Notes under the pieces: model-generated
What the model was told of the DNA's origin: nothing
Database searches by the model: none
What the model saw: only the letters and a program-made list of their open reading frames with translations
Shown here: positions 1 through 64,000 of the stretch, in pieces
Numbering within the stretch: the first letter of the stretch is position 1
Layout: every line of letters begins with the position of its first letter
Translations under genes and position numbers: made by a program
DNA from: Dokdonella fugitiva
Lineage (GTDB): Bacteria; Pseudomonadota; Gammaproteobacteria; Xanthomonadales; Rhodanobacteraceae
Assembly: GCF_014138265.1 (NCBI RefSeq)
Contig: NZ_JACGXL010000001.1
Span: 1,208,171-1,272,170 of the forward strand
Direction: 5' to 3'
DNA: 64,000 nucleotides

Positions 1-257
1 GGCTTCATCTTCGGCATCCGGGTGGCATCGCTACCGCCCGAACGACGACTTCAATCCTGTTTGTTACCGCTTCGGCCGACCGGGTCGACCGGGCCTCACG
101 CTTCGTTGGGTACTTCGGTATTGCTTCCATAACCCCGCCCATCCTACGGACGGGCTGCCCCCTCGACTCAAGCGGGCTCCATTCCGCCATCCGGTGGCTT
201 CGCTGCCGGATGACGCCTGCAAACCGTCCTTCTACGCCCGGCGAACCGGACGCTTCC
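1..257. other. Intergenic region downstream of rimP, no gene seen
   Basis: No convincing ORF is visible. The stretch holds a dyad with arms at 188-194 (catccgg) and 206-212 (ccggatg), and a related looking copy near 14-43, so it may carry a REP-like element. In most gammaproteobacteria nusA directly follows rimP on the same strand; here at least 257 bases without a recognisable NusA start follow the rimP stop. Whether nusA lies just outside the window cannot be seen. Confidence 0.5.
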
Positions 258-782
258 TCACTTCTTCTTCCGCTTCGGTTGCGCGGGCGGCTCCGGCTTG
301 CCGGGGCGCGCCGGGGCGAGTCCGAGTGCGACGTAGTCGGGCACGAGGCGCGCCTTCGCGATGTTCGCATGCGCGATCTCGACCAGCTTGCCGTCCTGGT
401 CGATCGTCACGCGCTCGTCGTCGACCGCGTCGATGCGGCCCTGGAACCGGCGTCGCCCGTCGAGCGGCAGGTTCACCGAGATCTTCACCTGCTCGCCGCG
501 GAACCGCTCGAAATGCGCGGGCGTGAACAGCGGCCGCTCGAGGCCCGGCGACGACACTTCGAGCGTGTAGCGCCCGGCGACCGGGTCGTTGACGTCGAGC
601 AGTGCGGAAATCTCGCGGCTCGCGCGTTCGCAATCGTCGATCGTGACGCCGCGCTCCGGCTCGTCGATGTAGACGCGCAGCAGGCTGCCGCCCGCGTTCG
701 GGCTGAATTCGATGCCGACCAGCTCGAGGCCGAGGTCGGCGATCGCGGGTTCCAGCAGCTGGCTCAGTTCGTCGTTCGTCAT
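258..782 (-). CDS. rimP: Ribosome maturation factor RimP
   Basis: RimP is a cytoplasmic protein needed for maturation of the 30S ribosomal subunit. The 174-residue product starts MTNDELSQLLEPAIADLG and carries the family signature pattern around GIEFSPNAGG, the DCERASREISALLD segment and the VSSPGLERPLF motif near residue 90, followed by the C-terminal SH3-like half. An upstream in-frame ATG at 911 would add 43 unlikely residues; the ATG at 782 fits the family. The C-terminus ends in a Pro/Lys-rich tail. Upstream on the same strand lies the initiator tRNA, as in the E. coli metY-rimP-nusA-infB arrangement, separated here by two terminator-like hairpins. Confidence 0.93.
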   Translation of the reverse strand: MTNDELSQLLEPAIADLGLELVGIEFSPNAGGSLLRVYIDEPERGVTIDDCERASREISALLDVNDPVAGRYTLEVSSPGLERPLFTPAHFERFRGEQVKISVNLPLDGRRRFQGRIDAVDDERVTIDQDGKLVEIAHANIAKARLVPDYVALGLAPARPGKPEPPAQPKRKKK

Positions 783-864
783 GTCTACCGTCGCGATCGT
801 CCCTGACCGCCCGAGGCAAGGGCGCCGGCTTGGCCGCACTTGCGGAAAAAGCGAAAACACAAAC

Positions 865-886
865 AAAAAATGGGCACGAGGCCCAT
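865..886 (-). terminator. Terminator-like hairpin upstream of rimP
   Basis: Read on the minus strand, the 6-bp arms ATGGGC and GCCCAT flank a 5-base loop and are followed by six T residues and then GTTTG. It sits between the initiator tRNA and rimP, about 80 bases before the rimP start, so it could end or attenuate tRNA transcripts or limit read-through into rimP. Confidence 0.6.
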
Positions 887-965
887 TCCGTAGTTCGCCG
901 TTGTGTCGCATCCAACATCGGCGGATGCCGCCCGAAGGCGACCGGCGCGTCCTGCGCCTGGTCAG

Positions 966-992
966 AAAAAAAGCCGCTCGAGGCGGCCTTTT
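966..992 (-). terminator. Rho-independent terminator after initiator tRNA
   Basis: On the minus strand a GC-rich stem (GCCGC with GCGGC, extended by A/T pairs) with a short loop is followed by seven T residues. It begins about 20 bases after the 3' CCA of the tRNA, the normal place for a tRNA terminator. Together with the hairpin at 865-886 it makes a double terminator before rimP. Confidence 0.75.
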
Positions 993-1010
993 CCCTGGAC
1001 CTCTTGAAAC

Positions 1011-1087
<77 letters not shown>

Positions 1088-1136
1088 CCGAGCTACGCAG
1101 TGTAGCGGTAACACTCCGTCACGGCAAGCCCGCTGT

Positions 1137-2615
1137 TCAGCGCGGGATCAGCGCGGCGACCGCGAACGCGCGATCGCACCAGTCGAGCAGAGGGCCCCAC
1201 GCGACGCCGAGCGCGAGCAGCGCGAGGCCGTTCAGCGAAAGCACCCAGCGGAAGCCGCGGTCGCGCGGCAGCTCTAGCACGGTCGCGTCGTGCGGCTCGT
1301 CGAAGTACATGACCTTGACCACGCGCAGGTAGTAGTAGAGGCCGATGATCGCGAACACGATCGCGACGATCGCGAGCCACATCTGCCCGGCGTCGATGAC
1401 CGCCTTGAGCACCATGAGCTTGGCGAAGAAGCCGAACAGCGGCGGCACGCCCGCGAGCGAGAACATCGCGATCGCCATCACGCCCGCGTACCACGGGTTG
1501 CGCTGGTTCAGCCCCTTGAAGTCGTCGATCTCCTCGGCTTCGAAGCCCGCGCGCGCGAGCAGCATGATCATGCCGAACGCGACCGCCGCCATCAGCGCGT
1601 AGCTGATCACGTAGAACATCGCCGCCGCGTAGCCGGACGCGCTGCCGTTGACGAAGCCGAGCAGCAGGAAGCCGACGTGCGAGATGGTCGAATAGGCGAG
1701 CATGCGCTTGAGGTTCGTCTGCGCGATCGCGAACACGTTGCCGATCGCCAGCGACAGCACCGCGAGCACGCCGAGCATCTGCGTCCAGTGCACGTGCATG
1801 CCGCCCATCGCGCCGTCGAGCAGGCGCCAGGTCATGCCGAACGCGGCGATCTTCGAGGCCGAGCCGACGAACAGCGTGACCGCGGTCGGCGCACCCTGGT
1901 AGACGTCGGGCAGCCACATGTGGAACGGCGCGGCGCCGAGCTTGAACGCCGAGCCGACCACGAGGAAGACGAGGCCGAACGCGAGCAGCATGCGATGCGG
2001 GCTGTTCGCCGAGAAGTCGGCGATCGCGTGGATCTTCGCCAGGTCGAGCGTGCCGGTCGCGCCGTAGATCATCGACATGCCGTACAGCAGCAGGCCCGAG
2101 GCGAGCGCGCCGAGCACGAAATACTTGATCGCCGCCTCGCTCGACACGGCCGAGTCGCGATTGAGCGCGACCAGCGCGTACGAACTCAGGGTCAGCAGCT
2201 CGAGGCCGAGGTAGACCGTGACGAGGTTGCCGGCCGAGACGAGCAGCATCATGCCGAGCGTCGCGAACAGCAGCAGCAGGTAGAACTCGCCGACGAACAG
2301 CTTGCGCCCGCGCAGGTAATCGCGGCTGTAGAGGAACACGAGGCCGGTCGTCAGCAGCACGAATACCTTGAGCACGGTGGCGACGCCGTCGCGCAGGAAC
2401 ATGCCGTTGAACGCGGCGATGCTCGCGCCTTGCGCCGGGGCGTCGCGCCAGACCAGCACGCCGGTGGCGAGCAGCGCGGCGAGCGACAGCCAGTGCGTGA
2501 CGTCGCGCTGCGTCGGCTTGAGGAAAAGGTCGATCAGCAGGATCGTGCAGGTGGCGCCGAGCAGGAACAGCTCCGGCAGCATCGTCGCGAGATCGGCGGG
2601 GTTGAACTGGATCAT
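1137..2615 (-). CDS. nuoN: NADH:quinone oxidoreductase subunit N
   Basis: NuoN is one of three antiporter-like proton-pumping subunits in the inner-membrane arm of respiratory complex I. The 492-residue protein is almost entirely hydrophobic, with about 14 membrane helices and the antiporter signature LGAAPFHMWLPDVYQGAP (lysine and proline of the channel) near residues 225-245, plus conserved lysine in TNLKRMLAYSTISHVG. The start at 2615 (MIQFNPADLATMLPELF) lies 8 bases after the nuoM stop, as expected for coupled translation. It is the last gene of the 14-gene operon; the initiator tRNA follows within 50 bases. Confidence 0.96.
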   Translation of the reverse strand: MIQFNPADLATMLPELFLLGATCTILLIDLFLKPTQRDVTHWLSLAALLATGVLVWRDAPAQGASIAAFNGMFLRDGVATVLKVFVLLTTGLVFLYSRDYLRGRKLFVGEFYLLLLFATLGMMLLVSAGNLVTVYLGLELLTLSSYALVALNRDSAVSSEAAIKYFVLGALASGLLLYGMSMIYGATGTLDLAKIHAIADFSANSPHRMLLAFGLVFLVVGSAFKLGAAPFHMWLPDVYQGAPTAVTLFVGSASKIAAFGMTWRLLDGAMGGMHVHWTQMLGVLAVLSLAIGNVFAIAQTNLKRMLAYSTISHVGFLLLGFVNGSASGYAAAMFYVISYALMAAVAFGMIMLLARAGFEAEEIDDFKGLNQRNPWYAGVMAIAMFSLAGVPPLFGFFAKLMVLKAVIDAGQMWLAIVAIVFAIIGLYYYLRVVKVMYFDEPHDATVLELPRDRGFRWVLSLNGLALLALGVAWGPLLDWCDRAFAVAALIPR

Positions 2616-2623
2616 GTCGGGGC

Positions 2624-4132
2624 TCACGTCTTGGCCAGGCTGAGCTGCTGCACGAGCTGCTGCACGGCAGGCTCCATGAGGTCGGTCAGCGGCTTCGGAT
2701 ACACGCCGACCGCGAGCACGCCGGCGGCGAACGCGCCGAGCACGATCCATTCGCGCGCGTCGAGGTCCTTCATCTTCGCGACCTTGTCGTTGCCGACCTC
2801 GCCGAACACGACGCGCTTGACCAGCCACAGCGTGTAGGCGGCGCCGATGATCAGGGTGAACGCGGCGACCGCAGCGATCAACGGGCTGTCCTGGAACGCC
2901 GCGAGGATGACCATGAACTCGCCGACGAAGCCGGACGTGCCCGGCAGGCCGCAGTTGGCCATCGCGAACAGCACCATGAACGCGGCGAACCACGGCATCA
3001 CGTTCACGATGCCGCCGTAGTCCTTGATCATGCGCGTGTGCAGGCGGTCGTACATGACGCCGATGCAGGAGAACATCGCGCCCGAGACGAAGCCGTGCGA
3101 GATCATCTGGACCATCGCGCCCTGGATCGCGAGGCGCGCGCCGACCGGGTTGGCGTTGACGCGCACGAGCGCGAGCGCGACGAAGATGCCGAGCGTGACG
3201 AAGCCCATGTGCGCGATCGACGAGTACGCGACGAGCTTCTTCATGTCCTCCTGCACCAGCGCGACGTAGCCGATGTAGACCACCGCGATCAGCGACATCG
3301 CGATGACGACCCATGCGTATTCCTGCGACGCGTCCGGCGTGATCGGCAGCGAGAAGCGCACGAAGCCGTAACCGCCGACCTTCAGCATGATCGCGGCCAG
3401 GATCACCGAACCGCCGGTCGGCGCCTCGACGTGCGCGTCCGGCAGCCAGGTGTGCACCGGCCACATCGGCACCTTGATCGCGAACGCGATGAGGAAGGCG
3501 AAGAACAGCCACGCCTGCTCCTTCGCGCCGAGGCTCGCGTGGGCGAACGCGTCGAGCGAGAACTCGCCGGTCTTCACGTGCAGGTAGATCAGTCCGACCA
3601 GCATGAAGATCGAGCCGAGGAACGTGTAGATGAAGAACTTCAGGGTCGCGTAGACGCGCCGCGGGCCGCCCCAGATGCCGATGAGGATGAACATCGGGAT
3701 CAGCATGCCCTCGAAGAACACGTAGAACAGCAACGCGTCGGTCGCCGCGAACACGCCGACGAGCAGGCCCTCGAGCGCGAGCATCGCGGCCATGTACTGC
3801 GACACGCGCTCTTCGATCGGGCCCCACGCACCGAGGATTACGAGCACGCTCGTGAACGTGGTCAGCACGATCAGCGCGATCGCGATGCCGTCGACACCGA
3901 GCGCGTAGTTCGCGTTGAGCGCGGGGATCCAGGCGAGCTTCTCGACGAACTGCATGCCCGGGATCGCCGGCAGGTAGTCCATCCACAGCGGGATCGACAG
4001 CAGGAACGTCGCGACGGTGGTCGCCAGCGCGAGCCAGCGCGCGGTGTTCGCCTGCCGGCCGAACGCGAGCACGGCGATCGCGCCGAGCATCGGCAGCCAG
4101 ATCAGGAGACTCAGAAGATGCGGGAGATGCAT
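2624..4132 (-). CDS. nuoM: NADH:quinone oxidoreductase subunit M
   Basis: NuoM is a membrane-arm, antiporter-like subunit of complex I that forms a proton channel. The 502-residue product has about 14 membrane helices, the conserved glutamate region FFEGMLIPMFILIGIWGG, the lysine-bearing KVPMWPVHTWLPDAHVEAP motif and the broken-helix lysine segment EDMKKLVAYSSIAHMGFV. The ATG at 4132 (MHLPHLLSLLIWLPMLGA) is preferred over an upstream ATG at 4186 because the added residues are hydrophilic and unlike the family. It lies 19 bases after nuoL and 8 before nuoN. Confidence 0.96.
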   Translation of the reverse strand: MHLPHLLSLLIWLPMLGAIAVLAFGRQANTARWLALATTVATFLLSIPLWMDYLPAIPGMQFVEKLAWIPALNANYALGVDGIAIALIVLTTFTSVLVILGAWGPIEERVSQYMAAMLALEGLLVGVFAATDALLFYVFFEGMLIPMFILIGIWGGPRRVYATLKFFIYTFLGSIFMLVGLIYLHVKTGEFSLDAFAHASLGAKEQAWLFFAFLIAFAIKVPMWPVHTWLPDAHVEAPTGGSVILAAIMLKVGGYGFVRFSLPITPDASQEYAWVVIAMSLIAVVYIGYVALVQEDMKKLVAYSSIAHMGFVTLGIFVALALVRVNANPVGARLAIQGAMVQMISHGFVSGAMFSCIGVMYDRLHTRMIKDYGGIVNVMPWFAAFMVLFAMANCGLPGTSGFVGEFMVILAAFQDSPLIAAVAAFTLIIGAAYTLWLVKRVVFGEVGNDKVAKMKDLDAREWIVLGAFAAGVLAVGVYPKPLTDLMEPAVQQLVQQLSLAKT

Positions 4133-4151
4133 GGTCGTGTCAGTCCGTCGA

Positions 4152-6206
4152 TCAGGGTGCCAGGTGGTTGACCCACCACACGCCACCGAGCAGCGCGATC
4201 AGGCCGAGGATCATGGCGAAGGCATAGTGGTAGAGGTAACCGGACTGCAGCCAGCGCACGGTCGCGGAGACGCGGTCGACCAGCGCGGCCGAGCCGTTCA
4301 CCGCGACGCCGTCGATGAGGCCGGCGTCGCCGCCCTTCCACAGCCCGCGGCCGAGCGCGATGCCGCCGCGCGCGAACACGGCCTGGTAGAGCTCGTCGAC
4401 CCAGTACTTGTTGTTGAGCATCGTGTAGAGCGGGCGGAGTGCGCTCTTGAAGCGTTCCGTCACGCCCGGGTTGAACAGCCAGATCCAGGTCGCGACCGCG
4501 AAGCCGGCGAACGCGATCCAGAACGGCGCCTGCGTGAACCCGTGCAGCACCATATGGAGCGGATCGTGGAATTCCTTGCCGATCTCGCCGAGCACGTCGC
4601 GGCCCTCTTCCTGGCTCACGCGGATCGCACCGCCGAACCAGCCGCCGAACAGCATCGGCCCGACCGTGAACCAGCCGATGACCACCGACGGAATCGCGAG
4701 CAGCACGAGCGGCAACGTGATCACCCACGGCGACTCGTGCGGCGCATGCGCGAGATGCCCCGGCTCTTGGTGGCCGTGATCGTCATGATGGTCGTCGTGG
4801 TGACCGTGCCCATGGTGGTGAGCGTCGACGACGAAGCGCTCCTTGCCGTGGAACGTCTTGTAGAGCAGGCGGAAGCTGTACAGCGCGGTCACGAACACGC
4901 CGGCCATCACGCAGAAGTACGCGTAGCCCGAACCCCAGCGATGCGACTCGCCGACCGCCTCGATGATCGCGTCCTTGGAGAAGAAGCCGGCGAAGCCGGG
5001 CGCTCCCGCGAGCGCGAGCGAGCCGAGCCACATCGTGATCCAGGTGATCGGCATGTATTTGCGCAGGCCGCCCATGTAGCGCATGTCCTGCTCGTGGTGC
5101 ATCGCGACGATGACCGAGCCGGCGCCGAGGAACAGCAGTGCCTTGAAGAACGCGTGCGTCATCAGGTGGTAGACGCCGCCCGCGTACGCGGACACGCCGA
5201 GCGCGACCGTCATGTAGCCGAGCTGCGACAACGTCGAGTAGGCGACCACGCGCTTGATGTCGTTCTGCACGATGCCGATCAAGCCGGTGAACAGCGCGGT
5301 CGTCGCGCCGATCACGAGCACGAACGACAGCGCGGTCTCGCTGAGCTCGAACAGCGGCGACATGCGCGCGACCATGAAGATGCCGGCGGTCACCATCGTC
5401 GCGGCGTGGATCAGCGCGGAGATCGGCGTCGGGCCTTCCATCGAGTCCGGCAGCCACACGTGCAGCGGCACCTGCGCCGACTTGCCCATCGCGCCGACGA
5501 ACAGGCAGACGCAGACGATCGTCGCGACGTGCCATGGGTGGCCGGCGAAGATCTCGACCGTGCGCGTGAGCGCGACGTCGGACGCGGTCGCCCCGAACAC
5601 CTGCGAATAGTCGAGCGAGCCGAACCAGAACAGCACGCCGGCGATGCCGAGCAGGAAGCCGAAGTCGCCGACGCGGTTGACGAGGAACGCCTTCATGTTG
5701 GCGAAGATCGCGCTCGGCCGCTTGAACCAGAAGCCGATTAGCAGGTACGACACGAGGCCGACCGCCTCCCAGCCGAAGAACAGCTGCAGGAAATTGTTGC
5801 TCATGACCAGCATGAGCATCGAGAACGTGAACAGCGCGATGTAGCTGAAGAAGCGCTGGAAGCCGTCGTCGTCGGCCATGTAGCCGATCGTGTAGACGTG
5901 CACCATCAACGAGACGAAGGTGACGACCACCATCATCATCGCGGTGAGGCGGTCGACGAGGAAGCCGACGTGCGCGCCGAACGAGCCGACCTGGAACCAG
6001 GTGTAGAGGTTCTCGTTGAACGTCGTCGCGCCGCCCCAGACGAGCTGGTAGAGCACGTGGAACGACAACGCGCACGAAAGCAGCACGCCGGCGATCGTGA
6101 CGCCCGCGGCGCCCTTGCGGCCGACCTGGTTGCGCAGCAGGCCCGCGACGAGTGCGCCGAACAGCGGCGCGAGGACGATGACGAGCAGGATGGTTTTCGA
6201 GAGCAT
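4152..6206 (-). CDS. nuoL: NADH:quinone oxidoreductase subunit L
   Basis: NuoL is the distal antiporter-like subunit of complex I and carries the long lateral helix that couples proton channels. The 684-residue protein has the expected length, the KSAQVPLHVWLPDSMEGPTP channel motif near residue 240, and NDIKRVVAYSTLSQLGYM. An unusual His/Asp-rich cytosolic or periplasmic loop (residues about 440-475, HHHGHGHHDDHHDDHGH) interrupts the region before the last helices; similar His-rich loops occur in related NuoL proteins, but a metal role is only a guess. It begins 6 bases after the nuoK stop. Confidence 0.96.
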   Translation of the reverse strand: MLSKTILLVIVLAPLFGALVAGLLRNQVGRKGAAGVTIAGVLLSCALSFHVLYQLVWGGATTFNENLYTWFQVGSFGAHVGFLVDRLTAMMMVVVTFVSLMVHVYTIGYMADDDGFQRFFSYIALFTFSMLMLVMSNNFLQLFFGWEAVGLVSYLLIGFWFKRPSAIFANMKAFLVNRVGDFGFLLGIAGVLFWFGSLDYSQVFGATASDVALTRTVEIFAGHPWHVATIVCVCLFVGAMGKSAQVPLHVWLPDSMEGPTPISALIHAATMVTAGIFMVARMSPLFELSETALSFVLVIGATTALFTGLIGIVQNDIKRVVAYSTLSQLGYMTVALGVSAYAGGVYHLMTHAFFKALLFLGAGSVIVAMHHEQDMRYMGGLRKYMPITWITMWLGSLALAGAPGFAGFFSKDAIIEAVGESHRWGSGYAYFCVMAGVFVTALYSFRLLYKTFHGKERFVVDAHHHGHGHHDDHHDDHGHQEPGHLAHAPHESPWVITLPLVLLAIPSVVIGWFTVGPMLFGGWFGGAIRVSQEEGRDVLGEIGKEFHDPLHMVLHGFTQAPFWIAFAGFAVATWIWLFNPGVTERFKSALRPLYTMLNNKYWVDELYQAVFARGGIALGRGLWKGGDAGLIDGVAVNGSAALVDRVSATVRWLQSGYLYHYAFAMILGLIALLGGVWWVNHLAP

Positions 6207-6212
6207 CGTCGA

Positions 6213-6518
6213 TCAGCCCTTCATCGAATCGATTTCGGTGACGTTGATCGTCGCGCGGTTGCGGAACAGCACGACGAGGATCGCGAGGCCGATCGCCGAC
6301 TCGGCCGCGGCGACCGTGAGGATGAAGAACACGAACACCTGGCCCGACGGGTCGCCGAGGAAGCGCGAGAACGCGACGAAGTTGGTGTTGACCGCGAGCA
6401 GCATCAGCTCGATCGCCATCAGCAGGGTGATGACGTTCTTGCGGTTGATGAAGATGCCCGCGACCGCGATGCAGAACAGCACCGCGCCGAGCGTGAGGAA
6501 GTGCGCGAGCGTGATCAC
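6213..6518 (-). CDS. nuoK: NADH:quinone oxidoreductase subunit K
   Basis: NuoK is a small three-helix membrane subunit of complex I that takes part in proton translocation. The 101-residue protein has the family length and conserved glutamates in [13 protein letters not shown] and [12 protein letters not shown]. The start is GTG at 6518, inside the overlap GTGA with the nuoJ stop, which indicates translational coupling; no ATG exists at the right position. Confidence 0.94.
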
Positions 6519-7150
6519 GGCGTGGTCTCCCCGGTCTTGTCGGCGGCCGGCGCGGGCTTCTCCGCGGCCATCTTGACGATGCGCACGCGATCGCGCGCCT
6601 GCACCATGACCTGCCGGCCCGGATTCTGCGTGCGCGTGCCGGTGCGGCGGCGCAGGGTGAGCGGAATCGCCGCCACGATCGCGACGGTCAGGATCAGCGC
6701 GGCGACCTCGAACGGCAGCAGGAACTGGCTGAACAGCGCGTTGGCGAGCCAGGACGTGTTCGACATGCCCGCGGCGGCGGCCGGCTCCGGCGGCGCCGGC
6801 AGCTGCATCGAGCGCACGCCGATGAGTCCGAGCATCTCGACCAGCATGACGACCGCGACGACGATGCCGACCGGTAGCGCGCGCACGAAGCCTTCGCGCA
6901 GCGGGTCGAGGTCGAGGTCGAGCATCATCACGACGAACAGGAACAGCACCATCACCGCGCCGACGTAGACGAGCACGAGCGCGATCGCGAGGAACTCGGC
7001 GTCGGCGAGCAGCCAGGTGCACGCGGTCGAGAAGAACGTGAGCACGAGGCAGAGCGCGGCGTGCACGGGGCTGCGCACCGAGATCACCGCGAGCGCGGCG
7101 CCCACGGTGATCGCGGCGAAGGCGTAGAAGCAGATCAGCTGGAAGCTCAT
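6515..7150 (-). CDS. nuoJ: NADH:quinone oxidoreductase subunit J
   Basis: NuoJ is a membrane-arm subunit of complex I. The 211-residue protein has five predicted helices in the first 165 residues, including the conserved [18 protein letters not shown] segment that contains the pi-bulge of helix 3, then a hydrophilic C-terminal tail rich in Lys, Ala and Pro. It overlaps nuoK by 4 bases and follows nuoI after 13. Confidence 0.95.
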
Positions 7151-7163
7151 GGGTCAGTGTCCG

Positions 7164-7652
7164 TCAGCGGAACGCCGCGTCCTGCGCGCGCGCGGCCGCG
7201 ATCTCCTTCTCGAAGCGGTCGCCGATCGCGAGCAGCTGCGGCTTCGTCACGACGTTCTCGCCGCGCTTCTCGAAGTGGTATTCGTGGATCGAGGTCTCGA
7301 CGATCGAGTCCACCGGGCAGCTCTCTTCGCAGAAGCCGCAGAAGATGCACTTGAACAGGTCGATGTCGTAGCGCGTGGTGCGGCGCGTGCCGTCCTCGCG
7401 CGGCGCCGAATCGATGGTGATCGCGAGCGCCGGGCACACCGCCTCGCACAGCTTGCATGCGATGCAGCGCTCCTCGCCGTTCGGATAGCGGCGCAACGCG
7501 TGCAGCCCGCGGAAGCGGTTCGACTTGGGGATGTGTTCCATCGGGTAGCGCACCGTGTACTTCGGGCGCCACAGGTACTTGAACGTCAGCCCGAGGCCGG
7601 CCAGCAGCTCCAGCAGCATCAGACTCTTGAGATAGCTCGTGACTCGATTCAT
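7164..7652 (-). CDS. nuoI: NADH:quinone oxidoreductase subunit I (two 4Fe-4S)
   Basis: NuoI carries iron-sulfur clusters N6a and N6b that pass electrons from NuoG to NuoB. Two ferredoxin-type motifs are plain: [12 protein letters not shown] and [12 protein letters not shown], each CxxCxxCxxxCP. An ATG at 7658 is also in frame, but the GAGG at about 7663 is spaced 8 bases from the ATG at 7652 ([11 protein letters not shown]), which also fits the usual 162-residue length in this order of bacteria. It lies 10 bases after nuoH. Confidence 0.95.
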
Positions 7653-7662
7653 TGCCATCGCC

Positions 7663-8736
7663 TCAAGCGCCCGCCGTGACCCAGCCGAAGTACTTCATGC
7701 AACCCGCCACGAACACCCACACGATCGTGATCGGGATGAACACCTTCCAGCCGAGCCGCATGATCTGGTCGTAGCGGTAGCGCGGGAAGCTCGCGCGGAA
7801 CCAGACGTAGGCGGTCGCGAAGAAGAACACCTTGAGGAAGAGCCACGGCCAGCCGCCCTTCCAGATCCAGTCGACGTACCAGGCGACGTCCGCATGCACC
7901 CAGCCCTGGATCGGGCTCAGCCAGCCACCGAGGAACAGGATCGGCGCGAGGAACGACACCAGGATCATGTTCGCGTACTCGGTCAGGAAGAACACCGCGA
8001 ACGGCGCACCCGAGTACTCGACGTGGAAGCCCGCGACGATCTCCGACTCGCCTTCGGCGACGTCGAACGGTGCGCGGTTCGTCTCGGCGACGCCCGAGAC
8101 GAAGTAGATGACGAACATCGGCAGCAGAGGCAGCCAGAACCAGTCGAACAGACCCTTGCCGCCCGCCTGCGCCTGCACGATGTCGCTGAGGTTGAGGCTG
8201 CCCGCGAGGATCAGCACGCTGACGAGCGAGAAGCCCATCGCGATCTCGTAGCTGACGACCTGCGCGGCGGAACGCATCGCGCCGAGCATCGCGTAGCGCG
8301 AGTTCGACGCCCAGCCGGCGAGGATGATGCCGTACACGCCCATCGAGGTCATCGCGAGCAGGAACAGCAGTCCGGCATTCGCGTTCGACCAGGCGACGTT
8401 CGGGCCGATCGGGATCACCGCCCACGCCGCGAACGACGGGATCAACGCCCACAGCGGCGCGAGCAGGAACAGCGTCTTGTTGGAATTCGCCGGATAGACG
8501 ACTTCCTTGAGCAGCAGCTTGAAGACGTCGGCGAAGGTCTGCGCGAGACCGAACGGGCCGACCTTGTTCGGCCCCATGCGCACGTGCATCCAGCCAATGA
8601 CCTTGCGTTCCCACCACACGTACATCGCGACGCCGATGATCAGCGGCACGAGCGGCAGCAGCAGCAGGCCGAGCGCCATCGACAGCGTCGGGAACGTCGA
8701 CACGAACCAGTGGAAGGCGGCGATGATCGAGTCCAT
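7663..8736 (-). CDS. nuoH: NADH:quinone oxidoreductase subunit H
   Basis: NuoH is the membrane subunit at the junction of the two arms and forms much of the quinone-binding chamber. The 357-residue product has eight or nine hydrophobic helices, the conserved [20 protein letters not shown] segment near residues 40-60, and the acidic loop [20 protein letters not shown]. It starts 6 bases after the nuoG stop. Confidence 0.97.
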
Positions 8737-8742
8737 GCGTCG

Positions 8743-11088
8743 TCAGGCCTTCGTGATGTCGAGGGAGGCGCCGTGCGGCGGCAGGTGCGCCGAACCCTTG
8801 AGGCCGGCCTCGATCCACGCACCGCCGCGCGGCACGCGGGTCGACAGCTCGACCGGGAGTTCGACGCCGGACACGCGTGCGGTCGCGCCGGCGCCGAGGC
8901 CGAGTGCGAGCGCGTCTTCCGGGTGCAGGGTCACGCACGCGGGGCGCGCGAGCGGATGCGCCTGCAGCGCGGGCGAACGACGCACGACCGCGTCCGACGC
9001 ATAGATCGCCGTAGTCGCGATGCGCACGAGGCGGCCGTGCGCGGGTTCGATGCGCGGGCGCAGCGCATTCGTCGCGGTGACCGGCGAGGCGCCGTCCGCG
9101 GCCATCTGCGCGCGCACGTCGTCGATCGCGGTGAACTCGAAGCCGGGGATCGAGAGCGCGGCGCCGAGCGCGCGCAGCACCTTCCAGCCCGGGCGCGCGT
9201 CGCCCGGCAGCTTCGCTGCCGCGTCGATCGTCTGCGTCGTACCGTCGAGATTGGTGTAGCTGCCGTCGATTTCCGGCGGCAGGCCGATCGGCAGCACCGC
9301 GTGCGCGGTGCGCTGCACGCCGTTGCACGCGTACGCGCCGACGTAGACGCAGAACTGCGCCTCGGTGCGCGCGCGGTCGAATGCGGCGGGCGCGCTCGTG
9401 TCCTGCGAACCCGTGTGGTAGACGACGAGGTGCTTCGGCGGATTGGCGAGCAGCGCGCCCGCATCGCGGCCGCCCTGGCGCGGCTGCGCGCCGGCGCGGG
9501 CGAGGCCGACCGCGTTCGCGCCGCCCGGGATCTCGTCGACGGCCGAATGCGTGACCTTCGCGACGAAGCGGGCCGCCGCGCGCAGCGACGACGCGTTCGG
9601 ATGGTTGAGCGCGGTTTCGCCGAGGAGGATGACCGACTCCGGCGCGTCGGCGAGCAGCTTGAACAACGCCTGCGCCTTCGCATCGGCGGAGAGGCCGGCG
9701 ATCGCCTGCGCGAGCGCGGACGATTCCGGCAGGTGGCCGGCGTCGTTCGCCGCCTTGGCGAGGCCGAGCAGCGCATCGAGCATCGCCGCCGGCGTGACGA
9801 TCGCCTTGCCGGCGAGGTCGAAGTTGAAGTCGAAATCGACCGGGTTGATCGCGTGCACCTTCGCGCCCGCGCGCACCGCCTTGCGGATGCGCTGCGCGAG
9901 CAGCGGGATCTCGTGGCGCGGGTTGCAACCGACGAGCAGGATCGCCTTCGCCTTGTCGATCGCCGCGATCGGCATCTCGAACGGCGTGGCGACCGGCGCA
10001 TCGGCGAAATCGAGCGTGCGCAGGCGATGGTCGACGTGGTCGCTGCCGATGCCGCGCAGCAGGCGGCCGAGCAGGAAGCCTTCCTCGTTCGAGGTGAGCG
10101 GCGCGACCAGCGCGCCGACGTCGCCGCGCGCGTCGCGCAGGTGGTCGGCGACGAACGCGAGCGCTTCGGCCCAGCTCGCTTCGACGAGTTCGCCGTTGCG
10201 ACGGATCATCGGCTTCTGCGCGCGGTCTTTCGCACGCAGGCCGTCGCTCGAATAGCGGTCGCGGTCCGAGGCCCAGCACTCGTTGACCGCCTCGTTGTCG
10301 CGCGGCACGGCGCGCAGCACTTCACCACGCCGCGTGTGCAGCCAGAGGTTGGTGCCGAGCGCGTCGTGATAGCCGATCGATTCGCGCGCGATGAGTTCCC
10401 ACGCGCGCGCCTTGAACCGAAAGGGCTTGTTCGTCAGCGCGCCGACCGGGCAGACGTCGATGACGTTGCCGGACAGCTCGCTCATGAGCGGCTTGCCGAC
10501 GTAGGTGCCGATCTGCAGGCGCTCGCCGCGCTCCATGCCGCCGAGCTCGTAGGTGCCCGCGATGTCCGCCATGAAGCGCACGCAGCGCGTGCACTGGATG
10601 CAGCGCGTCATCTCCGTCTCGACCAGCGAACCGAGGTCCTCGTCCGGCACGACGCGCTTCTTCTCGACGAAGCGCGACACCGAGCGGCCGTAGCCCATCG
10701 ACAGGTCCTGCAGTTCGCACTCGCCACCCTGGTCGCAGATCGGGCAGTCCAGCGGATGGTTGATCAGCAGAAACTCCATCACGTTGCGCTGCGCCGACAG
10801 CGCGCGCTGCGACTGCGTCTGGATCTTCATGCCGTCGGCGACCGGCGTCGCGCAGGCCGGCTGCGGCTTGGGCATCGGCTTGCCGCCCATCTCGACTTCG
10901 ACCATGCACATGCGGCAGTTGGCGGCGATCGGCAGCTTTTCGTGGTAGCAGAAGCGCGGGATCGCGATGCCGGCCTTGTCGGCCGCGGCGATGATCATGG
11001 AATTCTTCGGCACGACCATCGACTTGCCGTCGATCTCGATCGTGACGTGATCCGGCGGCACGGCCGGTGCGGTGGGTTGCGCGCTCAT
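8743..11088 (-). CDS. nuoG: NADH:quinone oxidoreductase subunit G
   Basis: NuoG is the largest peripheral-arm subunit and holds the 2Fe-2S cluster N1b and 4Fe-4S clusters N4 and N5. The 781-residue protein shows an N-terminal ferredoxin domain with cysteines in [19 protein letters not shown] and PACATPV; the His/Cys motif [15 protein letters not shown]; and the 4Fe-4S motifs [10 protein letters not shown] and [11 protein letters not shown]. The rest is a molybdopterin-oxidoreductase-like fold without cofactor. The start at 11088 ([15 protein letters not shown]) overlaps the nuoF stop by 4 bases. Confidence 0.96.
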
Positions 11089-12395
11089 GCGGCCGCTCCC
11101 AGGTGCGCGTCGACGATCGATCGACCGTTCCTGATGAAGTATTCGAACTCGTTCCAGTAGTGCCGCAGCATGCCCTGCACCGGCCACGCGGCGGCCTCGC
11201 CGAACGCGCAGATCGTGTGGCCTTCGATCTGGCCCGCGGCGGCCTTGAGGATGTCGAGGTCGCCGAGCTCGGCCTTGCCTTCGACGATGCGCGTGAGCAT
11301 GCGGTACATCCAGCCGGTGCCTTCGCGGCACGGCGTGCACTGGCCGCACGATTCGGCGTAGTAGAAGCGCGCGATGCGCTGGCACGCGCGCACCATGCAG
11401 GTCGTTTCGTCCATCACGATGACCGCGCCCGAACCGAGGCCGGAGCCGGCCTTCTGGATCGCGTCGTAATCCATCGTCAGCGCCATCATCGTCTCGGCCG
11501 GCAGCACCGGCATCGACGAACCGCCCGGGATCACCGCCTTGAGCTTGTGGCCGTTGCGCACCCCGCCGGCCATCTCGAGCAGATCCTTGAACGGCGTACC
11601 GAGGCGGATCTCGTAGTTGCCCGGCTTGTTGACGTGCCCGGACACCGAGAAGATCTTCGGACCGCCGTTGTTCGGCTTGCCGAGGTTGAGGAACCAGTCG
11701 GCGCCCTTGTTGAGGATCGCCGGCACCGACGCGTACGTCTCGGTGTTGTTGATCGTGGTCGGCCGGCCGTACAGGCCGAAATTCGCCGGGAACGGCGGCT
11801 TGAAGCGCGGCTGGCCCTTCTTGCCTTCGAGCGATTCCATCAGCGCGGTTTCCTCGCCGCAGATGTAGGCGCCGGCGCCGAGTGCATTGTGGATGTCGAC
11901 GTCGATGCCGCTGCCCTGGATGTTCTTGCCGAGCAGGCCCGCCGCGTACGCGTCCTTGAGCGCCTGTTCGATGTGCTCGAACGGCTCGTGATGGAATTCG
12001 CCGCGCAGGTAGTTGTAGGCGACGGTCGAGCCGGTCGCGTAGCAGGCGATCGCCAGGCCTTCGACGACCGCATGCGGATTGAAGCGCAGGATGTCGCGGT
12101 CCTTGCAAGTGCCCGGCTCGGATTCGTCCGAGTTGCAGAGGATGTACTTCTGCATCGTGCCCTTGGGCATGAACGACCACTTGAGACCGGTCGGGAAGCC
12201 CGCGCCACCGCGACCACGCAGGCCGCTCTTCTTCACCTCGTCGACGATCGACGCGGGGTCGGGCTTCTCGGCGAGGATCTTCTTCCACGCCTTGTAGCCA
12301 TCGACCTTCAGATAGTTGTCCAGCGTCCACGGCTGCTCGAATTGCAGCGTCGTGTAGACGACCTGGTGTTCCTGCGGTGCGGGACCATATGCCAT
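11085..12395 (-). CDS. nuoF: NADH:quinone oxidoreductase subunit F (FMN, NADH)
   Basis: NuoF binds NADH and FMN and cluster N3, the electron entry site of complex I. Visible motifs are the glycine-rich [16 protein letters not shown] (NADH/FMN binding), the [14 protein letters not shown] segment, [13 protein letters not shown], and the cluster ligands [12 protein letters not shown] with a later HTICAFG. The 436-residue protein starts at the ATG at 12395, five bases after the nuoE stop; the longer upstream frame is a shadow of nuoE. Confidence 0.97.
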
Positions 12396-12400
12396 ATGGG

Positions 12401-12928
12401 TTACTTCAATTCGTCGAGAATCCGGTCGACCTTCTGGATCGTCAGGTTCTCGTGGTAGTGGCCGTTCACGACCATCATCGGCGCGCCGCAGCACGCGGCC
12501 AGGCATTCCTCTTCCTTCTTGAGGTAGATGCGACCGTCCTTGCTGCTCTCGCCGAGCTTGATGCCGTACTTCTCTTCGCAGTGGCGCACGATGTCCTCGG
12601 CGCCGTTGAGCCAGCACGAGATGTTGGTGCAGATCGCCACGTTGTGGCGGCCGACGGGGTTCGTCTCGAACATCGAATAGAAGGTCGCGACCTCGTAGCC
12701 CCACACCTGCGGCAGGCCGAGGTACTTCGTCACGGCGGTGATCAGTTCGTCGGTGAGGTGGCCGCCGTTCTGCTCCTGCGCGGCCCACAGGCCCTGGATC
12801 AGCGCCGAACGCTTGCGGTCGGGCGGGAACTTCGCGACCCAGTGGTCGATGTGCTCGCGCGTGTGCGCGTTCAGCGCGACCAGCGGATCGACGTCCCTGA
12901 CCGCCTCGTAGGTACCGGTCGCCTTCAT
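12401..12928 (-). CDS. nuoE: NADH:quinone oxidoreductase subunit E (2Fe-2S)
   Basis: NuoE carries cluster N1a beside the flavin. The 175-residue protein has the thioredoxin-like 2Fe-2S fold with ligands in CTNISC and [10 protein letters not shown]. The ATG at 12928 overlaps the nuoD stop by 4 bases (ATGA), which decides the start against a long upstream extension read through nuoD. Confidence 0.96.
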
Positions 12929-14178
12929 CGGTCGACTTCTCCAAAAACGACGTCGTAGGTGCCGATCATCGCGACGACGTCCGGCAGCATGTGGCCGCGC
13001 ACGATCGCGTCCATCGACGACAGGTGCACGAAGCTCGGCGCGCGGCACTTCAGGCGGAACGGCTTGTTCGCGCCGTCCGAGACGAGGTAGATGCCGAACT
13101 CGCCCTTCGGCGCCTCGACCGCGCTGTAGGTCTCGCCGGCCGGCACCGAATAGCCTTCGGTGAACAGCTTGAAGTGGTGGATCAGCGCTTCCATGTCGTC
13201 CTTCATCTCGACACGCGAAGGCGGCGCGACCTTGTAGTTGCGCACCATCACCGGACCCGGGTTCGCGCGCAGCCAGTCCACGCACTGCTTGATGATCCGG
13301 TTCGACTGGCGCATCTCCTCGACGCGCACGAGATAGCGGTCGTAGCAGTCGCCCTTCACGCCGACCGGAATGTCGAAGTCGACGTCCGCGTACTTCGCGT
13401 ACGGCTGCTTCTTGCGCAGGTCCCACTCGACGCCCGAGCCGCGCAGCATCGGGCCACTCATGCCCCACGCGAGCGCCTGTTCCGGCGAGACGATGCCGAT
13501 GTCGACGGTGCGCTGCTTCCAGATGCGGTTGTTCGTCAGCAGTTCTTCGTACTCGTCGACGCGGCGCGGGAAATCGGCGCAGAACGCATCGAGGAAGTCG
13601 AGCATCGAACCGCCGCGCCACGCGTTGCGGCGCTCGAGGTCCTTGCCCTTGTGCCACTTCGACTCGCCGTACTTGGGCATCACTTCCGGCAGGTCGCGAT
13701 AGACGCCGCCGGGGCGGTAGTAGGTCGCGTGCATGCGTGCGCCGCTGACCGCCTCGTAGCAGTCCATGAGCTCTTCGCGCTCGCGGAACGCGTACAGGAA
13801 CACCGCCATCGCGCCGAGGTCGAGCGCGTTCGAACCGACCCACATGAGGTGGTTCAGGATGCGCGTGATCTCGTCGAACATCGTGCGGATCCACTGCGCG
13901 CGTTCCGGCGCCTCGACGCCGAGCAGGCTCTCGATCGCGCGCACGTAGGCGTGCTCGTTGCACATCATCGAGACGTAGTCGAGGCGATCCATGTAGCCGA
14001 TCGACTGGTTGAACGGCTTCGACTCGGCGAGCTTCTCGGTCGCGCGATGCAGCAGGCCGATGTGCGGATCCGCACGCACGATCGTCTCGCCGTCCATCTC
14101 CAGCACCAGGCGCAGCACGCCGTGCGCAGCCGGATGCTGCGGGCCGAAGTTCATCGTGTAGTTCTTGATTTCCTGCAT
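12925..14178 (-). CDS. nuoD: NADH:quinone oxidoreductase subunit D
   Basis: NuoD is the 49-kDa subunit homologue that shapes the quinone site together with NuoB. The 417-residue protein begins [20 protein letters not shown], the conserved family N-terminus with the quinone-site histidine in GPQHPAAHG, and ends with the typical DVVFGEVDR. NuoC and NuoD are separate genes here, not fused as in E. coli. A 141-base spacer with a long hairpin separates it from nuoC. Confidence 0.97.
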
Positions 14179-14218
14179 GTCGACGGTCCGAACTACATCA
14201 AGCGATCAAAAGAATGAA

Positions 14219-14295
14219 ACACGGAGCACACGGAGCACACGGAGGAAGAGCTTTTCCATTCATCGCTTTCTCCGTGTGCTCTGTGTGCTCCGTGT
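14219..14295. repeat. Long inverted repeat inside the nuo operon
   Basis: The nuoC-nuoD spacer holds two 26-base arms, 14219-14244 and 14270-14295, that are complementary except for one position, around a 25-base loop. Each arm contains direct repeats of the type acggagcac. In mRNA it would make a very stable hairpin between nuoC and nuoD. No second copy is seen in the window, so it may be a dispersed palindromic element found elsewhere in the genome. Confidence 0.85.
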
Positions 14296-14319
14296 CGAAA
14301 GCTTTGGCTTTGCCTGCAT

Positions 14320-15063
14320 TCACTTCTTGCGCTCCGCGGCGGCTTCCGCCTGGGCCTGGTCGTAGCGCGAGTCGTCGCGGATCGTGCGCGGCACGAGCAC
14401 GCGCGGCTCGACCGAAGTCACCGGTTCGTACACGACGCGTCGCTTGTCGGGGTCGTAGCGCACCTCGACGTTGCCGATCAGCGGGAAGTCCTTGCGGAAC
14501 GGATGGCCGACGAAGCCGTAGTCGGTGAGGATGCGACGCAGGTCCGGGTGGCCTTCGAACACGATGCCGTAGAGGTCGAACGCCTCGCGTTCGAACCAGT
14601 CGGTGCTCGGCCACACGCCGATCAGCGACGGCACGCCCGGCAGGTCGTCGTCGGTGCAGAGCGCGCGCATGCGCAGGCGGCGGTTGTGGCGCACCGACAG
14701 CAGGTGCACGACGACGCCGAAGCGGCGCGGGATATGCGCCGGATGCGGGCGGTCGGCCCAGTCGAAACGTCCCGGTCCCTCGCCCTCGACGCCGCGCGAG
14801 AAGCCGGTCCACGACACGTCGGTCGTGTCCCATTCGGCCTGGCCGTAGGAAAGATAATCGACGCCGCAGAGGTCGACGAGTTGCTCGAAGTGCAGCTCCG
14901 CGTCGTCGCGCAGGATCGCCGCGACGGCGAGCCAGTTCTCCGGCAGCACCTCGATCGTGATTTCGCCGCGCGCCTCGTCGAGGCGCACGAGTTTCTGGCC
15001 GAGCTTCGCCTCGAGCTGCTGCACGAAGGCGGGGCGGCCGCTGACTGCCGTTGTTTCGCTCAT
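14320..15063 (-). CDS. nuoC: NADH:quinone oxidoreductase subunit C
   Basis: NuoC is the 30-kDa subunit of the peripheral arm, without cofactors. The 247-residue protein has the core sequence [20 protein letters not shown] and [20 protein letters not shown] near residues 155-190, the signature of the family. It is longer than average by an N-terminal extension and a C-terminal Ala/Lys tail. It begins 12 bases after nuoB and ends 141 bases before nuoD. Confidence 0.96.
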
Positions 15064-15075
15064 GTCCGGATTCCG

Positions 15076-15630
15076 CTAGCGCGCGATCGTGTTGGTGCGG
15101 CGGATCTTCTTCTGCAGCTGCAGGATGCCGTGGATCAGCGCTTCGGCCGTCGGCGGGCAGCCCGGCACGTAGACGTCGACGGGCACGATCCGATCGCAGC
15201 CGCGCACGACCGCATACGAGTAGTGGTAGTAGCCGCCGCCGTTCGCGCAGCTGCCCATCGAGATGACCCATTTCGGGTCGGGCATCTGGTCGTAGACCTT
15301 GCGCAACGCGGGCGCCATCTTGTTGACGAGCGTGCCGGCGACGATCATCACGTCGGACTGGCGCGGGCTCGGGCGGAAGATCACGCCGTAGCGGTCGAGG
15401 TCGAGGCGCGCGGCTCCCGCGTGCATCATCTCGACGGCGCAGCAGGCGAGGCCGAACGTCATCGGCCACATCGAGCCGGTGCGCGCCCAGTTGACGAGTT
15501 CGTCGAGGCGCGCGGTGGCGAAGCCGCGCTGGATCAGCGGGTTGTCGTCACCCGGACGCAGGATGTCGTCGACGACGTTGACCGGCTCCGGGTTGTGCAT
15601 CGACTCGCCGATGCGGGATACGAGACTCAT
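15076..15630 (-). CDS. nuoB: NADH:quinone oxidoreductase subunit B (cluster N2)
   Basis: NuoB holds the terminal cluster N2 that reduces quinone. The 184-residue product shows the adjacent cysteine pair in [10 protein letters not shown], the third ligand in [10 protein letters not shown] and the fourth in [12 protein letters not shown]. The GAGGATTC before the ATG at 15630 serves as ribosome binding site. Spacing to nuoA is 52 bases and to nuoC 12. Confidence 0.97.
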
Positions 15631-15682
15631 GCGTGAATCCTCGAAGGGCCGGATGCGCGCGAATGCGCCGCTGCGCGGAACG

Positions 15683-16039
15683 TCATTCCCATTCCAGCGC
15701 CCCCTTCTTCCAGACGTAGACGAAACCGATCACGAGCAGCAGCAGGAACATGCCCATCTCGACGAGGCCGACCATGCCGAGCTTGCCGAACACGGTCGCC
15801 CACGGAAACACGAAGGCGATTTCCAGGTCGAAGATGATGAACAGGATCGCGATCAGGTAATAGCGCACGTCGAAGCGCATGCGCGCGTCCTCGAACGCCT
15901 CGAAGCCGCATTCGTACGGCGAGGCCTTTTCCGCAGTGGGCTTGCGCGGACCGAGCAGGTTGCCGATGACGATCAGCGCGATGCCGATCACGGCGGAGAC
16001 CGCGAGGAACAACAGGACCGGGAAGTACTCGGTCAGCAC
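15683..16039 (-). CDS. nuoA: NADH:quinone oxidoreductase subunit A
   Basis: NuoA is a three-helix membrane subunit at the arm junction. The 118-residue protein has the conserved loop [21 protein letters not shown] and the acidic [11 protein letters not shown] segment. Two GTG starts are possible, 16045 and 16039. The GGAGG at 16049-16045 overlaps the first and is 5 bases from the second, and the second gives the N-terminus [11 protein letters not shown] typical of the family, so 16039 is chosen. It is the first gene of the nuo operon. Confidence 0.93.
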
Positions 16040-16159
16040 AGACACCTCCGCGCCGTGGGCGCATCAGCGATCGCGACGGCGCAGCCGGCGCGACGACGGT
16101 AAAGAAGATCCGGCACGGCGGCTGCGGACATTGCGTCCGCGGCCGCCGGTCGAATCGAG

Positions 16160-16244
16160 TGGTGCCCAAGAGAGGACTCGAACCTCCACGGGTTTCCCCG
16201 CTACCACCTCAAGGTAGTGCGTCTACCAATTCCGCCACCTGGGC
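16160..16244 (-). tRNA. tRNA-Leu (GAG)
   Basis: An 85-base tRNA with a long variable arm (class II), anticodon loop TTGAGGT giving anticodon GAG for CUC/CUU codons, TTCGAGT T-loop and encoded 3' CCA. It lies between secG and nuoA, the same place as in related Xanthomonadales. Confidence 0.96.
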
Positions 16245-16249
16245 ACTGC

Positions 16250-16717
16250 TTACTTTCCGTCCTTCCCCTCTTGCTTGGTCGCCGTCGCGGCCGGCTTGTC
16301 GGCAGCCACCGCGGGCTTGTCCGGAGTCGCGGCGGTCGGCGCCGGCGTGTCGCCCGAGGCCGCCGGAGCGGTCGGAGCCGGCACGTCGCTGCCCGCGGCC
16401 GGAGCCGGAGCGGTTTCCGGTTTCGCCGGGGCGGCGACACCGGACATGACGCCGAGATCGTCGGCGGCACTCGTAGCCGTGCCGGTACGACCCAGGTAAA
16501 TGCCCATGCCGAGGCTGAGCAGGAAGAACAAACCCGCGAGTACCGCCGTGCTGCGCGAAAGGAAATTCGCCGAACCGCGCGCACCGAAGACGGTCGCCGA
16601 CGCGCCGCCACCGAAGCCCGACCCTGCGGCGGCGCCTGCGCCGCGCTGCAAAAGGATCAGGACGATCATGGCGATCGCGATCAGCACATAGAAAACGTTG
16701 GCAACAATCGACAGCAT
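16250..16717 (-). CDS. secG: Preprotein translocase subunit SecG
   Basis: SecG is the small auxiliary subunit of the SecYEG channel in the inner membrane. The 155-residue product has two hydrophobic helices (about residues 2-20 and 50-70) around the conserved LLQRGAGAAAGSGFGGG and ATVFGARGSANFLSR loop. The last 80 residues are an Ala/Pro/Lys-rich tail, longer than in E. coli SecG (110 residues). Start at 16717 overlaps the tpiA stop (TGATG). Confidence 0.95.
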   Translation of the reverse strand: MLSIVANVFYVLIAIAMIVLILLQRGAGAAAGSGFGGGASATVFGARGSANFLSRSTAVLAGLFFLLSLGMGIYLGRTGTATSAADDLGVMSGVAAPAKPETAPAPAAGSDVPAPTAPAASGDTPAPTAATPDKPAVAADKPAATATKQEGKDGK

Positions 16718-17478
16718 CAGTCGCTCTTCACAGGTGCGGCGCAAGCGCAGATGGCGAGGAAATCCGCAGCCACCAGCGATGCCCCGCCGATCAATCCGCC
16801 ATCCACATCGGGCAGGCCGAACAACTCGGCCGCGTTGGCGGGTTTGACGCTGCCGCCATACAGGAGCCGCAGCGAGTTGGCGATTGTAGCATCCTGTTTA
16901 CGGAATTTGCCACGCATGAATGCATGCACCGCCTGGGCCTGCTCCGGCGTGGCGGTCCGGCCCGTGCCGATCGCCCAGACCGGCTCGTACGCGACCACCG
17001 CCTGCGCGAACGCGGCGATGCCCGCGGCCGCGATCACCGCATCGAGCTGGCGCGCGATCACGTCCTCGGTCGTGCCGTCCTCGCGCTCGGCCAGCGTCTC
17101 GCCGACGCAAAGGATCGGCACGAGGCCCGCAGCCTGCGCGGCGACGAACTTCGCCGCGACGCGCGCGTCGCTCTCGGCGTGGTACTGGCGGCGTTCGGAA
17201 TGACCGACGAGCACGCAGGTGCAACCGATGTCGTGCAGCATCGCGCCCGACACTTCGCCCGTGTACGCGCCCTGCGCGTGTTCGCTCAGATCCTGCGCAC
17301 CGAATGCGATGCCGCTGCCGCGCTGCGCGGCGACGAGGCCGTCGAGGTACGGGAACGGCGGCAACACGGCGACGTCGGCGTGCGCCGGCAGCGCGGCCGC
17401 GATGCGGCCGACGAGTTCGCCGGCCATCGCGCGCGAACCGTGCATCTTCCAGTTTCCGGCGACGAGCGGGCGGCGCAT
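16717..17478 (-). CDS. tpiA: Triosephosphate isomerase
   Basis: TpiA interconverts dihydroxyacetone phosphate and glyceraldehyde 3-phosphate in the cytoplasm. The 253-residue protein shows GNWKMHG (catalytic Lys), VLVGHSERR (catalytic His), VAYEPVWAIGTG (catalytic Glu) and LLYGGSVKP (phosphate binding). The ATG at 17478 gives MRRPLVAGNWKM; the longer frame upstream is unlikely. It is joined to secG by a one-base overlap and is divergent from the SDR gene. Confidence 0.97.
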   Translation of the reverse strand: MRRPLVAGNWKMHGSRAMAGELVGRIAAALPAHADVAVLPPFPYLDGLVAAQRGSGIAFGAQDLSEHAQGAYTGEVSGAMLHDIGCTCVLVGHSERRQYHAESDARVAAKFVAAQAAGLVPILCVGETLAEREDGTTEDVIARQLDAVIAAAGIAAFAQAVVAYEPVWAIGTGRTATPEQAQAVHAFMRGKFRKQDATIANSLRLLYGGSVKPANAAELFGLPDVDGGLIGGASLVAADFLAICACAAPVKSD

Positions 17479-17594
17479 GGCAGCTCCGGGCTGACGAAAG
17501 GCGCGCAAGGATAGCGGCGACCCCGAAGGGCGGCAACGGCTGACGCGCGGCGGCGGAACGACTACCCTGCCCGTTGCCACGGAGATCCCGAACG

Positions 17595-18398
17595 ATGCCC
17601 TCGTCGCTGCATGCCCTCGTCACCGGCGCATCCGCCGGCATCGGCGCGGAATTCGCGCGCCAGCTCGCCGCGAGCGGTTGCGGCGTCGTGCTCACCGCGC
17701 GCCGCGCCGACCGCCTCGAAGCGCTCGCCGGCGAGCTGCGCGAAAGGCACGAGGTCGACGTCGTCTGCCTGCCGGCCGATCTCGCCGATCCGCGGGCGCC
17801 GGCGCAATTGTTCGAGGAGTGCGCGCGACGCGGCCTCGCGATCGACGTGCTCGTCAACAACGCGGGCTACGGCGTCACCGGCTCGTTCCTGTCGCGCCCG
17901 TGGCAGACGCACGCGGATTTCATCCAGGTGCTGATGACCGCACCGGCCGAGCTGTGCCATCGGTTCCTGCCGGCGATGCGCGAGCGCGGCCGCGGCCGCA
18001 TCGTCAATGTCGCCTCGCTCGCCGGACTCATCCCCGCACCTGCCGGCCACACGCTGTACGCGGCGTCGAAGGCGTACCTGATCAAGTTCTCGCAGGCGCT
18101 GTCGCTGGAGAACCGCGCGTACGGCGTGCACGTGCTCGCCTGCTGCCCCGGCTTCACCCATTCGGAATTCCACGACGTGACCGGCACGCGCGAGCAGATG
18201 AAGGGCATGCCGCGCTGGATGTGGATGGACGCCGACACGGTCGTGCGCGACGCGCTCGCCGCGGTCGACCGCGGCGATTCGATCCGCGTCAGCGGCCGCA
18301 TCAACCGCGCGATCAAGGGACTCGTCAAGCTGCTGCCGGACCGCCTCGGCGAGCGCCTGATCGCCGGCGGCGGCAAGAATTTCCGCGATTCGACCTGA
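17595..18398 (+). CDS. Short-chain dehydrogenase/reductase
   Basis: A 267-residue classical SDR. The nucleotide-binding motif TGASAGIG lies at residues 10-17, NNAG near 93-96, and the catalytic Ser and YAASK motif near residues 140-160. Basic residues after the second strand (TARRADRLEAL) suggest NADP(H) preference, which is inference. Substrate is unknown; the overall sequence resembles the DltE/YqjQ type of SDR. It stands alone on the plus strand, divergent from tpiA and convergent with the next gene. The start at 17595 gives the expected N-terminus MPSSLHALVTGAS. Confidence 0.85.
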   Translation: MPSSLHALVTGASAGIGAEFARQLAASGCGVVLTARRADRLEALAGELRERHEVDVVCLPADLADPRAPAQLFEECARRGLAIDVLVNNAGYGVTGSFLSRPWQTHADFIQVLMTAPAELCHRFLPAMRERGRGRIVNVASLAGLIPAPAGHTLYAASKAYLIKFSQALSLENRAYGVHVLACCPGFTHSEFHDVTGTREQMKGMPRWMWMDADTVVRDALAAVDRGDSIRVSGRINRAIKGLVKLLPDRLGERLIAGGGKNFRDST

Positions 18399-18424
18399 CG
18401 CGCGACCCCGCCATGCGGACGCGG

Positions 18425-20080
18425 CTACGGCACGCCGGAAACGGCCGGCGGCGCCGCGAGATCGGCGCGGACTTCGTCGAACCCGCGGCCGTTCCAGCGC
18501 AGGTAGCGCATGCGCTTACCGGCATCGGCGTCGCTCGCAGCCTGCGCGTCGAGATAGGCGATCGTCGCGCCACCGACGCGCAGCCACGGCACGTCGCGGC
18601 CGTCGGCTTGCAACGGGTGGTACGGCAACGCCGCGGACGCGTCGACCGACGCCGGCATCAGGAAGAACCAGGTCGGATAGTTCGCGTGGAACCAGCACGG
18701 CGCGACGCGTGCGAGGTCCGCATCGAGCGCCTTCACGACGCTGTCCATCGACACGAACACGCTCCATTCCGGCGCCGGCTCGATGCCGAGGAACATGACA
18801 TGGCACGGCGCGGACGGCAGCGCGAGCGCATCGACCGCGTCGACCGCCGCGTGCGCGACCGCGGCATTGCGCACCGATCCTTCGGCGAACGCCTGCGCGC
18901 CGCGGCGCGCGTTCGCCCCGAACGCGACGAGCACGCCCGCGGCGATCACGCCGAGCAGCGGACCGTACGCGGCGATGCGCGTGCGCCATGCACGGTCGAG
19001 CACGGTCGCGAGCACGATCGCGCCGCCGGCGATGCCGAGGTAGTAGAGGCGCGACTGCATCGCCGCCTCGATCGCCGACTCGCCGGTGCCGAGTGCGTGT
19101 GCGTTGAGCGCGGCGACCGGCGCCTGCAGCAGCGCCGGCGACACCAGCAGGACGAGCCCGCACGCCACGATCGCGACGTCGTCGCGCCCCGGCAGGCGCG
19201 CGCTGCGCAGCGCCGGCAGCGAGGCCAGCACGAGCACGACCAGCACGCCGCGCGCGTAGCCGTCCAGGCGTGGCCAGAACGTGAGGTAGCCCGGCGCCTG
19301 GTGCAACCACGCGCCGACACCCGTAAGGATTGCCTCGTCGAGCGGCGTCGTACCGGTGATGCCGCTCGCCGCCGTGCCGAGTACGCGTGCGCGCCAGCCG
19401 AAGTAGGCCGCGGCGCACAGCGCGGCCGCCACGCACGCGACCACCGCGCGACGCCGCTGCGCGGGCACGGTGACGGCCTGCCGCAGCCACAGCGCACCGG
19501 CCGCCGCGACGGCGACGAGGCCGATCTCCTTCGACAGCATCGCCGCGAGCGCGGCGAGCAGCGTCGCGGCGAGCCACCCGCGGCCGCCGCCGTCGCGATA
19601 CTCCACCGCCGCGACGAGGGCGAGCAGCACGAACAGCGACGCGAGCAGGTCGAAGCGCGCCGACCACCAGAGCACCGGGCCCGTCGCCGCCGGATGCAAC
19701 GCGAACGCGAGCGTCGCGAGCACGGCCGGCCACGGCGCGATGCGCAGCCGGCGCAGCAGCATGAACAGGGTGAGCGCGACAGCCGCGTGCAGCGCGAGGT
19801 CGGACCATGCATGCGCCGCATAGTCGTTGCCGAACAGGTGCACGCCGAGCCACATCGAGGCGAAGCCGAGCGGGCGGAACACCGAGCCCGGCACCGGGAA
19901 ATGATCGTGCGCGAACAGCGGCCACGGCGAACCGACGAGGCGCACGAAGGCGAGCTGGAAGTAGTCGTCGCGGCCCCAGTCGCCGTGCACGCCGGGCGCG
20001 AGCACGAACACGATCGCCGCGACGATGAGTGCGATCGGCCAGAAGCGCGCGCGGGAAGCGGGAGGCGGAGTGCTGCGCAT
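18425..20080 (-). CDS. Polytopic membrane protein, GT-C glycosyltransferase-like
   Basis: A 551-residue inner-membrane protein with about ten hydrophobic segments and a C-terminal soluble domain of about 130 residues. The stretch FRPLGFASMWLGVHLFG, then a helix, then ALHPAATGPVLWWSARFDLL is characteristic of the PMT/TMTC-like GT-C superfamily, and the GRDDYFQ loop near residue 35 would hold the acidic residue typical for binding of a lipid-linked sugar. The acceptor is unknown. The start at 20080 (MRSTPPPASRARF) is chosen; an upstream ATG at 20149 adds a Pro-rich stretch. Confidence 0.6.
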   Translation of the reverse strand: MRSTPPPASRARFWPIALIVAAIVFVLAPGVHGDWGRDDYFQLAFVRLVGSPWPLFAHDHFPVPGSVFRPLGFASMWLGVHLFGNDYAAHAWSDLALHAAVALTLFMLLRRLRIAPWPAVLATLAFALHPAATGPVLWWSARFDLLASLFVLLALVAAVEYRDGGGRGWLAATLLAALAAMLSKEIGLVAVAAAGALWLRQAVTVPAQRRRAVVACVAAALCAAAYFGWRARVLGTAASGITGTTPLDEAILTGVGAWLHQAPGYLTFWPRLDGYARGVLVVLVLASLPALRSARLPGRDDVAIVACGLVLLVSPALLQAPVAALNAHALGTGESAIEAAMQSRLYYLGIAGGAIVLATVLDRAWRTRIAAYGPLLGVIAAGVLVAFGANARRGAQAFAEGSVRNAAVAHAAVDAVDALALPSAPCHVMFLGIEPAPEWSVFVSMDSVVKALDADLARVAPCWFHANYPTWFFLMPASVDASAALPYHPLQADGRDVPWLRVGGATIAYLDAQAASDADAGKRMRYLRWNGRGFDEVRADLAAPPAVSGVP

Positions 20081-20165
20081 GGTCGGCGGCGTCGGATCCG
20101 GAGGCGGCTCGTAGGCCGGACGCGCGCCGCGCGGCCGGCAACATCGCAATCGGCGAAACCACGCC

Positions 20166-20188
20166 GGCCGACCTGCGGTCGTCCGGCC
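20166..20188. repeat. 23-bp palindromic repeat, copy A
   Basis: The dyad ggccgacctgcggtcgtcc with flanking ggcc lies just downstream of the oxygenase stop codon. A close copy in the opposite orientation lies at 56062-56087, so this is a dispersed element and not only a local hairpin. Confidence 0.65.
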
Positions 20189-20198
20189 TGTGCGGTCC

Positions 20199-21152
20199 TC
20201 AGATCAGCTTGATCTCGCGCAACCGCTCCTGCAGGTACTCGTGCGCAGTGATCGGCTGCGGGTAGCGGTTCGGGTTGTCGACACCGATGCACGAAGGCAG
20301 CGCGTCGATGATGAAGTCCGGGTTCGGGTGCAGGAAGAACGGCACCGAATAGCGCGGCTTGCGCGCTTCCTCGCCCGGCGGGTTGACGACGCGGTGCGTC
20401 GTCGACGGATAGACGTGGTTGGTCAGGCGCTGCAGCATGTCGCCGATGTTGACGACGATCGTGTCGGCGTCCGCGGTGAACGGCACCCACTCGCCCTTGC
20501 GCGACTTCACCTCGAGCCCCTGCGCGCTCGCACCGACGAGCAGGGTGATGAGATTGATGTCCTCGTGCGCACCGGCGCGCACGTTCGGGATGTCCGGCGC
20601 GGTGATCGGCGGATAGTGGATCGGGCGCAGGATCGAGTTGCCGAAGTTCGTCTTGTCGTCGAAATAGGCTTCCGGCAGGTCGATGTGCAGCGCGAGCGCG
20701 CGCAGCACGCGCGAACCGAGCGCGTCGAGCGCGTCGAACAGGCCGTAGCCGTAGCGCTGGAACCCGGCCACTTCGGTCGGCCACAGGTTCGGCGCCATCA
20801 CGTCGGCGTACTTCGAGTCGCGCGGGATCTCGCGGCCGATGTGCCAGAACTCCTTGAGGTCCGGGTACTTCGAATCCTTCGCGGTCTCGACGCCGAACGG
20901 CGTGTAGCCGCGCGCGCCACCGCCGCCCTTGACGTGGTACTTCATCTTCACGTCGGCGGGCAGCGCGAAGAACGCCTTGAACACGTCGTACGCGCCGTCG
21001 ACGAGATCCTGCGCGATGCCGTGGCCGCGGATGCCCGCGAAGCCCCACTCGCGATAGGCCGCGCCGAGTTCGGCGACGAACGCGTCGCGGTCGCTGCTGC
21101 TGGACGGCTCGCTGTAACGGCGGATGTCGAGGGTCGGGATGCGTGAAGTCAT
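20199..21152 (-). CDS. 2-oxoglutarate/Fe(II) oxygenase, isopenicillin N synthase family
   Basis: A 317-residue cytoplasmic non-heme iron oxygenase. The iron triad is His196 and Asp198 in AHEDINLIT and His253 in TTHRVV; the RYS motif at 267-269 binds the 2-oxoglutarate carboxylate. The N-terminal DIOX_N domain includes WGFAGIRGHGI. Substrate cannot be told; such proteins are close to plant-type 2OG oxygenases and bacterial ethylene-forming-like proteins. It follows glmM closely (5 bases between glmM stop and this start) and may be co-transcribed. Confidence 0.85.
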   Translation of the reverse strand: MTSRIPTLDIRRYSEPSSSSDRDAFVAELGAAYREWGFAGIRGHGIAQDLVDGAYDVFKAFFALPADVKMKYHVKGGGGARGYTPFGVETAKDSKYPDLKEFWHIGREIPRDSKYADVMAPNLWPTEVAGFQRYGYGLFDALDALGSRVLRALALHIDLPEAYFDDKTNFGNSILRPIHYPPITAPDIPNVRAGAHEDINLITLLVGASAQGLEVKSRKGEWVPFTADADTIVVNIGDMLQRLTNHVYPSTTHRVVNPPGEEARKPRYSVPFFLHPNPDFIIDALPSCIGVDNPNRYPQPITAHEYLQERLREIKLI

Positions 21153-21157
21153 GGCGG

Positions 21158-22519
21158 TCAGGCGTTGGTCGTCGTGGATGCTGCCGATCTTACGGCGTCG
21201 GCGAGTTCGCCGGCGAGCCGCTCGACGAGGTCGGCGTCGCCGGCCTCGACCGTCACGCGCACGAGCGGCTCGGTGCCGGACGGGCGCAGCACGACGCGCC
21301 CCTGCCCCTCGAGTTCGGCGCGCACGCGCGCGTGGACCTGCTGCACGCGGGCGTCGGCCACGAGCGCCGCGGCGCCGCCGGCGACGCGCACGTTCACCGT
21401 CGTCTGCGCGACCTTGCGCATGCCGACGACGGCTTCGTCGAGGCCGCGGCCGCTGCGGCGGAGCACGTCGAGCACCTGCAGCGCGCTGACGATCGCGTCG
21501 CCGCTGCTCGCGCGATCGAGCGTGAGGATGTGGCCGGACGTCTCGCCGCCGAGGACGCCGTGGTGCTGCTTGAGCTGCTGCAGCACGTAGCGGTCGCCGA
21601 CGTTGGCGCGGATGAACGGCACGCCGAGTTCGCCCATCGCGCGCTCGAGCCCGTAGTTGCTCATGAGCGTGCCGACCAGCGGGCCGCGCAGGCGGCCGCT
21701 CGCGTGCCAGTCGCTCGCGAGCACGTAGAGCAGTTGGTCGCCGTCGACGAGTTCGCCGCGGCGATCGACCATCTGCACGCGATCGCCGTCGCCGTCGAAC
21801 GCGATGCCGAGGTCCGCGCCCGCGGCGACCACCGCGCGCTGCAGCGCCTGCGGATGGGTCGAGCCGACGTCGCGGTTGATGTTGAGGCCGTCCGGCTGCG
21901 CGCCGATCGCGGTCACCTTCGCGCCGAGTTCACCGAACACGGTCGGCGCGATCTGGTACGTCGCGCCGTGCGCGCAGTCGAGCACGATGCCGAGGCCGCG
22001 CAGGTTCAGCGCCGCGGGTACGGTGCCCTTGCAGAATTCGGCGTAGCGCACGACCGCGTCGCGCACGCGCACGACCTTGCCGATCGATTCGGACGCGACC
22101 GTCGTGAACGGCGCGTCGAGTTCGGCCTCGATCGCCGCCTCGACGTCGTCGTCGAGCTTCTCGCCTTCGGCGGAGAAGAACTTGATGCCGTTGTCGTGGT
22201 GCGGGTTGTGCGAGGCGCTGATGACGATGCCTGCGCTCGCGCGCAGCGAGCGCGTGAGGTAGGCGACCGCGGGCGTCGGCATCGGGCCGAGCAGGCTCAC
22301 GCCGGCGCCCGCCGAGACGAGCCCGGCCTCGAGCGCCGACTCGAACATGTAGCCGGACACGCGCGTGTCCTTGCCGATGACGACGTTGACCGCCTGCCCG
22401 CGCGCGGCGAGCACGCTGCCGACCGCGCGGCCGAGCTTGAGCATGAACTCCGCCGTGATCGGCCATTCGCCGACCCTGCCGCGGATGCCATCGGTGCCGA
22501 AATACCTGCGTGCGTTCAC
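21158..22519 (-). CDS. glmM: Phosphoglucosamine mutase
   Basis: GlmM converts glucosamine 6-phosphate to glucosamine 1-phosphate for peptidoglycan and LPS precursors. The 453-residue protein shows the N-terminal [10 protein letters not shown], the active-site serine Ser103 in [13 protein letters not shown], the metal site [11 protein letters not shown], the sugar loop GGETSGH and the phosphate-binding [11 protein letters not shown]. Start is GTG at 22519 with AGGGAA upstream. In relatives glmM is directly followed by tpiA; here three genes lie between. Confidence 0.97.
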
Positions 22520-22555
22520 GTCGTTCCCTGCGTCGGCTCTTGTGCGTCGGCTCTT

Positions 22556-22586
22556 GAAAACGCGAACGCCCCGGCGTGCGGGGCGT
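22556..22586 (-). terminator. Terminator downstream of dksA
   Basis: On the minus strand an 8-bp stem (ACGCCCCG with CGGGGCGT, loop of 5) is followed after a few bases by TTTT. It lies between the dksA stop and the glmM start, so it probably separates the two transcription units, though the T-run is short and offset. Confidence 0.55.
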
Positions 22587-22621
22587 CGGCGGGTCGCCGG
22601 ATGACCGGATCCGTGGCCGGA

Positions 22622-23536
22622 TCAGTCACCCATCTGCTTCTGGCGATGCTCCCAGCGCTCCTGCGCATCGAGGCTGAGGGTAGCGATCGGACGCGCCTCC
22701 AGGCGCTCGATGCCGATCTCCTCGTCGGTCTCCTCGCAGTAGCCGTAGCGGCCTTCCTCGATGCGCTTGAGCGCCTTGTCGATCTTCGCGATGAGCTTGC
22801 GGTAGCGGTCGCGCGTGCGCAGCTCGAGCGAATTCTCGGTCTCGCGCGTCGCGCGCTCGGCTTCGTCGCCGACGTCACGCACTTCGTCGCGCAGGCTCTC
22901 GATCGTCTGGCGGCTTTCCTCGACCAGTTCCTCGCGCCACTTCGACAGCTTGTTGCGGAAGAACTGCAGCTGGCGCGGGCTCATGTATTCCTCCTTCGAG
23001 GACGGCTTGTAGCCGTTCGGGAGGTCGATGGTGACCGTGGTCGGCAGCGCGTAGCGCCCGTCCTGCATGGTCACGCCGTTGTCGGCGGGTTCGGCCTTCT
23101 TGCTCTTGGCGGCCGCGGATTGTGGCTTGCTGGTAGTCACGAAATTCCTGGATGTGTCTGCGGCAGTGCTGCTCGCGGTCTTCGGTTTCGATGCGGGTAC
23201 GGCCACCGCGGGTTTGGACGGCTTGGCCGCCGGCGCCGGTTTCGCAGCCGGCTTGGCGGCCGGCTTGGCGACGACGGGGGCCGGCTTCGCTTTCGCGGCC
23301 GGCGCCGCCTTCTTCACGGGGACGACTTTTTTCACGGCGGCCTTCGCCACCGGCTTGGCGGCCGGCTTGCGCGCCGGCGCGGATTTCGCGACGGGCTTGG
23401 CCGCCTTCTTCGGTGCAGCGGCTTTCGCCTTCGCCACCGGCTTGGCGGGAACCTTGCGTGACGCCGCCGCACCCGCACGCGCGGCGGGCTTCGCCGCCTT
23501 GGTGCTCTTGCGCGGATCTGCTTTGCTCTTCGCCAT
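22622..23536 (-). CDS. dksA: DksA-type transcription factor with long AlaLysPro N-terminal region
   Basis: DksA binds the RNA polymerase secondary channel and, with ppGpp, adjusts rRNA and amino-acid promoters. The last 150 residues (about 155-304) match DksA, including the coiled-coil and GIERLEARPIATL. Two oddities: residues 1-120 are a repetitive Ala/Lys/Pro tail resembling histone H1, and the zinc finger is reduced to one cysteine (Cys267), the others being Thr270, Ser288 and Ala291. The coiled-coil tip has Asp224 and Glu227 where E. coli has Asp71 and Asp74. The gene is divergent from yidD. A single DksA of this type is usual in this bacterial order, so it is probably the main copy. Confidence 0.9.
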   Translation of the reverse strand: MAKSKADPRKSTKAAKPAARAGAAASRKVPAKPVAKAKAAAPKKAAKPVAKSAPARKPAAKPVAKAAVKKVVPVKKAAPAAKAKPAPVVAKPAAKPAAKPAPAAKPSKPAVAVPASKPKTASSTAADTSRNFVTTSKPQSAAAKSKKAEPADNGVTMQDGRYALPTTVTIDLPNGYKPSSKEEYMSPRQLQFFRNKLSKWREELVEESRQTIESLRDEVRDVGDEAERATRETENSLELRTRDRYRKLIAKIDKALKRIEEGRYGYCEETDEEIGIERLEARPIATLSLDAQERWEHRQKQMGD

Positions 23537-23653
23537 TCCTCGGCCTATCTTGTGACTCGGCGGTCGCGTGTTATAGCCTAACTGCTACCCCCCGGCAACC
23601 GCCGAAAATCCGTGCCGTGACGTGCGATTGCGCGCGCCTGCCTGGACGCGCAC

Positions 23654-23920
23654 ATGCCCCGCCCGACGATTCTCCTGCTGCGGTATTACAAGCGCTGGTT
23701 GAGCCCGCTGCTCGGCGCGCGCTGCCGCTTCCACCCCAGCTGCTCGGACTACGCGCGCGTGGCGATCGCGCGCTTCGGCACGTTGCGTGGCGGCTGGCTG
23801 GCGTTTTGCCGCATCATCCGCTGCCAGCCCCTGTGCCGCGGCGGTTTCGACCCGGTGCCGATGGAATTCCGCGCCTGGCCGCCGCGCCACCCGCACGAAC
23901 AGGACCATGAGCATGACTGA
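23654..23920 (+). CDS. yidD: Membrane protein insertion efficiency factor YidD
   Basis: YidD is a small, membrane-associated helper of YidC-dependent insertion. The 88-residue protein has the hallmark [28 protein letters not shown] and [17 protein letters not shown], with the family's conserved cysteines, and a His-rich C-terminus. It is not next to rnpA/yidC as in many bacteria but overlaps pyrC by 8 bases. Confidence 0.93.
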
Positions 23921-25247
23921 CTGGCTGATCACCAACGCCGAACTCGTCAACGAAGGTCGCCGCTTCCACGCCGACCTGCGCGTGCGCGACGGTCGCATCG
24001 AGCAGATCGGCGGCGGCCTCGCCGCGCGCGGCGGCGAGCGCGTGTTCGACGCCGGCGGCCGCTGGCTGCTGCCCGGCATGGTCGACGACCAGGTGCATTT
24101 CCGCGAACCCGGCCTCACCCACAAGGCGGACATCGCCTCGGAGTCGCGTGCCTGCGTCGCTGGCGGCATCACCAGCTTCATGGAGATGCCGAACACCAAG
24201 CCGCCCGCGACCGACCGCGCCGCGCTCGAGGCGAAGTACGCGCGCGCGGCGGAGGTCTCGCGCGCCAACTACGGCTTCTACCTCGGCGCGACCAACGACA
24301 ACCTCGCCGAGATCCGCGCGCTCGACCCGAAGGCGGCGCCCGGCCTCAAGGTGTTCATGGGCGCCTCGACCGGCAACATGCTCGTCGACGACCCGGCCAC
24401 GCTCGACGCGATCTTCCGCGACTGCCCGGTGCCGATCATCACGCACTGCGAGGACACGCCGATGATCACCGCCAACGAGGAGGCGGCCAAGGCACGCTGG
24501 GGCGACGACATCCCGATCGCGCAGCACCCGCTGATCCGCTCGCGCGAGGCGTGCATCAAGTCGACCCGGCTCGCGATCTCGCTCGCCCGCAAGCACGGCA
24601 CGCGCCTGCACGTGCTGCACATCTCCACCGCGGACGAATGCGCGCTGTTCGAGCCCGGCCCGGTCGCGGGCAAGCGCATCACCGCGGAAACCTGCGTGCA
24701 CTTCCTGCATTTTTGCGACGCGGATTACGCGCGCCTCGGCACGCTCATCAAGTGCAACCCGGCGGTGAAGACCGCGCACGACCGCGAGGTCATCACGCGC
24801 GCGCTCGCCGAGGGCCGCCTCGACGTGCTCGCGACCGACCACGCGCCGCACCTCGCCACCGAGAAGTCGAACCAGTACCCGCGTGCACCGTCCGGCCTGC
24901 CGCTCGTGCAGTACGCACTGCAGTGCGCGCTCGAGCGCGTGTTCGACGGCGCGCTCACGCTCGAGCGCGTGGTCGAGGCGGCGATGCACGCGCCGGCGAC
25001 GCTGTTCGACGTCAAGCAGCGCGGCTTCCTGCGCGAAGGCTTCCACGCCGACCTCGTGCTCGTCGATCCGCAAAAGCCGCACACCGTGACCGCGGAAGAA
25101 GTGCTGTCGAAGTGCTCGTGGACGCCGTTCGAGGGCTACACGTTCCGCTCGAGCATCGCCGCGACCTGGGTCAACGGCCAGCTCGCCTGGAACGACGGCC
25201 GGCTCGACGACGGCGTGCGCGGCATGCGCCTGGAGTTCGCGCGGTGA
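23913..25247 (+). CDS. pyrC: Dihydroorotase, class I type
   Basis: Dihydroorotase closes the ring of carbamoyl aspartate in pyrimidine synthesis. The 444-residue protein has [10 protein letters not shown] with the lysine expected to be carbamylated, the metal ligands in ITHCED and [10 protein letters not shown], and the catalytic Asp in ATDHAPH. The first metal motif, usually DxHxH, reads [10 protein letters not shown], so the first His is Gln; this variant is also known in active-looking Bacteroidetes-type enzymes. The ATG at 23913 is 8 bases after AGGA; the ATG at 23907 is too close. Overlaps yidD. Confidence 0.9.
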
Positions 25248-25283
25248 CGCATGCCGCGCGTGCGAACGTTCCTGCTGCTGCTT

Positions 25284-25360
25284 CCTGTGGGAGCGGCGGA
25301 AGCCGCGATGCTCTTCGTTCCATCCTGCGAAAGCATCGCGGCTTCCGCCGCTCCCACAGG
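25284..25360. repeat. Paired REP-like element between pyrC and M23 peptidase gene
   Basis: Two 29-base arms (25284-25312 and 25332-25360) are exact inverse copies around a 19-base loop. The arm core gtgggagcggcggaagccg is shared with elements at 32938-32960, 39598-39620 and 56137-56212. This is the layout of a REP doublet (BIME). No REP-associated transposase gene is in the window. Confidence 0.85.
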
Positions 25361-25384
25361 GTGGCATCCGCTGCGCGCGCGGCG

Positions 25385-26203
25385 ATGCTCGTCGCGTCCA
25401 CCTTCCTCGCGCACGCGGCGGCAGCCGCCGCGTTCCCCGACCAGGTCTCGCAGGGCGCCCTCGTGCGCGCGATCGTCAACCCGCACGCGAAGGTGCGCGT
25501 CGCCGGGCACACCCTGCGCGTCGGCCCGGGCGGCGAGATCGTGTTCGGCGTCGGCCGCGACGAACAGGGCCCGATGACGATCGAGATCACCGAACGCGAC
25601 GGCCAGCGCGAACGCATCGCGATCCCGGTGACCCCGCGCGACTGGCCGATCGAACGCATCGAAGGCGTGCCGCCGAAGACGGTCGAGCCGCCGCCCGAGA
25701 TCGCCGAGCGCATCAAGCGCGAGCAGGCGCGCGTGGTCGCCGCGCGCGAACGCGACGACGCGCGCGAGGACTACGCGCAGGCGTTCGCGTGGCCGGTCGA
25801 CGGCCGCATCAGCGGCCGCTTCGGCAACCAGCGCGTCTACGTCGTCGACGGCAAGGACGTGCCGAAATCGCCGCACTCGGGCATGGACATCGCGGTGCCG
25901 CAAGGCACGCCCGTGAAGGCCCCGGCGGCCGGCGTCGTCACCTTCGCCGACCCCGACCTCTACCTGACCGGCGGCACCGTGCTGGTCGACCACGGCCACG
26001 GCGTGAGCTCGAACTTCCTCCACCTCTCGCGCATCGACGTGAAGGTCGGCCAGCGCATCGCGCAAGGCGACGTCATCGGCGCGGCCGGCATGACCGGCCG
26101 CGCGACCGGACCGCACGTGCATTGGGGCATGAACTGGTTCGACGTGCGCGTGGACCCGTTGCTGCTGGTCGAGCCGCCGAACGCGACGCAACCAGCGCGA
26201 TGA
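25385..26203 (+). CDS. M23-family (LytM) metallopeptidase
   Basis: A 272-residue exported protein with a signal peptide (MLVASTFLAHAAAAAAF). The C-terminal LytM domain (about residues 145-260) has the zinc ligands in HSGMDIAVP and GPHVHWGMNW and so should be an active peptidoglycan endopeptidase in the periplasm. The first half is a beta-rich domain of unknown role. The ATG at 25385 lies directly after the REP-like doublet, and the stop overlaps the next gene by 4 bases. Confidence 0.88.
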   Translation: MLVASTFLAHAAAAAAFPDQVSQGALVRAIVNPHAKVRVAGHTLRVGPGGEIVFGVGRDEQGPMTIEITERDGQRERIAIPVTPRDWPIERIEGVPPKTVEPPPEIAERIKREQARVVAARERDDAREDYAQAFAWPVDGRISGRFGNQRVYVVDGKDVPKSPHSGMDIAVPQGTPVKAPAAGVVTFADPDLYLTGGTVLVDHGHGVSSNFLHLSRIDVKVGQRIAQGDVIGAAGMTGRATGPHVHWGMNWFDVRVDPLLLVEPPNATQPAR

Positions 26204-27387
26204 ACATCCTCAACCTGTTCGATTTCAAGCCGAAGAAGAGGGATTTCGTCAGCGGCCTGCTGCGCGAGCTCGCGCGCGACGGCACCCATGGCTGGAGCCA
26301 CGACGCCGAAGCGAACAGCCTCACGCATGCGCGCGGCATCGTGCACCTCGAGAACCTCTTTCGCGAATACGCGGCGGCACACCGCGCGGATCGGCCACAC
26401 CTGCTGCGCAAGTACGCCGCGCTCGCGGCGTCGCTCGATGGACCGGCGATGCCCGCGCGTTGGGCCGATGCGGCCCTCGGCGTGCGCGCCCTCGTGCGCT
26501 CGCGCTACGACCGCGCGTTCGAGTTCGAAAGCAGCGACCGGCCGGCGACGGTCGAATGGCCTTTCGTCGACGACCTCCACGTACGCCTCGCCTACGACTT
26601 CGGCGCGTACGTCACCCACGTCACGCGCGAACGCGCGGTCGAGTGGGCCATCACCGACGACGCGATGCGCGAAACGGCCGTCGCGAACCTCGAGCGCGAG
26701 CCGGTCGAGTGGCAGGCGCTCGGCGCGGGCGTGTTCCGCCTCGTCGCCGACGAACATGCCGAATCGCACCTGCTCGTCGACGCGACGTTCGAGCGCCTGC
26801 CGTTTCGCGACGCCGCGGCGGTTCCGAGCAACCGCGGCGTGCTGCTCGCCTGCGACCGCAACGACCGCACCGCGCTGCGGGCGCTGCTCGGCGAGGCGGA
26901 ACGATGCGTGCAGCAGAAGCCGTGGCCGATCGCCGGGACCCTGCTCGCGCGCGACGCCGGCCGCTGGCAGCCGTTCCTGCCCGACGGCGAACTCGCAGTC
27001 GCCGCGCGGCGACTGCGCACGCTCGACACCGGACTGCTGTACGCCGACCAGAAGCTCGCGCTCGACCGCCACCACGAGACGATCGACCACGACGTCTTCG
27101 TCGCGACCTGCCTGGTCTTCGAGGACGACGACGAACTGCGCAGCCTGTGCACATGGTCCGAAGGCGTCGTGACTCTGCTTCCCCGCACGGACATCGTGGT
27201 CTTCCACCGCGGAACGGAGCCGCCGCAGACGCTGGCAGTCGCCTGGGACGACGCGATTTCGATCGCGGGTGCTCACCTTCAGGCCAGCGACTTCGATCCG
27301 GTCCGGTACCTCGTCGATACGTTTCCCACTCCGGAGCAGTGGCGCGCGCTCGAAGCCTGCAAACCCGCGATGAATGCACGGAACTGA
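26200..27387 (+). CDS. Hypothetical protein, possibly DUF1444-like
   Basis: A 395-residue soluble protein without signal peptide or membrane segments. I do not recognise it firmly. The segment ARGIVHLENLFREYAAAHRAD near residue 45 and later all-alpha/beta blocks recall the DUF1444 family, but this is a weak impression. The ATG at 26200 overlaps the peptidase stop (ATGA), so it is translated together with the exported M23 peptidase gene. Confidence 0.7.
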   Translation: MNILNLFDFKPKKRDFVSGLLRELARDGTHGWSHDAEANSLTHARGIVHLENLFREYAAAHRADRPHLLRKYAALAASLDGPAMPARWADAALGVRALVRSRYDRAFEFESSDRPATVEWPFVDDLHVRLAYDFGAYVTHVTRERAVEWAITDDAMRETAVANLEREPVEWQALGAGVFRLVADEHAESHLLVDATFERLPFRDAAAVPSNRGVLLACDRNDRTALRALLGEAERCVQQKPWPIAGTLLARDAGRWQPFLPDGELAVAARRLRTLDTGLLYADQKLALDRHHETIDHDVFVATCLVFEDDDELRSLCTWSEGVVTLLPRTDIVVFHRGTEPPQTLAVAWDDAISIAGAHLQASDFDPVRYLVDTFPTPEQWRALEACKPAMNARN

Positions 27388-27408
27388 CGGCTCCCACCAC
27401 GACGCGGC

Positions 27409-27579
27409 CTATCCGCCAGGCGTGGCCTCCCGACAGGTACGCCCGCGCCAACGAGCATCACGCCCGCCCTGCGCCACGCGCACCTGCGCCGGCGCGAGCC
27501 GTTCAGCGACGATCACCGCCGCGAAGAACGCCATCGTGTAAGGATCCATCGCGCCGAGCGCGAGCAGAACCCACCGCAT
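27409..27579 (-). pseudogene. C-terminal remnant of a second DUF2182-like gene
   Basis: The minus-strand reading GMRWVLLALGAMDPYTMAFF then AAVIVAERLAP parallels LLVLGVMDLRAMALVAAAITAERLAP in the intact DUF2182 protein next door. Only the end of the gene is present, with a junction at the repeat 27596-27613. It looks like a relic of a tandem paralogue, separated from the intact gene by the repeat. Confidence 0.65.
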
Positions 27580-27595
27580 TCCACGACGCCTGCGC

Positions 27596-27613
27596 GGTGG
27601 GCGCGAACCCACC
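27596..27613. repeat. Short palindrome at DUF2182 stop
   Basis: ggtggg cgcgaa cccacc forms a 6-bp stem. It directly abuts the TAG stop of the DUF2182 gene and lies between that gene and the paralogue remnant. It may act as terminator for the minus strand or mark a recombination junction. Confidence 0.5.
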
Positions 27614-28453
27614 CTACGCGAGCGCCTGCCCGAGCACACACGCACCCACGCCCACGAGCACGACGCCGACGCTGCGCACGACGTTCGCATCGCGTGGCGC
27701 AAGCCGCTCGGCGGTGATCGCCGCAGCCACCAGCGCCATCGCCCGCAGATCCATCACGCCGAGCACGAGCAGCACCGCGGTGAGGTTCGCGCAGGCTGCA
27801 TTGCAATGGAGTCCGAGCCGCACGCCGTCGTGCCAGGCATCGATCCCGCGCACGGCCGGATCGTCGTGCGCGAACGCCGCCCGGCAACACGCGAGGTGGT
27901 GCCGCTTCCACGCGCTGAACTGCGCCATGCCGGCGATGATGACCGTCGCGCCGCCGAGGGCAGGCATCGCGCGTGACCACGCGGGCCGCTGCAGCATGAG
28001 GTCGCCCGCGCCGTCACCGAGCACGCAGAGCACGATGCCGACGACCAGCCACGTGGCGAAGTAGCCCGCACCCGCGGACACGAGCAGGCGATCCGCGTGC
28101 GGCACGCGCGCGTGGTCGAGCATCGAACGGTAGCGCCACAGCGCCGGCGCGAGTGACGGCAACATCATCGCGACCGTCATCGCGAGCCACATCGCGGCGA
28201 ACGCGAGCAGGCCGCCGACCGCGCCCTGCCCGCACATCGGCATGTCCATCGCCGACAGCATCCAGCCGCCGGGCATCGGCTGCGCGTGCGATGCCATCGC
28301 CGCGCAACCGAGGACCGTCGCCGCCGCGCTCGCCGCGAACAGCAGCGCGAGGGCGACCGCGAATGCGGCAGGCCCGCCGGCGCGGGCGGGATGCGCGCAC
28401 CGCAGCGCATCCCGCTCCGCTCCGCCGACGGTGGCGTGCCTCAGCCGCAGCAC
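27614..28453 (-). CDS. DUF2182 integral membrane protein
   Basis: A 279-residue inner-membrane protein with about seven helices. The conserved AMWLAMTVAMMLPSLAPAL and the helical HCNAACANLTAVLLVLGVMD segment near the end are typical of DUF2182 (often called predicted metal-binding membrane protein), of unknown function. No ATG exists before the first helix; the GTG at 28453, overlapping the DUF899 gene by 13 bases, is the best start, with ATG 28297 leaving the protein without its first helix. DUF899 and DUF2182 genes are common neighbours. Confidence 0.75.
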   Translation of the reverse strand: MLRLRHATVGGAERDALRCAHPARAGGPAAFAVALALLFAASAAATVLGCAAMASHAQPMPGGWMLSAMDMPMCGQGAVGGLLAFAAMWLAMTVAMMLPSLAPALWRYRSMLDHARVPHADRLLVSAGAGYFATWLVVGIVLCVLGDGAGDLMLQRPAWSRAMPALGGATVIIAGMAQFSAWKRHHLACCRAAFAHDDPAVRGIDAWHDGVRLGLHCNAACANLTAVLLVLGVMDLRAMALVAAAITAERLAPRDANVVRSVGVVLVGVGACVLGQALA

Positions 28454-29289
28454 GACGCGGCCTGCAGCGGTGCCGGCGCAGCGTCGTAGGCGTCGCGATG
28501 GCGCCACCAGATGCCCGACTCGTTGCGCCCCTTCGGCGCGCGATCGAGCCACTGGTATGCGCCCCAGAGGCCGTCGAGGCCGCGCGAGTAGCTCGAGTAC
28601 GTGTGGTAGACGACACCGTCCTCGAGCACGAACGCGCTCACGCCCGGGCGCTCTCGCGTGTAGGTCGCGACGTCGGTCGTGGTCATCGCCGCGAGCTGCG
28701 CGACCGGACCTTCCTCGCCGCGCAGGCGCCATTCCTGCACGGTCTTGCCGGCGAGCGGTTCGTGCGCCTCCTCGACCGGCATCGGCGCCTCGCGACGCCA
28801 GTTGTATTCGATGCCGCCCGCGCGTTGCTGCTGTTCGGTGAACAGCACGTTGAAGTCGGCGTTGAAATCGCTGGCGAACGACGACGCCCACGGGAAGCGC
28901 CAGCCCATGCGGCGCCTGAACGCCTGCAGCTTCGCGAGCGGCGCGCGCGATACCGCCCACAGCATGGTGTCGTGGTGGGCGAGGTGCACCGCGAAGCCGT
29001 CGAAGCCGTCCGCGATCATCGAGCAGGACGGGCAGCCCGCCTCGTAGTCGGGGCCGAACATGAAATGGTAGACGAGCAGCTGCGAGCGTCCCTGGAACAG
29101 TTCGGAGAGCGGCACCTTGCCGGCCTCGGTGTCGAGCGTGTACGCCTTGTCGATGCGCACCCACGGCAGCGCCTGGCGCTGCAGCGCGAGTTCGTCGCTG
29201 CGGCGCGTGTGTTCCTTCTCGGCGGCGAGCAGGTCGAGGCGTGCGGCGAGCCACTGCTCGCGCGTGCCGGTCGTGTGCGTGGTGGTCAT
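28441..29289 (-). CDS. DUF899 thioredoxin-like protein
   Basis: A 282-residue cytoplasmic protein of the DUF899 family, a thioredoxin fold. The motif GCPSCSMIADGF near residue 90 has a CxxC in the redox position, and the family pattern MFGPDYEAGCPSC and DGVVYHTYSSYSRGLD is clear. Function is unknown; a peroxidase or reductase role is only inferred from the fold. ATG 29289 is chosen over 29319. It overlaps the DUF2182 gene and is divergent from a regulator gene. Confidence 0.85.
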   Translation of the reverse strand: MTTTHTTGTREQWLAARLDLLAAEKEHTRRSDELALQRQALPWVRIDKAYTLDTEAGKVPLSELFQGRSQLLVYHFMFGPDYEAGCPSCSMIADGFDGFAVHLAHHDTMLWAVSRAPLAKLQAFRRRMGWRFPWASSFASDFNADFNVLFTEQQQRAGGIEYNWRREAPMPVEEAHEPLAGKTVQEWRLRGEEGPVAQLAAMTTTDVATYTRERPGVSAFVLEDGVVYHTYSSYSRGLDGLWGAYQWLDRAPKGRNESGIWWRHRDAYDAAPAPLQAASCCG

Positions 29290-29393
29290 GATGCGTTCTC
29301 CTCTGCTCCGGCGGGCCACGATGGCCAGCGGTCGTGAGGTAGATTGGGCGCACGATGCACGCGGCAGGGAGTGACAATCGTGACGGGATTCGG

Positions 29394-30614
29394 ATGGACC
29401 CGCTGATCGCGGCCGCGGCGCGCGCGCTCGCGACCGGCGATCCGCTCGGCGCGCTCAAGCGGGTCGCGTTGCGCGACGACGCGCCGGCGCTCGCGCTGCG
29501 TGGCCTCGCACTCGCCCAGCTCGGCGATTTCGCGCGCGCGAAGGCGCTGCTGCGCGACGCCTCGCGCGCGTTCGGCCCGCGCGAGGCGGTCGCGCGCGCG
29601 CGCTGCGTCGTCGCCGAAGCGGAGATCGCGCTCGTCTCGCGCGACCTCGACGGCGACACGAAGACGCTCGACGCCGCGCGCGCCGTGCTCGAACGCCACG
29701 GCGACCGTGCCAACGCCGCGCACGCGCGCCACCTCGACATCCGGCGCCTCGTCCTGCTCGGCCGCATCGACGAAGCGGAGCGGCGGCTCGACACGCTCGA
29801 CCCGGCCGTGCTGACGCCGGCGCTGCGCGCGGCGCACGAGCACGTCGTCGCCGGCATCGCGCTGCGCCGCGTGCGCACGCAGCTCGCACAGGCCGCGCTC
29901 GCGCGCGCCGCGACCGCCGCACGCGAGGCGCGCATCGCTTCGCTCGCCGCGGAGATCGACGCCACCGCGCGCCTGCTCGACGAACCCGCCGCGCGCCTCG
30001 TCGCCGACGGCGGCGAACGCGTGCTGCGGCTCGCCGACGTCGAGGCGCTGTACGCGTCCGACGCGCTCGTCGTCGACGCCTGCCGGCACGTCGTGCGCGC
30101 GACGCCGACCAGCGTGCCGCTGGCGACGCGCCCGGTGCTGTTCGCGCTCGTGCGCGAACTCGCCCAGGCCTGGCCCGGCGATGTCGCACGCACCGCACTC
30201 ATCGCACGCGTGTTCCGCACGCGCCACGGCGACGAATCGCACCGCGCGCGGCTGCGCGTCGAGATGGGTCGCCTGCGCGCGGCGCTGCGCGGTCTCGCCG
30301 ACGTGAACGCGACGCGCGACGGCTTCGCGCTCGTCCCGGCGCGCGCGCGCGAGGTCGTCGTGCTCGTGCCGCCGGTCGACACCGCTCACGCCGACGTGCT
30401 CGCGCTGCTCGTCGACGGCGAGGCGTGGTCGAGCTCCGCCCTCGCGCTCGCGCTCGGCGTCAGCGCGCGCACCGTGCAGCGCGCGCTCGACGCACTCGCC
30501 GCCGACGGCCGCGTGCAGGCGGTCGGCCGCGGCCGCGCGCAGCGCTGGATGACGCCGCCGGTGCCGGGTTTCCCGTCACGCTTGTTACTCACCGCTCCGT
30601 TCGTGGGCGACTAG
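29394..30614 (+). CDS. Winged-helix regulator with alpha-helical N-terminal part
   Basis: A 406-residue soluble protein. The last 60 residues hold a helix-turn-helix with LALALGVSARTVQRALDALA followed by a wing, so DNA binding is likely. An additional weaker helical DNA-binding-like segment lies near residues 255-310. The long Ala/Arg-rich N-terminal part looks like helical repeats. The ATG at 29394 is taken as start, but ATG 29355 in the same frame is possible. It is divergent from DUF899/DUF2182, which it could regulate, and is followed after 37 bases by the propeller gene. Confidence 0.65.
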   Translation: MDPLIAAAARALATGDPLGALKRVALRDDAPALALRGLALAQLGDFARAKALLRDASRAFGPREAVARARCVVAEAEIALVSRDLDGDTKTLDAARAVLERHGDRANAAHARHLDIRRLVLLGRIDEAERRLDTLDPAVLTPALRAAHEHVVAGIALRRVRTQLAQAALARAATAAREARIASLAAEIDATARLLDEPAARLVADGGERVLRLADVEALYASDALVVDACRHVVRATPTSVPLATRPVLFALVRELAQAWPGDVARTALIARVFRTRHGDESHRARLRVEMGRLRAALRGLADVNATRDGFALVPARAREVVVLVPPVDTAHADVLALLVDGEAWSSSALALALGVSARTVQRALDALAADGRVQAVGRGRAQRWMTPPVPGFPSRLLLTAPFVGD

Positions 30615-30651
30615 TGTCCCTACCCGCACCCACCACCACCCGGAGAGCGTC

Positions 30652-31290
30652 ATGAAACCAGCCCAGGCCGAAGTCATCCGCGAATACGGCCCATTCGCGG
30701 GCGTGAAGAACGTCGGCGGCGTCAGCTACGACGGCGAGCGCGTCTGGCTCGCTGCGGGCGAGCAGTTGCGGGCGATCGACCCGGCCAGCGGCGACACCGT
30801 GCGCGCGATCGACGTCGCCGCGCACGCGGGCACCGCGTTCGACGGGCGCCACCTGTACCAGATCGCCGCGGGCTTCATCCGCAAGATCGATCCGCACACG
30901 GGCGACGTACTTGCGACGATCCCCGCGCCCGCCGGCGGCGACGACTCTGGGCTCGCCTGGGCCGAAGGCTCGCTGTGGGTCGGCGATCACCGCGGCCGGC
31001 GCATCCACCGGATCGACCCCGACACCGGCGACGTGCTGCATTCGATCGAATCCAACCGCTTCGTCACCGGCGTCACCTGGGTCGACGGCGAGCTCTGGCA
31101 CGCGACCTGGGAAGGCGACGCGAGCGAGCTGCGCCACGTCGACGCGCGCACCGGCGAGGTCATCGAGAGCCTCGCGATGCCGGCCGGCGTGTTCGTCTCC
31201 GGCCTCGAATCCGACGGCGGCGACCGCTTCTACTGCGGAGGCGGCGGCAGCGGCAAGCTGCGCGCGGTGCGCCGGCCGAAGGCGCGCTGA
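30652..31290 (+). CDS. Beta-propeller protein, PQQ/YVTN-like repeats
   Basis: A 212-residue protein made of about five repeats with the pattern W-x-x-D-x-x-x-x-x-I-x-x-I-D-P-x-T-G-D, for example RKIDPHTGDVLATI and HRIDPDTGDVLHSI. This predicts a small beta-propeller. It lacks a signal peptide, so it is probably cytoplasmic. Substrate unknown. It sits 37 bases after the regulator gene in the same direction and is likely in one operon with it. Confidence 0.7.
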   Translation: MKPAQAEVIREYGPFAGVKNVGGVSYDGERVWLAAGEQLRAIDPASGDTVRAIDVAAHAGTAFDGRHLYQIAAGFIRKIDPHTGDVLATIPAPAGGDDSGLAWAEGSLWVGDHRGRRIHRIDPDTGDVLHSIESNRFVTGVTWVDGELWHATWEGDASELRHVDARTGEVIESLAMPAGVFVSGLESDGGDRFYCGGGGSGKLRAVRRPKAR

Positions 31291-31469
31291 GACGACGCGC
31301 ATCGGTCCGGCTGCGCGCAATTCCCGCAACCGCGCGCGGCGACGCGACCGCCTTCGCCGGCGTCTTCATGCAAAACGCATCGGCCATTGATCGAACCGGC
31401 ATGCGCCGCGCGCGGCACGCATGCAGGCTCGTCACGTCGTCGATCCGATGCCTGAACGGAGATGCGAAC

Positions 31470-32876
31470 GTGTTGCTGCGAACCTTCATGCCCTACGCCG
31501 CCGTACTGGTGGCGAGCTTTGCTCTGCCCTGCGCCGCCGCCGACGGCGATCCCGACCCCGGCTTCGGCCTCGCCGGGGTCAGCTATGTCGCCGTCGACGA
31601 CGTCGTCGCGCGCGAGATCTATCCGCACGCGTCGATGGTCCTGCCCGACGGCAAGCTGCTGTTCGCCGGCGCGCGCAACAAGATCGTGCCGCCGGCGCCG
31701 TTCTACGAACCGCAGATCCGCGGCATGCTGCTGCGCCTGAACGCCGACGGCAGCCCCGACACGGGCTTCGGCAACACCGCGATCGGCGGCCTCGCCGAAC
31801 TGCCCGACCTCGCCTCAGGCCAGCGCATGCAGGGGATCGAGTCGATCGCGCGCTTCGCCGACGGCTCGTACGTCGCCGTCGGCACCGCCATGGTCAACGG
31901 CCCGCTGCAAGGCTACGTGGTGAAGCTCACGGCCAGCGGCGACATCGACGAGAGCTTCGGCAGCGGCGGCACCGTGCTGTTGCCGATGCACTACCTGCAC
32001 GCGGTCACGCTCGACAGCCAGCAGCGCATCGTCGTCGGCGGCGAGCATTTCGACAGCGGCGCCTTCGTCTACACGAGCACGATCGTGCGCCTCGACGGCA
32101 CCGGCGCCTACGACCCGACGTTCGGCAGCGCCGGCGTGGCATCGATCGCGTGGACCGACGCCGCGGCGTCGGGCTACGTGCACGACCTCGCGATCCTCGA
32201 CGGCGATGCGATCCTCGTCGGCGGCGGCTTCGAAGCGAACGGCTCGGGCCTCGGCACCGACTACGCGCTCGCACGGCTGAACGTGGACGGCAGCTACGAC
32301 ACCGCCTTCGCGACGGTCGGCTGGCGCGTGTTCCACGACCCGTCCGAGAGCTCGATCAGCAACGCGGTCGAACGCCTCGCCCCCCTCGCCGACGGTCGCG
32401 TCGCGTTCGCCGGCTACCACAACACGGGCGAGAACATCACCGGGCTCGTGTTCGGCCGCGTCGCCGCGGATGGGTCCACCGACACCACGTTCGGCGACCT
32501 CGCCAACCCGGGCTATTTCAAGCCCGCGATCCTGCCATCCGCGGAAAGCGCGAACGTGACCGGGCTGCTCATGCAGGGCGACGGCAAGCTCGTCGCCTCG
32601 GTCGCCTACTACACCTCGGAGAAGGAGGAATTCTTCGCCGTGCGCAGCACCGCCGACGGCGCGCTCGACACCGGCTTCGCCGCGGGCGGCATCTACGCCG
32701 CCGACCTCGCTCCCGACGGCCCTTACAGCGAGATCGGCACGTTGCTGCTGCAGGCCGACGGCAACCTCGTCGCCGGCGGCCGCGCGCAGCGCACGACCGG
32801 CTCGGCGCTGGTCGACTTCGCGGCGACGCGCCTGCTCGTGACCTCGGACGTCATCTTCGCGAACGGCTTCGACTGA
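31470..32876 (+). CDS. Secreted delta-60 repeat protein with IFANGFD tail
   Basis: A 468-residue exported protein: signal peptide MLLRTFMPYAAVLVASFALP, then about seven delta-60 repeats of the form LNADGSPDTGFGN, which form a beta-propeller-like scaffold. It ends in SDVIFANGFD, the short tail shared with other secreted proteins of this window. The GTG at 31470 is preceded by a purine-rich CGGAGA at an 8-base distance; the ATG at 31488 would shorten the signal peptide. It is convergent with the next delta-60 gene. Confidence 0.8.
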   Translation: MLLRTFMPYAAVLVASFALPCAAADGDPDPGFGLAGVSYVAVDDVVAREIYPHASMVLPDGKLLFAGARNKIVPPAPFYEPQIRGMLLRLNADGSPDTGFGNTAIGGLAELPDLASGQRMQGIESIARFADGSYVAVGTAMVNGPLQGYVVKLTASGDIDESFGSGGTVLLPMHYLHAVTLDSQQRIVVGGEHFDSGAFVYTSTIVRLDGTGAYDPTFGSAGVASIAWTDAAASGYVHDLAILDGDAILVGGGFEANGSGLGTDYALARLNVDGSYDTAFATVGWRVFHDPSESSISNAVERLAPLADGRVAFAGYHNTGENITGLVFGRVAADGSTDTTFGDLANPGYFKPAILPSAESANVTGLLMQGDGKLVASVAYYTSEKEEFFAVRSTADGALDTGFAAGGIYAADLAPDGPYSEIGTLLLQADGNLVAGGRAQRTTGSALVDFAATRLLVTSDVIFANGFD

Positions 32877-33213
32877 TCCGCGCAGCGGCACGAAGCCCTG
32901 CGACGGGTGTCGTTCCTGCAGCGTTGCGCGCTGCGGTGGCAGCGGCGGAAGCCGCGATGCACCTTCATCACCTCTCCCGCTCGCGGGAGAGGTCGCGCCG
33001 TAGGCGCGGGTGAGGGGAACCACGCGACAGCCTCGCATGAATCCCCTCATCCGCCTCCGGCACCTTCTCCCGCAAGCCGGAGAAGGGAGAGCAACCGTGT
33101 CGGCACCGTCTCCCGCGAGCGGAAGAAGGGGCGGAACTCGTTGAACGAGACGTCGTGTCGATCCCGCAGTGCTGCAAAAGCCGCAATGCGCCTGATCGAT
33201 GCCGTTCCTCGCC
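32877..33213. repeat. Gene-free spacer packed with palindromic repeats
   Basis: No gene is seen in these 337 bases between two convergent delta-60 genes. They hold a REP-like core at 32938-32960 (gcagcggcggaagccgcgat), a perfect 10-bp-arm palindrome at 32971-32992 (cctctcccgc/gcgggagagg) and a related one at 33063-33086 (ccttctcc/ggagaagg). The palindromes could serve as bidirectional terminators. Confidence 0.75.
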
Positions 33214-34575
33214 TCACTCGAACCCATCCGCGAACAAGCCGTCGTTCTCGAGCGCCGCGACATACGCATCGGCGGTCGTCGTCGTCGTCGCGACGAGGCC
33301 CGTGACGTACAGCCGCGCACCCGCACTGCCGACGCCGAACGCGAGCTGGCCGGTGGCCGGGAAACCGAAATCGAGCATCGTGCGGCCGAAGTTGCCGAAC
33401 GTCGGATCGCGCGAGCCGTCCGCGCGCAGGCGCACGAGCGCGGCGTTGACCGACACGTTGCCCTCGATGGCGTAGCCCGCGGCGACGATGCGGCCGGCAT
33501 CGATGCGCAACGCCTGCAACTGGTCCAGCCCGGCCGGCGTGCGGTCGAACGGAACCAGCACGCGACCGCCGCTGCCGAAGCTCGGATCGAGCGCGCCGTT
33601 CGCGGTGAGGCGAGCAATGCCGAAGTCGAGGTTTTCGGTCGTCGTCGCGGACACGTCGACTTCGCCGCCGATCACGATCTTGCCGTCCGCTTGCAGCGCC
33701 ATCGCACGGGCGATGTCGAGGTTGCTCCCGCTCGCGCCGCCGATGTCGAACGCGACCGTCGCGCGGCCGTCGCCGTCGAACGACGCATCGAGCGAACCGT
33801 CCGCAAGCAGGCGTGCGATGGCCATGTCGTAGTTGGTTTCCGAACCGCCGGGGTTGGTGTATCCGGCGAGCACGATCCGCTCCTGCGCGTCGACGGCCAT
33901 CGCGTACGCACGCGCGCTGCCGCCGAACGCGACGCGCTGGCGACCTGTGAGGTTGAAGGCGGTGTCGTAGCTGCCGTCGGGCAGCAGCCGCGCGACGACG
34001 AACTGGGTGCCGTCGTTGGTGAAGGCGCCGCCGGCGAGGAGGATCGTGCCGTCGGCGCGCACCGCGACGGCGGCGGCATGCACGTTGGTCGCACCGAACA
34101 CGTCGAAGCCGATGAGCTGCTTGCCGCCCGCACCGAACGTCGTGTCGAGCGCACCGTTCGCCTTGATGCGCGCCAGGGCGAACGATACGGTCGTGCCGTC
34201 GTACGATTCGCCTGCGACGACGACCTTCCCGTCCGGCGCCGCGGCGATCGCCACGCAGGTGTCGTCGGTATCGTCGCCGACGTCGATCGTGAGCCGCCCG
34301 TCCGTGCTGAATGAGAAGTCCGGCGAACCGTCCGGCTTCACGCGCGCGACGACCATGTCGCCATGATCCGTCGTTCCGCGCGTCGTGCAGTAGGTCGACG
34401 TTCCGTCGGCGGCGACCAGCGGCGAGGAGCCTTCGTTGGTCGACGCGTTCGTGTAACCCATGCGCGCGAGCCCGGCGTTGGCGTAGTTGTCGACGAGGTC
34501 GCCGTCGTGGGCGGATGCGGGTCGCGGCATCGCCGCCAGCGACGCGGCGAACAACAGGAGGGAGTACTTCGACAC
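33214..34575 (-). CDS. Secreted delta-60 repeat protein with LFADGFE tail
   Basis: A 453-residue exported protein. GTG start at 34575 gives a signal peptide VSKYSLLLFAASLAAMPRPASA; it is followed by about seven delta-60 repeats, for example RVKPDGSPDFSFSTDGRL and RLLADGSLDASFDGDGRA. It ends in ENDGLFADGFE. It is a paralogue of the gene at 31470 and is divergent from the MarR-GNAT gene, so the two promoters share the 34576-34765 region. Confidence 0.82.
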   Translation of the reverse strand: MSKYSLLLFAASLAAMPRPASAHDGDLVDNYANAGLARMGYTNASTNEGSSPLVAADGTSTYCTTRGTTDHGDMVVARVKPDGSPDFSFSTDGRLTIDVGDDTDDTCVAIAAAPDGKVVVAGESYDGTTVSFALARIKANGALDTTFGAGGKQLIGFDVFGATNVHAAAVAVRADGTILLAGGAFTNDGTQFVVARLLPDGSYDTAFNLTGRQRVAFGGSARAYAMAVDAQERIVLAGYTNPGGSETNYDMAIARLLADGSLDASFDGDGRATVAFDIGGASGSNLDIARAMALQADGKIVIGGEVDVSATTTENLDFGIARLTANGALDPSFGSGGRVLVPFDRTPAGLDQLQALRIDAGRIVAAGYAIEGNVSVNAALVRLRADGSRDPTFGNFGRTMLDFGFPATGQLAFGVGSAGARLYVTGLVATTTTTADAYVAALENDGLFADGFE

Positions 34576-34705
34576 GTGGGCATTCCCGGTGGGCGCGGTG
34601 CGCCGGTCGGGGATGTTCACGGAGTGGCGCGCAGGCGCGGGCCACGTTCTCCGCGCTCGCGGGATGCATCGCCCGGCGCACCTGAAACCGCCGGATCCAT
34701 GCCGA

Positions 34706-34749
34706 TTGACATACTTGCTTAAGGCAAATAATAATTTGCCCGAGGCAAA
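34706..34749 (+). promoter_or_regulatory. Promoter and twin palindromic operators of MarR-GNAT gene
   Basis: A -35 TTGACA at 34706-34711 is followed after 16 bases by AATAAT at 34728-34733, a good sigma-70 promoter. Two dyads overlap it: TTGCTTAAGGCAA at 34715-34727, between the -35 and -10 boxes, and a perfect TTTGCC/GGCAAA at 34735-34749, just after the -10. Both share the half site TTGC(C/T). This is the layout for autorepression by the downstream MarR domain. Confidence 0.75.
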
Positions 34750-34765
34750 CGTCGTCGGAGTCGAC

Positions 34766-35713
34766 ATGCGCGCAGTCGAGGAACGGGCCGAACAGGTCCG
34801 CCGGTTCAACCGCTTCTACACGCGGCGCATCGGCGTGCTGCACGAGCACCTGCTCGACAGCGACTATTCGCTGACCGAGGTGCGCATCCTCTACGAACTC
34901 GCACACCGGTCGGACCTCACGGGCACGACGCTGTGCCGCGAACTCGGGCTCGACGCGGGCTACCTGAGTCGCGTGATCGCAGGATTCGAGAAGAAGGGGC
35001 TCGTCGCGAAGACGCGTACCGAGAACGACGCGCGCGTGATGCGGCTCGAGCTCACGCGCAAGGGGCGCAAGGTGTTCGATCCGCTCGACGCCGCGTCGCG
35101 CCGCGAAGTCGTCGCGATGCTCGACACCTTGCCCACACCCGAGCAGGACCGCCTCGTCGACGCGATGACCCAGGTCCAGGCCCTGCTCGGCGAGGCGCGC
35201 GGCAAGGACTACGTGCTGCGCGATCCGCGCCCGGGCGACATGGGCTGGATCGTGCATCGCCACGGCGTGCTGTACGCGCAGGAATACGGCTGGGACATGA
35301 CGTTCGAAGCGCTCGTCGCCGAGATCGTCGCGAAGTTCGTGCGCGAGTTCGACCCACGCTCCGATCGCTGCTGGATCGCCGAGAAGGACGGCCGCATCGT
35401 CGGTTCGGTGTTCGTCGTGCGCCACGACGAACGCACCGCGAAACTGCGCCTGCTCTACGTCGAGCCCGGCACGCGCGGGCTCGGCATCGGCCACCGCCTC
35501 GTCGACGAATGCGTCGGCTTCGCGCGCCGCAGCGGCTACGCGAAGCTCGTGCTGTGGACCAACAGCGTGCTCACCGCGGCGCGCAGGATCTACGAGCAGG
35601 CCGGCTTCACGCTGGTCGAAGAGGAAGCGCACCACAGCTTCGGCAAGGATCTCGTCGCGCAGACCTGGGCGCTCGATCTCGCCAACCCGGTTGCACCGTC
35701 GCACCGGCGCTGA
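34766..35713 (+). CDS. MarR-GNAT fusion regulator/acetyltransferase
   Basis: A 315-residue fusion. Residues 1-150 form a MarR-type winged helix (LTEVRILYELAHRSDLTG, LDAGYLSRVIAGFEKKGLV); residues 155-310 form a GNAT acetyltransferase with the acetyl-CoA loop GTRGLGIGHRLVDE and the LWTNSVLTAARRIYEQAGF end. Such fusions are thought to regulate and modify small molecules or amines, but the substrate is unknown. The start at 34766 lies just after two palindromic operator sites. Confidence 0.88.
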   Translation: MRAVEERAEQVRRFNRFYTRRIGVLHEHLLDSDYSLTEVRILYELAHRSDLTGTTLCRELGLDAGYLSRVIAGFEKKGLVAKTRTENDARVMRLELTRKGRKVFDPLDAASRREVVAMLDTLPTPEQDRLVDAMTQVQALLGEARGKDYVLRDPRPGDMGWIVHRHGVLYAQEYGWDMTFEALVAEIVAKFVREFDPRSDRCWIAEKDGRIVGSVFVVRHDERTAKLRLLYVEPGTRGLGIGHRLVDECVGFARRSGYAKLVLWTNSVLTAARRIYEQAGFTLVEEEAHHSFGKDLVAQTWALDLANPVAPSHRR

Positions 35714-35719
35714 CGCCGA

Positions 35720-36061
35720 TCAGGACTGCGGGTCGTACTGGAACTGCCGCAGCTCCTGCGCGCACCGGCATGCGACCGCGATCCTCCTCGCCCACTCCAC
35801 TGCCGCCTCGCGCGTCGGCAGCTCGAGCACGGTGAAGCCGCCGTCGAGCATCAGCCGCAGCGGATGGCCGCCGGCGACGACCGTGCCGTCGCCCTCGACC
35901 ACGACCGGCGCGACGTCCTCGTCGATGCCGCCGCCGAACACGTAGACGCCCGCTTCCTTCGCCTGCTGGATCACCGCGTGCGCCGCATCCGCGACGGCCT
36001 GGAATTCGCCGTCGGGAATCACCATCGCGCGGCTCGGAAACGAGATCAGGTACTTCGCCAT
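35720..36061 (-). CDS. YCII-related domain protein
   Basis: A 113-residue soluble protein. It begins MAKYLISFPSRAMVIPDGEF and contains the ferredoxin-like YCII fold with VYVFGGGIDEDVAPVVV and VLELPTREAAVEWARRIA; function unknown. YCII, ArsR and SRPBCC genes commonly cluster, as here. The minus-strand frame continues upstream through the 21-bp repeat array, but the start MAKYLIS fits the family. Confidence 0.8.
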   Translation of the reverse strand: MAKYLISFPSRAMVIPDGEFQAVADAAHAVIQQAKEAGVYVFGGGIDEDVAPVVVEGDGTVVAGGHPLRLMLDGGFTVLELPTREAAVEWARRIAVACRCAQELRQFQYDPQS

Positions 36062-36180
36062 CGAAAGGCTCCTCGCAGGGCGACCGATCGGCCGCCGTCG
36101 ACCGTGTCGACGAACCGATGGCCCGGATTTCGACACGTGCGGCCGACCGCGGCGCGAGCATCCGCCCGCCAACGGCGGCG

Positions 36181-36602
36181 CTGCGACTTCGAGCGGCGGC
36201 GCTGCGACTTCGAGCGGCGGCGCTGCGACTTCGAGCGGCGGCGCTGCGACTTCGAGCCGCGGCGCTGCGACTTCGAGCGCCATCGATGCCGCTTCGAGGG
36301 CCCTCGATGCGCCTCCGCGGGCGCACCACTGCGCCTCCGAGGGCCATCCGTCCCCCTTTGAGCCGCAACGCTGCGCCTTGGACCGGCATCGGTGCGACTC
36401 GAAGCGGCATCGTTGCCGCTTGGAGTCGCAATGCTGCTCCTCGGAGGACCAGCGCTGCGCCTGCGGAGGCGCATCGATGCGACTTTTTTCGGCATCGTTG
36501 CCCCTCGGAGGCTCACGCGTGCGGGTCGACAGGCGCAGCGATGCGCCTTGGAGGGCCAGTGTTGCCGCTCGAACGTGCAACGTCGCGGGACGGCGGTCGT
36601 CG
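36181..36602. repeat. Degenerate 21-bp minisatellite of dyad-symmetric units
   Basis: About 20 tandem units with period 21 (three steps are 22). The first three, at 36181, 36202 and 36223, are identical (ctgcgacttcgagcggcgg...), the fourth differs by one base, and later ones drift around a consensus near gatgcgcctcggaggcgcat, which is almost self-complementary. Because 21 is a multiple of 3, most of the six frames stay open through the array and spell heptapeptide repeats such as RCDFERR, which I take as non-coding. It fills the 635-base spacer between the YCII and ArsR genes. Confidence 0.9.
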
Positions 36603-36687
36603 ATATCGGCAAGCGCCCGCGCAGGACTCCGCCGTCACGGCGATGGGGGCGAAGCCCCCTTGCGTTCGTGCCGTCCACTCCTCCATA

Positions 36688-36705
36688 CTGAACCACATGG
36701 TTCAG
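36688..36705 (+). promoter_or_regulatory. Palindrome over the ArsR start codon
   Basis: ctgaacc acat ggttcag has 7-bp arms and spans the ATG at 36697. It is a candidate operator for the ArsR-family protein encoded here. A separate hairpin gggggcgaagccccc lies at about 36644-36658. No clear -10/-35 was found, so the site could also act on the mRNA. Confidence 0.5.
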
Positions 36706-37062
36706 CGTTCAACGACCCGCTTCAACGCATCCTTCGCCGCGCTCGCCGACGCCACCCGCCGTGGCGTGCTCGACCAGCTCGCGCGCGGGGACGCGTCCAT
36801 CACCGACCTCGCCGATCGGTTCGAAATGACCCTCACGGGCATGAAGAAGCACGTCGGCGTGCTCGAGTCGGCCGGCCTTGTGACCACCGAGAAGATCGGC
36901 CGCGTGCGCACGTGCCGCATCGGCCCGCGCCGTCTCGACGAGGAAATGGCATGGATCGCGCGCTACCGCCAGCTGTGGGACGCGCGCTTCGCGGCGCTCG
37001 ACGGCGTCATCGACGAACTCAAACGACAGGAGAAGGCCCGTGGCCGCAAGAAAGGACAGTGA
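36697..37062 (+). CDS. ArsR-family transcriptional regulator
   Basis: A 121-residue ArsR/SmtB winged helix. It shows ALADATRRGVLDQLARGDAS, the recognition helix region FEMTLTGMKKHVGVLESAGL and TTEKIGRVRTCRI. No metal-binding Cys motif (ELCVCDL) is present, fitting the subgroup that pairs with an SRPBCC protein. The ATG at 36697 is inside a palindrome. It overlaps the SRPBCC gene by 23 bases. Confidence 0.88.
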   Translation: MVQRSTTRFNASFAALADATRRGVLDQLARGDASITDLADRFEMTLTGMKKHVGVLESAGLVTTEKIGRVRTCRIGPRRLDEEMAWIARYRQLWDARFAALDGVIDELKRQEKARGRKKGQ

Positions 37063-37537
37063 ACCCCGCCGCACGACGGTGCGGAAGACCTCGGACCGCG
37101 AGGTCGTCGTCACGCGCACGTTCGACGCGCCCGCGCGCCTCGTGTTCGAGGCGTGGTCGAAACCCGAGTTGTTCAAGCAATGGTGGGTGCCCCGCTCCAT
37201 GGGCATGACGCTGCGCTCGTGCGAGCTGGACGTGCGCACCGGCGGCACGTACCGACTCGAGTTCGGCGACGATCCCGCGAACCCGATGGCGTTCTTCGGC
37301 CGCTATCTCGAGGTGGTGCCCAACCAGCGCATCGTCTGGACGAACGAGGAAAGCGGCGACGCGGCGTCCGTCACCACCGTGACGTTCGAAGAGCGCGATG
37401 GCACGACGCTGCTCGTGCTGACCGAGCGGTATCCCACCAAGGAAGCGCTCGACGAGGCGGGTACCGGTGCGCAGGATGCGATGGGCGAGACGTTCGAGCA
37501 GCTCGACGAAGTGCTTGCCGGGTTGTCTGCGCATTGA
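37040..37537 (+). CDS. SRPBCC (AHSA1-type) domain protein
   Basis: A 165-residue START-like protein with FDAPARLVFEAWSKPELFKQWW, RTGGTYRLEF, VVPNQRIVWTNEE and the C-terminal GEMTFEQLDEVLAGL-type helix (here MGETFEQLDEVLAGL). These proteins bind hydrophobic ligands; the ligand is unknown. The start is GTG at 37040 with AGGAGA upstream, overlapping the ArsR gene by 23 bases, so the pair is translationally coupled. Confidence 0.88.
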   Translation: MAARKDSEPRRTTVRKTSDREVVVTRTFDAPARLVFEAWSKPELFKQWWVPRSMGMTLRSCELDVRTGGTYRLEFGDDPANPMAFFGRYLEVVPNQRIVWTNEESGDAASVTTVTFEERDGTTLLVLTERYPTKEALDEAGTGAQDAMGETFEQLDEVLAGLSAH

Positions 37538-37608
37538 CCCGTCGAAGCCGGAAGGCCACCAGGTCGATGGCGACGGCCCTGGCGCGAGCGACTGCAGCGA
37601 CAGCGTTG

Positions 37609-37641
37609 CGACGAAGCCCGGCCTCGTGCCGGGCTTCGTCG
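37609..37641. terminator. Bidirectional terminator between convergent genes
   Basis: A 14-bp perfect stem (cgacgaagcccggc with gccgggcttcgtcg) with a 5-base loop lies 71 bases after the SRPBCC stop and 18 bases beyond the end of the opposing delta-60 gene. A short TTT follows on the plus strand. Confidence 0.7.
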
Positions 37642-37659
37642 TTTCGCCGCGGACTTCCG

Positions 37660-39060
37660 TCAGTGCGCGTCGATCGCGCGCGCATGCGCCGAATGGCCGC
37701 GCTCGTTCGCGACCGCGGCTGCCCCGTGAACCCGTATGACGACCGCGGTCTGCAAGCCATCCGAAGCCGCCGCCGAGCCGACGGCGATGTAGTCCGAATC
37801 CTGCATCGCGATGGCCGTGAACCCGCTCCGGACAGCGCCCTCGACGAGTGCGTAGCTCATGACGCCGTCCATGCCGAAAGCGGCATCGCGCACACCGAAT
37901 ACATCCAGTGCGAGCAATGTCGCCTGCGCACCATCCGCGTCGTCGGCACTCGACGCAAGCACGACGCCACCCTGCGCGCGAGCGACGCCGCCGTATGCGA
38001 TGTCGTAGCCGTTGGCGACCAGATCGACGGGGACGATGACCGGACGGCCGTTGCCGAACGTGGTGTCGAGCCGCCCGTCGCTCGCGAGGCGCGCAACGCC
38101 GACGTCCGCGGAAATCACCCCTGGAAATGGCGACCACGGATTCGTCGCGGCACCCGCGACGACGATCGCATCGCCGTCCAGGAAGCCGGCTCCGACCGGC
38201 GCACTGTGGTCCTCGACATCGATCGTGACGAGGCCTTCCGTGCCAAAGGTCGGGTCAGGCCGGCCATCGACGAGGAGGCGCGCGATCGCGAACAGCTGCC
38301 GTCCCACGGGATCCGTCGACACCGTGCCGGTGACGACGATGCGCCCGCCGGTGTCGATGCGGATGTCGTGGACGCTCGAGAATGAAAGCAGCACCACCGG
38401 GAATGGCATCACCGCAAGACCCGATTCGCCGAAGCCCGCGTCGATGATTCCGTGCGCGTCGACGCGCGCGACGCCGAACTTGTTGGGTGACAGCGATGCG
38501 CCGACGAGGATCTTGCCGTCGTCCTGCAGGGCCATCGCGGAGGCTGTCGCCGTCGGGGCGTCGAACGGGAACACATCAGCGACGCCATCCGTTCCGAAAG
38601 CGGGATCCTTGCTGCCGTCGGCGAGCAGCTGGATGAAGCGCACGGCACGTCGCCCCGAATACGTTTGCTGGGTCATGACGACGATCCGACCGTCGTCGCG
38701 CGCCGCCACGAGGCACGGCACGTAGATGTCCGGCGCATTGGCATCGAGCACGACGCGGCCAGCGGAGCCGAAGGCGTGGTCGGGCGCGCCGTCTCGCGTG
38801 AGCCGGTAGACATACCCGGGCACGTCCGGATTGCCGCCGCTCTGCAGGCCGGAACGACAGACGACGATGCGCCCGTCGCGCTGCACGGCAGGCGCGGACG
38901 TCCGCCAGGACGTCGCGGGCGGATCGAGAACGGCGATGCCCTCGCGCGCGAACCCGGTATCGATGTCGCCGGGCGCTGCCGTCGCGGCGACCGCGTTGCA
39001 GGCCACAGCCAGCACCAACCCCACGCGCATGCCCATTCGTCCCATCGTGCTTCGCCTCAT
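37660..39060 (-). CDS. Secreted delta-60 repeat protein without the GFD tail
   Basis: A 466-residue exported protein. ATG 39060 is 7 bases after AGGA and gives a signal peptide ending near CNAVAATA. About seven delta-60 repeats follow, for example RLTRDGAPDHAFGSAGRVV and RLLVDGRPDPTFGTEGLV. Unlike the other two delta-60 proteins nearby it ends in GHSAHARAIDAH and lacks the F-x-D-G-F-[DE] tail. It lies 46 bases after the rlmH stop on the same strand. Confidence 0.8.
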   Translation of the reverse strand: MRRSTMGRMGMRVGLVLAVACNAVAATAAPGDIDTGFAREGIAVLDPPATSWRTSAPAVQRDGRIVVCRSGLQSGGNPDVPGYVYRLTRDGAPDHAFGSAGRVVLDANAPDIYVPCLVAARDDGRIVVMTQQTYSGRRAVRFIQLLADGSKDPAFGTDGVADVFPFDAPTATASAMALQDDGKILVGASLSPNKFGVARVDAHGIIDAGFGESGLAVMPFPVVLLSFSSVHDIRIDTGGRIVVTGTVSTDPVGRQLFAIARLLVDGRPDPTFGTEGLVTIDVEDHSAPVGAGFLDGDAIVVAGAATNPWSPFPGVISADVGVARLASDGRLDTTFGNGRPVIVPVDLVANGYDIAYGGVARAQGGVVLASSADDADGAQATLLALDVFGVRDAAFGMDGVMSYALVEGAVRSGFTAIAMQDSDYIAVGSAAASDGLQTAVVIRVHGAAAVANERGHSAHARAIDAH

Positions 39061-39106
39061 GCATCGATCCTTTCGAGGAACTCGTCGCGCCCGGCCCCGT
39101 CCGCGC

Positions 39107-39577
39107 CTAGGGTCGATGGTACGGATGCCCCGCACTGATCGACACCGCGCGATACAACTGCTCGACGACGACGAGGCGCACGAGCATGTGCGGGAGCGTC
39201 AGCGGGCCGAGCGACCAGGTCTGGTGGGCGCGCGCGAGCACGTCGGCGGCGTGGCCGTCGGGGCCGCCGATGAGCAGGGCGAGGTCGCGGCCGTTCATGC
39301 GCCAGGCGTCGAGCTGCTGCGCGAGGTGTTCGCTCGTCCACGGCTTGCCGCGGCCGTCGAGTGCGACGACGTGCGCGTCCTTCGGCAGCGCGGCGAGCAC
39401 GGCGGCACCTTCGTCGGCGATCGCGCGCGCGGGGTCGCGGCCCTTGCCGCGGTTGCCGAGTTCGATTTCGACGAGGTCGAGCGGGAGGTCGCGCGAGAGG
39501 CGCTTCTTGTATTCGGCGACGCCTTCGGCGACCCAGGCGGGCATGCGTTCGCCGACGGAGATGAGGCGGGCTTTCAT
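39107..39577 (-). CDS. rlmH: 23S rRNA pseudouridine1915 N3-methyltransferase RlmH
   Basis: RlmH methylates the pseudouridine at position 1915 of 23S rRNA in the 70S ribosome. The 156-residue SPOUT protein begins MKARLISVGERMPAWV, has the SAM knot LLIGGPDGHAADVL and ends AGHPYHRP, all family signatures. ATG 39577 fits the family; ATG 39601 adds eight residues. In most gammaproteobacteria rlmH directly follows rsfS; here repeats occupy the 200 bases between. Confidence 0.96.
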   Translation of the reverse strand: MKARLISVGERMPAWVAEGVAEYKKRLSRDLPLDLVEIELGNRGKGRDPARAIADEGAAVLAALPKDAHVVALDGRGKPWTSEHLAQQLDAWRMNGRDLALLIGGPDGHAADVLARAHQTWSLGPLTLPHMLVRLVVVEQLYRAVSISAGHPYHRP

Positions 39578-39597
39578 GGGGTCATCGCCGGAGGAAA

Positions 39598-39708
39598 GCA
39601 CCGCGGCTTCCGCCGCTCCCGAAGGGCAACTGCCCGATCCTGCGCATCGGCGCGCTTCCCCTCACCCGGCGCGCGGCGCGCGCCGGCCTCTCCCGCGAGC
39701 GGGAGAGG
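39598..39708. repeat. REP-like core and palindrome between rsfS and rlmH
   Basis: A single REP-like core (gcggcttccgccgctccc) lies at 39602-39620 and a perfect palindrome cctctcccgc/gcgggagagg with a 2-base centre at 39687-39708. The latter is the same element as at 32971-32992. Both sit between two genes that would normally be tightly linked. Confidence 0.75.
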
Positions 39709-39777
39709 CGAAAGCTTCTGGTGTTCGCGGTCGTGGCGGTCGCGCACGCGTGCGCTCCTGCACGAGGTCGCGGGCGA

Positions 39778-40425
39778 TCAGCCGGCGAGCATCGCCGGTT
39801 GGCTGTCGCCGACGGTCCACAGGCGTTCGAGGCCGTAGAACTCGCGCGTGCGCGGCAGCATCACGTGCACGATCACGTCGCCGAGGTCCACCAGCACCCA
39901 TTCGGCTTCGCGCTGGCCTTCGACGCCGATCGGCGGGTTGCCGGCCTGCTTGGCCTTCTTCACGACTTCGTCGGCGATCGACTTCACGTGGCGCGACGAG
40001 GTGCCGCTCGCGATCACGAGCAGGTCGGTGACGCCGCTCTTGCCGCGCACGTCGATCTCGGCGACGTCCTTCGCCTTGAGGTCGTCGAGGGCGTCGAGCA
40101 CGACCTTGCGCAGGCGCGCGGCGGCATCGAGCACCTTGGCGACCTTCGCCTTGCCGAACGACTTCACCGGGCCCGCCTTCGCGGCGGCTTTCGCGCTCGG
40201 CAGCTTCGCCGGGGCGACGCGCTTGGCCGGCGCACGCTTCGTCGCCGCGCCCTTCATCGGCGTGGACGTCTTCGCGGGAGCCTTCTTCACCGCGCCCTTC
40301 GCTGCGGGCGCCTTCTTCGCCGCCGGCTTCTTCACGGCGACGGACTTGCTGCGGGATGCGGAGGCCTTGGCGGCCTTCGGGGTTCCGGCCTTGCGCGGCC
40401 GGGCGCGCGTTTCCGACGTAGCCAA
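39778..40425 (-). CDS. rsfS: Ribosomal silencing factor RsfS with AlaLysPro N-terminal extension
   Basis: RsfS binds L14 on the 50S subunit and blocks subunit joining in stationary phase. The last 118 residues (about 98-215) match the family: [38 protein letters not shown] and [20 protein letters not shown]. Residues 1-97 are an added Ala/Lys/Pro-rich basic tail. No ATG is well placed; TTG at 40425 has AGAGGT nine bases upstream and gives 215 residues. Its direct partner nadD is 20.7 kb away. Confidence 0.85.
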
Positions 40426-40473
40426 GTGGGAGCGACCTCTTCGTGAGCCTCGCGCCACCAGCGGCGCGGCCAA

Positions 40474-40479
40474 AGTATA
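40474..40479 (-). promoter_or_regulatory. Candidate -10 box for rsfS
   Basis: TATACT on the minus strand lies about 49 bases before the TTG start of rsfS. No good -35 box is seen. With the box at 40546-40554 it forms a divergent promoter region. Confidence 0.35.
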
Positions 40480-40545
40480 GGCGCATTCGGCCGGACGCGC
40501 CCGCGACCGGTGCCGCGGGCCGGCCGCGGCAGCCGCCGGGACGCA

Positions 40546-40554
40546 TGCTATAAG
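40546..40554 (+). promoter_or_regulatory. Extended -10 box directly before the ECF sigma gene
   Basis: TGCTATAAG is an extended -10 element. A start site 7 bases after its end would be the A of the sigma factor ATG at 40561, and there is no ribosome binding site before the ATG. This suggests a leaderless transcript. Confidence 0.5.
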
Positions 40555-40560
40555 CCGCCC

Positions 40561-41127
40561 ATGCTCGCCGAGGAGACCACCGCCTTCCTGCTCGACCGCG
40601 CCCGCGGCGGCGACGACGCCGCGCGCGACCGGCTCGCGGCGCGCTACCTGCCGATGCTGCGGCGCTGGGCGCACGGTCGCCTGCCGCCGTCCACGCGCGA
40701 CCTCACCGATACCGACGATCTTGTTCAGGTCACCCTCTTTCGCGTGTTGAAGCAGATCGGGACGTTCGAGTACGGCGGCGCCGGCAGCTTCCTGGCCTAC
40801 CTGCGCAGCACCCTGCTCAACCTGCTGCGCAACGAGATCCGTCGCGTCGCGCGGCGTGGCCAGAGCCTCGAGTTGGACGAGGCGCTGGTCGAGGACGAAA
40901 CGGCGTCGCCGCTCGAACAGGCGATCGGGCGCGAACGCCTGGAACGCTACGAGGCCGCGCTCGAGGCCTTGCCCGCGCGAGCGCGCGAGCTGGTCATCAT
41001 GCGGCTGGAGTTCGACATGACGTACGAGGACATCGCGAACGAGGTGCAGTCCACGCCGGACGCCGTGCGCATGGCGATCAAGCGCGCGGTGGAAGCGCTC
41101 GCGCGTTCGCTCGGCAACGGCGCATGA
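40561..41127 (+). CDS. ECF-type RNA polymerase sigma factor
   Basis: A 188-residue sigma-70 family protein. Region 2 spans about residues 25-95 with [21 protein letters not shown], and region 4 about 128-183 with [20 protein letters not shown] and [20 protein letters not shown]. The usual acidic DAED of region 2.2 reads Asp50-Thr51-Asp52-Asp53. No anti-sigma factor is next to it; instead the gene overlaps a Ser/Thr kinase by 4 bases (ATGA), as in ECF groups controlled by phosphorylation. No spaced ribosome binding site is seen. Confidence 0.9.
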
Positions 41128-42701
41128 GCGTGCCCGGCCACGGCCCCGACCTGGTCGACCGCTTCGTCGACGGCGAGCCGATCGACTGGAGCCGCGCGAC
41201 CGCGAACGACGACGCCCTGCTCGACGCGCTGTACACGCTCGACCAGGTGCGCGCGGCCTACCAGCGCATCGGCGGCACGCCCGACCCGCGCGGCCCGCGG
41301 CTGTTCCCGTGGGGACCGCTCGTGGTGCAGGAGAAGATCGGCAGCGGCGCGAGCGCCGAGGTGTTCCGCGCCTGGGACGCCGGCCTCGCGACGCCGGTTG
41401 CATTGAAGCTGCTGCGCCCGGAAGCGGCCGCGGCCGGCCTGCGCAGCGAGGACTTCCTGCACGAAGGACGCCTGCTCGCGCGCATCAGCCAGCGCAACGT
41501 GCTGCGCGTATACGGCGCCGCCGTGCACGACGGCCGCCCCGGCATCTGGGCGGAATGGATCGAAGGCCGCACGCTCGACGCGATCGTCGAGGGCGACGGC
41601 GCGTTCGCCGACCGCGAGGCCGCGCACGTCGGCCTCGAACTGTGCGCCGCACTCGCGGCGATCCACGCGGCCGGCCTCGTGCACGGCGACGTCAAGGCGA
41701 GCAACGTGCTGCGCGCACGCGGCGGGCGCATCGTGCTCGCCGACCTCGGCGCGGCCGGCACGCCGGACGTGCTCAACGCGTCGCTGCGCACGCAGGCGAC
41801 GCCCGCGTACCTGTCGCCGCAGTCGCGCGACGGCGCGCCGCGCGCGGCGGCCGACGACCTCTATGCGCTCGGCGTGCTGCTGCATTTCCTGCTCACCGGC
41901 ACGTATCCACGGGACGGCCGCTGCGACCTGCGGCGTCCGGGCATCGATGCGGGCGTCGCGGGCGCGATCGAACACGCGCTGTCGCCGAAACCGCAACGGC
42001 GCCCCGCGAGTGCGCACGCGTTCGCGACGGCGTTGCGCGCGGCGATCGGTGGCGATGCGTCCGCACGCGAGGCACCGGTGCGTCGGTGCCGCACGACACT
42101 GATCGTCGCGGCGACCGCGCTCGCGCTCGGCCTGGCGGCTTTCGCCGCGTGGACGTCGCGCCTGCCCGCGTGGCAGCCGCAGGCGCAGCTCGTGCACCGC
42201 ACCGCGGACGGGCGCGAGGCGCTGCGTGATGGCGCGGACCTGCGCGTCGGCGACCGCCTCGAACTCACGCTCGCGAGTGACCGCCCGACCTGGGCCTACG
42301 TGCTCAACGAGGACGCGGCAGGCTCGATGCACGTGTTGTTCCCGCTCGCCGGGCTGCGGCGCGCGAATCCGCTGCCGCAGGGCGAGGGCGTGCTGCCGGG
42401 CGATCAGGACGGCCGCGCGCTGTCGTGGCAGGTGTCGAGCGAAGGCGGTCGCGAGGAGTTCGTCGTCGTGCTCGCCGACGCGCCGCTGGCGCGCCTCGAG
42501 GAGCGCCTCGCCGCGCTCGACGCGGCGGCGATCGACGCACCGCAACGCGGTGTCGCACGCATCAGCGGCGAACCGCTCGCGAACGTGAGCGTGCAGGGCC
42601 GGCAGCTCGCCGCGCTGCTGTCCGCAGCGTCCGCCGAACTCGCCGATGCGCGCCACGTGCGCGTGCTGGCCTACCACTTCGAGACGCGCGCTTCGCGCTG
42701 A
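41124..42701 (+). CDS. Membrane-anchored Ser/Thr protein kinase with DUF4384-like domain
   Basis: A 525-residue Hanks-type kinase. The catalytic domain lies at about 65-310: glycine loop [10 protein letters not shown] (72-81), Lys95 in VALKLL, catalytic HGDVKASN at 187-194 (HGD replaces HRD, a non-RD kinase) and DLG at 207-209 in place of DFG. One membrane helix spans about 324-344, then a C-terminal domain with [20 protein letters not shown] and HVLFPLAG, like DUF4384, probably in the periplasm. It is coupled to the sigma factor gene and likely acts on it; that link is inferred. Confidence 0.88.
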
Positions 42702-42760
42702 GCTGTTCGGATCGGTGTCGCGCGGTGTTCCGTTGGAGGAACTTCGCGGGAGCACCGGTC

Positions 42761-45481
42761 ATGGCACGCACGCTCGCAACCCTCCTGCTCCTGCTGCTGC
42801 CGCTCTCGGCAACGGCCGCGACCTGCACGTGGAACACGCCGTCGGGCAACTGGAGCGTCGCGTCCAACTGGAGCGGCTGCGCCGACAGCGCGGGCCCGTC
42901 GACGCGCGCGCCGGGCAGCGGCGACATCGCGGTGCTCGCCAACGGCACGGCCGACCTCGACGTCTCGCCGACCGTCGCCGAGTTCGAACTCGGCAACAAC
43001 GGGCTGTTGTCGGTGGTCGGCGGTACCAAGACGTTCGACGTCACCTCCAAGCTGCGCTTCGCCGGTGGCCATGCGACGACGGTCCTCGGCACCAACCAGT
43101 TGCTGCTCCACCTGCACGCGGATGCGAGCGGTTCGCTGCTCGCGCCGACCACGCTCGAGAACGCGGTGTTCTTCGAGAATTCCGGCACGCTGACCTTGGG
43201 CTCGACGAGCGGCGTCGCGCTGACGCTGCTGGTCGCGAGCGAAGTGCGCAACATGCCGGGCGCGACGATCACGATCGCGGGCGGCAATTCACGCCTGTAC
43301 CTCGATGGCAGCAGCCAGCTCGTGAACAACGCGGGCGCCACGCTCACGATCGGCGGCAACACGACGCTCGGCCGCGCGACGCCGGCGTTCAACGGCGCGA
43401 TCGTGCAGAACCTCGGCACGATGGTCGTCAACGGTCCGGGCACGCTGGACATGCCGCTCGGCGGCAACTTCTCGGCGCTGCAGCAGTACGGCGACCTGGC
43501 CGTGCACAACGCGACGATCGTCTGCAGCCAGACGGCGACCGACAAATGCTCGTTCCGCGACGCGAACGGCCAGCCTGCGCCGGCGATCACGCGGCTCGAC
43601 AACGCAGTGCTCGATCTCGGTGGCGCCGCGGTCACGTATTCGCTCGGCGACGTCTCCACATTGGCCGGCACGGGCACCGTGCAGGGGTCGATCATCGCGC
43701 GTGGAAGGATCGCGCCGGGCGCGCTCGCCGGCGCGCCGTACGGCACGCTGGTCGTGAGCGGTGGCGTGACCGTGCAGGAAACGGGCATCCTCGACTTCGA
43801 TCTCGGCGGCAGCGCGAGCGGCAGCTACGATCGCATCCAGGCCGGCGGTGCGGTGAGCGCGGGCTTCCCGACCCTTTACGACGGCCAGGGCCGTCTCGTG
43901 ATTCGCCTCGCCGGGGGCTATGCACCCGCGCTCGGTGCGGTCGTGCCGGTGATGACGTACGCCAGCGTGGCCGCAGGCGCGAGCTTCTATCGCGTCGATG
44001 CGAACTACGTGCTCGATTACGCCGCGCGCTTCGCGCCGACCGCGCTGGAGGTGTTTCCGGCGCCGCGCATCACGATCGGCGACGCAAGCGTCGTCGAAGG
44101 CGCGACGGGCACGACGCCGATGGGGTTCGCCATCCGCCTGTCGCAGGCGACCACGCAGGCCGTCACGGTCGAGGTGCGCAACCGCGACGGTACGGCGGTG
44201 ACCGGCGTGTCGCCGTCGGGCGACTACCTGTTCCCCGCCGACTACGTGTTCACGTTCGCGCCGGGCGAAGTGCTCAAGACCCAGGTCTATCCGGTCAACG
44301 GCGACGGCGTGGTCGAAGGCGACGAATCGTTCGCGGTGGACGTGTACCGCAACAAGGTGGCCAACGCGGCGATCGGCAACGGCATTCCCGGCAGCCCGAC
44401 CGCGACCGGCACCATCCTCAGCGACGAACTCGCGCCGGGCACGCGCTTCGTGCTCGTCGGCAAGGACAACGGAACCAGCGGCCGGAAGATCCGCCGCTAC
44501 ACGACGAGCGGCACCTACATCGACGACTGGGACGACCGCATGACGAACGCGTTCGGCCACATCGTCACCGGCATGTGCTTCGCACCGAACGGCGACGTGC
44601 TCGCGACGCGCTTCGCCTGGCCCGGGCCGGTGCTGTACAGCCGCTTCGGCGCCGTGCTCGACGAAGACTTCACGCGCCATCCGCTCGGCAACGCGACGTA
44701 CGCCAACCACGAATCGTGCGTGTTCGACCGGCTCGGCAACGTCTACATCGGCCAGGCCGGCGCATCGAGTTCGCCGGACGACCAGGTACCGGTGCTGAAG
44801 TTCGATCGCTATGGCACGCGGCTCGATACCTTCGTGCTGCCCACCGGCCCGCGCGGCACCGACTGGGTCGACCTCGCCGGCGACCAGTGCACGCTCTACT
44901 ACACCTCGGAAGACACCGACGTGCGCCGCTACAACACCTGCACGCACAGCGTCCTGCCGCCGTTCGCGAGCGGCCTCACGCCGCCGTACTGCTATGCGTT
45001 GCGCATCCGGCCGAACCGCGAGGTGATGGTCGCCTGCCAGGAAGCCGTGCATCGCCTGAGCGCGCAGGGCGTGAACCTGCAGACCTACACGCGCACGAGC
45101 ATCGGCGAGACCGATCCCACCGGCCTGTTCGCGATGAACCTCGACCCGGACGGCACCTCGTTCTGGACCGCCGGCGCGAGCAGCGGCAACGTCTATCACG
45201 TCGACATCAGCAGCGGCGCGGTGATCGCCAGCTTCAACAGCGGGCAAGGCGGCGTCGCCGGCCTCGCCGTCTACGACGAACTGCACGACGACGTGATCTT
45301 CAGCGACGGCTTCGATCCGCCACCGACGCTGCTGCCGATCGTCGCGAAGCGCGAGCCGCTGCCGGAGGTCGATTGCGAAGGCGAGCTGCGCTTCTGGCCC
45401 GAGGTGCGCGACATGCCGCCGTTCGTCCCGGCATGGATGTCGCTGGTGGTCGTGCGCGGCGAGGCCGGCTGCGAGGACTGA
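42761..45481 (+). CDS. Large secreted beta-rich protein with Calx-beta domain and IFSDGFD motif
   Basis: A 906-residue exported protein. Signal peptide MARTLATLLLLLLPLSATA; residues 20-430 are Gly/Thr/Asn-rich repeats like autotransporter or G8-type beta solenoids. A Calx-beta domain spans about 430-545 (ITIGDASVVEGATG, DGVVEGDESFAVDVYRNK), and a beta-propeller of the SMP-30/NHL kind follows. The motif DDVIFSDGFD lies at residues 843-852 and is followed by a further 54 residues with two Cys. GGGAG eight bases before ATG 42761 serves as ribosome binding site. It directly follows the sigma/kinase pair. Confidence 0.75.
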   Translation: MARTLATLLLLLLPLSATAATCTWNTPSGNWSVASNWSGCADSAGPSTRAPGSGDIAVLANGTADLDVSPTVAEFELGNNGLLSVVGGTKTFDVTSKLRFAGGHATTVLGTNQLLLHLHADASGSLLAPTTLENAVFFENSGTLTLGSTSGVALTLLVASEVRNMPGATITIAGGNSRLYLDGSSQLVNNAGATLTIGGNTTLGRATPAFNGAIVQNLGTMVVNGPGTLDMPLGGNFSALQQYGDLAVHNATIVCSQTATDKCSFRDANGQPAPAITRLDNAVLDLGGAAVTYSLGDVSTLAGTGTVQGSIIARGRIAPGALAGAPYGTLVVSGGVTVQETGILDFDLGGSASGSYDRIQAGGAVSAGFPTLYDGQGRLVIRLAGGYAPALGAVVPVMTYASVAAGASFYRVDANYVLDYAARFAPTALEVFPAPRITIGDASVVEGATGTTPMGFAIRLSQATTQAVTVEVRNRDGTAVTGVSPSGDYLFPADYVFTFAPGEVLKTQVYPVNGDGVVEGDESFAVDVYRNKVANAAIGNGIPGSPTATGTILSDELAPGTRFVLVGKDNGTSGRKIRRYTTSGTYIDDWDDRMTNAFGHIVTGMCFAPNGDVLATRFAWPGPVLYSRFGAVLDEDFTRHPLGNATYANHESCVFDRLGNVYIGQAGASSSPDDQVPVLKFDRYGTRLDTFVLPTGPRGTDWVDLAGDQCTLYYTSEDTDVRRYNTCTHSVLPPFASGLTPPYCYALRIRPNREVMVACQEAVHRLSAQGVNLQTYTRTSIGETDPTGLFAMNLDPDGTSFWTAGASSGNVYHVDISSGAVIASFNSGQGGVAGLAVYDELHDDVIFSDGFDPPPTLLPIVAKREPLPEVDCEGELRFWPEVRDMPPFVPAWMSLVVVRGEAGCED

Positions 45482-45551
45482 GCGGCGCGACCTTGTTCGG
45501 AACGATGCGGCGAGGTGTTCTTGAAGGAAACGCAATGCCGAGGCCGCGACG

Positions 45552-48020
45552 ATGTCCATCCGCCTGCGCAAGCTCCTCTGGTCGGTCCTGCTGCTCGTCG
45601 CCTGCGTGCACCGACCGGCCTTCGCCACCGAGGAGCGCTGCGTCAACACGAGCGGCGAGCTGCTCGGCGCAATCCTGCTCGCGGTCGACGACGACGTCGT
45701 GATCCGCGTCGTGCAGGGGACCTATCACCTCGACGTCAATCCGCTCGACCTGATCGAGGATCCGTCGTTCGGCTACACGATCACGATCATCGGCGGCTAC
45801 AACAGCGCGTGCACCTCGCGCAGCCTCGATCCGCACCTCACCACGATCACCGGCGACGCGGACATCATCCAGCTGCAGACCTACGATTCGCTCAACATCG
45901 ATTCGATCCGCTTCGCGCACATCGCCGGCGGGCTCTGGCTCGAAGCCGTGTCGTACGGCGGCAGCGGACCGGACGAACAGGTCACGCTGCGGCGCGTGAT
46001 CTTCGACGACCTGTGCACGAGCGGAAGCTGCAACGGGGTGAACAACGGCGGCTCCGCCGTCGGAATCAACAGCGACGACGTCTCGATGTCGCACGTGCTC
46101 GCCGTGCACAACGCGCATTCCAACTGCGCGCTGTACGTGGACAACCACGATCTCAACGACGTCTACCTGTCGTACTCGATCGTCGCCGACAATGCCGGCG
46201 ACGGCCTGTGCATCACGGACGTCCAGTTCGCCGACGACGACTACCGCCTGCACGCCGAGAACAACATCTTCCGCGACAACGCCGGCGGCCAGGACATCCG
46301 CACGCGCGCATCGCCGTACATCGCCCTGCGCAACAACATCTACCACGTGCTCGACGCGTCGCCCGCGCCGAACACCGCGCCGAGCGGCACGCTCGACCAG
46401 GACCCGGACTTCACTGCACCGGCGAGCTCCGACTACCACCTGCAGGTGTCCTCTCCCGCCATCAACAGCGGCACCCTGCTCGTGTCGAACCCGCTCTCGC
46501 AGGATCTCGACGGCGGCCCGCGCGTGGTCGGCTCGGCGCCGGACCGTGGCGCCTACGAGACCAATGTCGACGACACCAACACGCTCACCGTGACCACCAC
46601 GGCGGACCAGCTCGTGCCGCTGATCACCGGCTCGCTGCGCTGGGCGATCACGCAGGCGAACGCGGATTCCGGGCTCAACTACATCCACTTCGACATCCCG
46701 GGCGCCTGCCCGCGCATCATCAACCTGGTCGCGCCGCTGCCGACGATCACCGACCGCGTCATCATCGAGGGCTACACCCAGCCCGGCAGCGCGCCGAACA
46801 CGAATGCGATCGGCTTCAACGCGACGATCTGCGTCGGCATCCGCGGCGATCTCTCCGACGACTACGCGTTCCGCATCCCGTCGAGCGTCGGCATATCGCA
46901 CTACCTGCAGTTGAGCGGCGTCGGCATCGGCGGTTTCGACATCGCCGCGGTCGACCTCCAGGGCGGCGCCGGCTCGTGGATCCACGGCGTGCAGTTCGGC
47001 GGCAGCCTCGGCAACACCGCGCTCGGCAACAGCGCGGTCAACGTGCGCCTCGCCGGCAACACGACCTACTACAACGTGATCGGTGGCGAGGAGGACGGCG
47101 ATCGCAACATCATCCCGTACGCCTGGGTCGCCGGCGTGCTGCTGCTGGCGACGCATCCGAACGGCAGCACCGTGCAGAACAACTACATCGGCACGAATGC
47201 GAACGGACTCGCCGCCGCGCCGAACCAGGTCGGCATCCAGGTCACCGGCAGCCACCACACGATCCGCGACAACCTCGTCTCGGGCAACCAGACCTTCGGC
47301 ATCGAACTCGCCGGCACCTCCGCGCTCGACAACTTCATCGCCGCGAACCGCATCGGCCTCACGTCCTTCTACCTCTGCCTGCCGATCTGCACCGGCGCCG
47401 ACCTGCCGAACATCTCGCACGGCATCTACGCCCACGGCGGTGCCGGCGACAACACGATCAACGCGAACAAGATCGCCTGGAACGGTGGCACCGGCGTGCG
47501 CCTCGTCGACGGCCTGCGCAACTCGATGCTGTCCAACGCGATCCACGACAACGAAGGCCTCGGCATCGACCTCGACGCGGCCGGCGTCGATGCGGTCGAC
47601 AACGATGCGGCGGCCGGCGCCGGCACGCGCGCGAACCGCGGGCTCAACTACCCTGCACTGTCGCTCGCACAGGGCGGCGCGCACCGCGGCAACCTGCGCA
47701 CGCTGTTCGCGTCGACCAACGGCACCTACATCCTGCAGGCGTTCTCGAGCGCCGCCTGCGACGCGTCGGGCTACGGCGAGGGCACGAGCTACGTCGCGTC
47801 CGCGCTCGCGACGATCGACAACGCGAACAGCGGCGGCAACGGCAGCGTCATCGTCGACATCCCGCTCGCGGGCAACCTCGTCGGCCACGAATTCACCCTC
47901 GTCGCGCGCGATGCGCAGGGCAACACCTCCGAGTTCTCCCACTGCGCGCCCTACCTGTGCGACCAGATCTTCGGCTACGGCCTGGACGGGGCGACCGCCG
48001 ACACCTGCCCGGCGGAATGA
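45552..48020 (+). CDS. Secreted parallel beta-helix protein, diverged tail
   Basis: An 822-residue exported protein with signal peptide MSIRLRKLLWSVLLLVACVH. The first half is a beta-helix closing with a choice-of-anchor Q-like block (SPAINSG ... DRGAYE near 300-340). The second half begins with GSLRWAITQANADSG, then GYTQPGSAPNT and repeats with IGTNANG and NRIGL. The protein ends CDQIFGYGLDGATADTCPAE, a diverged form of the GFD tail with cysteines added. Paralogous to the genes at 51305 and 53779. GAGG lies 8 bases before ATG 45552. Confidence 0.78.
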   Translation: MSIRLRKLLWSVLLLVACVHRPAFATEERCVNTSGELLGAILLAVDDDVVIRVVQGTYHLDVNPLDLIEDPSFGYTITIIGGYNSACTSRSLDPHLTTITGDADIIQLQTYDSLNIDSIRFAHIAGGLWLEAVSYGGSGPDEQVTLRRVIFDDLCTSGSCNGVNNGGSAVGINSDDVSMSHVLAVHNAHSNCALYVDNHDLNDVYLSYSIVADNAGDGLCITDVQFADDDYRLHAENNIFRDNAGGQDIRTRASPYIALRNNIYHVLDASPAPNTAPSGTLDQDPDFTAPASSDYHLQVSSPAINSGTLLVSNPLSQDLDGGPRVVGSAPDRGAYETNVDDTNTLTVTTTADQLVPLITGSLRWAITQANADSGLNYIHFDIPGACPRIINLVAPLPTITDRVIIEGYTQPGSAPNTNAIGFNATICVGIRGDLSDDYAFRIPSSVGISHYLQLSGVGIGGFDIAAVDLQGGAGSWIHGVQFGGSLGNTALGNSAVNVRLAGNTTYYNVIGGEEDGDRNIIPYAWVAGVLLLATHPNGSTVQNNYIGTNANGLAAAPNQVGIQVTGSHHTIRDNLVSGNQTFGIELAGTSALDNFIAANRIGLTSFYLCLPICTGADLPNISHGIYAHGGAGDNTINANKIAWNGGTGVRLVDGLRNSMLSNAIHDNEGLGIDLDAAGVDAVDNDAAAGAGTRANRGLNYPALSLAQGGAHRGNLRTLFASTNGTYILQAFSSAACDASGYGEGTSYVASALATIDNANSGGNGSVIVDIPLAGNLVGHEFTLVARDAQGNTSEFSHCAPYLCDQIFGYGLDGATADTCPAE

Positions 48021-48095
48021 GGCGCCGACTCCGGACGAAGCACGCAAACACCCGATCCACGCGGCAGGCACTAGAATCGGGCCCAAGAGGGGCCT

Positions 48096-51000
48096 ATGAA
48101 GGTGCGAGGGATGCCGGCAACCATGGTGTTCGCGGCACTGGCCGCGATGTGGTCCACGGCCGCCGCGGCGACCGCAATCGATCGCGTCGCCGCGGCGCTC
48201 TCGCGCGGCGCCTGCACGCAGGCGGCGACGGAGGCGGAGCGCGCGCAGGCATCGGCGCACGATGATGCTGCGCTCGCCGCCGTGCTTGCATTGCGCACGC
48301 GCGTGGCACTCGACTGCCTGCGACCGCAGGCGCCCGGCCTCGACGACTGGCTCGCGCGCGAACGCGAGCTGCGCACACGTGCCGACGGAGCCGACTCGCC
48401 GGCCGTGGCCGAGGTCGAACTGCAGCGCCTGCGCCGCGAGCAGCAACTCGACCACCTCGACGACGCGTTCGCCAGCGCGAACGCCCTCGACCGGCGCGCG
48501 GCGACGTCGGGATGGCCTCCGGCATTGCGAGCACGCATCGCCGTGCGCATCGCTTCGATCTCGAACCAGCGCGCCGATCCGACGACGGCACTGGAAGCGG
48601 CCGATCGTGCCGGCCGTCTCGCGGCGGAGGCCGGTGACGAGGCGACGCGGGTGGCGGCACTCGAGGATCGCGGCTTCGCACTCGCGCGCATGCGTCGCGG
48701 CGACGCCGCGAGCACGCTCGCCGAAGCGGTGCCGCTGGCCGCGAAGCACTTCGGCGCGAACAGTCGGGAATACGCCGAAGCGCTGCGCCTGCACGGCCAG
48801 GGTGCGCGCATGATCGGCGATTTCGGCACCGCGATCGAGCGCTTCGAGCAATCGCTGGCGATCCTGCGCGCACAGCCCGAACCGGACCGACGCGCGATCG
48901 CCAACACGCTGCTGAACCTCGGCCAGGCGCGCAAGCTGTCCGGCGACGGCAACGGCGCGGCCGCGGCCTACGAAGCCGCACTCGCCGCCGAAGCGAAAGA
49001 CCCGGACCTGCAGCGGCCCACGCGCGCCGCCACGTTGCATGCGCTGGCCAACCTCGAACGCGATCGGGGCCATCCGCAACGCGCGGTGGAACTGTACGCA
49101 CAGGCGGAGCCGGCCTTCGAACGGAAGTTCGGCGCGGATTCGGTGCTGCTCGCGCAGGTGTACAACAACCACGGCAACGCCGAGGCGAACCTCGGCCGCT
49201 ACGACGCCGCCAATGCGCTCTACCAGCGGGCGGTCGACATCGCGCGCAAGCGCGGCAGCGTCGATCCGGGCGACTACCTGCCGCTCGCGAACCTCGCGAT
49301 GGTGCAGACCTGGCAGGGCCGCTACGCCGAAGCCGAGAAAGGTTTTCGCGAAGCGCTCGCGCACCAGAAGACCTCCAGCGTCGGTAGCGAAACGAGCACG
49401 TTGTTCGCCTACATGGGGCTCGCCGCCAGCCTGTGGGGCCAGCGCCGTTTCGACGACGCGATGGAAGCCGCGGTCGCGGCCGAGCAGGTGCGCGAGGCCG
49501 CGCTGCGCCTCGCCGCGAGCCACCTCGGCGAGAAGCAGTCGGTCGACCTGCAGGAATACCTGCGACCGAGCCTCGATCTCGTCGTCGCGATCGCCGCGGC
49601 AAGCGGGAGTCCCGCGCACCTCGAACGCGCGTGGCAGTCGAGCATGAGCGCGCGCGACGCGGTGACGTCCATCCAGGTGCAGCGGCTCGCCGCTGCGCGC
49701 AAAGCCGGCGACGCGCGTACGACGACGTTGTGGCACGACTGGCGCGAGGCGAGCGCCGCGGCCGCACGCGCCGAACTCGGCCACGGCGACGCCGCCGAGG
49801 CGCGCGCCGAACTCGAACGCGCCGAACGCGCGCTCGCGATGGCCACGCCGCTGGCTGCATCGCTCGGTGCGCGCGCGCCGACGTTCGCGGACGTGCGCCA
49901 TGCGCTGCCCGGCGGCGAATCACTGGTGCTGTTCACCCAGACGCGCCTGCGCGGCGCATCGGATTTCGCGAAGGACGCGGTCGAACAGCGCTCGCCGGAT
50001 CTTTACGCTTTCCTGCTGCCGACGCGCGACGGCGACGTGCGTGCACGCAAGCTCGGCACCCTCGAGCGGATCGCCGCCGCCGTCGACGCCTGGGATGCCG
50101 CCTTGGCCGATCGCGACGTCGCGCTCGCGACCGTCATCGAACGCGGTCGCGCCGTGCGCAAGGCGATCTGGCAGCCGTTGCACGATGCCGGCGCCGGCGA
50201 CCACTGGCTCGTATTGCCGACCGCCGCACTGTACCGCGCGCCTTGGGGAGCGCTTCCCGACGACGATCGCTGGCTCACCGAGCGCGGCTTTCGTGCACAC
50301 GTGCTCAACCACGAGCGCGAATTGCTCGCGGAAGCCGCGCCGACGGCGCCGCCGCGCCTGCTCGCGATCGTCGACCCCATGCTCGCCTCGACGGCGCTGC
50401 CGGAGGCGGCCCGACGTTGTGCCAGTGGCCTTTCCGCGCTGCCGGGGGCGCGCAGCGAAGGCGTCGAGCTCGACGCGATGTGGCGTGCGCACTTCGGCTC
50501 CGCCGCACGCTCGACCCTCCTCGTCGGTGGCGATGCGACCGAAGCGAGGATGCGCAGCGCGATCGCGACCGCGGACATCGCGCATTTCGGCACGCACGGC
50601 GTGGGCCTCGCCGGCGACTGCGCCGCTGCGACCGACGCGCTGGCACTGCGCGGCGCGTCGCTGTCGTTCGACGCGCCCCTCAAAGCGGACACGCCCGCAC
50701 TCGCGCCGGTCGCGCTCCTGCTGGCTCCAGGTGTCGCATCGGACAGCGACGACGACGGCTTGCTCAGTGCCGAGGAGATCGCCGCGCTCGACCTCTCGCA
50801 CATGCGCTGGGCCGTGCTCGCCGCCTGCTCGACCGCGAGCGGCGCGACGCGACGCTACGAGGGTCCGTTCGGCCTCGCCCGCGCCTTCCGCCTCGCCGGC
50901 GCGCGCACCGTGCTCACGAGCCTGTGGTCGGTCGACGACGCCGCCACGGCGGAATGGTCGCGCACGCTCTACCTCGCCCGCATCGAGCGCGGCCTCGGTA

Positions 51001-51116
51001 CCGCGGACGCACTCGCCGATGCGCAGCGGAGCCTGATCGCCGCGCGACGCGCACGCGGGGATTCGACCCACCCGTACTACTGGGCCGCCTTCACGGCTAC
51101 CGGCGACTGGCGCTGA
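48096..51116 (+). CDS. Exported TPR-CHAT protease
   Basis: A 1006-residue protein. A signal-like hydrophobic segment (VFAALAAMWSTAAAATA) lies at residues 11-27; TPR repeats fill about 150-500 (for example TLHALANLERDRGHPQRAVE, YNNHGNAEANLGRYDAANAL); the CHAT domain spans about 690-1006. The catalytic pair is His834 in HFGTHG and Cys911 in LAACSTASG, so it should be an active clan CD cysteine peptidase like separase and caspase relatives. If exported, its site of action is unusual for CHAT proteins. TAGAAT at 48072-48077 is a possible -10 box. GAGG is 5 bases before ATG 48096. Confidence 0.88.
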   Translation: MKVRGMPATMVFAALAAMWSTAAAATAIDRVAAALSRGACTQAATEAERAQASAHDDAALAAVLALRTRVALDCLRPQAPGLDDWLARERELRTRADGADSPAVAEVELQRLRREQQLDHLDDAFASANALDRRAATSGWPPALRARIAVRIASISNQRADPTTALEAADRAGRLAAEAGDEATRVAALEDRGFALARMRRGDAASTLAEAVPLAAKHFGANSREYAEALRLHGQGARMIGDFGTAIERFEQSLAILRAQPEPDRRAIANTLLNLGQARKLSGDGNGAAAAYEAALAAEAKDPDLQRPTRAATLHALANLERDRGHPQRAVELYAQAEPAFERKFGADSVLLAQVYNNHGNAEANLGRYDAANALYQRAVDIARKRGSVDPGDYLPLANLAMVQTWQGRYAEAEKGFREALAHQKTSSVGSETSTLFAYMGLAASLWGQRRFDDAMEAAVAAEQVREAALRLAASHLGEKQSVDLQEYLRPSLDLVVAIAAASGSPAHLERAWQSSMSARDAVTSIQVQRLAAARKAGDARTTTLWHDWREASAAAARAELGHGDAAEARAELERAERALAMATPLAASLGARAPTFADVRHALPGGESLVLFTQTRLRGASDFAKDAVEQRSPDLYAFLLPTRDGDVRARKLGTLERIAAAVDAWDAALADRDVALATVIERGRAVRKAIWQPLHDAGAGDHWLVLPTAALYRAPWGALPDDDRWLTERGFRAHVLNHERELLAEAAPTAPPRLLAIVDPMLASTALPEAARRCASGLSALPGARSEGVELDAMWRAHFGSAARSTLLVGGDATEARMRSAIATADIAHFGTHGVGLAGDCAAATDALALRGASLSFDAPLKADTPALAPVALLLAPGVASDSDDDGLLSAEEIAALDLSHMRWAVLAACSTASGATRRYEGPFGLARAFRLAGARTVLTSLWSVDDAATAEWSRTLYLARIERGLGTADALADAQRSLIAARRARGDSTHPYYWAAFTATGDWR

Positions 51117-51304
51117 CGCACCCGGCGGGTCTCGCCGCTGCGCGGCGCGGCCTGCCCTACGCTGTCTGCGTCGCTGGCGGCGGCTGGCGCCGAGGCGCCG
51201 GCCGGCGATCGCGCATCCGGCATCCCTGCGGCAGCACCTCGCCGGCGATGTTCGCTTCCTCCTTCCCCGGTGTTCCACATCGGCAACACGGAAGGAGAAG
51301 CACC

Positions 51305-53725
51305 ATGTTCCGCAGATGGCCGTTCGCCGCCGCAATCCTGATCCTGTCGCCTGGCGCGCGGGCCGTCGACTTCTGCGCGCAGACCGACGCCGAGTTCGCG
51401 ACGGCGCTGACTTTCCAGGAATTCGCCGCGGGGCCGAACACGATCCGGTTGGGTGCGGGAAAAACGTTCCATCTCGCCCATACGGCGTTCGACGACCAGA
51501 GCCCGCCCTACAACGCACGCCGGCTCACGCTCGCCGGCGGCTACGACGCCACCTGCAGCGCGCAGGTCACGCGCGACGCCGCCGCCACCGTGCTCGACGG
51601 CACCGGCGCAGGTGACGGCCTGAACTGGCTGCCGGTCGACGGCGGTGACCAGATGACGCTCAGCACGCTCACGATCACGCATCTGGGCAAGCCGATGGAG
51701 ATCGTCATCGGCGGGGACGGCGCGCGGCTGCTCCTGCAGCGGGTGCGCGTCGTCGACAGCGCCTCCGTTTCGCTCGAAGCCGGGGTCGGAAGCGGCTCTT
51801 CCATCATGGTCCGCGACAGCGTATTCGCGCGAATGAACGGCGACATCTACGACGCGGCGCTGGCGATCGGCGGCCTCGGTGACGACGGCACGCGCATCGA
51901 CCTCGTCAACACCACGGTGACCGCGAGCGCGCGCAACGGCGTCGACGTCTACAACCCGCACGGCACGACCTGGCTCTACAACGACGTCCTGTACGGCAAC
52001 AACGGCGGCTTCGTCGACCTCAAGCAGAATGAAGGCGTCTGGGCCTTCGACAACGCGATCGGTTCGCACGACGGCGCGTTCCTCGCCGGATCGTCCGGAA
52101 ACCTCGCGTCGAATCCGCTGTTCGTGTCGTCGACCGACTACAACCTGCAGTTCGCCTCGCCCGCGCGCGACAGCGGCACGTCGGCGGTGCCTGGCGGCCT
52201 TGCGGCCTACGACATCGAGGGCGGTGCGCGCGTCGTCGGCGCGACCGTCGATCGCGGAGCGTACGAGAACGATTCCTCGGGCGCGACAATCCTGCTGGTG
52301 ACCAACACCAACGACAGCGGCAGCGGTTCGCTGCGCCAGGTACTGCTCGACGCCAATACGAATCCCGTCTCGAACATCATCGGTTTCAACATTCCCGGAT
52401 CGTGCCCGCGCACGATCGCGGTGAATACCGACCTTCCGGCGATCACCGACGGCGTGTCGATCCGCGGCTACACCCAGCCCGGCTCGGCCGCGAACAGCAG
52501 CAGCCTGATCGACAACGCGACGATCTGCGTCGAACTGGTCGAGGCGAACGGCAATACCGTCGCCAACGGCCTGCACTTCACTCCGGCGGCCGACGACGAT
52601 GCGTTCGACGTGTCGGGCCTCGCCATCGGCGGCTTCAACACCGGCATCTACGTCGATCACGGCAGCGTCGGCACCGGCGTCGCCTACGCGATCCACGGCA
52701 ACTTCATCGGGCTCGCCGCGGACGGCGTCACGCTGCGCGCGAACGGCTTTGCCGGCGTGGACGTGCGAGGCCGCGTCTACGGGACCATCGGCGGTAACGA
52801 CGATGCGCAGCGCAACGTCATCGCGGGCGGCCTCGCCGGCGTTCGCGTCGCGGCCGAGCAGACCAACTACGTCACCAACAACTTCATCGGCACCACGGCC
52901 GGCGGCGGCACGGCGCGACCGAACGCGGTCGGCGTCGCCCTCCTTTCGGGCCTCAACCAGGTGCTCGACAACGTGATCTCCGGCAATACCGCGAGCGGTG
53001 TGTCGCTCAACGGCGTCGACGCCGCGGCCAACACGATCGCCGGCAACCGCATAGGCCTCAAGGCATTCGTGATCTGCGTGCCGCCGTGCACGCCGGACTA
53101 TGCGCTCGGCAACGGCCAGTACGGCATCTCCGTCACCGGCGGCGCCTACGACGCGGGCATCCACGACAACACGATCGCCTACAACGGCAGTCCCGGCGAC
53201 GGCGCAGGGGTGCGCATCAGCGGGAACGGCACGACACGCGTGCGGGTCGGCGCGAACCGCATCTACGACAACGCGGGCCTGGGCATCGACGTCGGCGGCG
53301 CGGGCGTCAGCTCCAACGACAACGACGCCACCACGCCGGCCGGCACGGCCAACCGCGGCCTCAATTTCCCCACGCTCAACTGGGCACGCGGCGGCGACCG
53401 CAACGGCTCGATCCACGGCTACCTGCAGAGCACCAACGACACGTACCAGATCCAGGTGTTCGCCAGCGACACGGCGGACAATTCCGGCTATGGCGAGGGC
53501 CGCTACTACCTCGGCAGCGGCCAGGTGACGATCACCAATGCCACCGCGAGCAACAACGGTGCAGTGGAATTCGACCTGCCGATCGCGTGGAGCAGCAGCC
53601 TGGTCGGCAAGTACATCACGACGGTCGCGATCGATCACGAGGGCAACACGTCGGAGTTCAGTGGCGTCGGGGTTTACACGTTGCAGGACGTGATCTTCGC
53701 AGACGGCTTCGATACGCCGGAATGA
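51305..53725 (+). CDS. Secreted parallel beta-helix protein with IFADGFD tail
   Basis: An 806-residue exported protein with signal peptide MFRRWPFAAAILILSPGARA. The N-terminal half is a beta-helix ending in a choice-of-anchor Q-like block (SPARDSG ... DRGAYEND). The second half has GSGSLRQVLLDANTN, SIRGYTQPGSAANS, IGLAADG, NRIGLKAFVICVPPCTPDY and GNTSEFSGVGVY, then ends QDVIFADGFDTPE. It is a full-length paralogue of 45552. A strong AAGGAG ribosome binding site lies 9 bases before ATG 51305. Confidence 0.82.
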   Translation: MFRRWPFAAAILILSPGARAVDFCAQTDAEFATALTFQEFAAGPNTIRLGAGKTFHLAHTAFDDQSPPYNARRLTLAGGYDATCSAQVTRDAAATVLDGTGAGDGLNWLPVDGGDQMTLSTLTITHLGKPMEIVIGGDGARLLLQRVRVVDSASVSLEAGVGSGSSIMVRDSVFARMNGDIYDAALAIGGLGDDGTRIDLVNTTVTASARNGVDVYNPHGTTWLYNDVLYGNNGGFVDLKQNEGVWAFDNAIGSHDGAFLAGSSGNLASNPLFVSSTDYNLQFASPARDSGTSAVPGGLAAYDIEGGARVVGATVDRGAYENDSSGATILLVTNTNDSGSGSLRQVLLDANTNPVSNIIGFNIPGSCPRTIAVNTDLPAITDGVSIRGYTQPGSAANSSSLIDNATICVELVEANGNTVANGLHFTPAADDDAFDVSGLAIGGFNTGIYVDHGSVGTGVAYAIHGNFIGLAADGVTLRANGFAGVDVRGRVYGTIGGNDDAQRNVIAGGLAGVRVAAEQTNYVTNNFIGTTAGGGTARPNAVGVALLSGLNQVLDNVISGNTASGVSLNGVDAAANTIAGNRIGLKAFVICVPPCTPDYALGNGQYGISVTGGAYDAGIHDNTIAYNGSPGDGAGVRISGNGTTRVRVGANRIYDNAGLGIDVGGAGVSSNDNDATTPAGTANRGLNFPTLNWARGGDRNGSIHGYLQSTNDTYQIQVFASDTADNSGYGEGRYYLGSGQVTITNATASNNGAVEFDLPIAWSSSLVGKYITTVAIDHEGNTSEFSGVGVYTLQDVIFADGFDTPE

Positions 53726-53778
53726 AGCAGCACGTCGCCCCCCGCTCCGCGAATTCCCTGCAGCCCGATGGAGGCGCC

Positions 53779-55341
53779 ATGTCCGCAGACACATACGGCC
53801 GCGACGCGGCGGTCCTCGCCGCGCCGGTGCGATGCGCCGCGCGCGTCCTGCTCGCGATCCTGCTGGGCGCCGGCGCCGCGAAATCCGCACGGGCCGCCGA
53901 CACGATCGTGATCGTCACCAGCACGGGCGATCTCGGCGGCTCGTGCCCGGGCGCGAGCTGCACGCTGCGCGCGGCGATCAACTACGCCAATGCGAGCCCG
54001 GCCCTCGACCAGATCATCGGCTTCAACATCCCGGGGACCTGCCCGCAGACGATCAAGGTCTTCAGTGCCTTGCCGACCATCGCAGACTCGCTGTCGATCC
54101 GTGGCTACACCCAGCCCGGCGCAGCGCCGAACACGCTCGAGGCAGGCGACGACGCGACCCTGTGCATCCAGCTCCAGCCTGCGTCGAGCGGTTCCAATAT
54201 CAACAGCGGCCTGCGCTTCGCACCCGGCGACGTCGCGGATACTTTCTCCGTGTCGGGGTTGTCGATCGGTGGTTTCGACGACGCCGTCCGCATCGAGGGC
54301 GGCAACTACGTCGTCACTGGCAATTTCCTAGGCGTCGACGCCGATGGGGCCACCGTACACGCGAACGGATACAACGGCATCGACGTCGTGGCGAGCAACG
54401 CCTATTTCGCGACGACGCGCGTCGTCGGTGGGAGCACGGCGGCCGACCGCAACCTGATTTCCGGCAACGGCACCGGCGTCATGCTCGTCAGCGGCGGCGG
54501 CAACGTGGTGCGTAACAATTTCATCGGCACCACGCGCAGCGGCAACACGGCGCTGGGCAACATCAACGGCATCTACGCGAGCAGCCTCGCCAATGACATC
54601 CGCGACAACGTCGTCTCCGGCAACGGCAGCACGGCGATCCGGCTGGAAGGCGCCAACGGCGCCGCCAATTCGGTCGGCGGCAACCGCATCGGCATCAAGG
54701 CGCTGGCGTTCTGCGTGCCGCAACCGTGCATGCCGGACGACGCGCTCGCCAACGGCGGCGACGGCGTGCGGATCGCCAACGGCGCCGCCGGCAACAACAT
54801 CTCCGGCAATGCGATTGCATGGAACGATGGCGACGGCATCGCGTTGCCGAACGCGGGCCCGCAAAACGCGATCAGCGCGAACGCGATGCACGACAACGTC
54901 GGCCTCGGCATCGACCTCGGCGCCGACGGCGTCGACGCCAACGACAACGATGCAGCGGCACCGCCGGGCGCGCCGAACCGCCTCCTCAACTACCCGGTCA
55001 TCGATTCGGTGGGCGGCAGCGATGCGGGCGGCGTCGTGCACGGTGTCTTGCAGAGCACGAATGGCCACTACACGATCGAGTTCTACGCCGATGCGCCGCC
55101 CGATCCCAGCCTGCACGGCGAAGGGCAAATCTGGCTCGGCTTCGGCGAAGTCGACATCGTGAACGCGCCCGCGGGCGCGAACGGCACCATCGCCTTCGCC
55201 TTGCCGATCAGCGGCGACGCCCTCGTCGGCAAGTACGTCAGCGCGATTGCGCGCGATGACAACAGCAGCACATCGGAATTCGGCGAGGGGCGCATGTACG
55301 TGCTGTCGGACGTGATCTTCGCCAACGGCTTCGATCCCTGA
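53779..55341 (+). CDS. Secreted parallel beta-helix (CSLREA-type) protein with IFANGFD tail
   Basis: A 520-residue exported protein corresponding to the second half of its two paralogues. Signal peptide runs to about residue 40 (LLAILLGAGAAKSARA). It begins with GASCTLRAAINYANASP, a CSLREA-like block, then SIRGYTQPGAAPNT, FLGVDADG, NRIGIKALAFCVPQPC, STSEFGEGRMYVL and the tail SDVIFANGFDP. ATG 53779 has GGAGG upstream; ATG 53722 overlapping the preceding stop is an alternative. It lies 53 bases after the previous gene, likely one operon. Confidence 0.82.
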   Translation: MSADTYGRDAAVLAAPVRCAARVLLAILLGAGAAKSARAADTIVIVTSTGDLGGSCPGASCTLRAAINYANASPALDQIIGFNIPGTCPQTIKVFSALPTIADSLSIRGYTQPGAAPNTLEAGDDATLCIQLQPASSGSNINSGLRFAPGDVADTFSVSGLSIGGFDDAVRIEGGNYVVTGNFLGVDADGATVHANGYNGIDVVASNAYFATTRVVGGSTAADRNLISGNGTGVMLVSGGGNVVRNNFIGTTRSGNTALGNINGIYASSLANDIRDNVVSGNGSTAIRLEGANGAANSVGGNRIGIKALAFCVPQPCMPDDALANGGDGVRIANGAAGNNISGNAIAWNDGDGIALPNAGPQNAISANAMHDNVGLGIDLGADGVDANDNDAAAPPGAPNRLLNYPVIDSVGGSDAGGVVHGVLQSTNGHYTIEFYADAPPDPSLHGEGQIWLGFGEVDIVNAPAGANGTIAFALPISGDALVGKYVSAIARDDNSSTSEFGEGRMYVLSDVIFANGFDP

Positions 55342-55496
55342 CGGCGCGTCGACCGAGGGTTCCCGTGCATTGTGGATCGGCACGTTCCGAGTCGATGGCG
55401 GAGCAGGCATCCAGGCATGCATCGGCATGCGGAACCTGTTCGGTGGCCGGACGGAACGGTGTTCATCGGAGGCCAGCATCCCACGAGGAGTACCGC

Positions 55497-55997
55497 ATGT
55501 CATGTCGAGTCACCCACCCGCTGCTCATCGCCGTGTCGGCGTGTTCCGCACTGCTCGTCGGCGCCTGCGCCGCGGGCGGACCGTCGCTGGGGAGCTTCAA
55601 GGTCAACGGCCAGGAGGCCACGCTGCACTACGCCACGCTGGTGGCGATGCCGCCGAGCGGCGAGACGCCGCGCATGATGCTCGTGCTCAGCGAGAAGGCG
55701 CCCGCGGCGGGAACGGATCCGAGCAATGCGACGATCGATGGTTCGCTCGGCGCGGCGCTCGACATGATCCTGCTGAAGTTCGACGGCACGACCTGGTCCA
55801 ACCGGTCCGGTTGCAGCTATTCGCATCCGGCGGCTAAGAAGAAGGGCCACGGCTGGAGCAGCATCGAGACCTGCGGGCTCACCGGCGCCGAGGTCAAGGA
55901 CGGCCAGTTCCATGCGCGCCTCGTCTCGGGCACATCGAACGCGCCGGCCGAGGATGCGGTCGCGCTCGACCTCGACGTGCGCGCGAAGATGCCTTGA
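55497..55997 (+). CDS. Putative lipoprotein of unknown function
   Basis: A 166-residue protein with a signal peptide and lipobox-like LLVGAC near residue 24, so probably a periplasm-facing lipoprotein. The mature part has two or three beta strands and two cysteines (GCSYSHP and IETCGL) that could pair. I do not recognise the family. GAGGAG lies 6-8 bases before the ATG at 55497. It follows the beta-helix genes on the same strand. Confidence 0.6.
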   Translation: MSCRVTHPLLIAVSACSALLVGACAAGGPSLGSFKVNGQEATLHYATLVAMPPSGETPRMMLVLSEKAPAAGTDPSNATIDGSLGAALDMILLKFDGTTWSNRSGCSYSHPAAKKKGHGWSSIETCGLTGAEVKDGQFHARLVSGTSNAPAEDAVALDLDVRAKMP

Positions 55998-56061
55998 CCG
56001 CCACCCGCGTGGAGCGGCGAAAGTCGATGCGCCTGCATTCGGATCCGTCACGCCCACCGTA

Positions 56062-56087
56062 GGCCGGACGACCGCAGGTCGGCTGGC
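56062..56087. repeat. 23-bp palindromic repeat, copy B
   Basis: ggccggacgaccgcaggtcg followed by gctggc matches the inverse of the repeat at 20166-20188 with a few differences. It lies between the lipoprotein gene and the decayed beta-helix gene. Confidence 0.65.
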
Positions 56088-56136
56088 ATGCTCACACCGC
56101 ACGCGTGCCGCCCGCGCCGTGCGCGTCCGGGCCGCC

Positions 56137-56212
56137 CCTGTGGGAGCGGCCGAAGCCGCGATGCTCCACCTTCGGCGACCAGGAAGAGCGTCGCGCCTTC
56201 CAGCGCTCCCAC
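56137..56212. repeat. Partly decayed paired REP-like element
   Basis: The left arm (cctgtgggagcggccgaagc and on to 56165) matches the doublet at 25284-25360; the right arm (56187-56212) is degenerate. Spacing and orientation equal those of the intact doublet, so it is an old copy. Confidence 0.7.
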
Positions 56213-56235
56213 GAAGCGTGGAGCGGCTGCGACGA

Positions 56236-57029
56236 TCACTCGAAGCCGTCGGCGAAGATCGCGTCGAGCGCATCGCCTTCGATCGCGCCCGGCGTGCAAT
56301 ACGCCGATCCGGGCGCTGCGTCGTCGCCGGGGCGCACGACGCCGCATGCGTCGACCAGTGTCGGATTGCCGCGCGTGTCGATGCATGCGTCCGGCGGAAC
56401 GAGGTCGAGCGCGGGGCTGTCGACGAGCAGGCGATGTCCCTGCATGCCCGGCTCGGCGATGATCGTCATGTTGCCGCCTTACAGCGCGCGGCCGTCGCGC
56501 ACGACGAGGTTCCTGAGCTTGAGGATCGCGTTGGTCGACAGCAGCGTGCCGCCGTTGTTGCAGCCGTTCGCGGTCACGTCGCCGCCGAGCAGCGTGAGGT
56601 TCTAGATCGTGACGTCGTACGGCGTCGCGGCATTGTGCACGTCGAACACGCGGTCGCGCGGCGGCGCGACGATGACCGTCGAGCGCGCGTCGATGCCGTG
56701 CACGACCACGCTGCCGGCGATGTCGAAGTCGCCGGTCTGGTTGGCCGCCTCGTCCCCGTAGGTGCCCTGCGAGCTCATGGTGTACACACCGGGCGGGACG
56801 ACGATCGTGTCGATCGCGCTCGGGATCCCGACGGGCAAGCCTGCTGCGCGGTATTGGTGTTGGCGGCCTGGATCGCGCTGCGCAGGCTGCAGCGGCTGCT
56901 CGAGAAGCCGTCGTTCGAGGTACCGACGGTGATCGTCGCCGCCGGCGCGAGGCCGGCCGCGAGCATCGCGGCGAGACCCCAGGCCCCTGCCCGTGCCGCC
57001 GGGCCGTTCATGCAACGGATACGCGCCAT
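56236..57029 (-). pseudogene. Decayed CSLREA/beta-helix gene with IFADGFE tail
   Basis: ATG 57029 opens a signal peptide and SSSRCSLRSAIQAANTNTAQ, a CSLREA block. Near 56835 the reading frame shifts; the new frame continues PVGIPSAIDTIVVPPGVYTM to about 56605, where an in-frame TAG stops it. Reading on, the frame makes sense (NLTLLGGDVTANGCNNGGTL) until a TAA at about 56480, then continues to the end GDALDAIFADGFE. One frameshift, two nonsense codons and an apparent central deletion show that the gene is dead. It is the only member of this family on the minus strand here. Confidence 0.85.
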
Positions 57030-57142
57030 CGCCTTGCTCCAGAAGCCGGACATGCGGGACCCAACACCGGCAAATGCGGGCGCCGAACACGGGTGCGGTA
57101 CACTAGGCCGCCCCCTCCTCGCGGCGCGGCCGCTTCAAGCGC

Positions 57143-59179
57143 ATGTCGAACGCCGACCGCGACACCCCCGATACGCTTCCCCCGTTCCGCGACCTCGGCC
57201 TGGCCGCGCCGCTGCTGACCGCGCTCGACGAGGTCGGTTACGAGACGCCGTCGCCGATCCAGGCCGCGACGATCCCGCCGATGCTCCAAGGCCGCGACGT
57301 GCTCGGCCAGGCGCAGACGGGCACCGGCAAGACCGCCGCGTTCGCACTGCCGGTGCTGTCGCGCATCGATCCCGCGAAGACGAAGCCGCAGGCGCTCGTG
57401 CTCGCGCCGACGCGCGAACTGGCGATCCAGGTCGCCGAAGCGTTCCAGCGCTACGCGGCGCACCTGCCGGGCTTCCACGTGCTGCCGATCTACGGCGGGC
57501 AGAGCTACGGCCCGCAGCTCGGCGGGCTCAAGCGCGGCGTGCACGTCGTCGTCGGCACGCCCGGACGCGTGATCGACCATCTCGAGCGCGGTTCGCTCGA
57601 CCTGTCGCAGCTGACCACGCTCGTGCTCGACGAAGCCGACGAGATGCTGCGCATGGGCTTCATCGACGACGTCGAGAAGGTGCTGCAGAAGACGCCCGAG
57701 ACGCGCCAGGTCGCGCTGTTCTCGGCGACGATGCCGGCGCCGATCCGGCGCATCGCGCAGACCTACCTGCGCGATCCGGTCGAAGTGCGCATCGCCGCGA
57801 AGACCACCACCGCGGCGAACATCCGCCAGCGCTACTGGTACGTCAGCGGCCTGCAGAAGCTCGACGCGCTCACGCGCATCCTCGAAGCCGAGCCGTTCGA
57901 GGCGATGATCATCTTCGCGCGCACCAAGTCGGCGACCGAGGAACTCGCCGGCAAGCTGAAGGCGCGCGGCTTCGACGCCGCCGCGATCAACGGCGACATC
58001 GTGCAGGCGCAGCGCGAGCGACTGATCCAGCAGCTCAAGGACGGCAAGCTCGACATCCTCGTCGCGACCGACGTCGCCGCGCGCGGCCTCGACGTCGAGC
58101 GCATCAGCCACGTGCTCAACTACGACATCCCGACCGACACCGAAGCGTACGTCCACCGCATCGGCCGCACCGGTCGCGCCGGCCGCAGCGGCGAGGCGAT
58201 CCTGTTCGTCGCGCCGCGCGAGAAGCGCATGCTCATGGCGATCGAGCGCGCGACACGCCAGCCGATCGCCGAGATGCAGCTGCCGAGCGTCGAGGCGGTC
58301 AACGACCAGCGCATCACCAAGTTCAAGCAGCGCATCGCCGACGCGCTCGGCAGCGACGACCTCGGCGTGTTCCGCCAGCTGGTCGAGGCGTTCGAGCAGG
58401 AACACAACGTGCCTGCGGTGGAAGTCGCCGCCGCGCTCGCGCGCCTCGTGCAGGGCGACCAGCCCCTGCTGCTGGCGCCGCCGCCGCGCATGGAGCGCAC
58501 GTTCGAACGCGGCGCCCGCGAACGCGCGCCGCGCGACGCCCGCCCGCAGCGCCACGAGCCGCGCCGCGACGGCGAGTTCGCCAAGCCACGCGACGGCGCG
58601 TTCCGCCACGACGAGGGGCGCGCACCGCCGCGCGAAGCACGCGAGCATCGCGCGCACGACGCCGCACCGCCGCGCGAACGTGGCGATGCGCAGGCCGCAC
58701 GGCCGCCGCGCGCGCCGCGCGACGAACGGCCGGCGCAGCCCGCCGAACGCGAGTCGACGCCGCGCCATGCGCCACGCGAGCATGCGCCGCGCGAACGCGC
58801 TTCGCACGAACCCGACGCCGGCTTCGAAACGTTCCGCATCGAAGTCGGCCACGACCACGGCGTGAAGCCCGGCAACATCGTCGGCGCGATCGCCAACGAG
58901 GCCGGCCTCGACAGCAAGCACATCGGTCGCGTCGACATCCGCGACGACCACAGCCTGGTCGACTTGCCCGCGGGCATGCCCGCGGAGATCTTCAAGCACC
59001 TCAAGAAGGTCTGGGTGTCCGGCCAGCAGCTGCGCATCACGCGCGGCGGCGACGAGGACGGCGATCGCACGCAAAAGCCGAAGCCGCGCAAGCCACCGTC
59101 GTTCGATCGCGGCGGCTTCGCGCCGCCGAAGCGCCACGACGCGCACAAGCGGCCCGATGCGAAGCGGCGGCCGAAGTGA
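57143..59179 (+). CDS. deaD: DEAD-box RNA helicase DeaD/CsdA type
   Basis: A 678-residue RNA helicase for ribosome assembly and cold adaptation. Motifs: Q motif PSPIQAATIP, AQTGTGKT, PTREL, TPGRVI, DEADEML, SAT, VATDVAARGLD and HRIGRTGRAGR. After the two RecA domains a charged Arg/Glu/Ala/Pro-rich linker (about 485-575) leads to a DbpA-like RNA-binding domain (about 575-650, with VKPGNIVGAIANEAGLD and RVDIRDDHSLVDLP). The basic C-terminus overlaps the next gene by 23 bases. Confidence 0.95.
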   Translation: MSNADRDTPDTLPPFRDLGLAAPLLTALDEVGYETPSPIQAATIPPMLQGRDVLGQAQTGTGKTAAFALPVLSRIDPAKTKPQALVLAPTRELAIQVAEAFQRYAAHLPGFHVLPIYGGQSYGPQLGGLKRGVHVVVGTPGRVIDHLERGSLDLSQLTTLVLDEADEMLRMGFIDDVEKVLQKTPETRQVALFSATMPAPIRRIAQTYLRDPVEVRIAAKTTTAANIRQRYWYVSGLQKLDALTRILEAEPFEAMIIFARTKSATEELAGKLKARGFDAAAINGDIVQAQRERLIQQLKDGKLDILVATDVAARGLDVERISHVLNYDIPTDTEAYVHRIGRTGRAGRSGEAILFVAPREKRMLMAIERATRQPIAEMQLPSVEAVNDQRITKFKQRIADALGSDDLGVFRQLVEAFEQEHNVPAVEVAAALARLVQGDQPLLLAPPPRMERTFERGARERAPRDARPQRHEPRRDGEFAKPRDGAFRHDEGRAPPREAREHRAHDAAPPRERGDAQAARPPRAPRDERPAQPAERESTPRHAPREHAPRERASHEPDAGFETFRIEVGHDHGVKPGNIVGAIANEAGLDSKHIGRVDIRDDHSLVDLPAGMPAEIFKHLKKVWVSGQQLRITRGGDEDGDRTQKPKPRKPPSFDRGGFAPPKRHDAHKRPDAKRRPK

Positions 59180-59678
59180 TCCGGTCGCGGCGCTGATCCG
59201 CGCCGCGACGCACGCCGACGCGGCCGCGGTCGGCGCGATCTACGACCACTACGTGCGCGAAACCGTCGTCACGTTCGAGGAAACCGAAGTCGGCGCGAAC
59301 GCGATGGCCACGCGCGTCGCCGACGTGCAGTCGCGCGGCCTGCCCTGGCTCGTCGTCGAGTGCGACGGCCACCTCGCCGGCTATGCCTACGCGGGGCCGT
59401 GGAAGGCGCGCAGCGCGTATCGCCACACGGTCGAGAGCACGATCTACCTCGCGCCCGGGCACACCGGCCGCGGCCTCGGCCTGCCGCTCTACCGCGCGCT
59501 CCTCGACGCGCTGCGCGCGTGCGGCACGCACGCGGTCATCGGCGGCATCTCTCTGCCGAACGCGGCGAGCATCGCGCTGCACGAGAAGGTCGGCTTCCGC
59601 CCGATCGGCCGCCTCGTCGAGGTCGGGCGCAAGTTCGACCGCTGGATCGACGTCGGCTACTGGCAGTTGCTGCTGTAG
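59157..59678 (+). CDS. GNAT acetyltransferase, phosphinothricin/YncA type
   Basis: A 173-residue GNAT enzyme with the signature IYDHYVRETVVTFEE near residue 28, then HTVESTIYLAPGHTGRGLG for acetyl-CoA binding and GGISLPNAASIALHEKVGF. It resembles phosphinothricin and methionine-sulfone N-acetyltransferases. ATG 59157 lies inside the helicase gene; the family core begins at about residue 14 (LIRAATHADAAAV), where CTG at 59196 would be the other choice. Confidence 0.85.
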   Translation: MRSGGRSDPVAALIRAATHADAAAVGAIYDHYVRETVVTFEETEVGANAMATRVADVQSRGLPWLVVECDGHLAGYAYAGPWKARSAYRHTVESTIYLAPGHTGRGLGLPLYRALLDALRACGTHAVIGGISLPNAASIALHEKVGFRPIGRLVEVGRKFDRWIDVGYWQLLL

Positions 59679-59768
59679 ATCGCGGTTGTACATGCGCGAT
59701 GCCGGCGCAACCGCGCCACGCGCGCGCGGTACCCACTCCACGACGGTTCCATCTTCGTGGAGACACCC

Positions 59769-60998
59769 ATGCGCAACCTTCCCGGCCTCGGCCTCGCCCT
59801 GCTGCTCCTGCTGCTCGCCGCGCCCGTGTCGGCGACCGAGTACCACGTGAGCGTGGGCGGCCAAACCTACAGCGACGGCTACTACTACGCCGACCTCAGC
59901 TTCAGTCCGCGCCAGCTCACGATCCAGGTGGGCGACACGGTCATCTTCGACAACCAGGGCGGCTCGCACAACGTCGCCGCCGACGACGGCTCGTTCCGCT
60001 GCGCCCAAGGCTGCGACGGCAACGGCGGCAACGGCAATCCGAGCAACACCGCGTGGCACGCCTCGGTCACGTTCGACGCACCCGGCACCTTCGGCTACCA
60101 CTGCGAAGTGCACCAGAGCATGGGCATGACCGGCACGATCACCGTCGAAGGCACCGCGCCGGCCGGCTTCAACATGAACCAGCACGGCATCGCCGGCTCC
60201 TGGGCCAACACCGCCACCGAGTCGCAGGGCATCGTCATGGACGTGTTCCCCGACTTCTTCTCCGCCGGCACCGGCCTCCTCTTCGGCGGCTGGTTCACCT
60301 TCGACACCACCGCCGCCGGCGGCGTGCGCTGGTACACCGTCCAGGGCCAGGTCACCAACGACGACACCGCCACCATGGCCGTCTTCCAGACCCTCGGCGG
60401 CAGCTTCGATTCGACCCAGGCCACCACCACCAACGCCGTCGGCCAGGTCACCTTCCACTTCGACGACTGCACCCACGCCAGCCTCGACTACACCTTCTCC
60501 GACGGCTCCGGTCGCCACGGCACCATCCCGCTCACCCGCCTGCTCGACAACCTCGCCTGCACCCCGACCGGCACCACCCCCGGCAACCCCGGCAACTACC
60601 TCCTCGGCGGCACCTGGTCCGATCCGGCCAACAGCGGCCAGGGCCTCGTCTTCGACGCCAATTCCGCCCAGGGCGTGCTGTTCGCCGCCTGGTACACCTA
60701 CCTGCCCAACGCCGCCGCCGATGCCGGCGCACCCGCCCAGCACTGGTACACCCTCCAGGTCGCCGTCAGCCCCGGCTTCACCACCGTCAACGACGTCGGC
60801 ATCTACGAGTCCACCGGCGGCGTCTTCGACCAGCACGCCACCACCACCACCACCCGCGTCGGCACCGCCACCCTCACCTTCAACAGCTGCACCTCGCTGA
60901 CGATGACCTACGCCTTCACCGCCGGACCCCACGCCGGACTCACCGGCACCCTCGACCTCGGCCGCCTCGCCCCCGTCCCCGCCGGCTGCTCGCTCTGA
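59769..60998 (+). CDS. Secreted cupredoxin-domain protein with two C-terminal repeats
   Basis: A 409-residue exported protein. Signal peptide MRNLPGLGLALLLLLLAAPV; cupredoxin domain at about 20-130 with type-1 copper ligands in GGSHNVAAD, FGYHCEVHQSMGM. Two repeats of about 120 residues follow, each starting GSW/GTW...GQG (ANTATESQGIVMDVFP and DPANSGQGLVFDANSAQG), a module frequent in secreted proteins of this order. From about 60170 on, codons change to nearly only GCC, ACC and GTC, unlike the GCG-rich neighbours. GTGGAG is 6 bases before ATG 59769. No GFD tail. Confidence 0.82.
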   Translation: MRNLPGLGLALLLLLLAAPVSATEYHVSVGGQTYSDGYYYADLSFSPRQLTIQVGDTVIFDNQGGSHNVAADDGSFRCAQGCDGNGGNGNPSNTAWHASVTFDAPGTFGYHCEVHQSMGMTGTITVEGTAPAGFNMNQHGIAGSWANTATESQGIVMDVFPDFFSAGTGLLFGGWFTFDTTAAGGVRWYTVQGQVTNDDTATMAVFQTLGGSFDSTQATTTNAVGQVTFHFDDCTHASLDYTFSDGSGRHGTIPLTRLLDNLACTPTGTTPGNPGNYLLGGTWSDPANSGQGLVFDANSAQGVLFAAWYTYLPNAAADAGAPAQHWYTLQVAVSPGFTTVNDVGIYESTGGVFDQHATTTTTRVGTATLTFNSCTSLTMTYAFTAGPHAGLTGTLDLGRLAPVPAGCSL

Positions 60999-61008
60999 AC
61001 GATTCCCG

Positions 61009-61034
61009 CCGGCGCGCGATCACTCGCGCGCCGG
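61009..61034. terminator. Hairpin between convergent genes
   Basis: An 11-bp perfect stem (ccggcgcgcga with tcgcgcgccgg) with a 4-base loop lies 11 bases after the cupredoxin gene and 65 bases after the nadD stop. No T-run, so its terminator role is inferred from stability and place. Confidence 0.55.
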
Positions 61035-61098
61035 TGCCGACGGTCCGGCGATAGGGTGGACCCGGTGCCTGGCGCACGTGCGGGAATCGCGCGACGAC

Positions 61099-61743
61099 TC
61101 AACCTTCGCGATACGGCGCGAGCAGGTCGGGGTTCGCGAACAGCGCGTCGGGAACGAGCCAGCGCGGATCGCGCCCGGCAGCGAGCAGCGCGCGCACCTG
61201 GCTCGCGGAAATCTCCAGCGGCGTCACCGCGATCGGCAGCACGCGCCCGGCCGCGGACTCGCGCAGGCTCGCCGCGTCGGCGCAGCGGCGCGACGCGATC
61301 TTCGTGCGCAACTCGGTCGGCAACGCGCCGCCTTCGTGGCCGGGGCGCGTGAGCACGCCGATGTGCGCGACGTCGAACAGCTCGCGCCATCGATGCCAGC
61401 TCGTGAGGCCGGCGAAGGCGTCGGCGCCGACGAGCAGCACGAGCGGTCGCTCGGTACCGATCTCGTCGCGCACCTCGGCGAGCGTGTCGATCGTGTAGGA
61501 CGGGCCTTCGCGCTGCAGCTCGCGCGTGTCGAGCACGAGCCGCTGCTGTCCGGCGAGTGCGGCGCGCACGAGCGCGGCGCGCTGCTGCGCGCTCGCGCGA
61601 GGCTGGTCGCGATGCGGCGGCACGCTCGCGGGCAGCAGGCGCACGTCGGCGTCGAGCGCCTCGGCGGCTTCCCAGGCGACGCGCAGGTGCGCGTTGTGGA
61701 TCGGATCGAACGTGCCGCCGAACAACGCGAGCGGGCGCGTCAC
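61099..61743 (-). CDS. nadD: Nicotinate-nucleotide adenylyltransferase
   Basis: NadD joins ATP and nicotinate mononucleotide in NAD synthesis. The 214-residue protein has ALFGGTFDPIHNAHLRVA with the nucleotidyltransferase GTFDPxH motif, LLPASVPPHR, and the C-terminal ISASQVRALLAAGRDPRWLVP. It lies 31 bases after holA. In related genomes rsfS and rlmH follow directly; here the next gene is a convergent cupredoxin gene and rsfS is 20.7 kb away. Confidence 0.95.
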   Translation of the reverse strand: MTRPLALFGGTFDPIHNAHLRVAWEAAEALDADVRLLPASVPPHRDQPRASAQQRAALVRAALAGQQRLVLDTRELQREGPSYTIDTLAEVRDEIGTERPLVLLVGADAFAGLTSWHRWRELFDVAHIGVLTRPGHEGGALPTELRTKIASRRCADAASLRESAAGRVLPIAVTPLEISASQVRALLAAGRDPRWLVPDALFANPDLLAPYREG

Positions 61744-61774
61744 GACGATGCCCCCGGCGTCGCGACGTCCGCGT

Positions 61775-62857
61775 TCATGCGCGATCGAACAGGAAGGCTG
61801 CGCGGCGCGTCCCCGCGATCGCCGCGACGAGGCGCTCGAGTTCGCGCCAGCCGTTCGCCTCGCGCCAGGCGGTGAGGTCGGGCAGCTTGCCGATCGCGTG
61901 GTAGATCGGCGCGAGTTCGTCGCGTCCCTTGACGATGCGGTCGATGCGCCCCGCCTGCTCGAGGCAGCGCTCCCAATGAGCGCGATCGGAACCCTTCAGC
62001 GCGCGACGGAACAAGCCTTCGCGCGCCTGCGGCCAGATGCGCTCGTTGCGCAGCGCGGCTTCGACGTTCGGCGCGGACGACAAGCGCAGCAGCGTGCGCA
62101 GCTGCGTGAGCAGCCAGCCGAGCATGGGGATGAGCTCCTCACCTTCGGCGCGCAGCCCGGCGACGATGTGCAGCGCACGCGCGGCGTCGCCCGCGAGCGC
62201 CGCGTCGGCGAGGCGGAACACGTCGTAGCGCGCGTCGTCGGCGACGCTCGCTTCGAGCGTGTCGGTGTCGATCGCCTGCCCCGCGTGCAGCAGCGCGAGC
62301 TCGTCGATCTCCTGCGCCGCCGCGAGCAGGTTGCCTTCGACGCGATCGGCGAGCAGCGCGATCGCGTCGACCGACAGGCGCAGCCCGCGCGACGCGGCGC
62401 GCGCGCCGATCCAGTCCGGCAGTTCCTCGCGCTTGAGCGGCCACACCGCGACGAGCGTGCCGGCGCGCTCGATCGCGGCCGACCAGGCCGCCTCGTGCTT
62501 GCGGCTCCAGTCGTTCGCGGTCACCAGCAGTACCGTGTCCGGCGGCGGCGCCTCGCAGTATTCGGCGAGCGCGGCGGCACCGTCCTTGCCGGGTCGCCCG
62601 GTCGGCAGGCGCAGGTCGATCAGGCGCCGGGTCGCGAACAGCGACATCGAGCGCGCCGCGTCGCCGAGGCGGTTCCAGTCGAAACCCGCTTCGACATCCA
62701 GCACGTCGCGCTCGAGGTAGCCGAGTTCCTTCGCGCGCGCGCGCAGCGCGTCGGCCGCTTCGAGCACGAGCAATGGTTCGGCGCCGGCGATGAGGTAGAC
62801 CGGCTTGAGTTCGGGAGCGCCCAACTGGCGGCGCAGGGCGGCGAGCGTCGTCGACAT
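61775..62857 (-). CDS. holA: DNA polymerase III delta subunit
   Basis: HolA opens the beta clamp within the clamp loader. The 360-residue protein matches the family: LKPVYLIAGAEPLLVLEAAD at the N-terminus, LVTANDWSRKHEAAW, a central RLSVDAIALLADRVEGNLLA and the C-terminal helical domain. In relatives lptE lies upstream; here a TPR protein gene ends 9 bases before its start. Confidence 0.93.
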   Translation of the reverse strand: MSTTLAALRRQLGAPELKPVYLIAGAEPLLVLEAADALRARAKELGYLERDVLDVEAGFDWNRLGDAARSMSLFATRRLIDLRLPTGRPGKDGAAALAEYCEAPPPDTVLLVTANDWSRKHEAAWSAAIERAGTLVAVWPLKREELPDWIGARAASRGLRLSVDAIALLADRVEGNLLAAAQEIDELALLHAGQAIDTDTLEASVADDARYDVFRLADAALAGDAARALHIVAGLRAEGEELIPMLGWLLTQLRTLLRLSSAPNVEAALRNERIWPQAREGLFRRALKGSDRAHWERCLEQAGRIDRIVKGRDELAPIYHAIGKLPDLTAWREANGWRELERLVAAIAGTRRAAFLFDRA

Positions 62858-62866
62858 GCGCTGATT

Positions 62867-64000
62867 CTAGCGGGCACGGGCGTCGGCTTGCGCGAGCAGC
62901 GCCTCGCGCTCACGCCCGAACGGGTTCCCGTCCGGGTAGGCCCGGCGTGCCGCCGCGACCGCGGCGCGCAGGGTCGGCGCCGCCGCCGCGTCGCCCGCGG
63001 CGAGCTGCGCCTCGCCTTGCCACGCCAGCGCATCGGCGTAGGCGCAGTGGTCCTCCCCGACGGCGCCGCGCAGTTCGGCGAGTGCGCGCTCGAACAGCGG
63101 CCACGCGGCGTCGGCACGGCCGTGCCGCGCGAACAGGCGCGCGAGCGACGCGCGCGCGACGCCGGACGTGTCGTTCGGCGTACCGAACATGGCGTCGCCG
63201 GTCTCCGCGGCGTCGCGCAGCAGGCGCTCCGCCTCGTCCGCATCGCCCGTTTCGGCGAGCGCCTGGCCGAGCACGAGCTGCGACAGCGCGACCACGGGAT
63301 GACGCGGGCCGTACGCGCCGAGGTCGAGTTCGAGCGCGCGTCGCCCGGCCTGCCGCGCGGCCGCCGCGTCGCCGCGGTGCAAGGCGTTGAGCGCGAGCGC
63401 GCGCCAGGTGCCGTCGAGCGAGATCGCCTCGTCGCCGAGCGCCTGCCGCCGCGTCGCGAACGCTTCGTCGAGCATGCCGTGCGCTTCCTCGAAGCGGCCT
63501 TCGCGGTCGATCACGCGCGCGAGGTTCGCCAGCGTGCCGGCGTAATGCGGGTGCGCCTTGCCGAGCAGTTCCGCGTGGATCTGCGCGGCTTCGCGCAAGG
63601 CGGCCTCCGCTTCGACGAGGTGCCCGGCCCCGGCGAGCGAGTAGCCGAGGTCGTTGAGCGAGGTCGATACCGCCGAGTGGATGCGCGGGTGCAGCGCGCG
63701 GTTCAGCGCGACGACCTGCCGCAACAGCTCGACCGCATCCTCGTAGTGCTGCCAGCTGAGCCGGACGTAGGCGAGTGCGTTGAGCGCGTCGGAATACACC
63801 TCGCTGTCGTGTGCGCGCGCTCGACCGACGCCGTCGACGACGCCGCGCGCGATCGCGTCCGCTTCGGCGAATCGACCGGCGTAGACGAGCGTGGTGGACT
63901 GCTCGGCGCGCACGCGCAGCTCGAGCTCCGATCCTTCGCCGTCGCTCTCGCGCGCGAGCGCGTCGGTCCGTTCGAACGTCGCCAGCGCGTCGTCGAGGCG
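62867..64000 (-). CDS. TPR protein, C-terminal part (cut by window edge)
   Basis: The frame is open to the window edge, giving at least 377 residues of tandem TPR repeats of the TPR_10/12 type, for example ALNALAYVRLSWQHYEDAVE, YAGTLANLARVIDREGRFEE and RASLARLFARHGRADAAWPL. Such tails are common on Ser/Thr kinases with C-terminal TPRs in this order, and a kinase domain may lie outside the window; this is a guess. It ends 9 bases before holA, in the place normally held by lptE. Confidence 0.75.
   Translation of the reverse strand, partial: RLDDALATFERTDALARESDGEGSELELRVRAEQSTTLVYAGRFAEADAIARGVVDGVGRARAHDSEVYSDALNALAYVRLSWQHYEDAVELLRQVVALNRALHPRIHSAVSTSLNDLGYSLAGAGHLVEAEAALREAAQIHAELLGKAHPHYAGTLANLARVIDREGRFEEAHGMLDEAFATRRQALGDEAISLDGTWRALALNALHRGDAAAARQAGRRALELDLGAYGPRHPVVALSQLVLGQALAETGDADEAERLLRDAAETGDAMFGTPNDTSGVARASLARLFARHGRADAAWPLFERALAELRGAVGEDHCAYADALAWQGEAQLAAGDAAAAPTLRAAVAAARRAYPDGNPFGREREALLAQADARAR

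Follow-up and report, generated by a model that had tools for sequence, protein, structure and literature searches.

A candidate kinase-gated ECF sigma factor pathway linked to a TPR-CHAT peptidase and exported beta-helix proteins in Dokdonella fugitiva

The locus lies in a 64-kb window of the Dokdonella fugitiva genome, the window being the whole stretch of DNA that was analyzed. It comprises seven genes, all on the + strand, encoding an ECF sigma factor, a kinase, a Calx-beta-like protein, the beta-helix protein bh1, a TPR-CHAT peptidase, and the beta-helix proteins bh2 and bh3 (Table 1). Gene coordinates were taken from reading frames and codon-usage gene calls. The same-strand order of the last five genes had been proposed in the original prediction and is borne out by reading frames, Pfam and NCBIfam matches, and homology. 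The sigma and kinase frames share 4 bases (ATGA), and no anti-sigma gene is recognized between or beside them, as had likewise been claimed. An alternative ATG of bh3 at 53722 overlaps the stop codon of bh2. The row is prolonged past its originally predicted end by the gene of a putative lipoprotein.

Table 1. Genes and putative promoter elements of the locus; positions are those of the window.
Feature	Position	Strand	Description
TGCTATAAG, extended -10-like (housekeeping sigma)	40546..40554	+	ends 6 bases before sigma ATG; by eye
ECF sigma factor	40561..41127	+	188 aa; Sigma70_r2, r4_2
Hanks-type Ser/Thr kinase	41124..42701	+	525 aa; Pkinase + DUF4384
TGTTCG-N15-GTGTTC	42704..42730	+	30 bases before Calx-like ATG
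Exported Calx-beta-like protein, internal DVIFSDGFD	42761..45481	+	906 aa
TGTTCG-N15-GTGTTC	45494..45520	+	31 bases before bh1 ATG
Exported beta-helix bh1 (choice_anch_Q)	45552..48020	+	822 aa
TPR-CHAT cysteine peptidase, N-terminal signal-like segment	48096..51116	+	1006 aa
TGTTCG-N15-GTGTTC	51249..51275	+	29 bases before bh2 ATG
Exported beta-helix bh2, tail DVIFADGFDTPE	51305..53725	+	806 aa
Exported CSLREA/beta-helix bh3, tail DVIFANGFDP	53779..55341	+	520 aa
TGTTCG-N16-GTGTTC	55437..55464	+	32 bases before lipoprotein ATG
Putative lipoprotein (LLVGAC, by eye)	55497..55997	+	166 aa; no family match

The sigma factor matches Sigma70_r2 (46 bits), r4_2 (40 bits), and TIGR02937 (86 bits) in Pfam and NCBIfam, with no match to region 3 in the Pfam search. 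It is an ECF sigma factor, containing regions 2 and 4 and lacking region 3. Its group was aligned from 89 sequences, three of them duplicates, leaving 86 distinct ones (another set, of 17 sequences, includes one duplicate pair, L064 and L158). Thr51 is invariant in all 86, position 50 is Asp or Glu in 83, and position 53 is Asp in every one. Region 2.2 reads mostly [DE]-T-x-D, with the Thr in second place and both acids of the DxxD kept, and the acidic residue that follows the Q56 position is lost. This acid is absent from only two of the 27 region-2 proteins of the genome, both belonging to this group. A Thr at position 52, the phospho-position of ECF43, occurs in 0/86. Membership in ECF43, as delimited by portions of its published description, was rejected on the region 2.2 motif. 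Seven loci with a kinase and one with CHAT, taken from related genomes, carry no sigma factor of this group, and their kinases are by eye of another type.

An extended -10-like element of the housekeeping kind is located directly upstream of the sigma gene; TGCTATAA is found likewise upstream of sigma in three relatives (L035, L038, and L054). The consensus promoter scan returned no promoter at this place. The notion that TGCTATAAG serves as a housekeeping promoter, giving a nearly leaderless transcript, is only a suggestion. Across 81 sigma upstream regions, nothing stands clearly above shuffles except a few TATACT-like words.

In the kinase, K95, D189, N194, D207, and G209 are invariant in 15 aligned sequences; they correspond to the catalytic Lys, HxD/N, and DxG residues, and the protein is a Hanks-type kinase. 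Structural comparison of its model gives matches to PknA/PknB with Z 28–29 and to PknS (9eed) with Z 24.3 and rmsd 2.6 over 236 aligned residues. The kinase domain accounts for the matches in these PDB comparisons. A membrane helix spans residues of about 324–342, followed by DUF4384 at 373–452, and the fold is predicted with pLDDT 74–91 over residues 351–460. The periplasmic domain of the original prediction thus exists as a domain beyond the helix, its location on the periplasmic side being presumed from hydropathy. A sequence search with DUF4384 gave no significant match.

The CHAT domain of the peptidase is matched in Pfam with E=1.7e-43 and 149.5 bits against a cut-off of 24, together with TPR_12. 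An alignment of 13 sequences shows no variation at His834 and Cys911, the His-Cys dyad of CHAT, and the protein is classed as a CHAT peptidase. Searching the PDB with the CHAT alignment gave 154 matches, the best 60 of which are TPR proteins. Identity with PorU or a type IX sortase was rejected, since the Pfam search gave no Peptidase_C25 match at E 0.01.

Beta_helix/NosD is found in bh1 and bh3, choice_anch_Q in bh1 and bh2, and CSLREA in bh3 (Pfam, NCBIfam); bh2 has no Pfam match and is placed by its homology to bh1 and bh3. The gene labeled Calx-beta in the original prediction is present, but its product scores 24.8 bits, below the curated Pfam cut-off of 27, and membership in that family was not accepted. 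The four neighbors had also been called tail-bearing. This applies to bh2 and bh3, but not to bh1, which ends in a degenerate QIFGYGLDGATADTCPAE, nor to the Calx-like protein, in which 54 further residues come after the tail-like motif. At the DNA level, the tail is found five times in the window versus 1.4 expected (genome, 108 per 4.77 Mb). A near full-length relative of the Calx-like protein is encoded at L060, a sigma-kinase locus without CHAT.

Sigma, the DUF4384 type of kinase, and CHAT constitute a recurrent unit. CHAT is present at 13 of 16 DUF4384-kinase loci other than the window and at none of the 62 other loci fetched for this sigma group (Fisher 2.5e-12, a descriptive value since the genomes are related). 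The 16 include L042 with a truncated kinase frame, L046 where the contig ends within sigma, and L049 with sigma undetected. Of 71 sigma places lying outside DUF4384 loci, the 62 were fetched, among them several short contig ends and five loci lacking a kinase match, and all locus counts are to be read as "at least". The conserved linkage that had been expected is found with the DUF4384 kinase and is missing at the other loci of the sigma group. According to the place lists, 13 of 86 sigma genes have CHAT within 10 kb, every one a DUF4384 locus, and the contrast repeats inside each of three single genomes (G014, G024, and G021). The order sigma-kinase-CHAT on one strand is seen at 11 DUF4384 loci, with CHAT on the other strand at L046 and L048, and it recurs in an Eisenbacteria contig (L062). 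L047 lacks CHAT, though its genome (G052) bears a CHAT gene. No description of a sigma-kinase-CHAT unit was found in the open-license PMC literature.

The linkage of sigma and kinase extends further, as anticipated: a kinase match lies directly beside sigma at 14/16 DUF4384 loci and 57/62 non-DUF4384 loci (the TPR type of kinase at the latter being Pfam-tested for L050 and L060 only). The window pair, a kinase adjoining sigma with no anti-sigma factor, is an STK-linked ECF pair. A general coupling of DUF4384 to CHAT was rejected: elsewhere in the class, outside the unit, CHAT is near DUF4384 at 1/13 loci, and it is not near the third DUF4384 gene of the D. fugitiva genome.

Independently of this unit, exported beta-helix proteins also recur near sigma. 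Of 120 family members, 24 lie within 10 kb of sigma versus 1.3 expected, as counted outside the training set; the underlying alignment (A3) was made from genes near sigma, and the count excludes 14 places that matched sequences in it. The other 96 members are located away from sigma of this group.

The two-block motif TGTTCG-N15/16-GTGTTC occurs exactly four times in the window versus 0.01 expected, in each case 29–32 bases upstream of the start of an exported protein, and not upstream of sigma, kinase, or CHAT. Three of these sites served to define the motif; that at 55437 did not. In the case of the site at 51249, an N16 form precedes the L054 orthologue, and an unlinked beta-helix family member (G000:C1:974370) has an exact site 34 bases upstream. 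A looser form is found before 8/29 beta-helix/Calx genes, 2/190 other genes, 0/11 other tailed genes, and 0/51 sigma/kinase/CHAT genes, some CHAT and sigma starts being used as called and thus uncertain. At AT-rich sigma loci, TGTGT-N15/19-GCATT appears 15 times in 220 kb, 12 times before beta-helix genes, and is upstream of 9/15 beta-helix genes (reversed control, 2). Both the looser-motif and the AT-rich counts are partly circular, as the regular expressions were written after inspection. The motif is missing at some neighbors (e.g. L034 gene 1, L037, L040, three at L041, and L191). The sigma-positive relatives G110 (one site) and G031 (none) do not share the exact 12-base form, and across whole genomes the AT-rich motif is no guide to whether sigma is present or absent. 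The layout in the window is that expected of an ECF regulon, and the sites are candidate promoters of the sigma factor. Autoregulation of sigma by this motif was rejected, as it is absent upstream of 18 sigma genes.

The row could also be a rapidly changing island in which surface genes and regulators lie side by side, neither regulating the other. Beta-helix genes are found in the same genome beside a second ECF type, TIGR02999 (L279–L281), the neighbors vary in orientation, and the Calx gene and bh1 are absent from the orthologous locus L054 of a close Dokdonella relative. Such an island does not account for the four exact copies of the two-block motif, which keep an almost constant spacing to the starts of exported proteins and have flanks otherwise unlike by eye, and we regard it as quite improbable.

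We favor, with just better than even credence, a pathway in which the kinase gates the ECF sigma factor and the outputs are exported proteins of the beta-helix and related surface types; CHAT would most likely take part in sensing and not in processing these outputs. Herein, a periplasmic signal would switch the kinase, possibly by TPR-CHAT binding or cutting DUF4384. The kinase would then phosphorylate sigma, plausibly at Thr51 in region 2.2, and the active sigma factor would initiate at the TGTTCG-N15/16-GTGTTC sites, yielding the Calx-like protein, bh1, bh2-bh3, and the small lipoprotein. Of this scheme, the sequences themselves show the gene layout, the conserved linkage, the positions of the motif, Thr51, and the lost acid, whereas phosphorylation and its site, promoter recognition, the action of CHAT on the kinase, and the biological purpose are inferred. 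Because acids are retained in region 2.2, phosphorylation of sigma may, in turn, be unnecessary. What points to a role of CHAT in the pathway is its linkage. The more specific proposal that exported TPR-CHAT is the periplasmic input, which by binding or cutting DUF4384 would control sigma phosphorylation and select the beta-helix coat proteins, is a tentative one held at low confidence.

Similarly low confidence is given to CHAT being itself an output of sigma, e.g. a defense or stress peptidase, with the beta-helix proteins as further outputs. Other CHAT proteins are effectors or defense peptidases, and the CHAT gene comes after that of the kinase in most relatives, whereas in the window it stands among motif-bearing genes. 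Since no + strand terminator was found in the gene row, its promoters, such as that of bh1, may also drive CHAT by read-through. However, the motif is not directly upstream of CHAT in 13 genes, be it with curated starts (0/13) or with starts as called (0/13), and CHAT tracks the sensor domain of the kinase, not the sigma group (13/16 versus 0/62). A housekeeping promoter for CHAT was rejected as too weak, TANNNT being found in 6/13 upstream regions versus 2.6 expected.

According to the original prediction, which marked this part as speculation, CHAT could process the proteins with GFD tails, by analogy with clan CD peptidases such as PorU, which acts on type IX cargo. At first sight the genome counts agree: at least three tails occur in 43/71 CHAT genomes versus 25/80 CHAT-less ones, each of the 11 genomes encoding the DUF4384 kinase has eight or more, and among 25 genomes sampled from the own family, the five with tails are exactly the five that carry the unit. 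Nevertheless, 16/80 CHAT-less genomes have at least eight tails, with up to 80 in one genome (G128, 80; G123, 58; G057, 55), whereas three own-family genomes (G135, G140, and G145) bear a CHAT gene and zero tails. The sigma factor predicts tails better (37/39 versus 31/112). Strict tails number 27 versus 5.8 expected at CHAT-less sigma-kinase loci and 2 versus 2.05 expected at DUF4384/CHAT loci, so that tail enrichment as a property of DUF4384 loci was rejected. Considering also the missing Peptidase_C25 match and two of four neighbors without an intact terminal tail, processing of tails by CHAT is very improbable.

The closest known systems are EcfP-PknT of Vibrio parahaemolyticus and EcfK-PknS of Xanthomonas citri, both ECF43. 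Like the window, they place an ECF sigma factor beside a transmembrane Hanks kinase with no anti-sigma factor, and they share the kinase fold as well as a conserved Thr and the loss of an acidic contact in region 2.2. The parallel to EcfP-PknT, which had been drawn beforehand, holds for the linked pair, the invariant Thr51, and the lost acid, but D/E50 and D53 are kept, and the Thr phosphorylated in ECF43 is missing from all 86 sequences. Because the sigma group keeps acids that ECF43 lacks, the EcfP-PknT mechanism applies only by analogy. In the portions of the ECF43 papers drawn upon (PMC13147305, PMC8999054), the motif is QTTA with the phospho-Thr third, as opposed to second in the mostly [DE]-T-x-D of the window group. 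Reported targets of ECF43 are T6SS genes and polymyxin resistance, and predicted targets here are beta-helix proteins. The window further differs by DUF4384 as the extracytoplasmic domain of the kinase and by the exported CHAT protein. Within the sections of the literature examined, ECF43 members are the only ECF sigma factors with demonstrated activation by a linked kinase; in M. tuberculosis, PknB phosphorylates SigH as well, to unclear effect. The present group, having a partial acidic surface, a different invariant Thr, a predicted promoter, and predicted targets, would test the generality of charge-by-phosphorylation.

The sharp correlation of the DUF4384 kinase with CHAT makes the role of the exported peptidase directly testable, and related couplings are known. 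As far as the excerpts of the respective reports go, CASP/Craspase of type III-E CRISPR (Csx29 TPR-CHAT, Csx30, and CASP-sigma; PMC10028731) likewise ties TPR-CHAT to an ECF-like sigma factor. Craspase is RNA-guided and acts on the sigma inhibitor Csx30, whereas the window CHAT has a signal-like N-terminus and a kinase partner. ECF54 also has CHAT in the conserved neighborhood of an ECF sigma factor without anti-sigma factor (PMC8999054); there, control by proteolysis is proposed, whereas a kinase adjoins sigma at 14/16 DUF4384 loci here. DUF4384 is described in orthocaspases, where it accompanies a peptidase of caspase fold, and also in kinase-domain proteins (PMC6426788, PMC8283722). Orthocaspases combine both in one polypeptide, whereas in the window the kinase carries DUF4384 and the peptidase is exported as a protein of its own.

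The gene row of the original prediction is present on one strand, with the Calx-beta-like protein, bh1, the TPR-CHAT peptidase, bh2, and bh3 following the overlapping sigma and kinase genes in this order. Its neighbors had also been described as carrying a GFD tail, a C-terminal end such as DVIFANGFDP; this holds for bh2 and bh3 only, as the Calx-beta-like protein and bh1 do not truly end in one. In the kinase, a Hanks domain is followed by a membrane helix and, at the C-terminus, DUF4384 (Pfam, alignment, and hydropathy), and the predicted model of its kinase domain resembles PknA/PknB in structure comparison. From hydropathy, DUF4384 is presumed to lie on the periplasmic side, which agrees in placement with the envelope-sensing domain proposed earlier. 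The CHAT protein retains the His and Cys shared by all 13 aligned sequences. Upstream of the sigma gene, the minus strand encodes an exported delta-60 repeat protein (DUF5122 β-propeller, 37660-39036; Pfam/NCBIfam), and at ~56236-57050, also on the minus strand, a CSLREA/β-helix gene remnant recognized by eye has a frame change and stop codons and keeps the end DAIFADGFE.

Genes of the sigma-kinase-CHAT row in the window
Feature	Position	Strand	Basis
ECF sigma factor	40561-41127	+	reading frame, Pfam/NCBIfam
Hanks kinase, 4-base overlap with sigma gene	41124-42701	+	reading frame, Pfam
Calx-beta-like exported protein	42761-45481	+	reading frame, Pfam (below cut-off)
β-helix protein bh1	45552-48020	+	reading frame, Pfam/NCBIfam
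Exported TPR-CHAT peptidase	48096-51116	+	reading frame, Pfam
β-helix protein bh2	51305-53725	+	reading frame, NCBIfam
β-helix protein bh3	53779-55341	+	reading frame, Pfam/NCBIfam
Putative lipoprotein, prolongs the row	55497-55997	+	

The linkage of sigma, kinase, and CHAT proposed for the order Lysobacterales is conserved. Kinases matching the window kinase over most of its length occur in at least 11 of 151 genomes of the order. Besides the window, 16 DUF4384-kinase loci were fetched (including L042, with a truncated kinase); CHAT is present at 13 of the 16, and 11 of the 16 show the order sigma-kinase-CHAT on a single strand. The genome itself holds a second copy of the unit (L034). The group of related sigma factors is broader, with at least 86 matches in 39 of the 151 genomes, and CHAT was found at none of the 62 fetched sigma-group loci outside the DUF4384 set. 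Hence, CHAT tracks the DUF4384 kinase rather than the sigma group. By coordinates, CHAT lies within 10 kb of 13 of the 86 sigma genes listed, every one at a DUF4384 locus, and 13 of 74 CHAT places are this close to a sigma gene versus 0.85 expected. The kinases Pfam-tested at CHAT-less loci (L050 and L060) contain TPR repeats but lack DUF4384. Elsewhere in the class, 13 further DUF4384 loci showed no sigma of this group, and one of them has CHAT.

The closest named relative found, a Dokdonella MAG locus (L054), matches the window at 87% in sigma, 65% in kinase, 63% in CHAT, 59% in bh2, and 62% in bh3. Its CHAT gene immediately follows the kinase gene, and the Calx-beta-like gene and bh1 are absent; both were therefore gained in the window lineage or lost in L054. 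Outside the order, an Eisenbacteria contig (L062) repeats the gene order sigma, DUF4384 kinase, CHAT. Contigs from Gemmatimonadota, Holophagae, Latescibacterota, and Acidobacteria (L055-L058) contain sigma and kinase, with no CHAT match in their available DNA, which for L056 ends within the kinase. At the Dokdonella immobilis locus (L060), sigma and a TPR kinase are accompanied by a relative of the Calx-beta-like protein that is nearly full-length and by three more proteins with tail-like ends; there is no CHAT match. The genome's third DUF4384 protein (L228, G000:C7:159393-161000) is a putative lipoprotein encoded in a row of genes for small exported proteins; a tailed β-helix gene lies 2 kb away, and CHAT is absent. 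In G145, a relative without the sigma group, a different CHAT protein adjoins genes for a ShlB-like transporter and a 1748-aa secreted protein (L226, G145:C2:993203-1002382; named by eye).

CHAT had been suggested to process the tailed proteins. At the DNA level, the strictly defined tail is genuine, with 108 instances in the genome and almost no matches for a reversed control. At least three tails occur in 43 of 71 CHAT-positive versus 25 of 80 CHAT-negative genomes, but sigma is the better predictor (37 of 39 sigma-positive versus 31 of 112 sigma-negative genomes) and several genomes deviate: G128, G123, and G057 have 80, 58, and 55 tails without a CHAT match, and three genomes of the own family, Rhodanobacteraceae, have CHAT and no tails. 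The 16 DUF4384 loci show no excess of tails (2 versus 2.05 expected), unlike the 62 other, CHAT-less sigma-group loci, where tails are enriched (27 versus 5.8 expected). Processing of GFD tails by CHAT is therefore not supported. Of 25 genomes sampled from the family, the five that have the unit, and no others, carry tails, which may reflect shared descent. Tail distribution across the order is very uneven, from dozens per genome in some families to zero in 20 of these 25. Two further window proteins, at 31488-32876 (plus strand) and 33214-34620 (minus strand), end in DVIFANGFD and GLFADGFE; both lie outside the unit, so the tail is frequent in this genome generally and has no tie to the unit.

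The recurrent neighbors are β-helix proteins. At many CHAT-less sigma loci, a choice-of-anchor-Q β-helix protein of ~340-380 aa, often tailed, adjoins the sigma-kinase pair, its gene often convergent with the kinase gene. These proteins, bh1, residues 1-320 of bh2, and proteins adjoining other units form one family. Its profile finds 134 places in the 39 sigma-positive genomes; with the 14 places used for training removed, 120 remain, of which 24 are no more than 10 kb from sigma versus 1.3 expected. A second ECF type (TIGR02999) adjoins the same family at L279, L280, and L281 (own genome C7, C5) and, judged by eye, at L290 (G150); a kinase then follows at L280 (Pfam) and L281 (by eye).

A two-block candidate promoter element is common to the upstream regions of family members near sigma. 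The form seen in AT-rich genomes is TTGTGT-N16/17-GGCATT, which has 13.8 bits in 17 sequences (one pair being duplicates), versus ~9 bits for three shuffles. A shortened version has 15 matches in 220 kb, versus 2 for a reversed control; 12 of these matches precede family genes, covering 9 of 15. The window form, TGTTCG-N15/16-GTGTTC, has four exact copies in 64 kb versus 0.01 expected. They lie upstream of the Calx-beta-like, bh1, bh2, and lipoprotein genes, at 30, 31, 29, and 32 bases from the respective start, the last being retrieved by pattern and playing no part in defining the motif. None precedes the window sigma, kinase, or CHAT genes. Of the eight exact sites in the genome, four are those in the window, a fifth lies upstream of an unlinked family member (C1:974370) at a distance of 34 bases, and the other three fall within called genes or on the strand opposite to them. 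Hand counts gave 0, 1, and 0 exact sites in sigma-negative genomes (G090, G039, and G046) and 1 and 0 in sigma-positive G110 and G031; thus, the exact form is particular to the own genome and its close relative L054. G110 and G031 show a looser form (L035, L036, L038, and L192). At the loci examined, the looser element precedes 8 of 29 β-helix/Calx genes and 2 of 190 remaining genes, but none of the 51 sigma, kinase, or CHAT genes and none of the 11 other tailed genes. Three points weigh against the promoter reading: several neighbors lack the element, the regexes were composed after part of the data had been inspected, and the exact AT-rich pattern, counted genome-wide, is not more frequent in genomes with sigma than in those without.

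In the most likely model, linkage and promoter element together suggest a pathway in which the kinase would gate the ECF sigma factor, whose outputs would be the exported β-helix proteins; this is the better supported half of the model. In the weaker half, CHAT would act on the sensing side of the kinase, as suggested by its exclusive link to the DUF4384 kinase, the lack of the element before its gene, and the published occurrence of DUF4384 in caspase-fold peptidases (PMC6426788 and PMC8283722, in the portions available). That CHAT is an effector instead is a less likely alternative. A peptidase-kinase-sigma relay spanning the inner membrane is a tentative extension of the sensing role and probably not the correct one.

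In the open PMC literature searched, a partial collection, no description of the sigma, DUF4384 kinase, and CHAT architecture was found, and novelty is claimed within this literature only. According to the available portions of the sources, kinase-linked ECF43 systems (PMC13147305 and PMC8999054), ECF54 sigma factors with CHAT neighbors (PMC8999054), and the type III-E CASP system, pairing TPR-CHAT with an ECF-like sigma (PMC10028731), are already described. In 86 distinct sigma-group sequences, Thr51 of region 2.2 is invariant, D/E50 is retained in 83 and D53 in all 86, and the residue following Q56 is acidic in just two. The own genome yielded 27 region-2 proteins; this last column is E/D in 25 of them and Val in the two sigma-group members, which are also the sole carriers of Thr51. 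ECF43 members typically have other residues in place of the DxxD acids, and their phospho-Thr occupies the third position (PMC13147305 and PMC8999054, as far as available); by this feature, the sigma group is therefore not a member of ECF43. The comparison with EcfP-PknT made originally applies by analogy only, and the linked kinase may phosphorylate the sigma factor. Like ECF43, the sigma group combines a lost acidic contact and a conserved Thr with an adjacent kinase; unlike ECF43, it keeps D/E50 and D53 and has a signature of its own.
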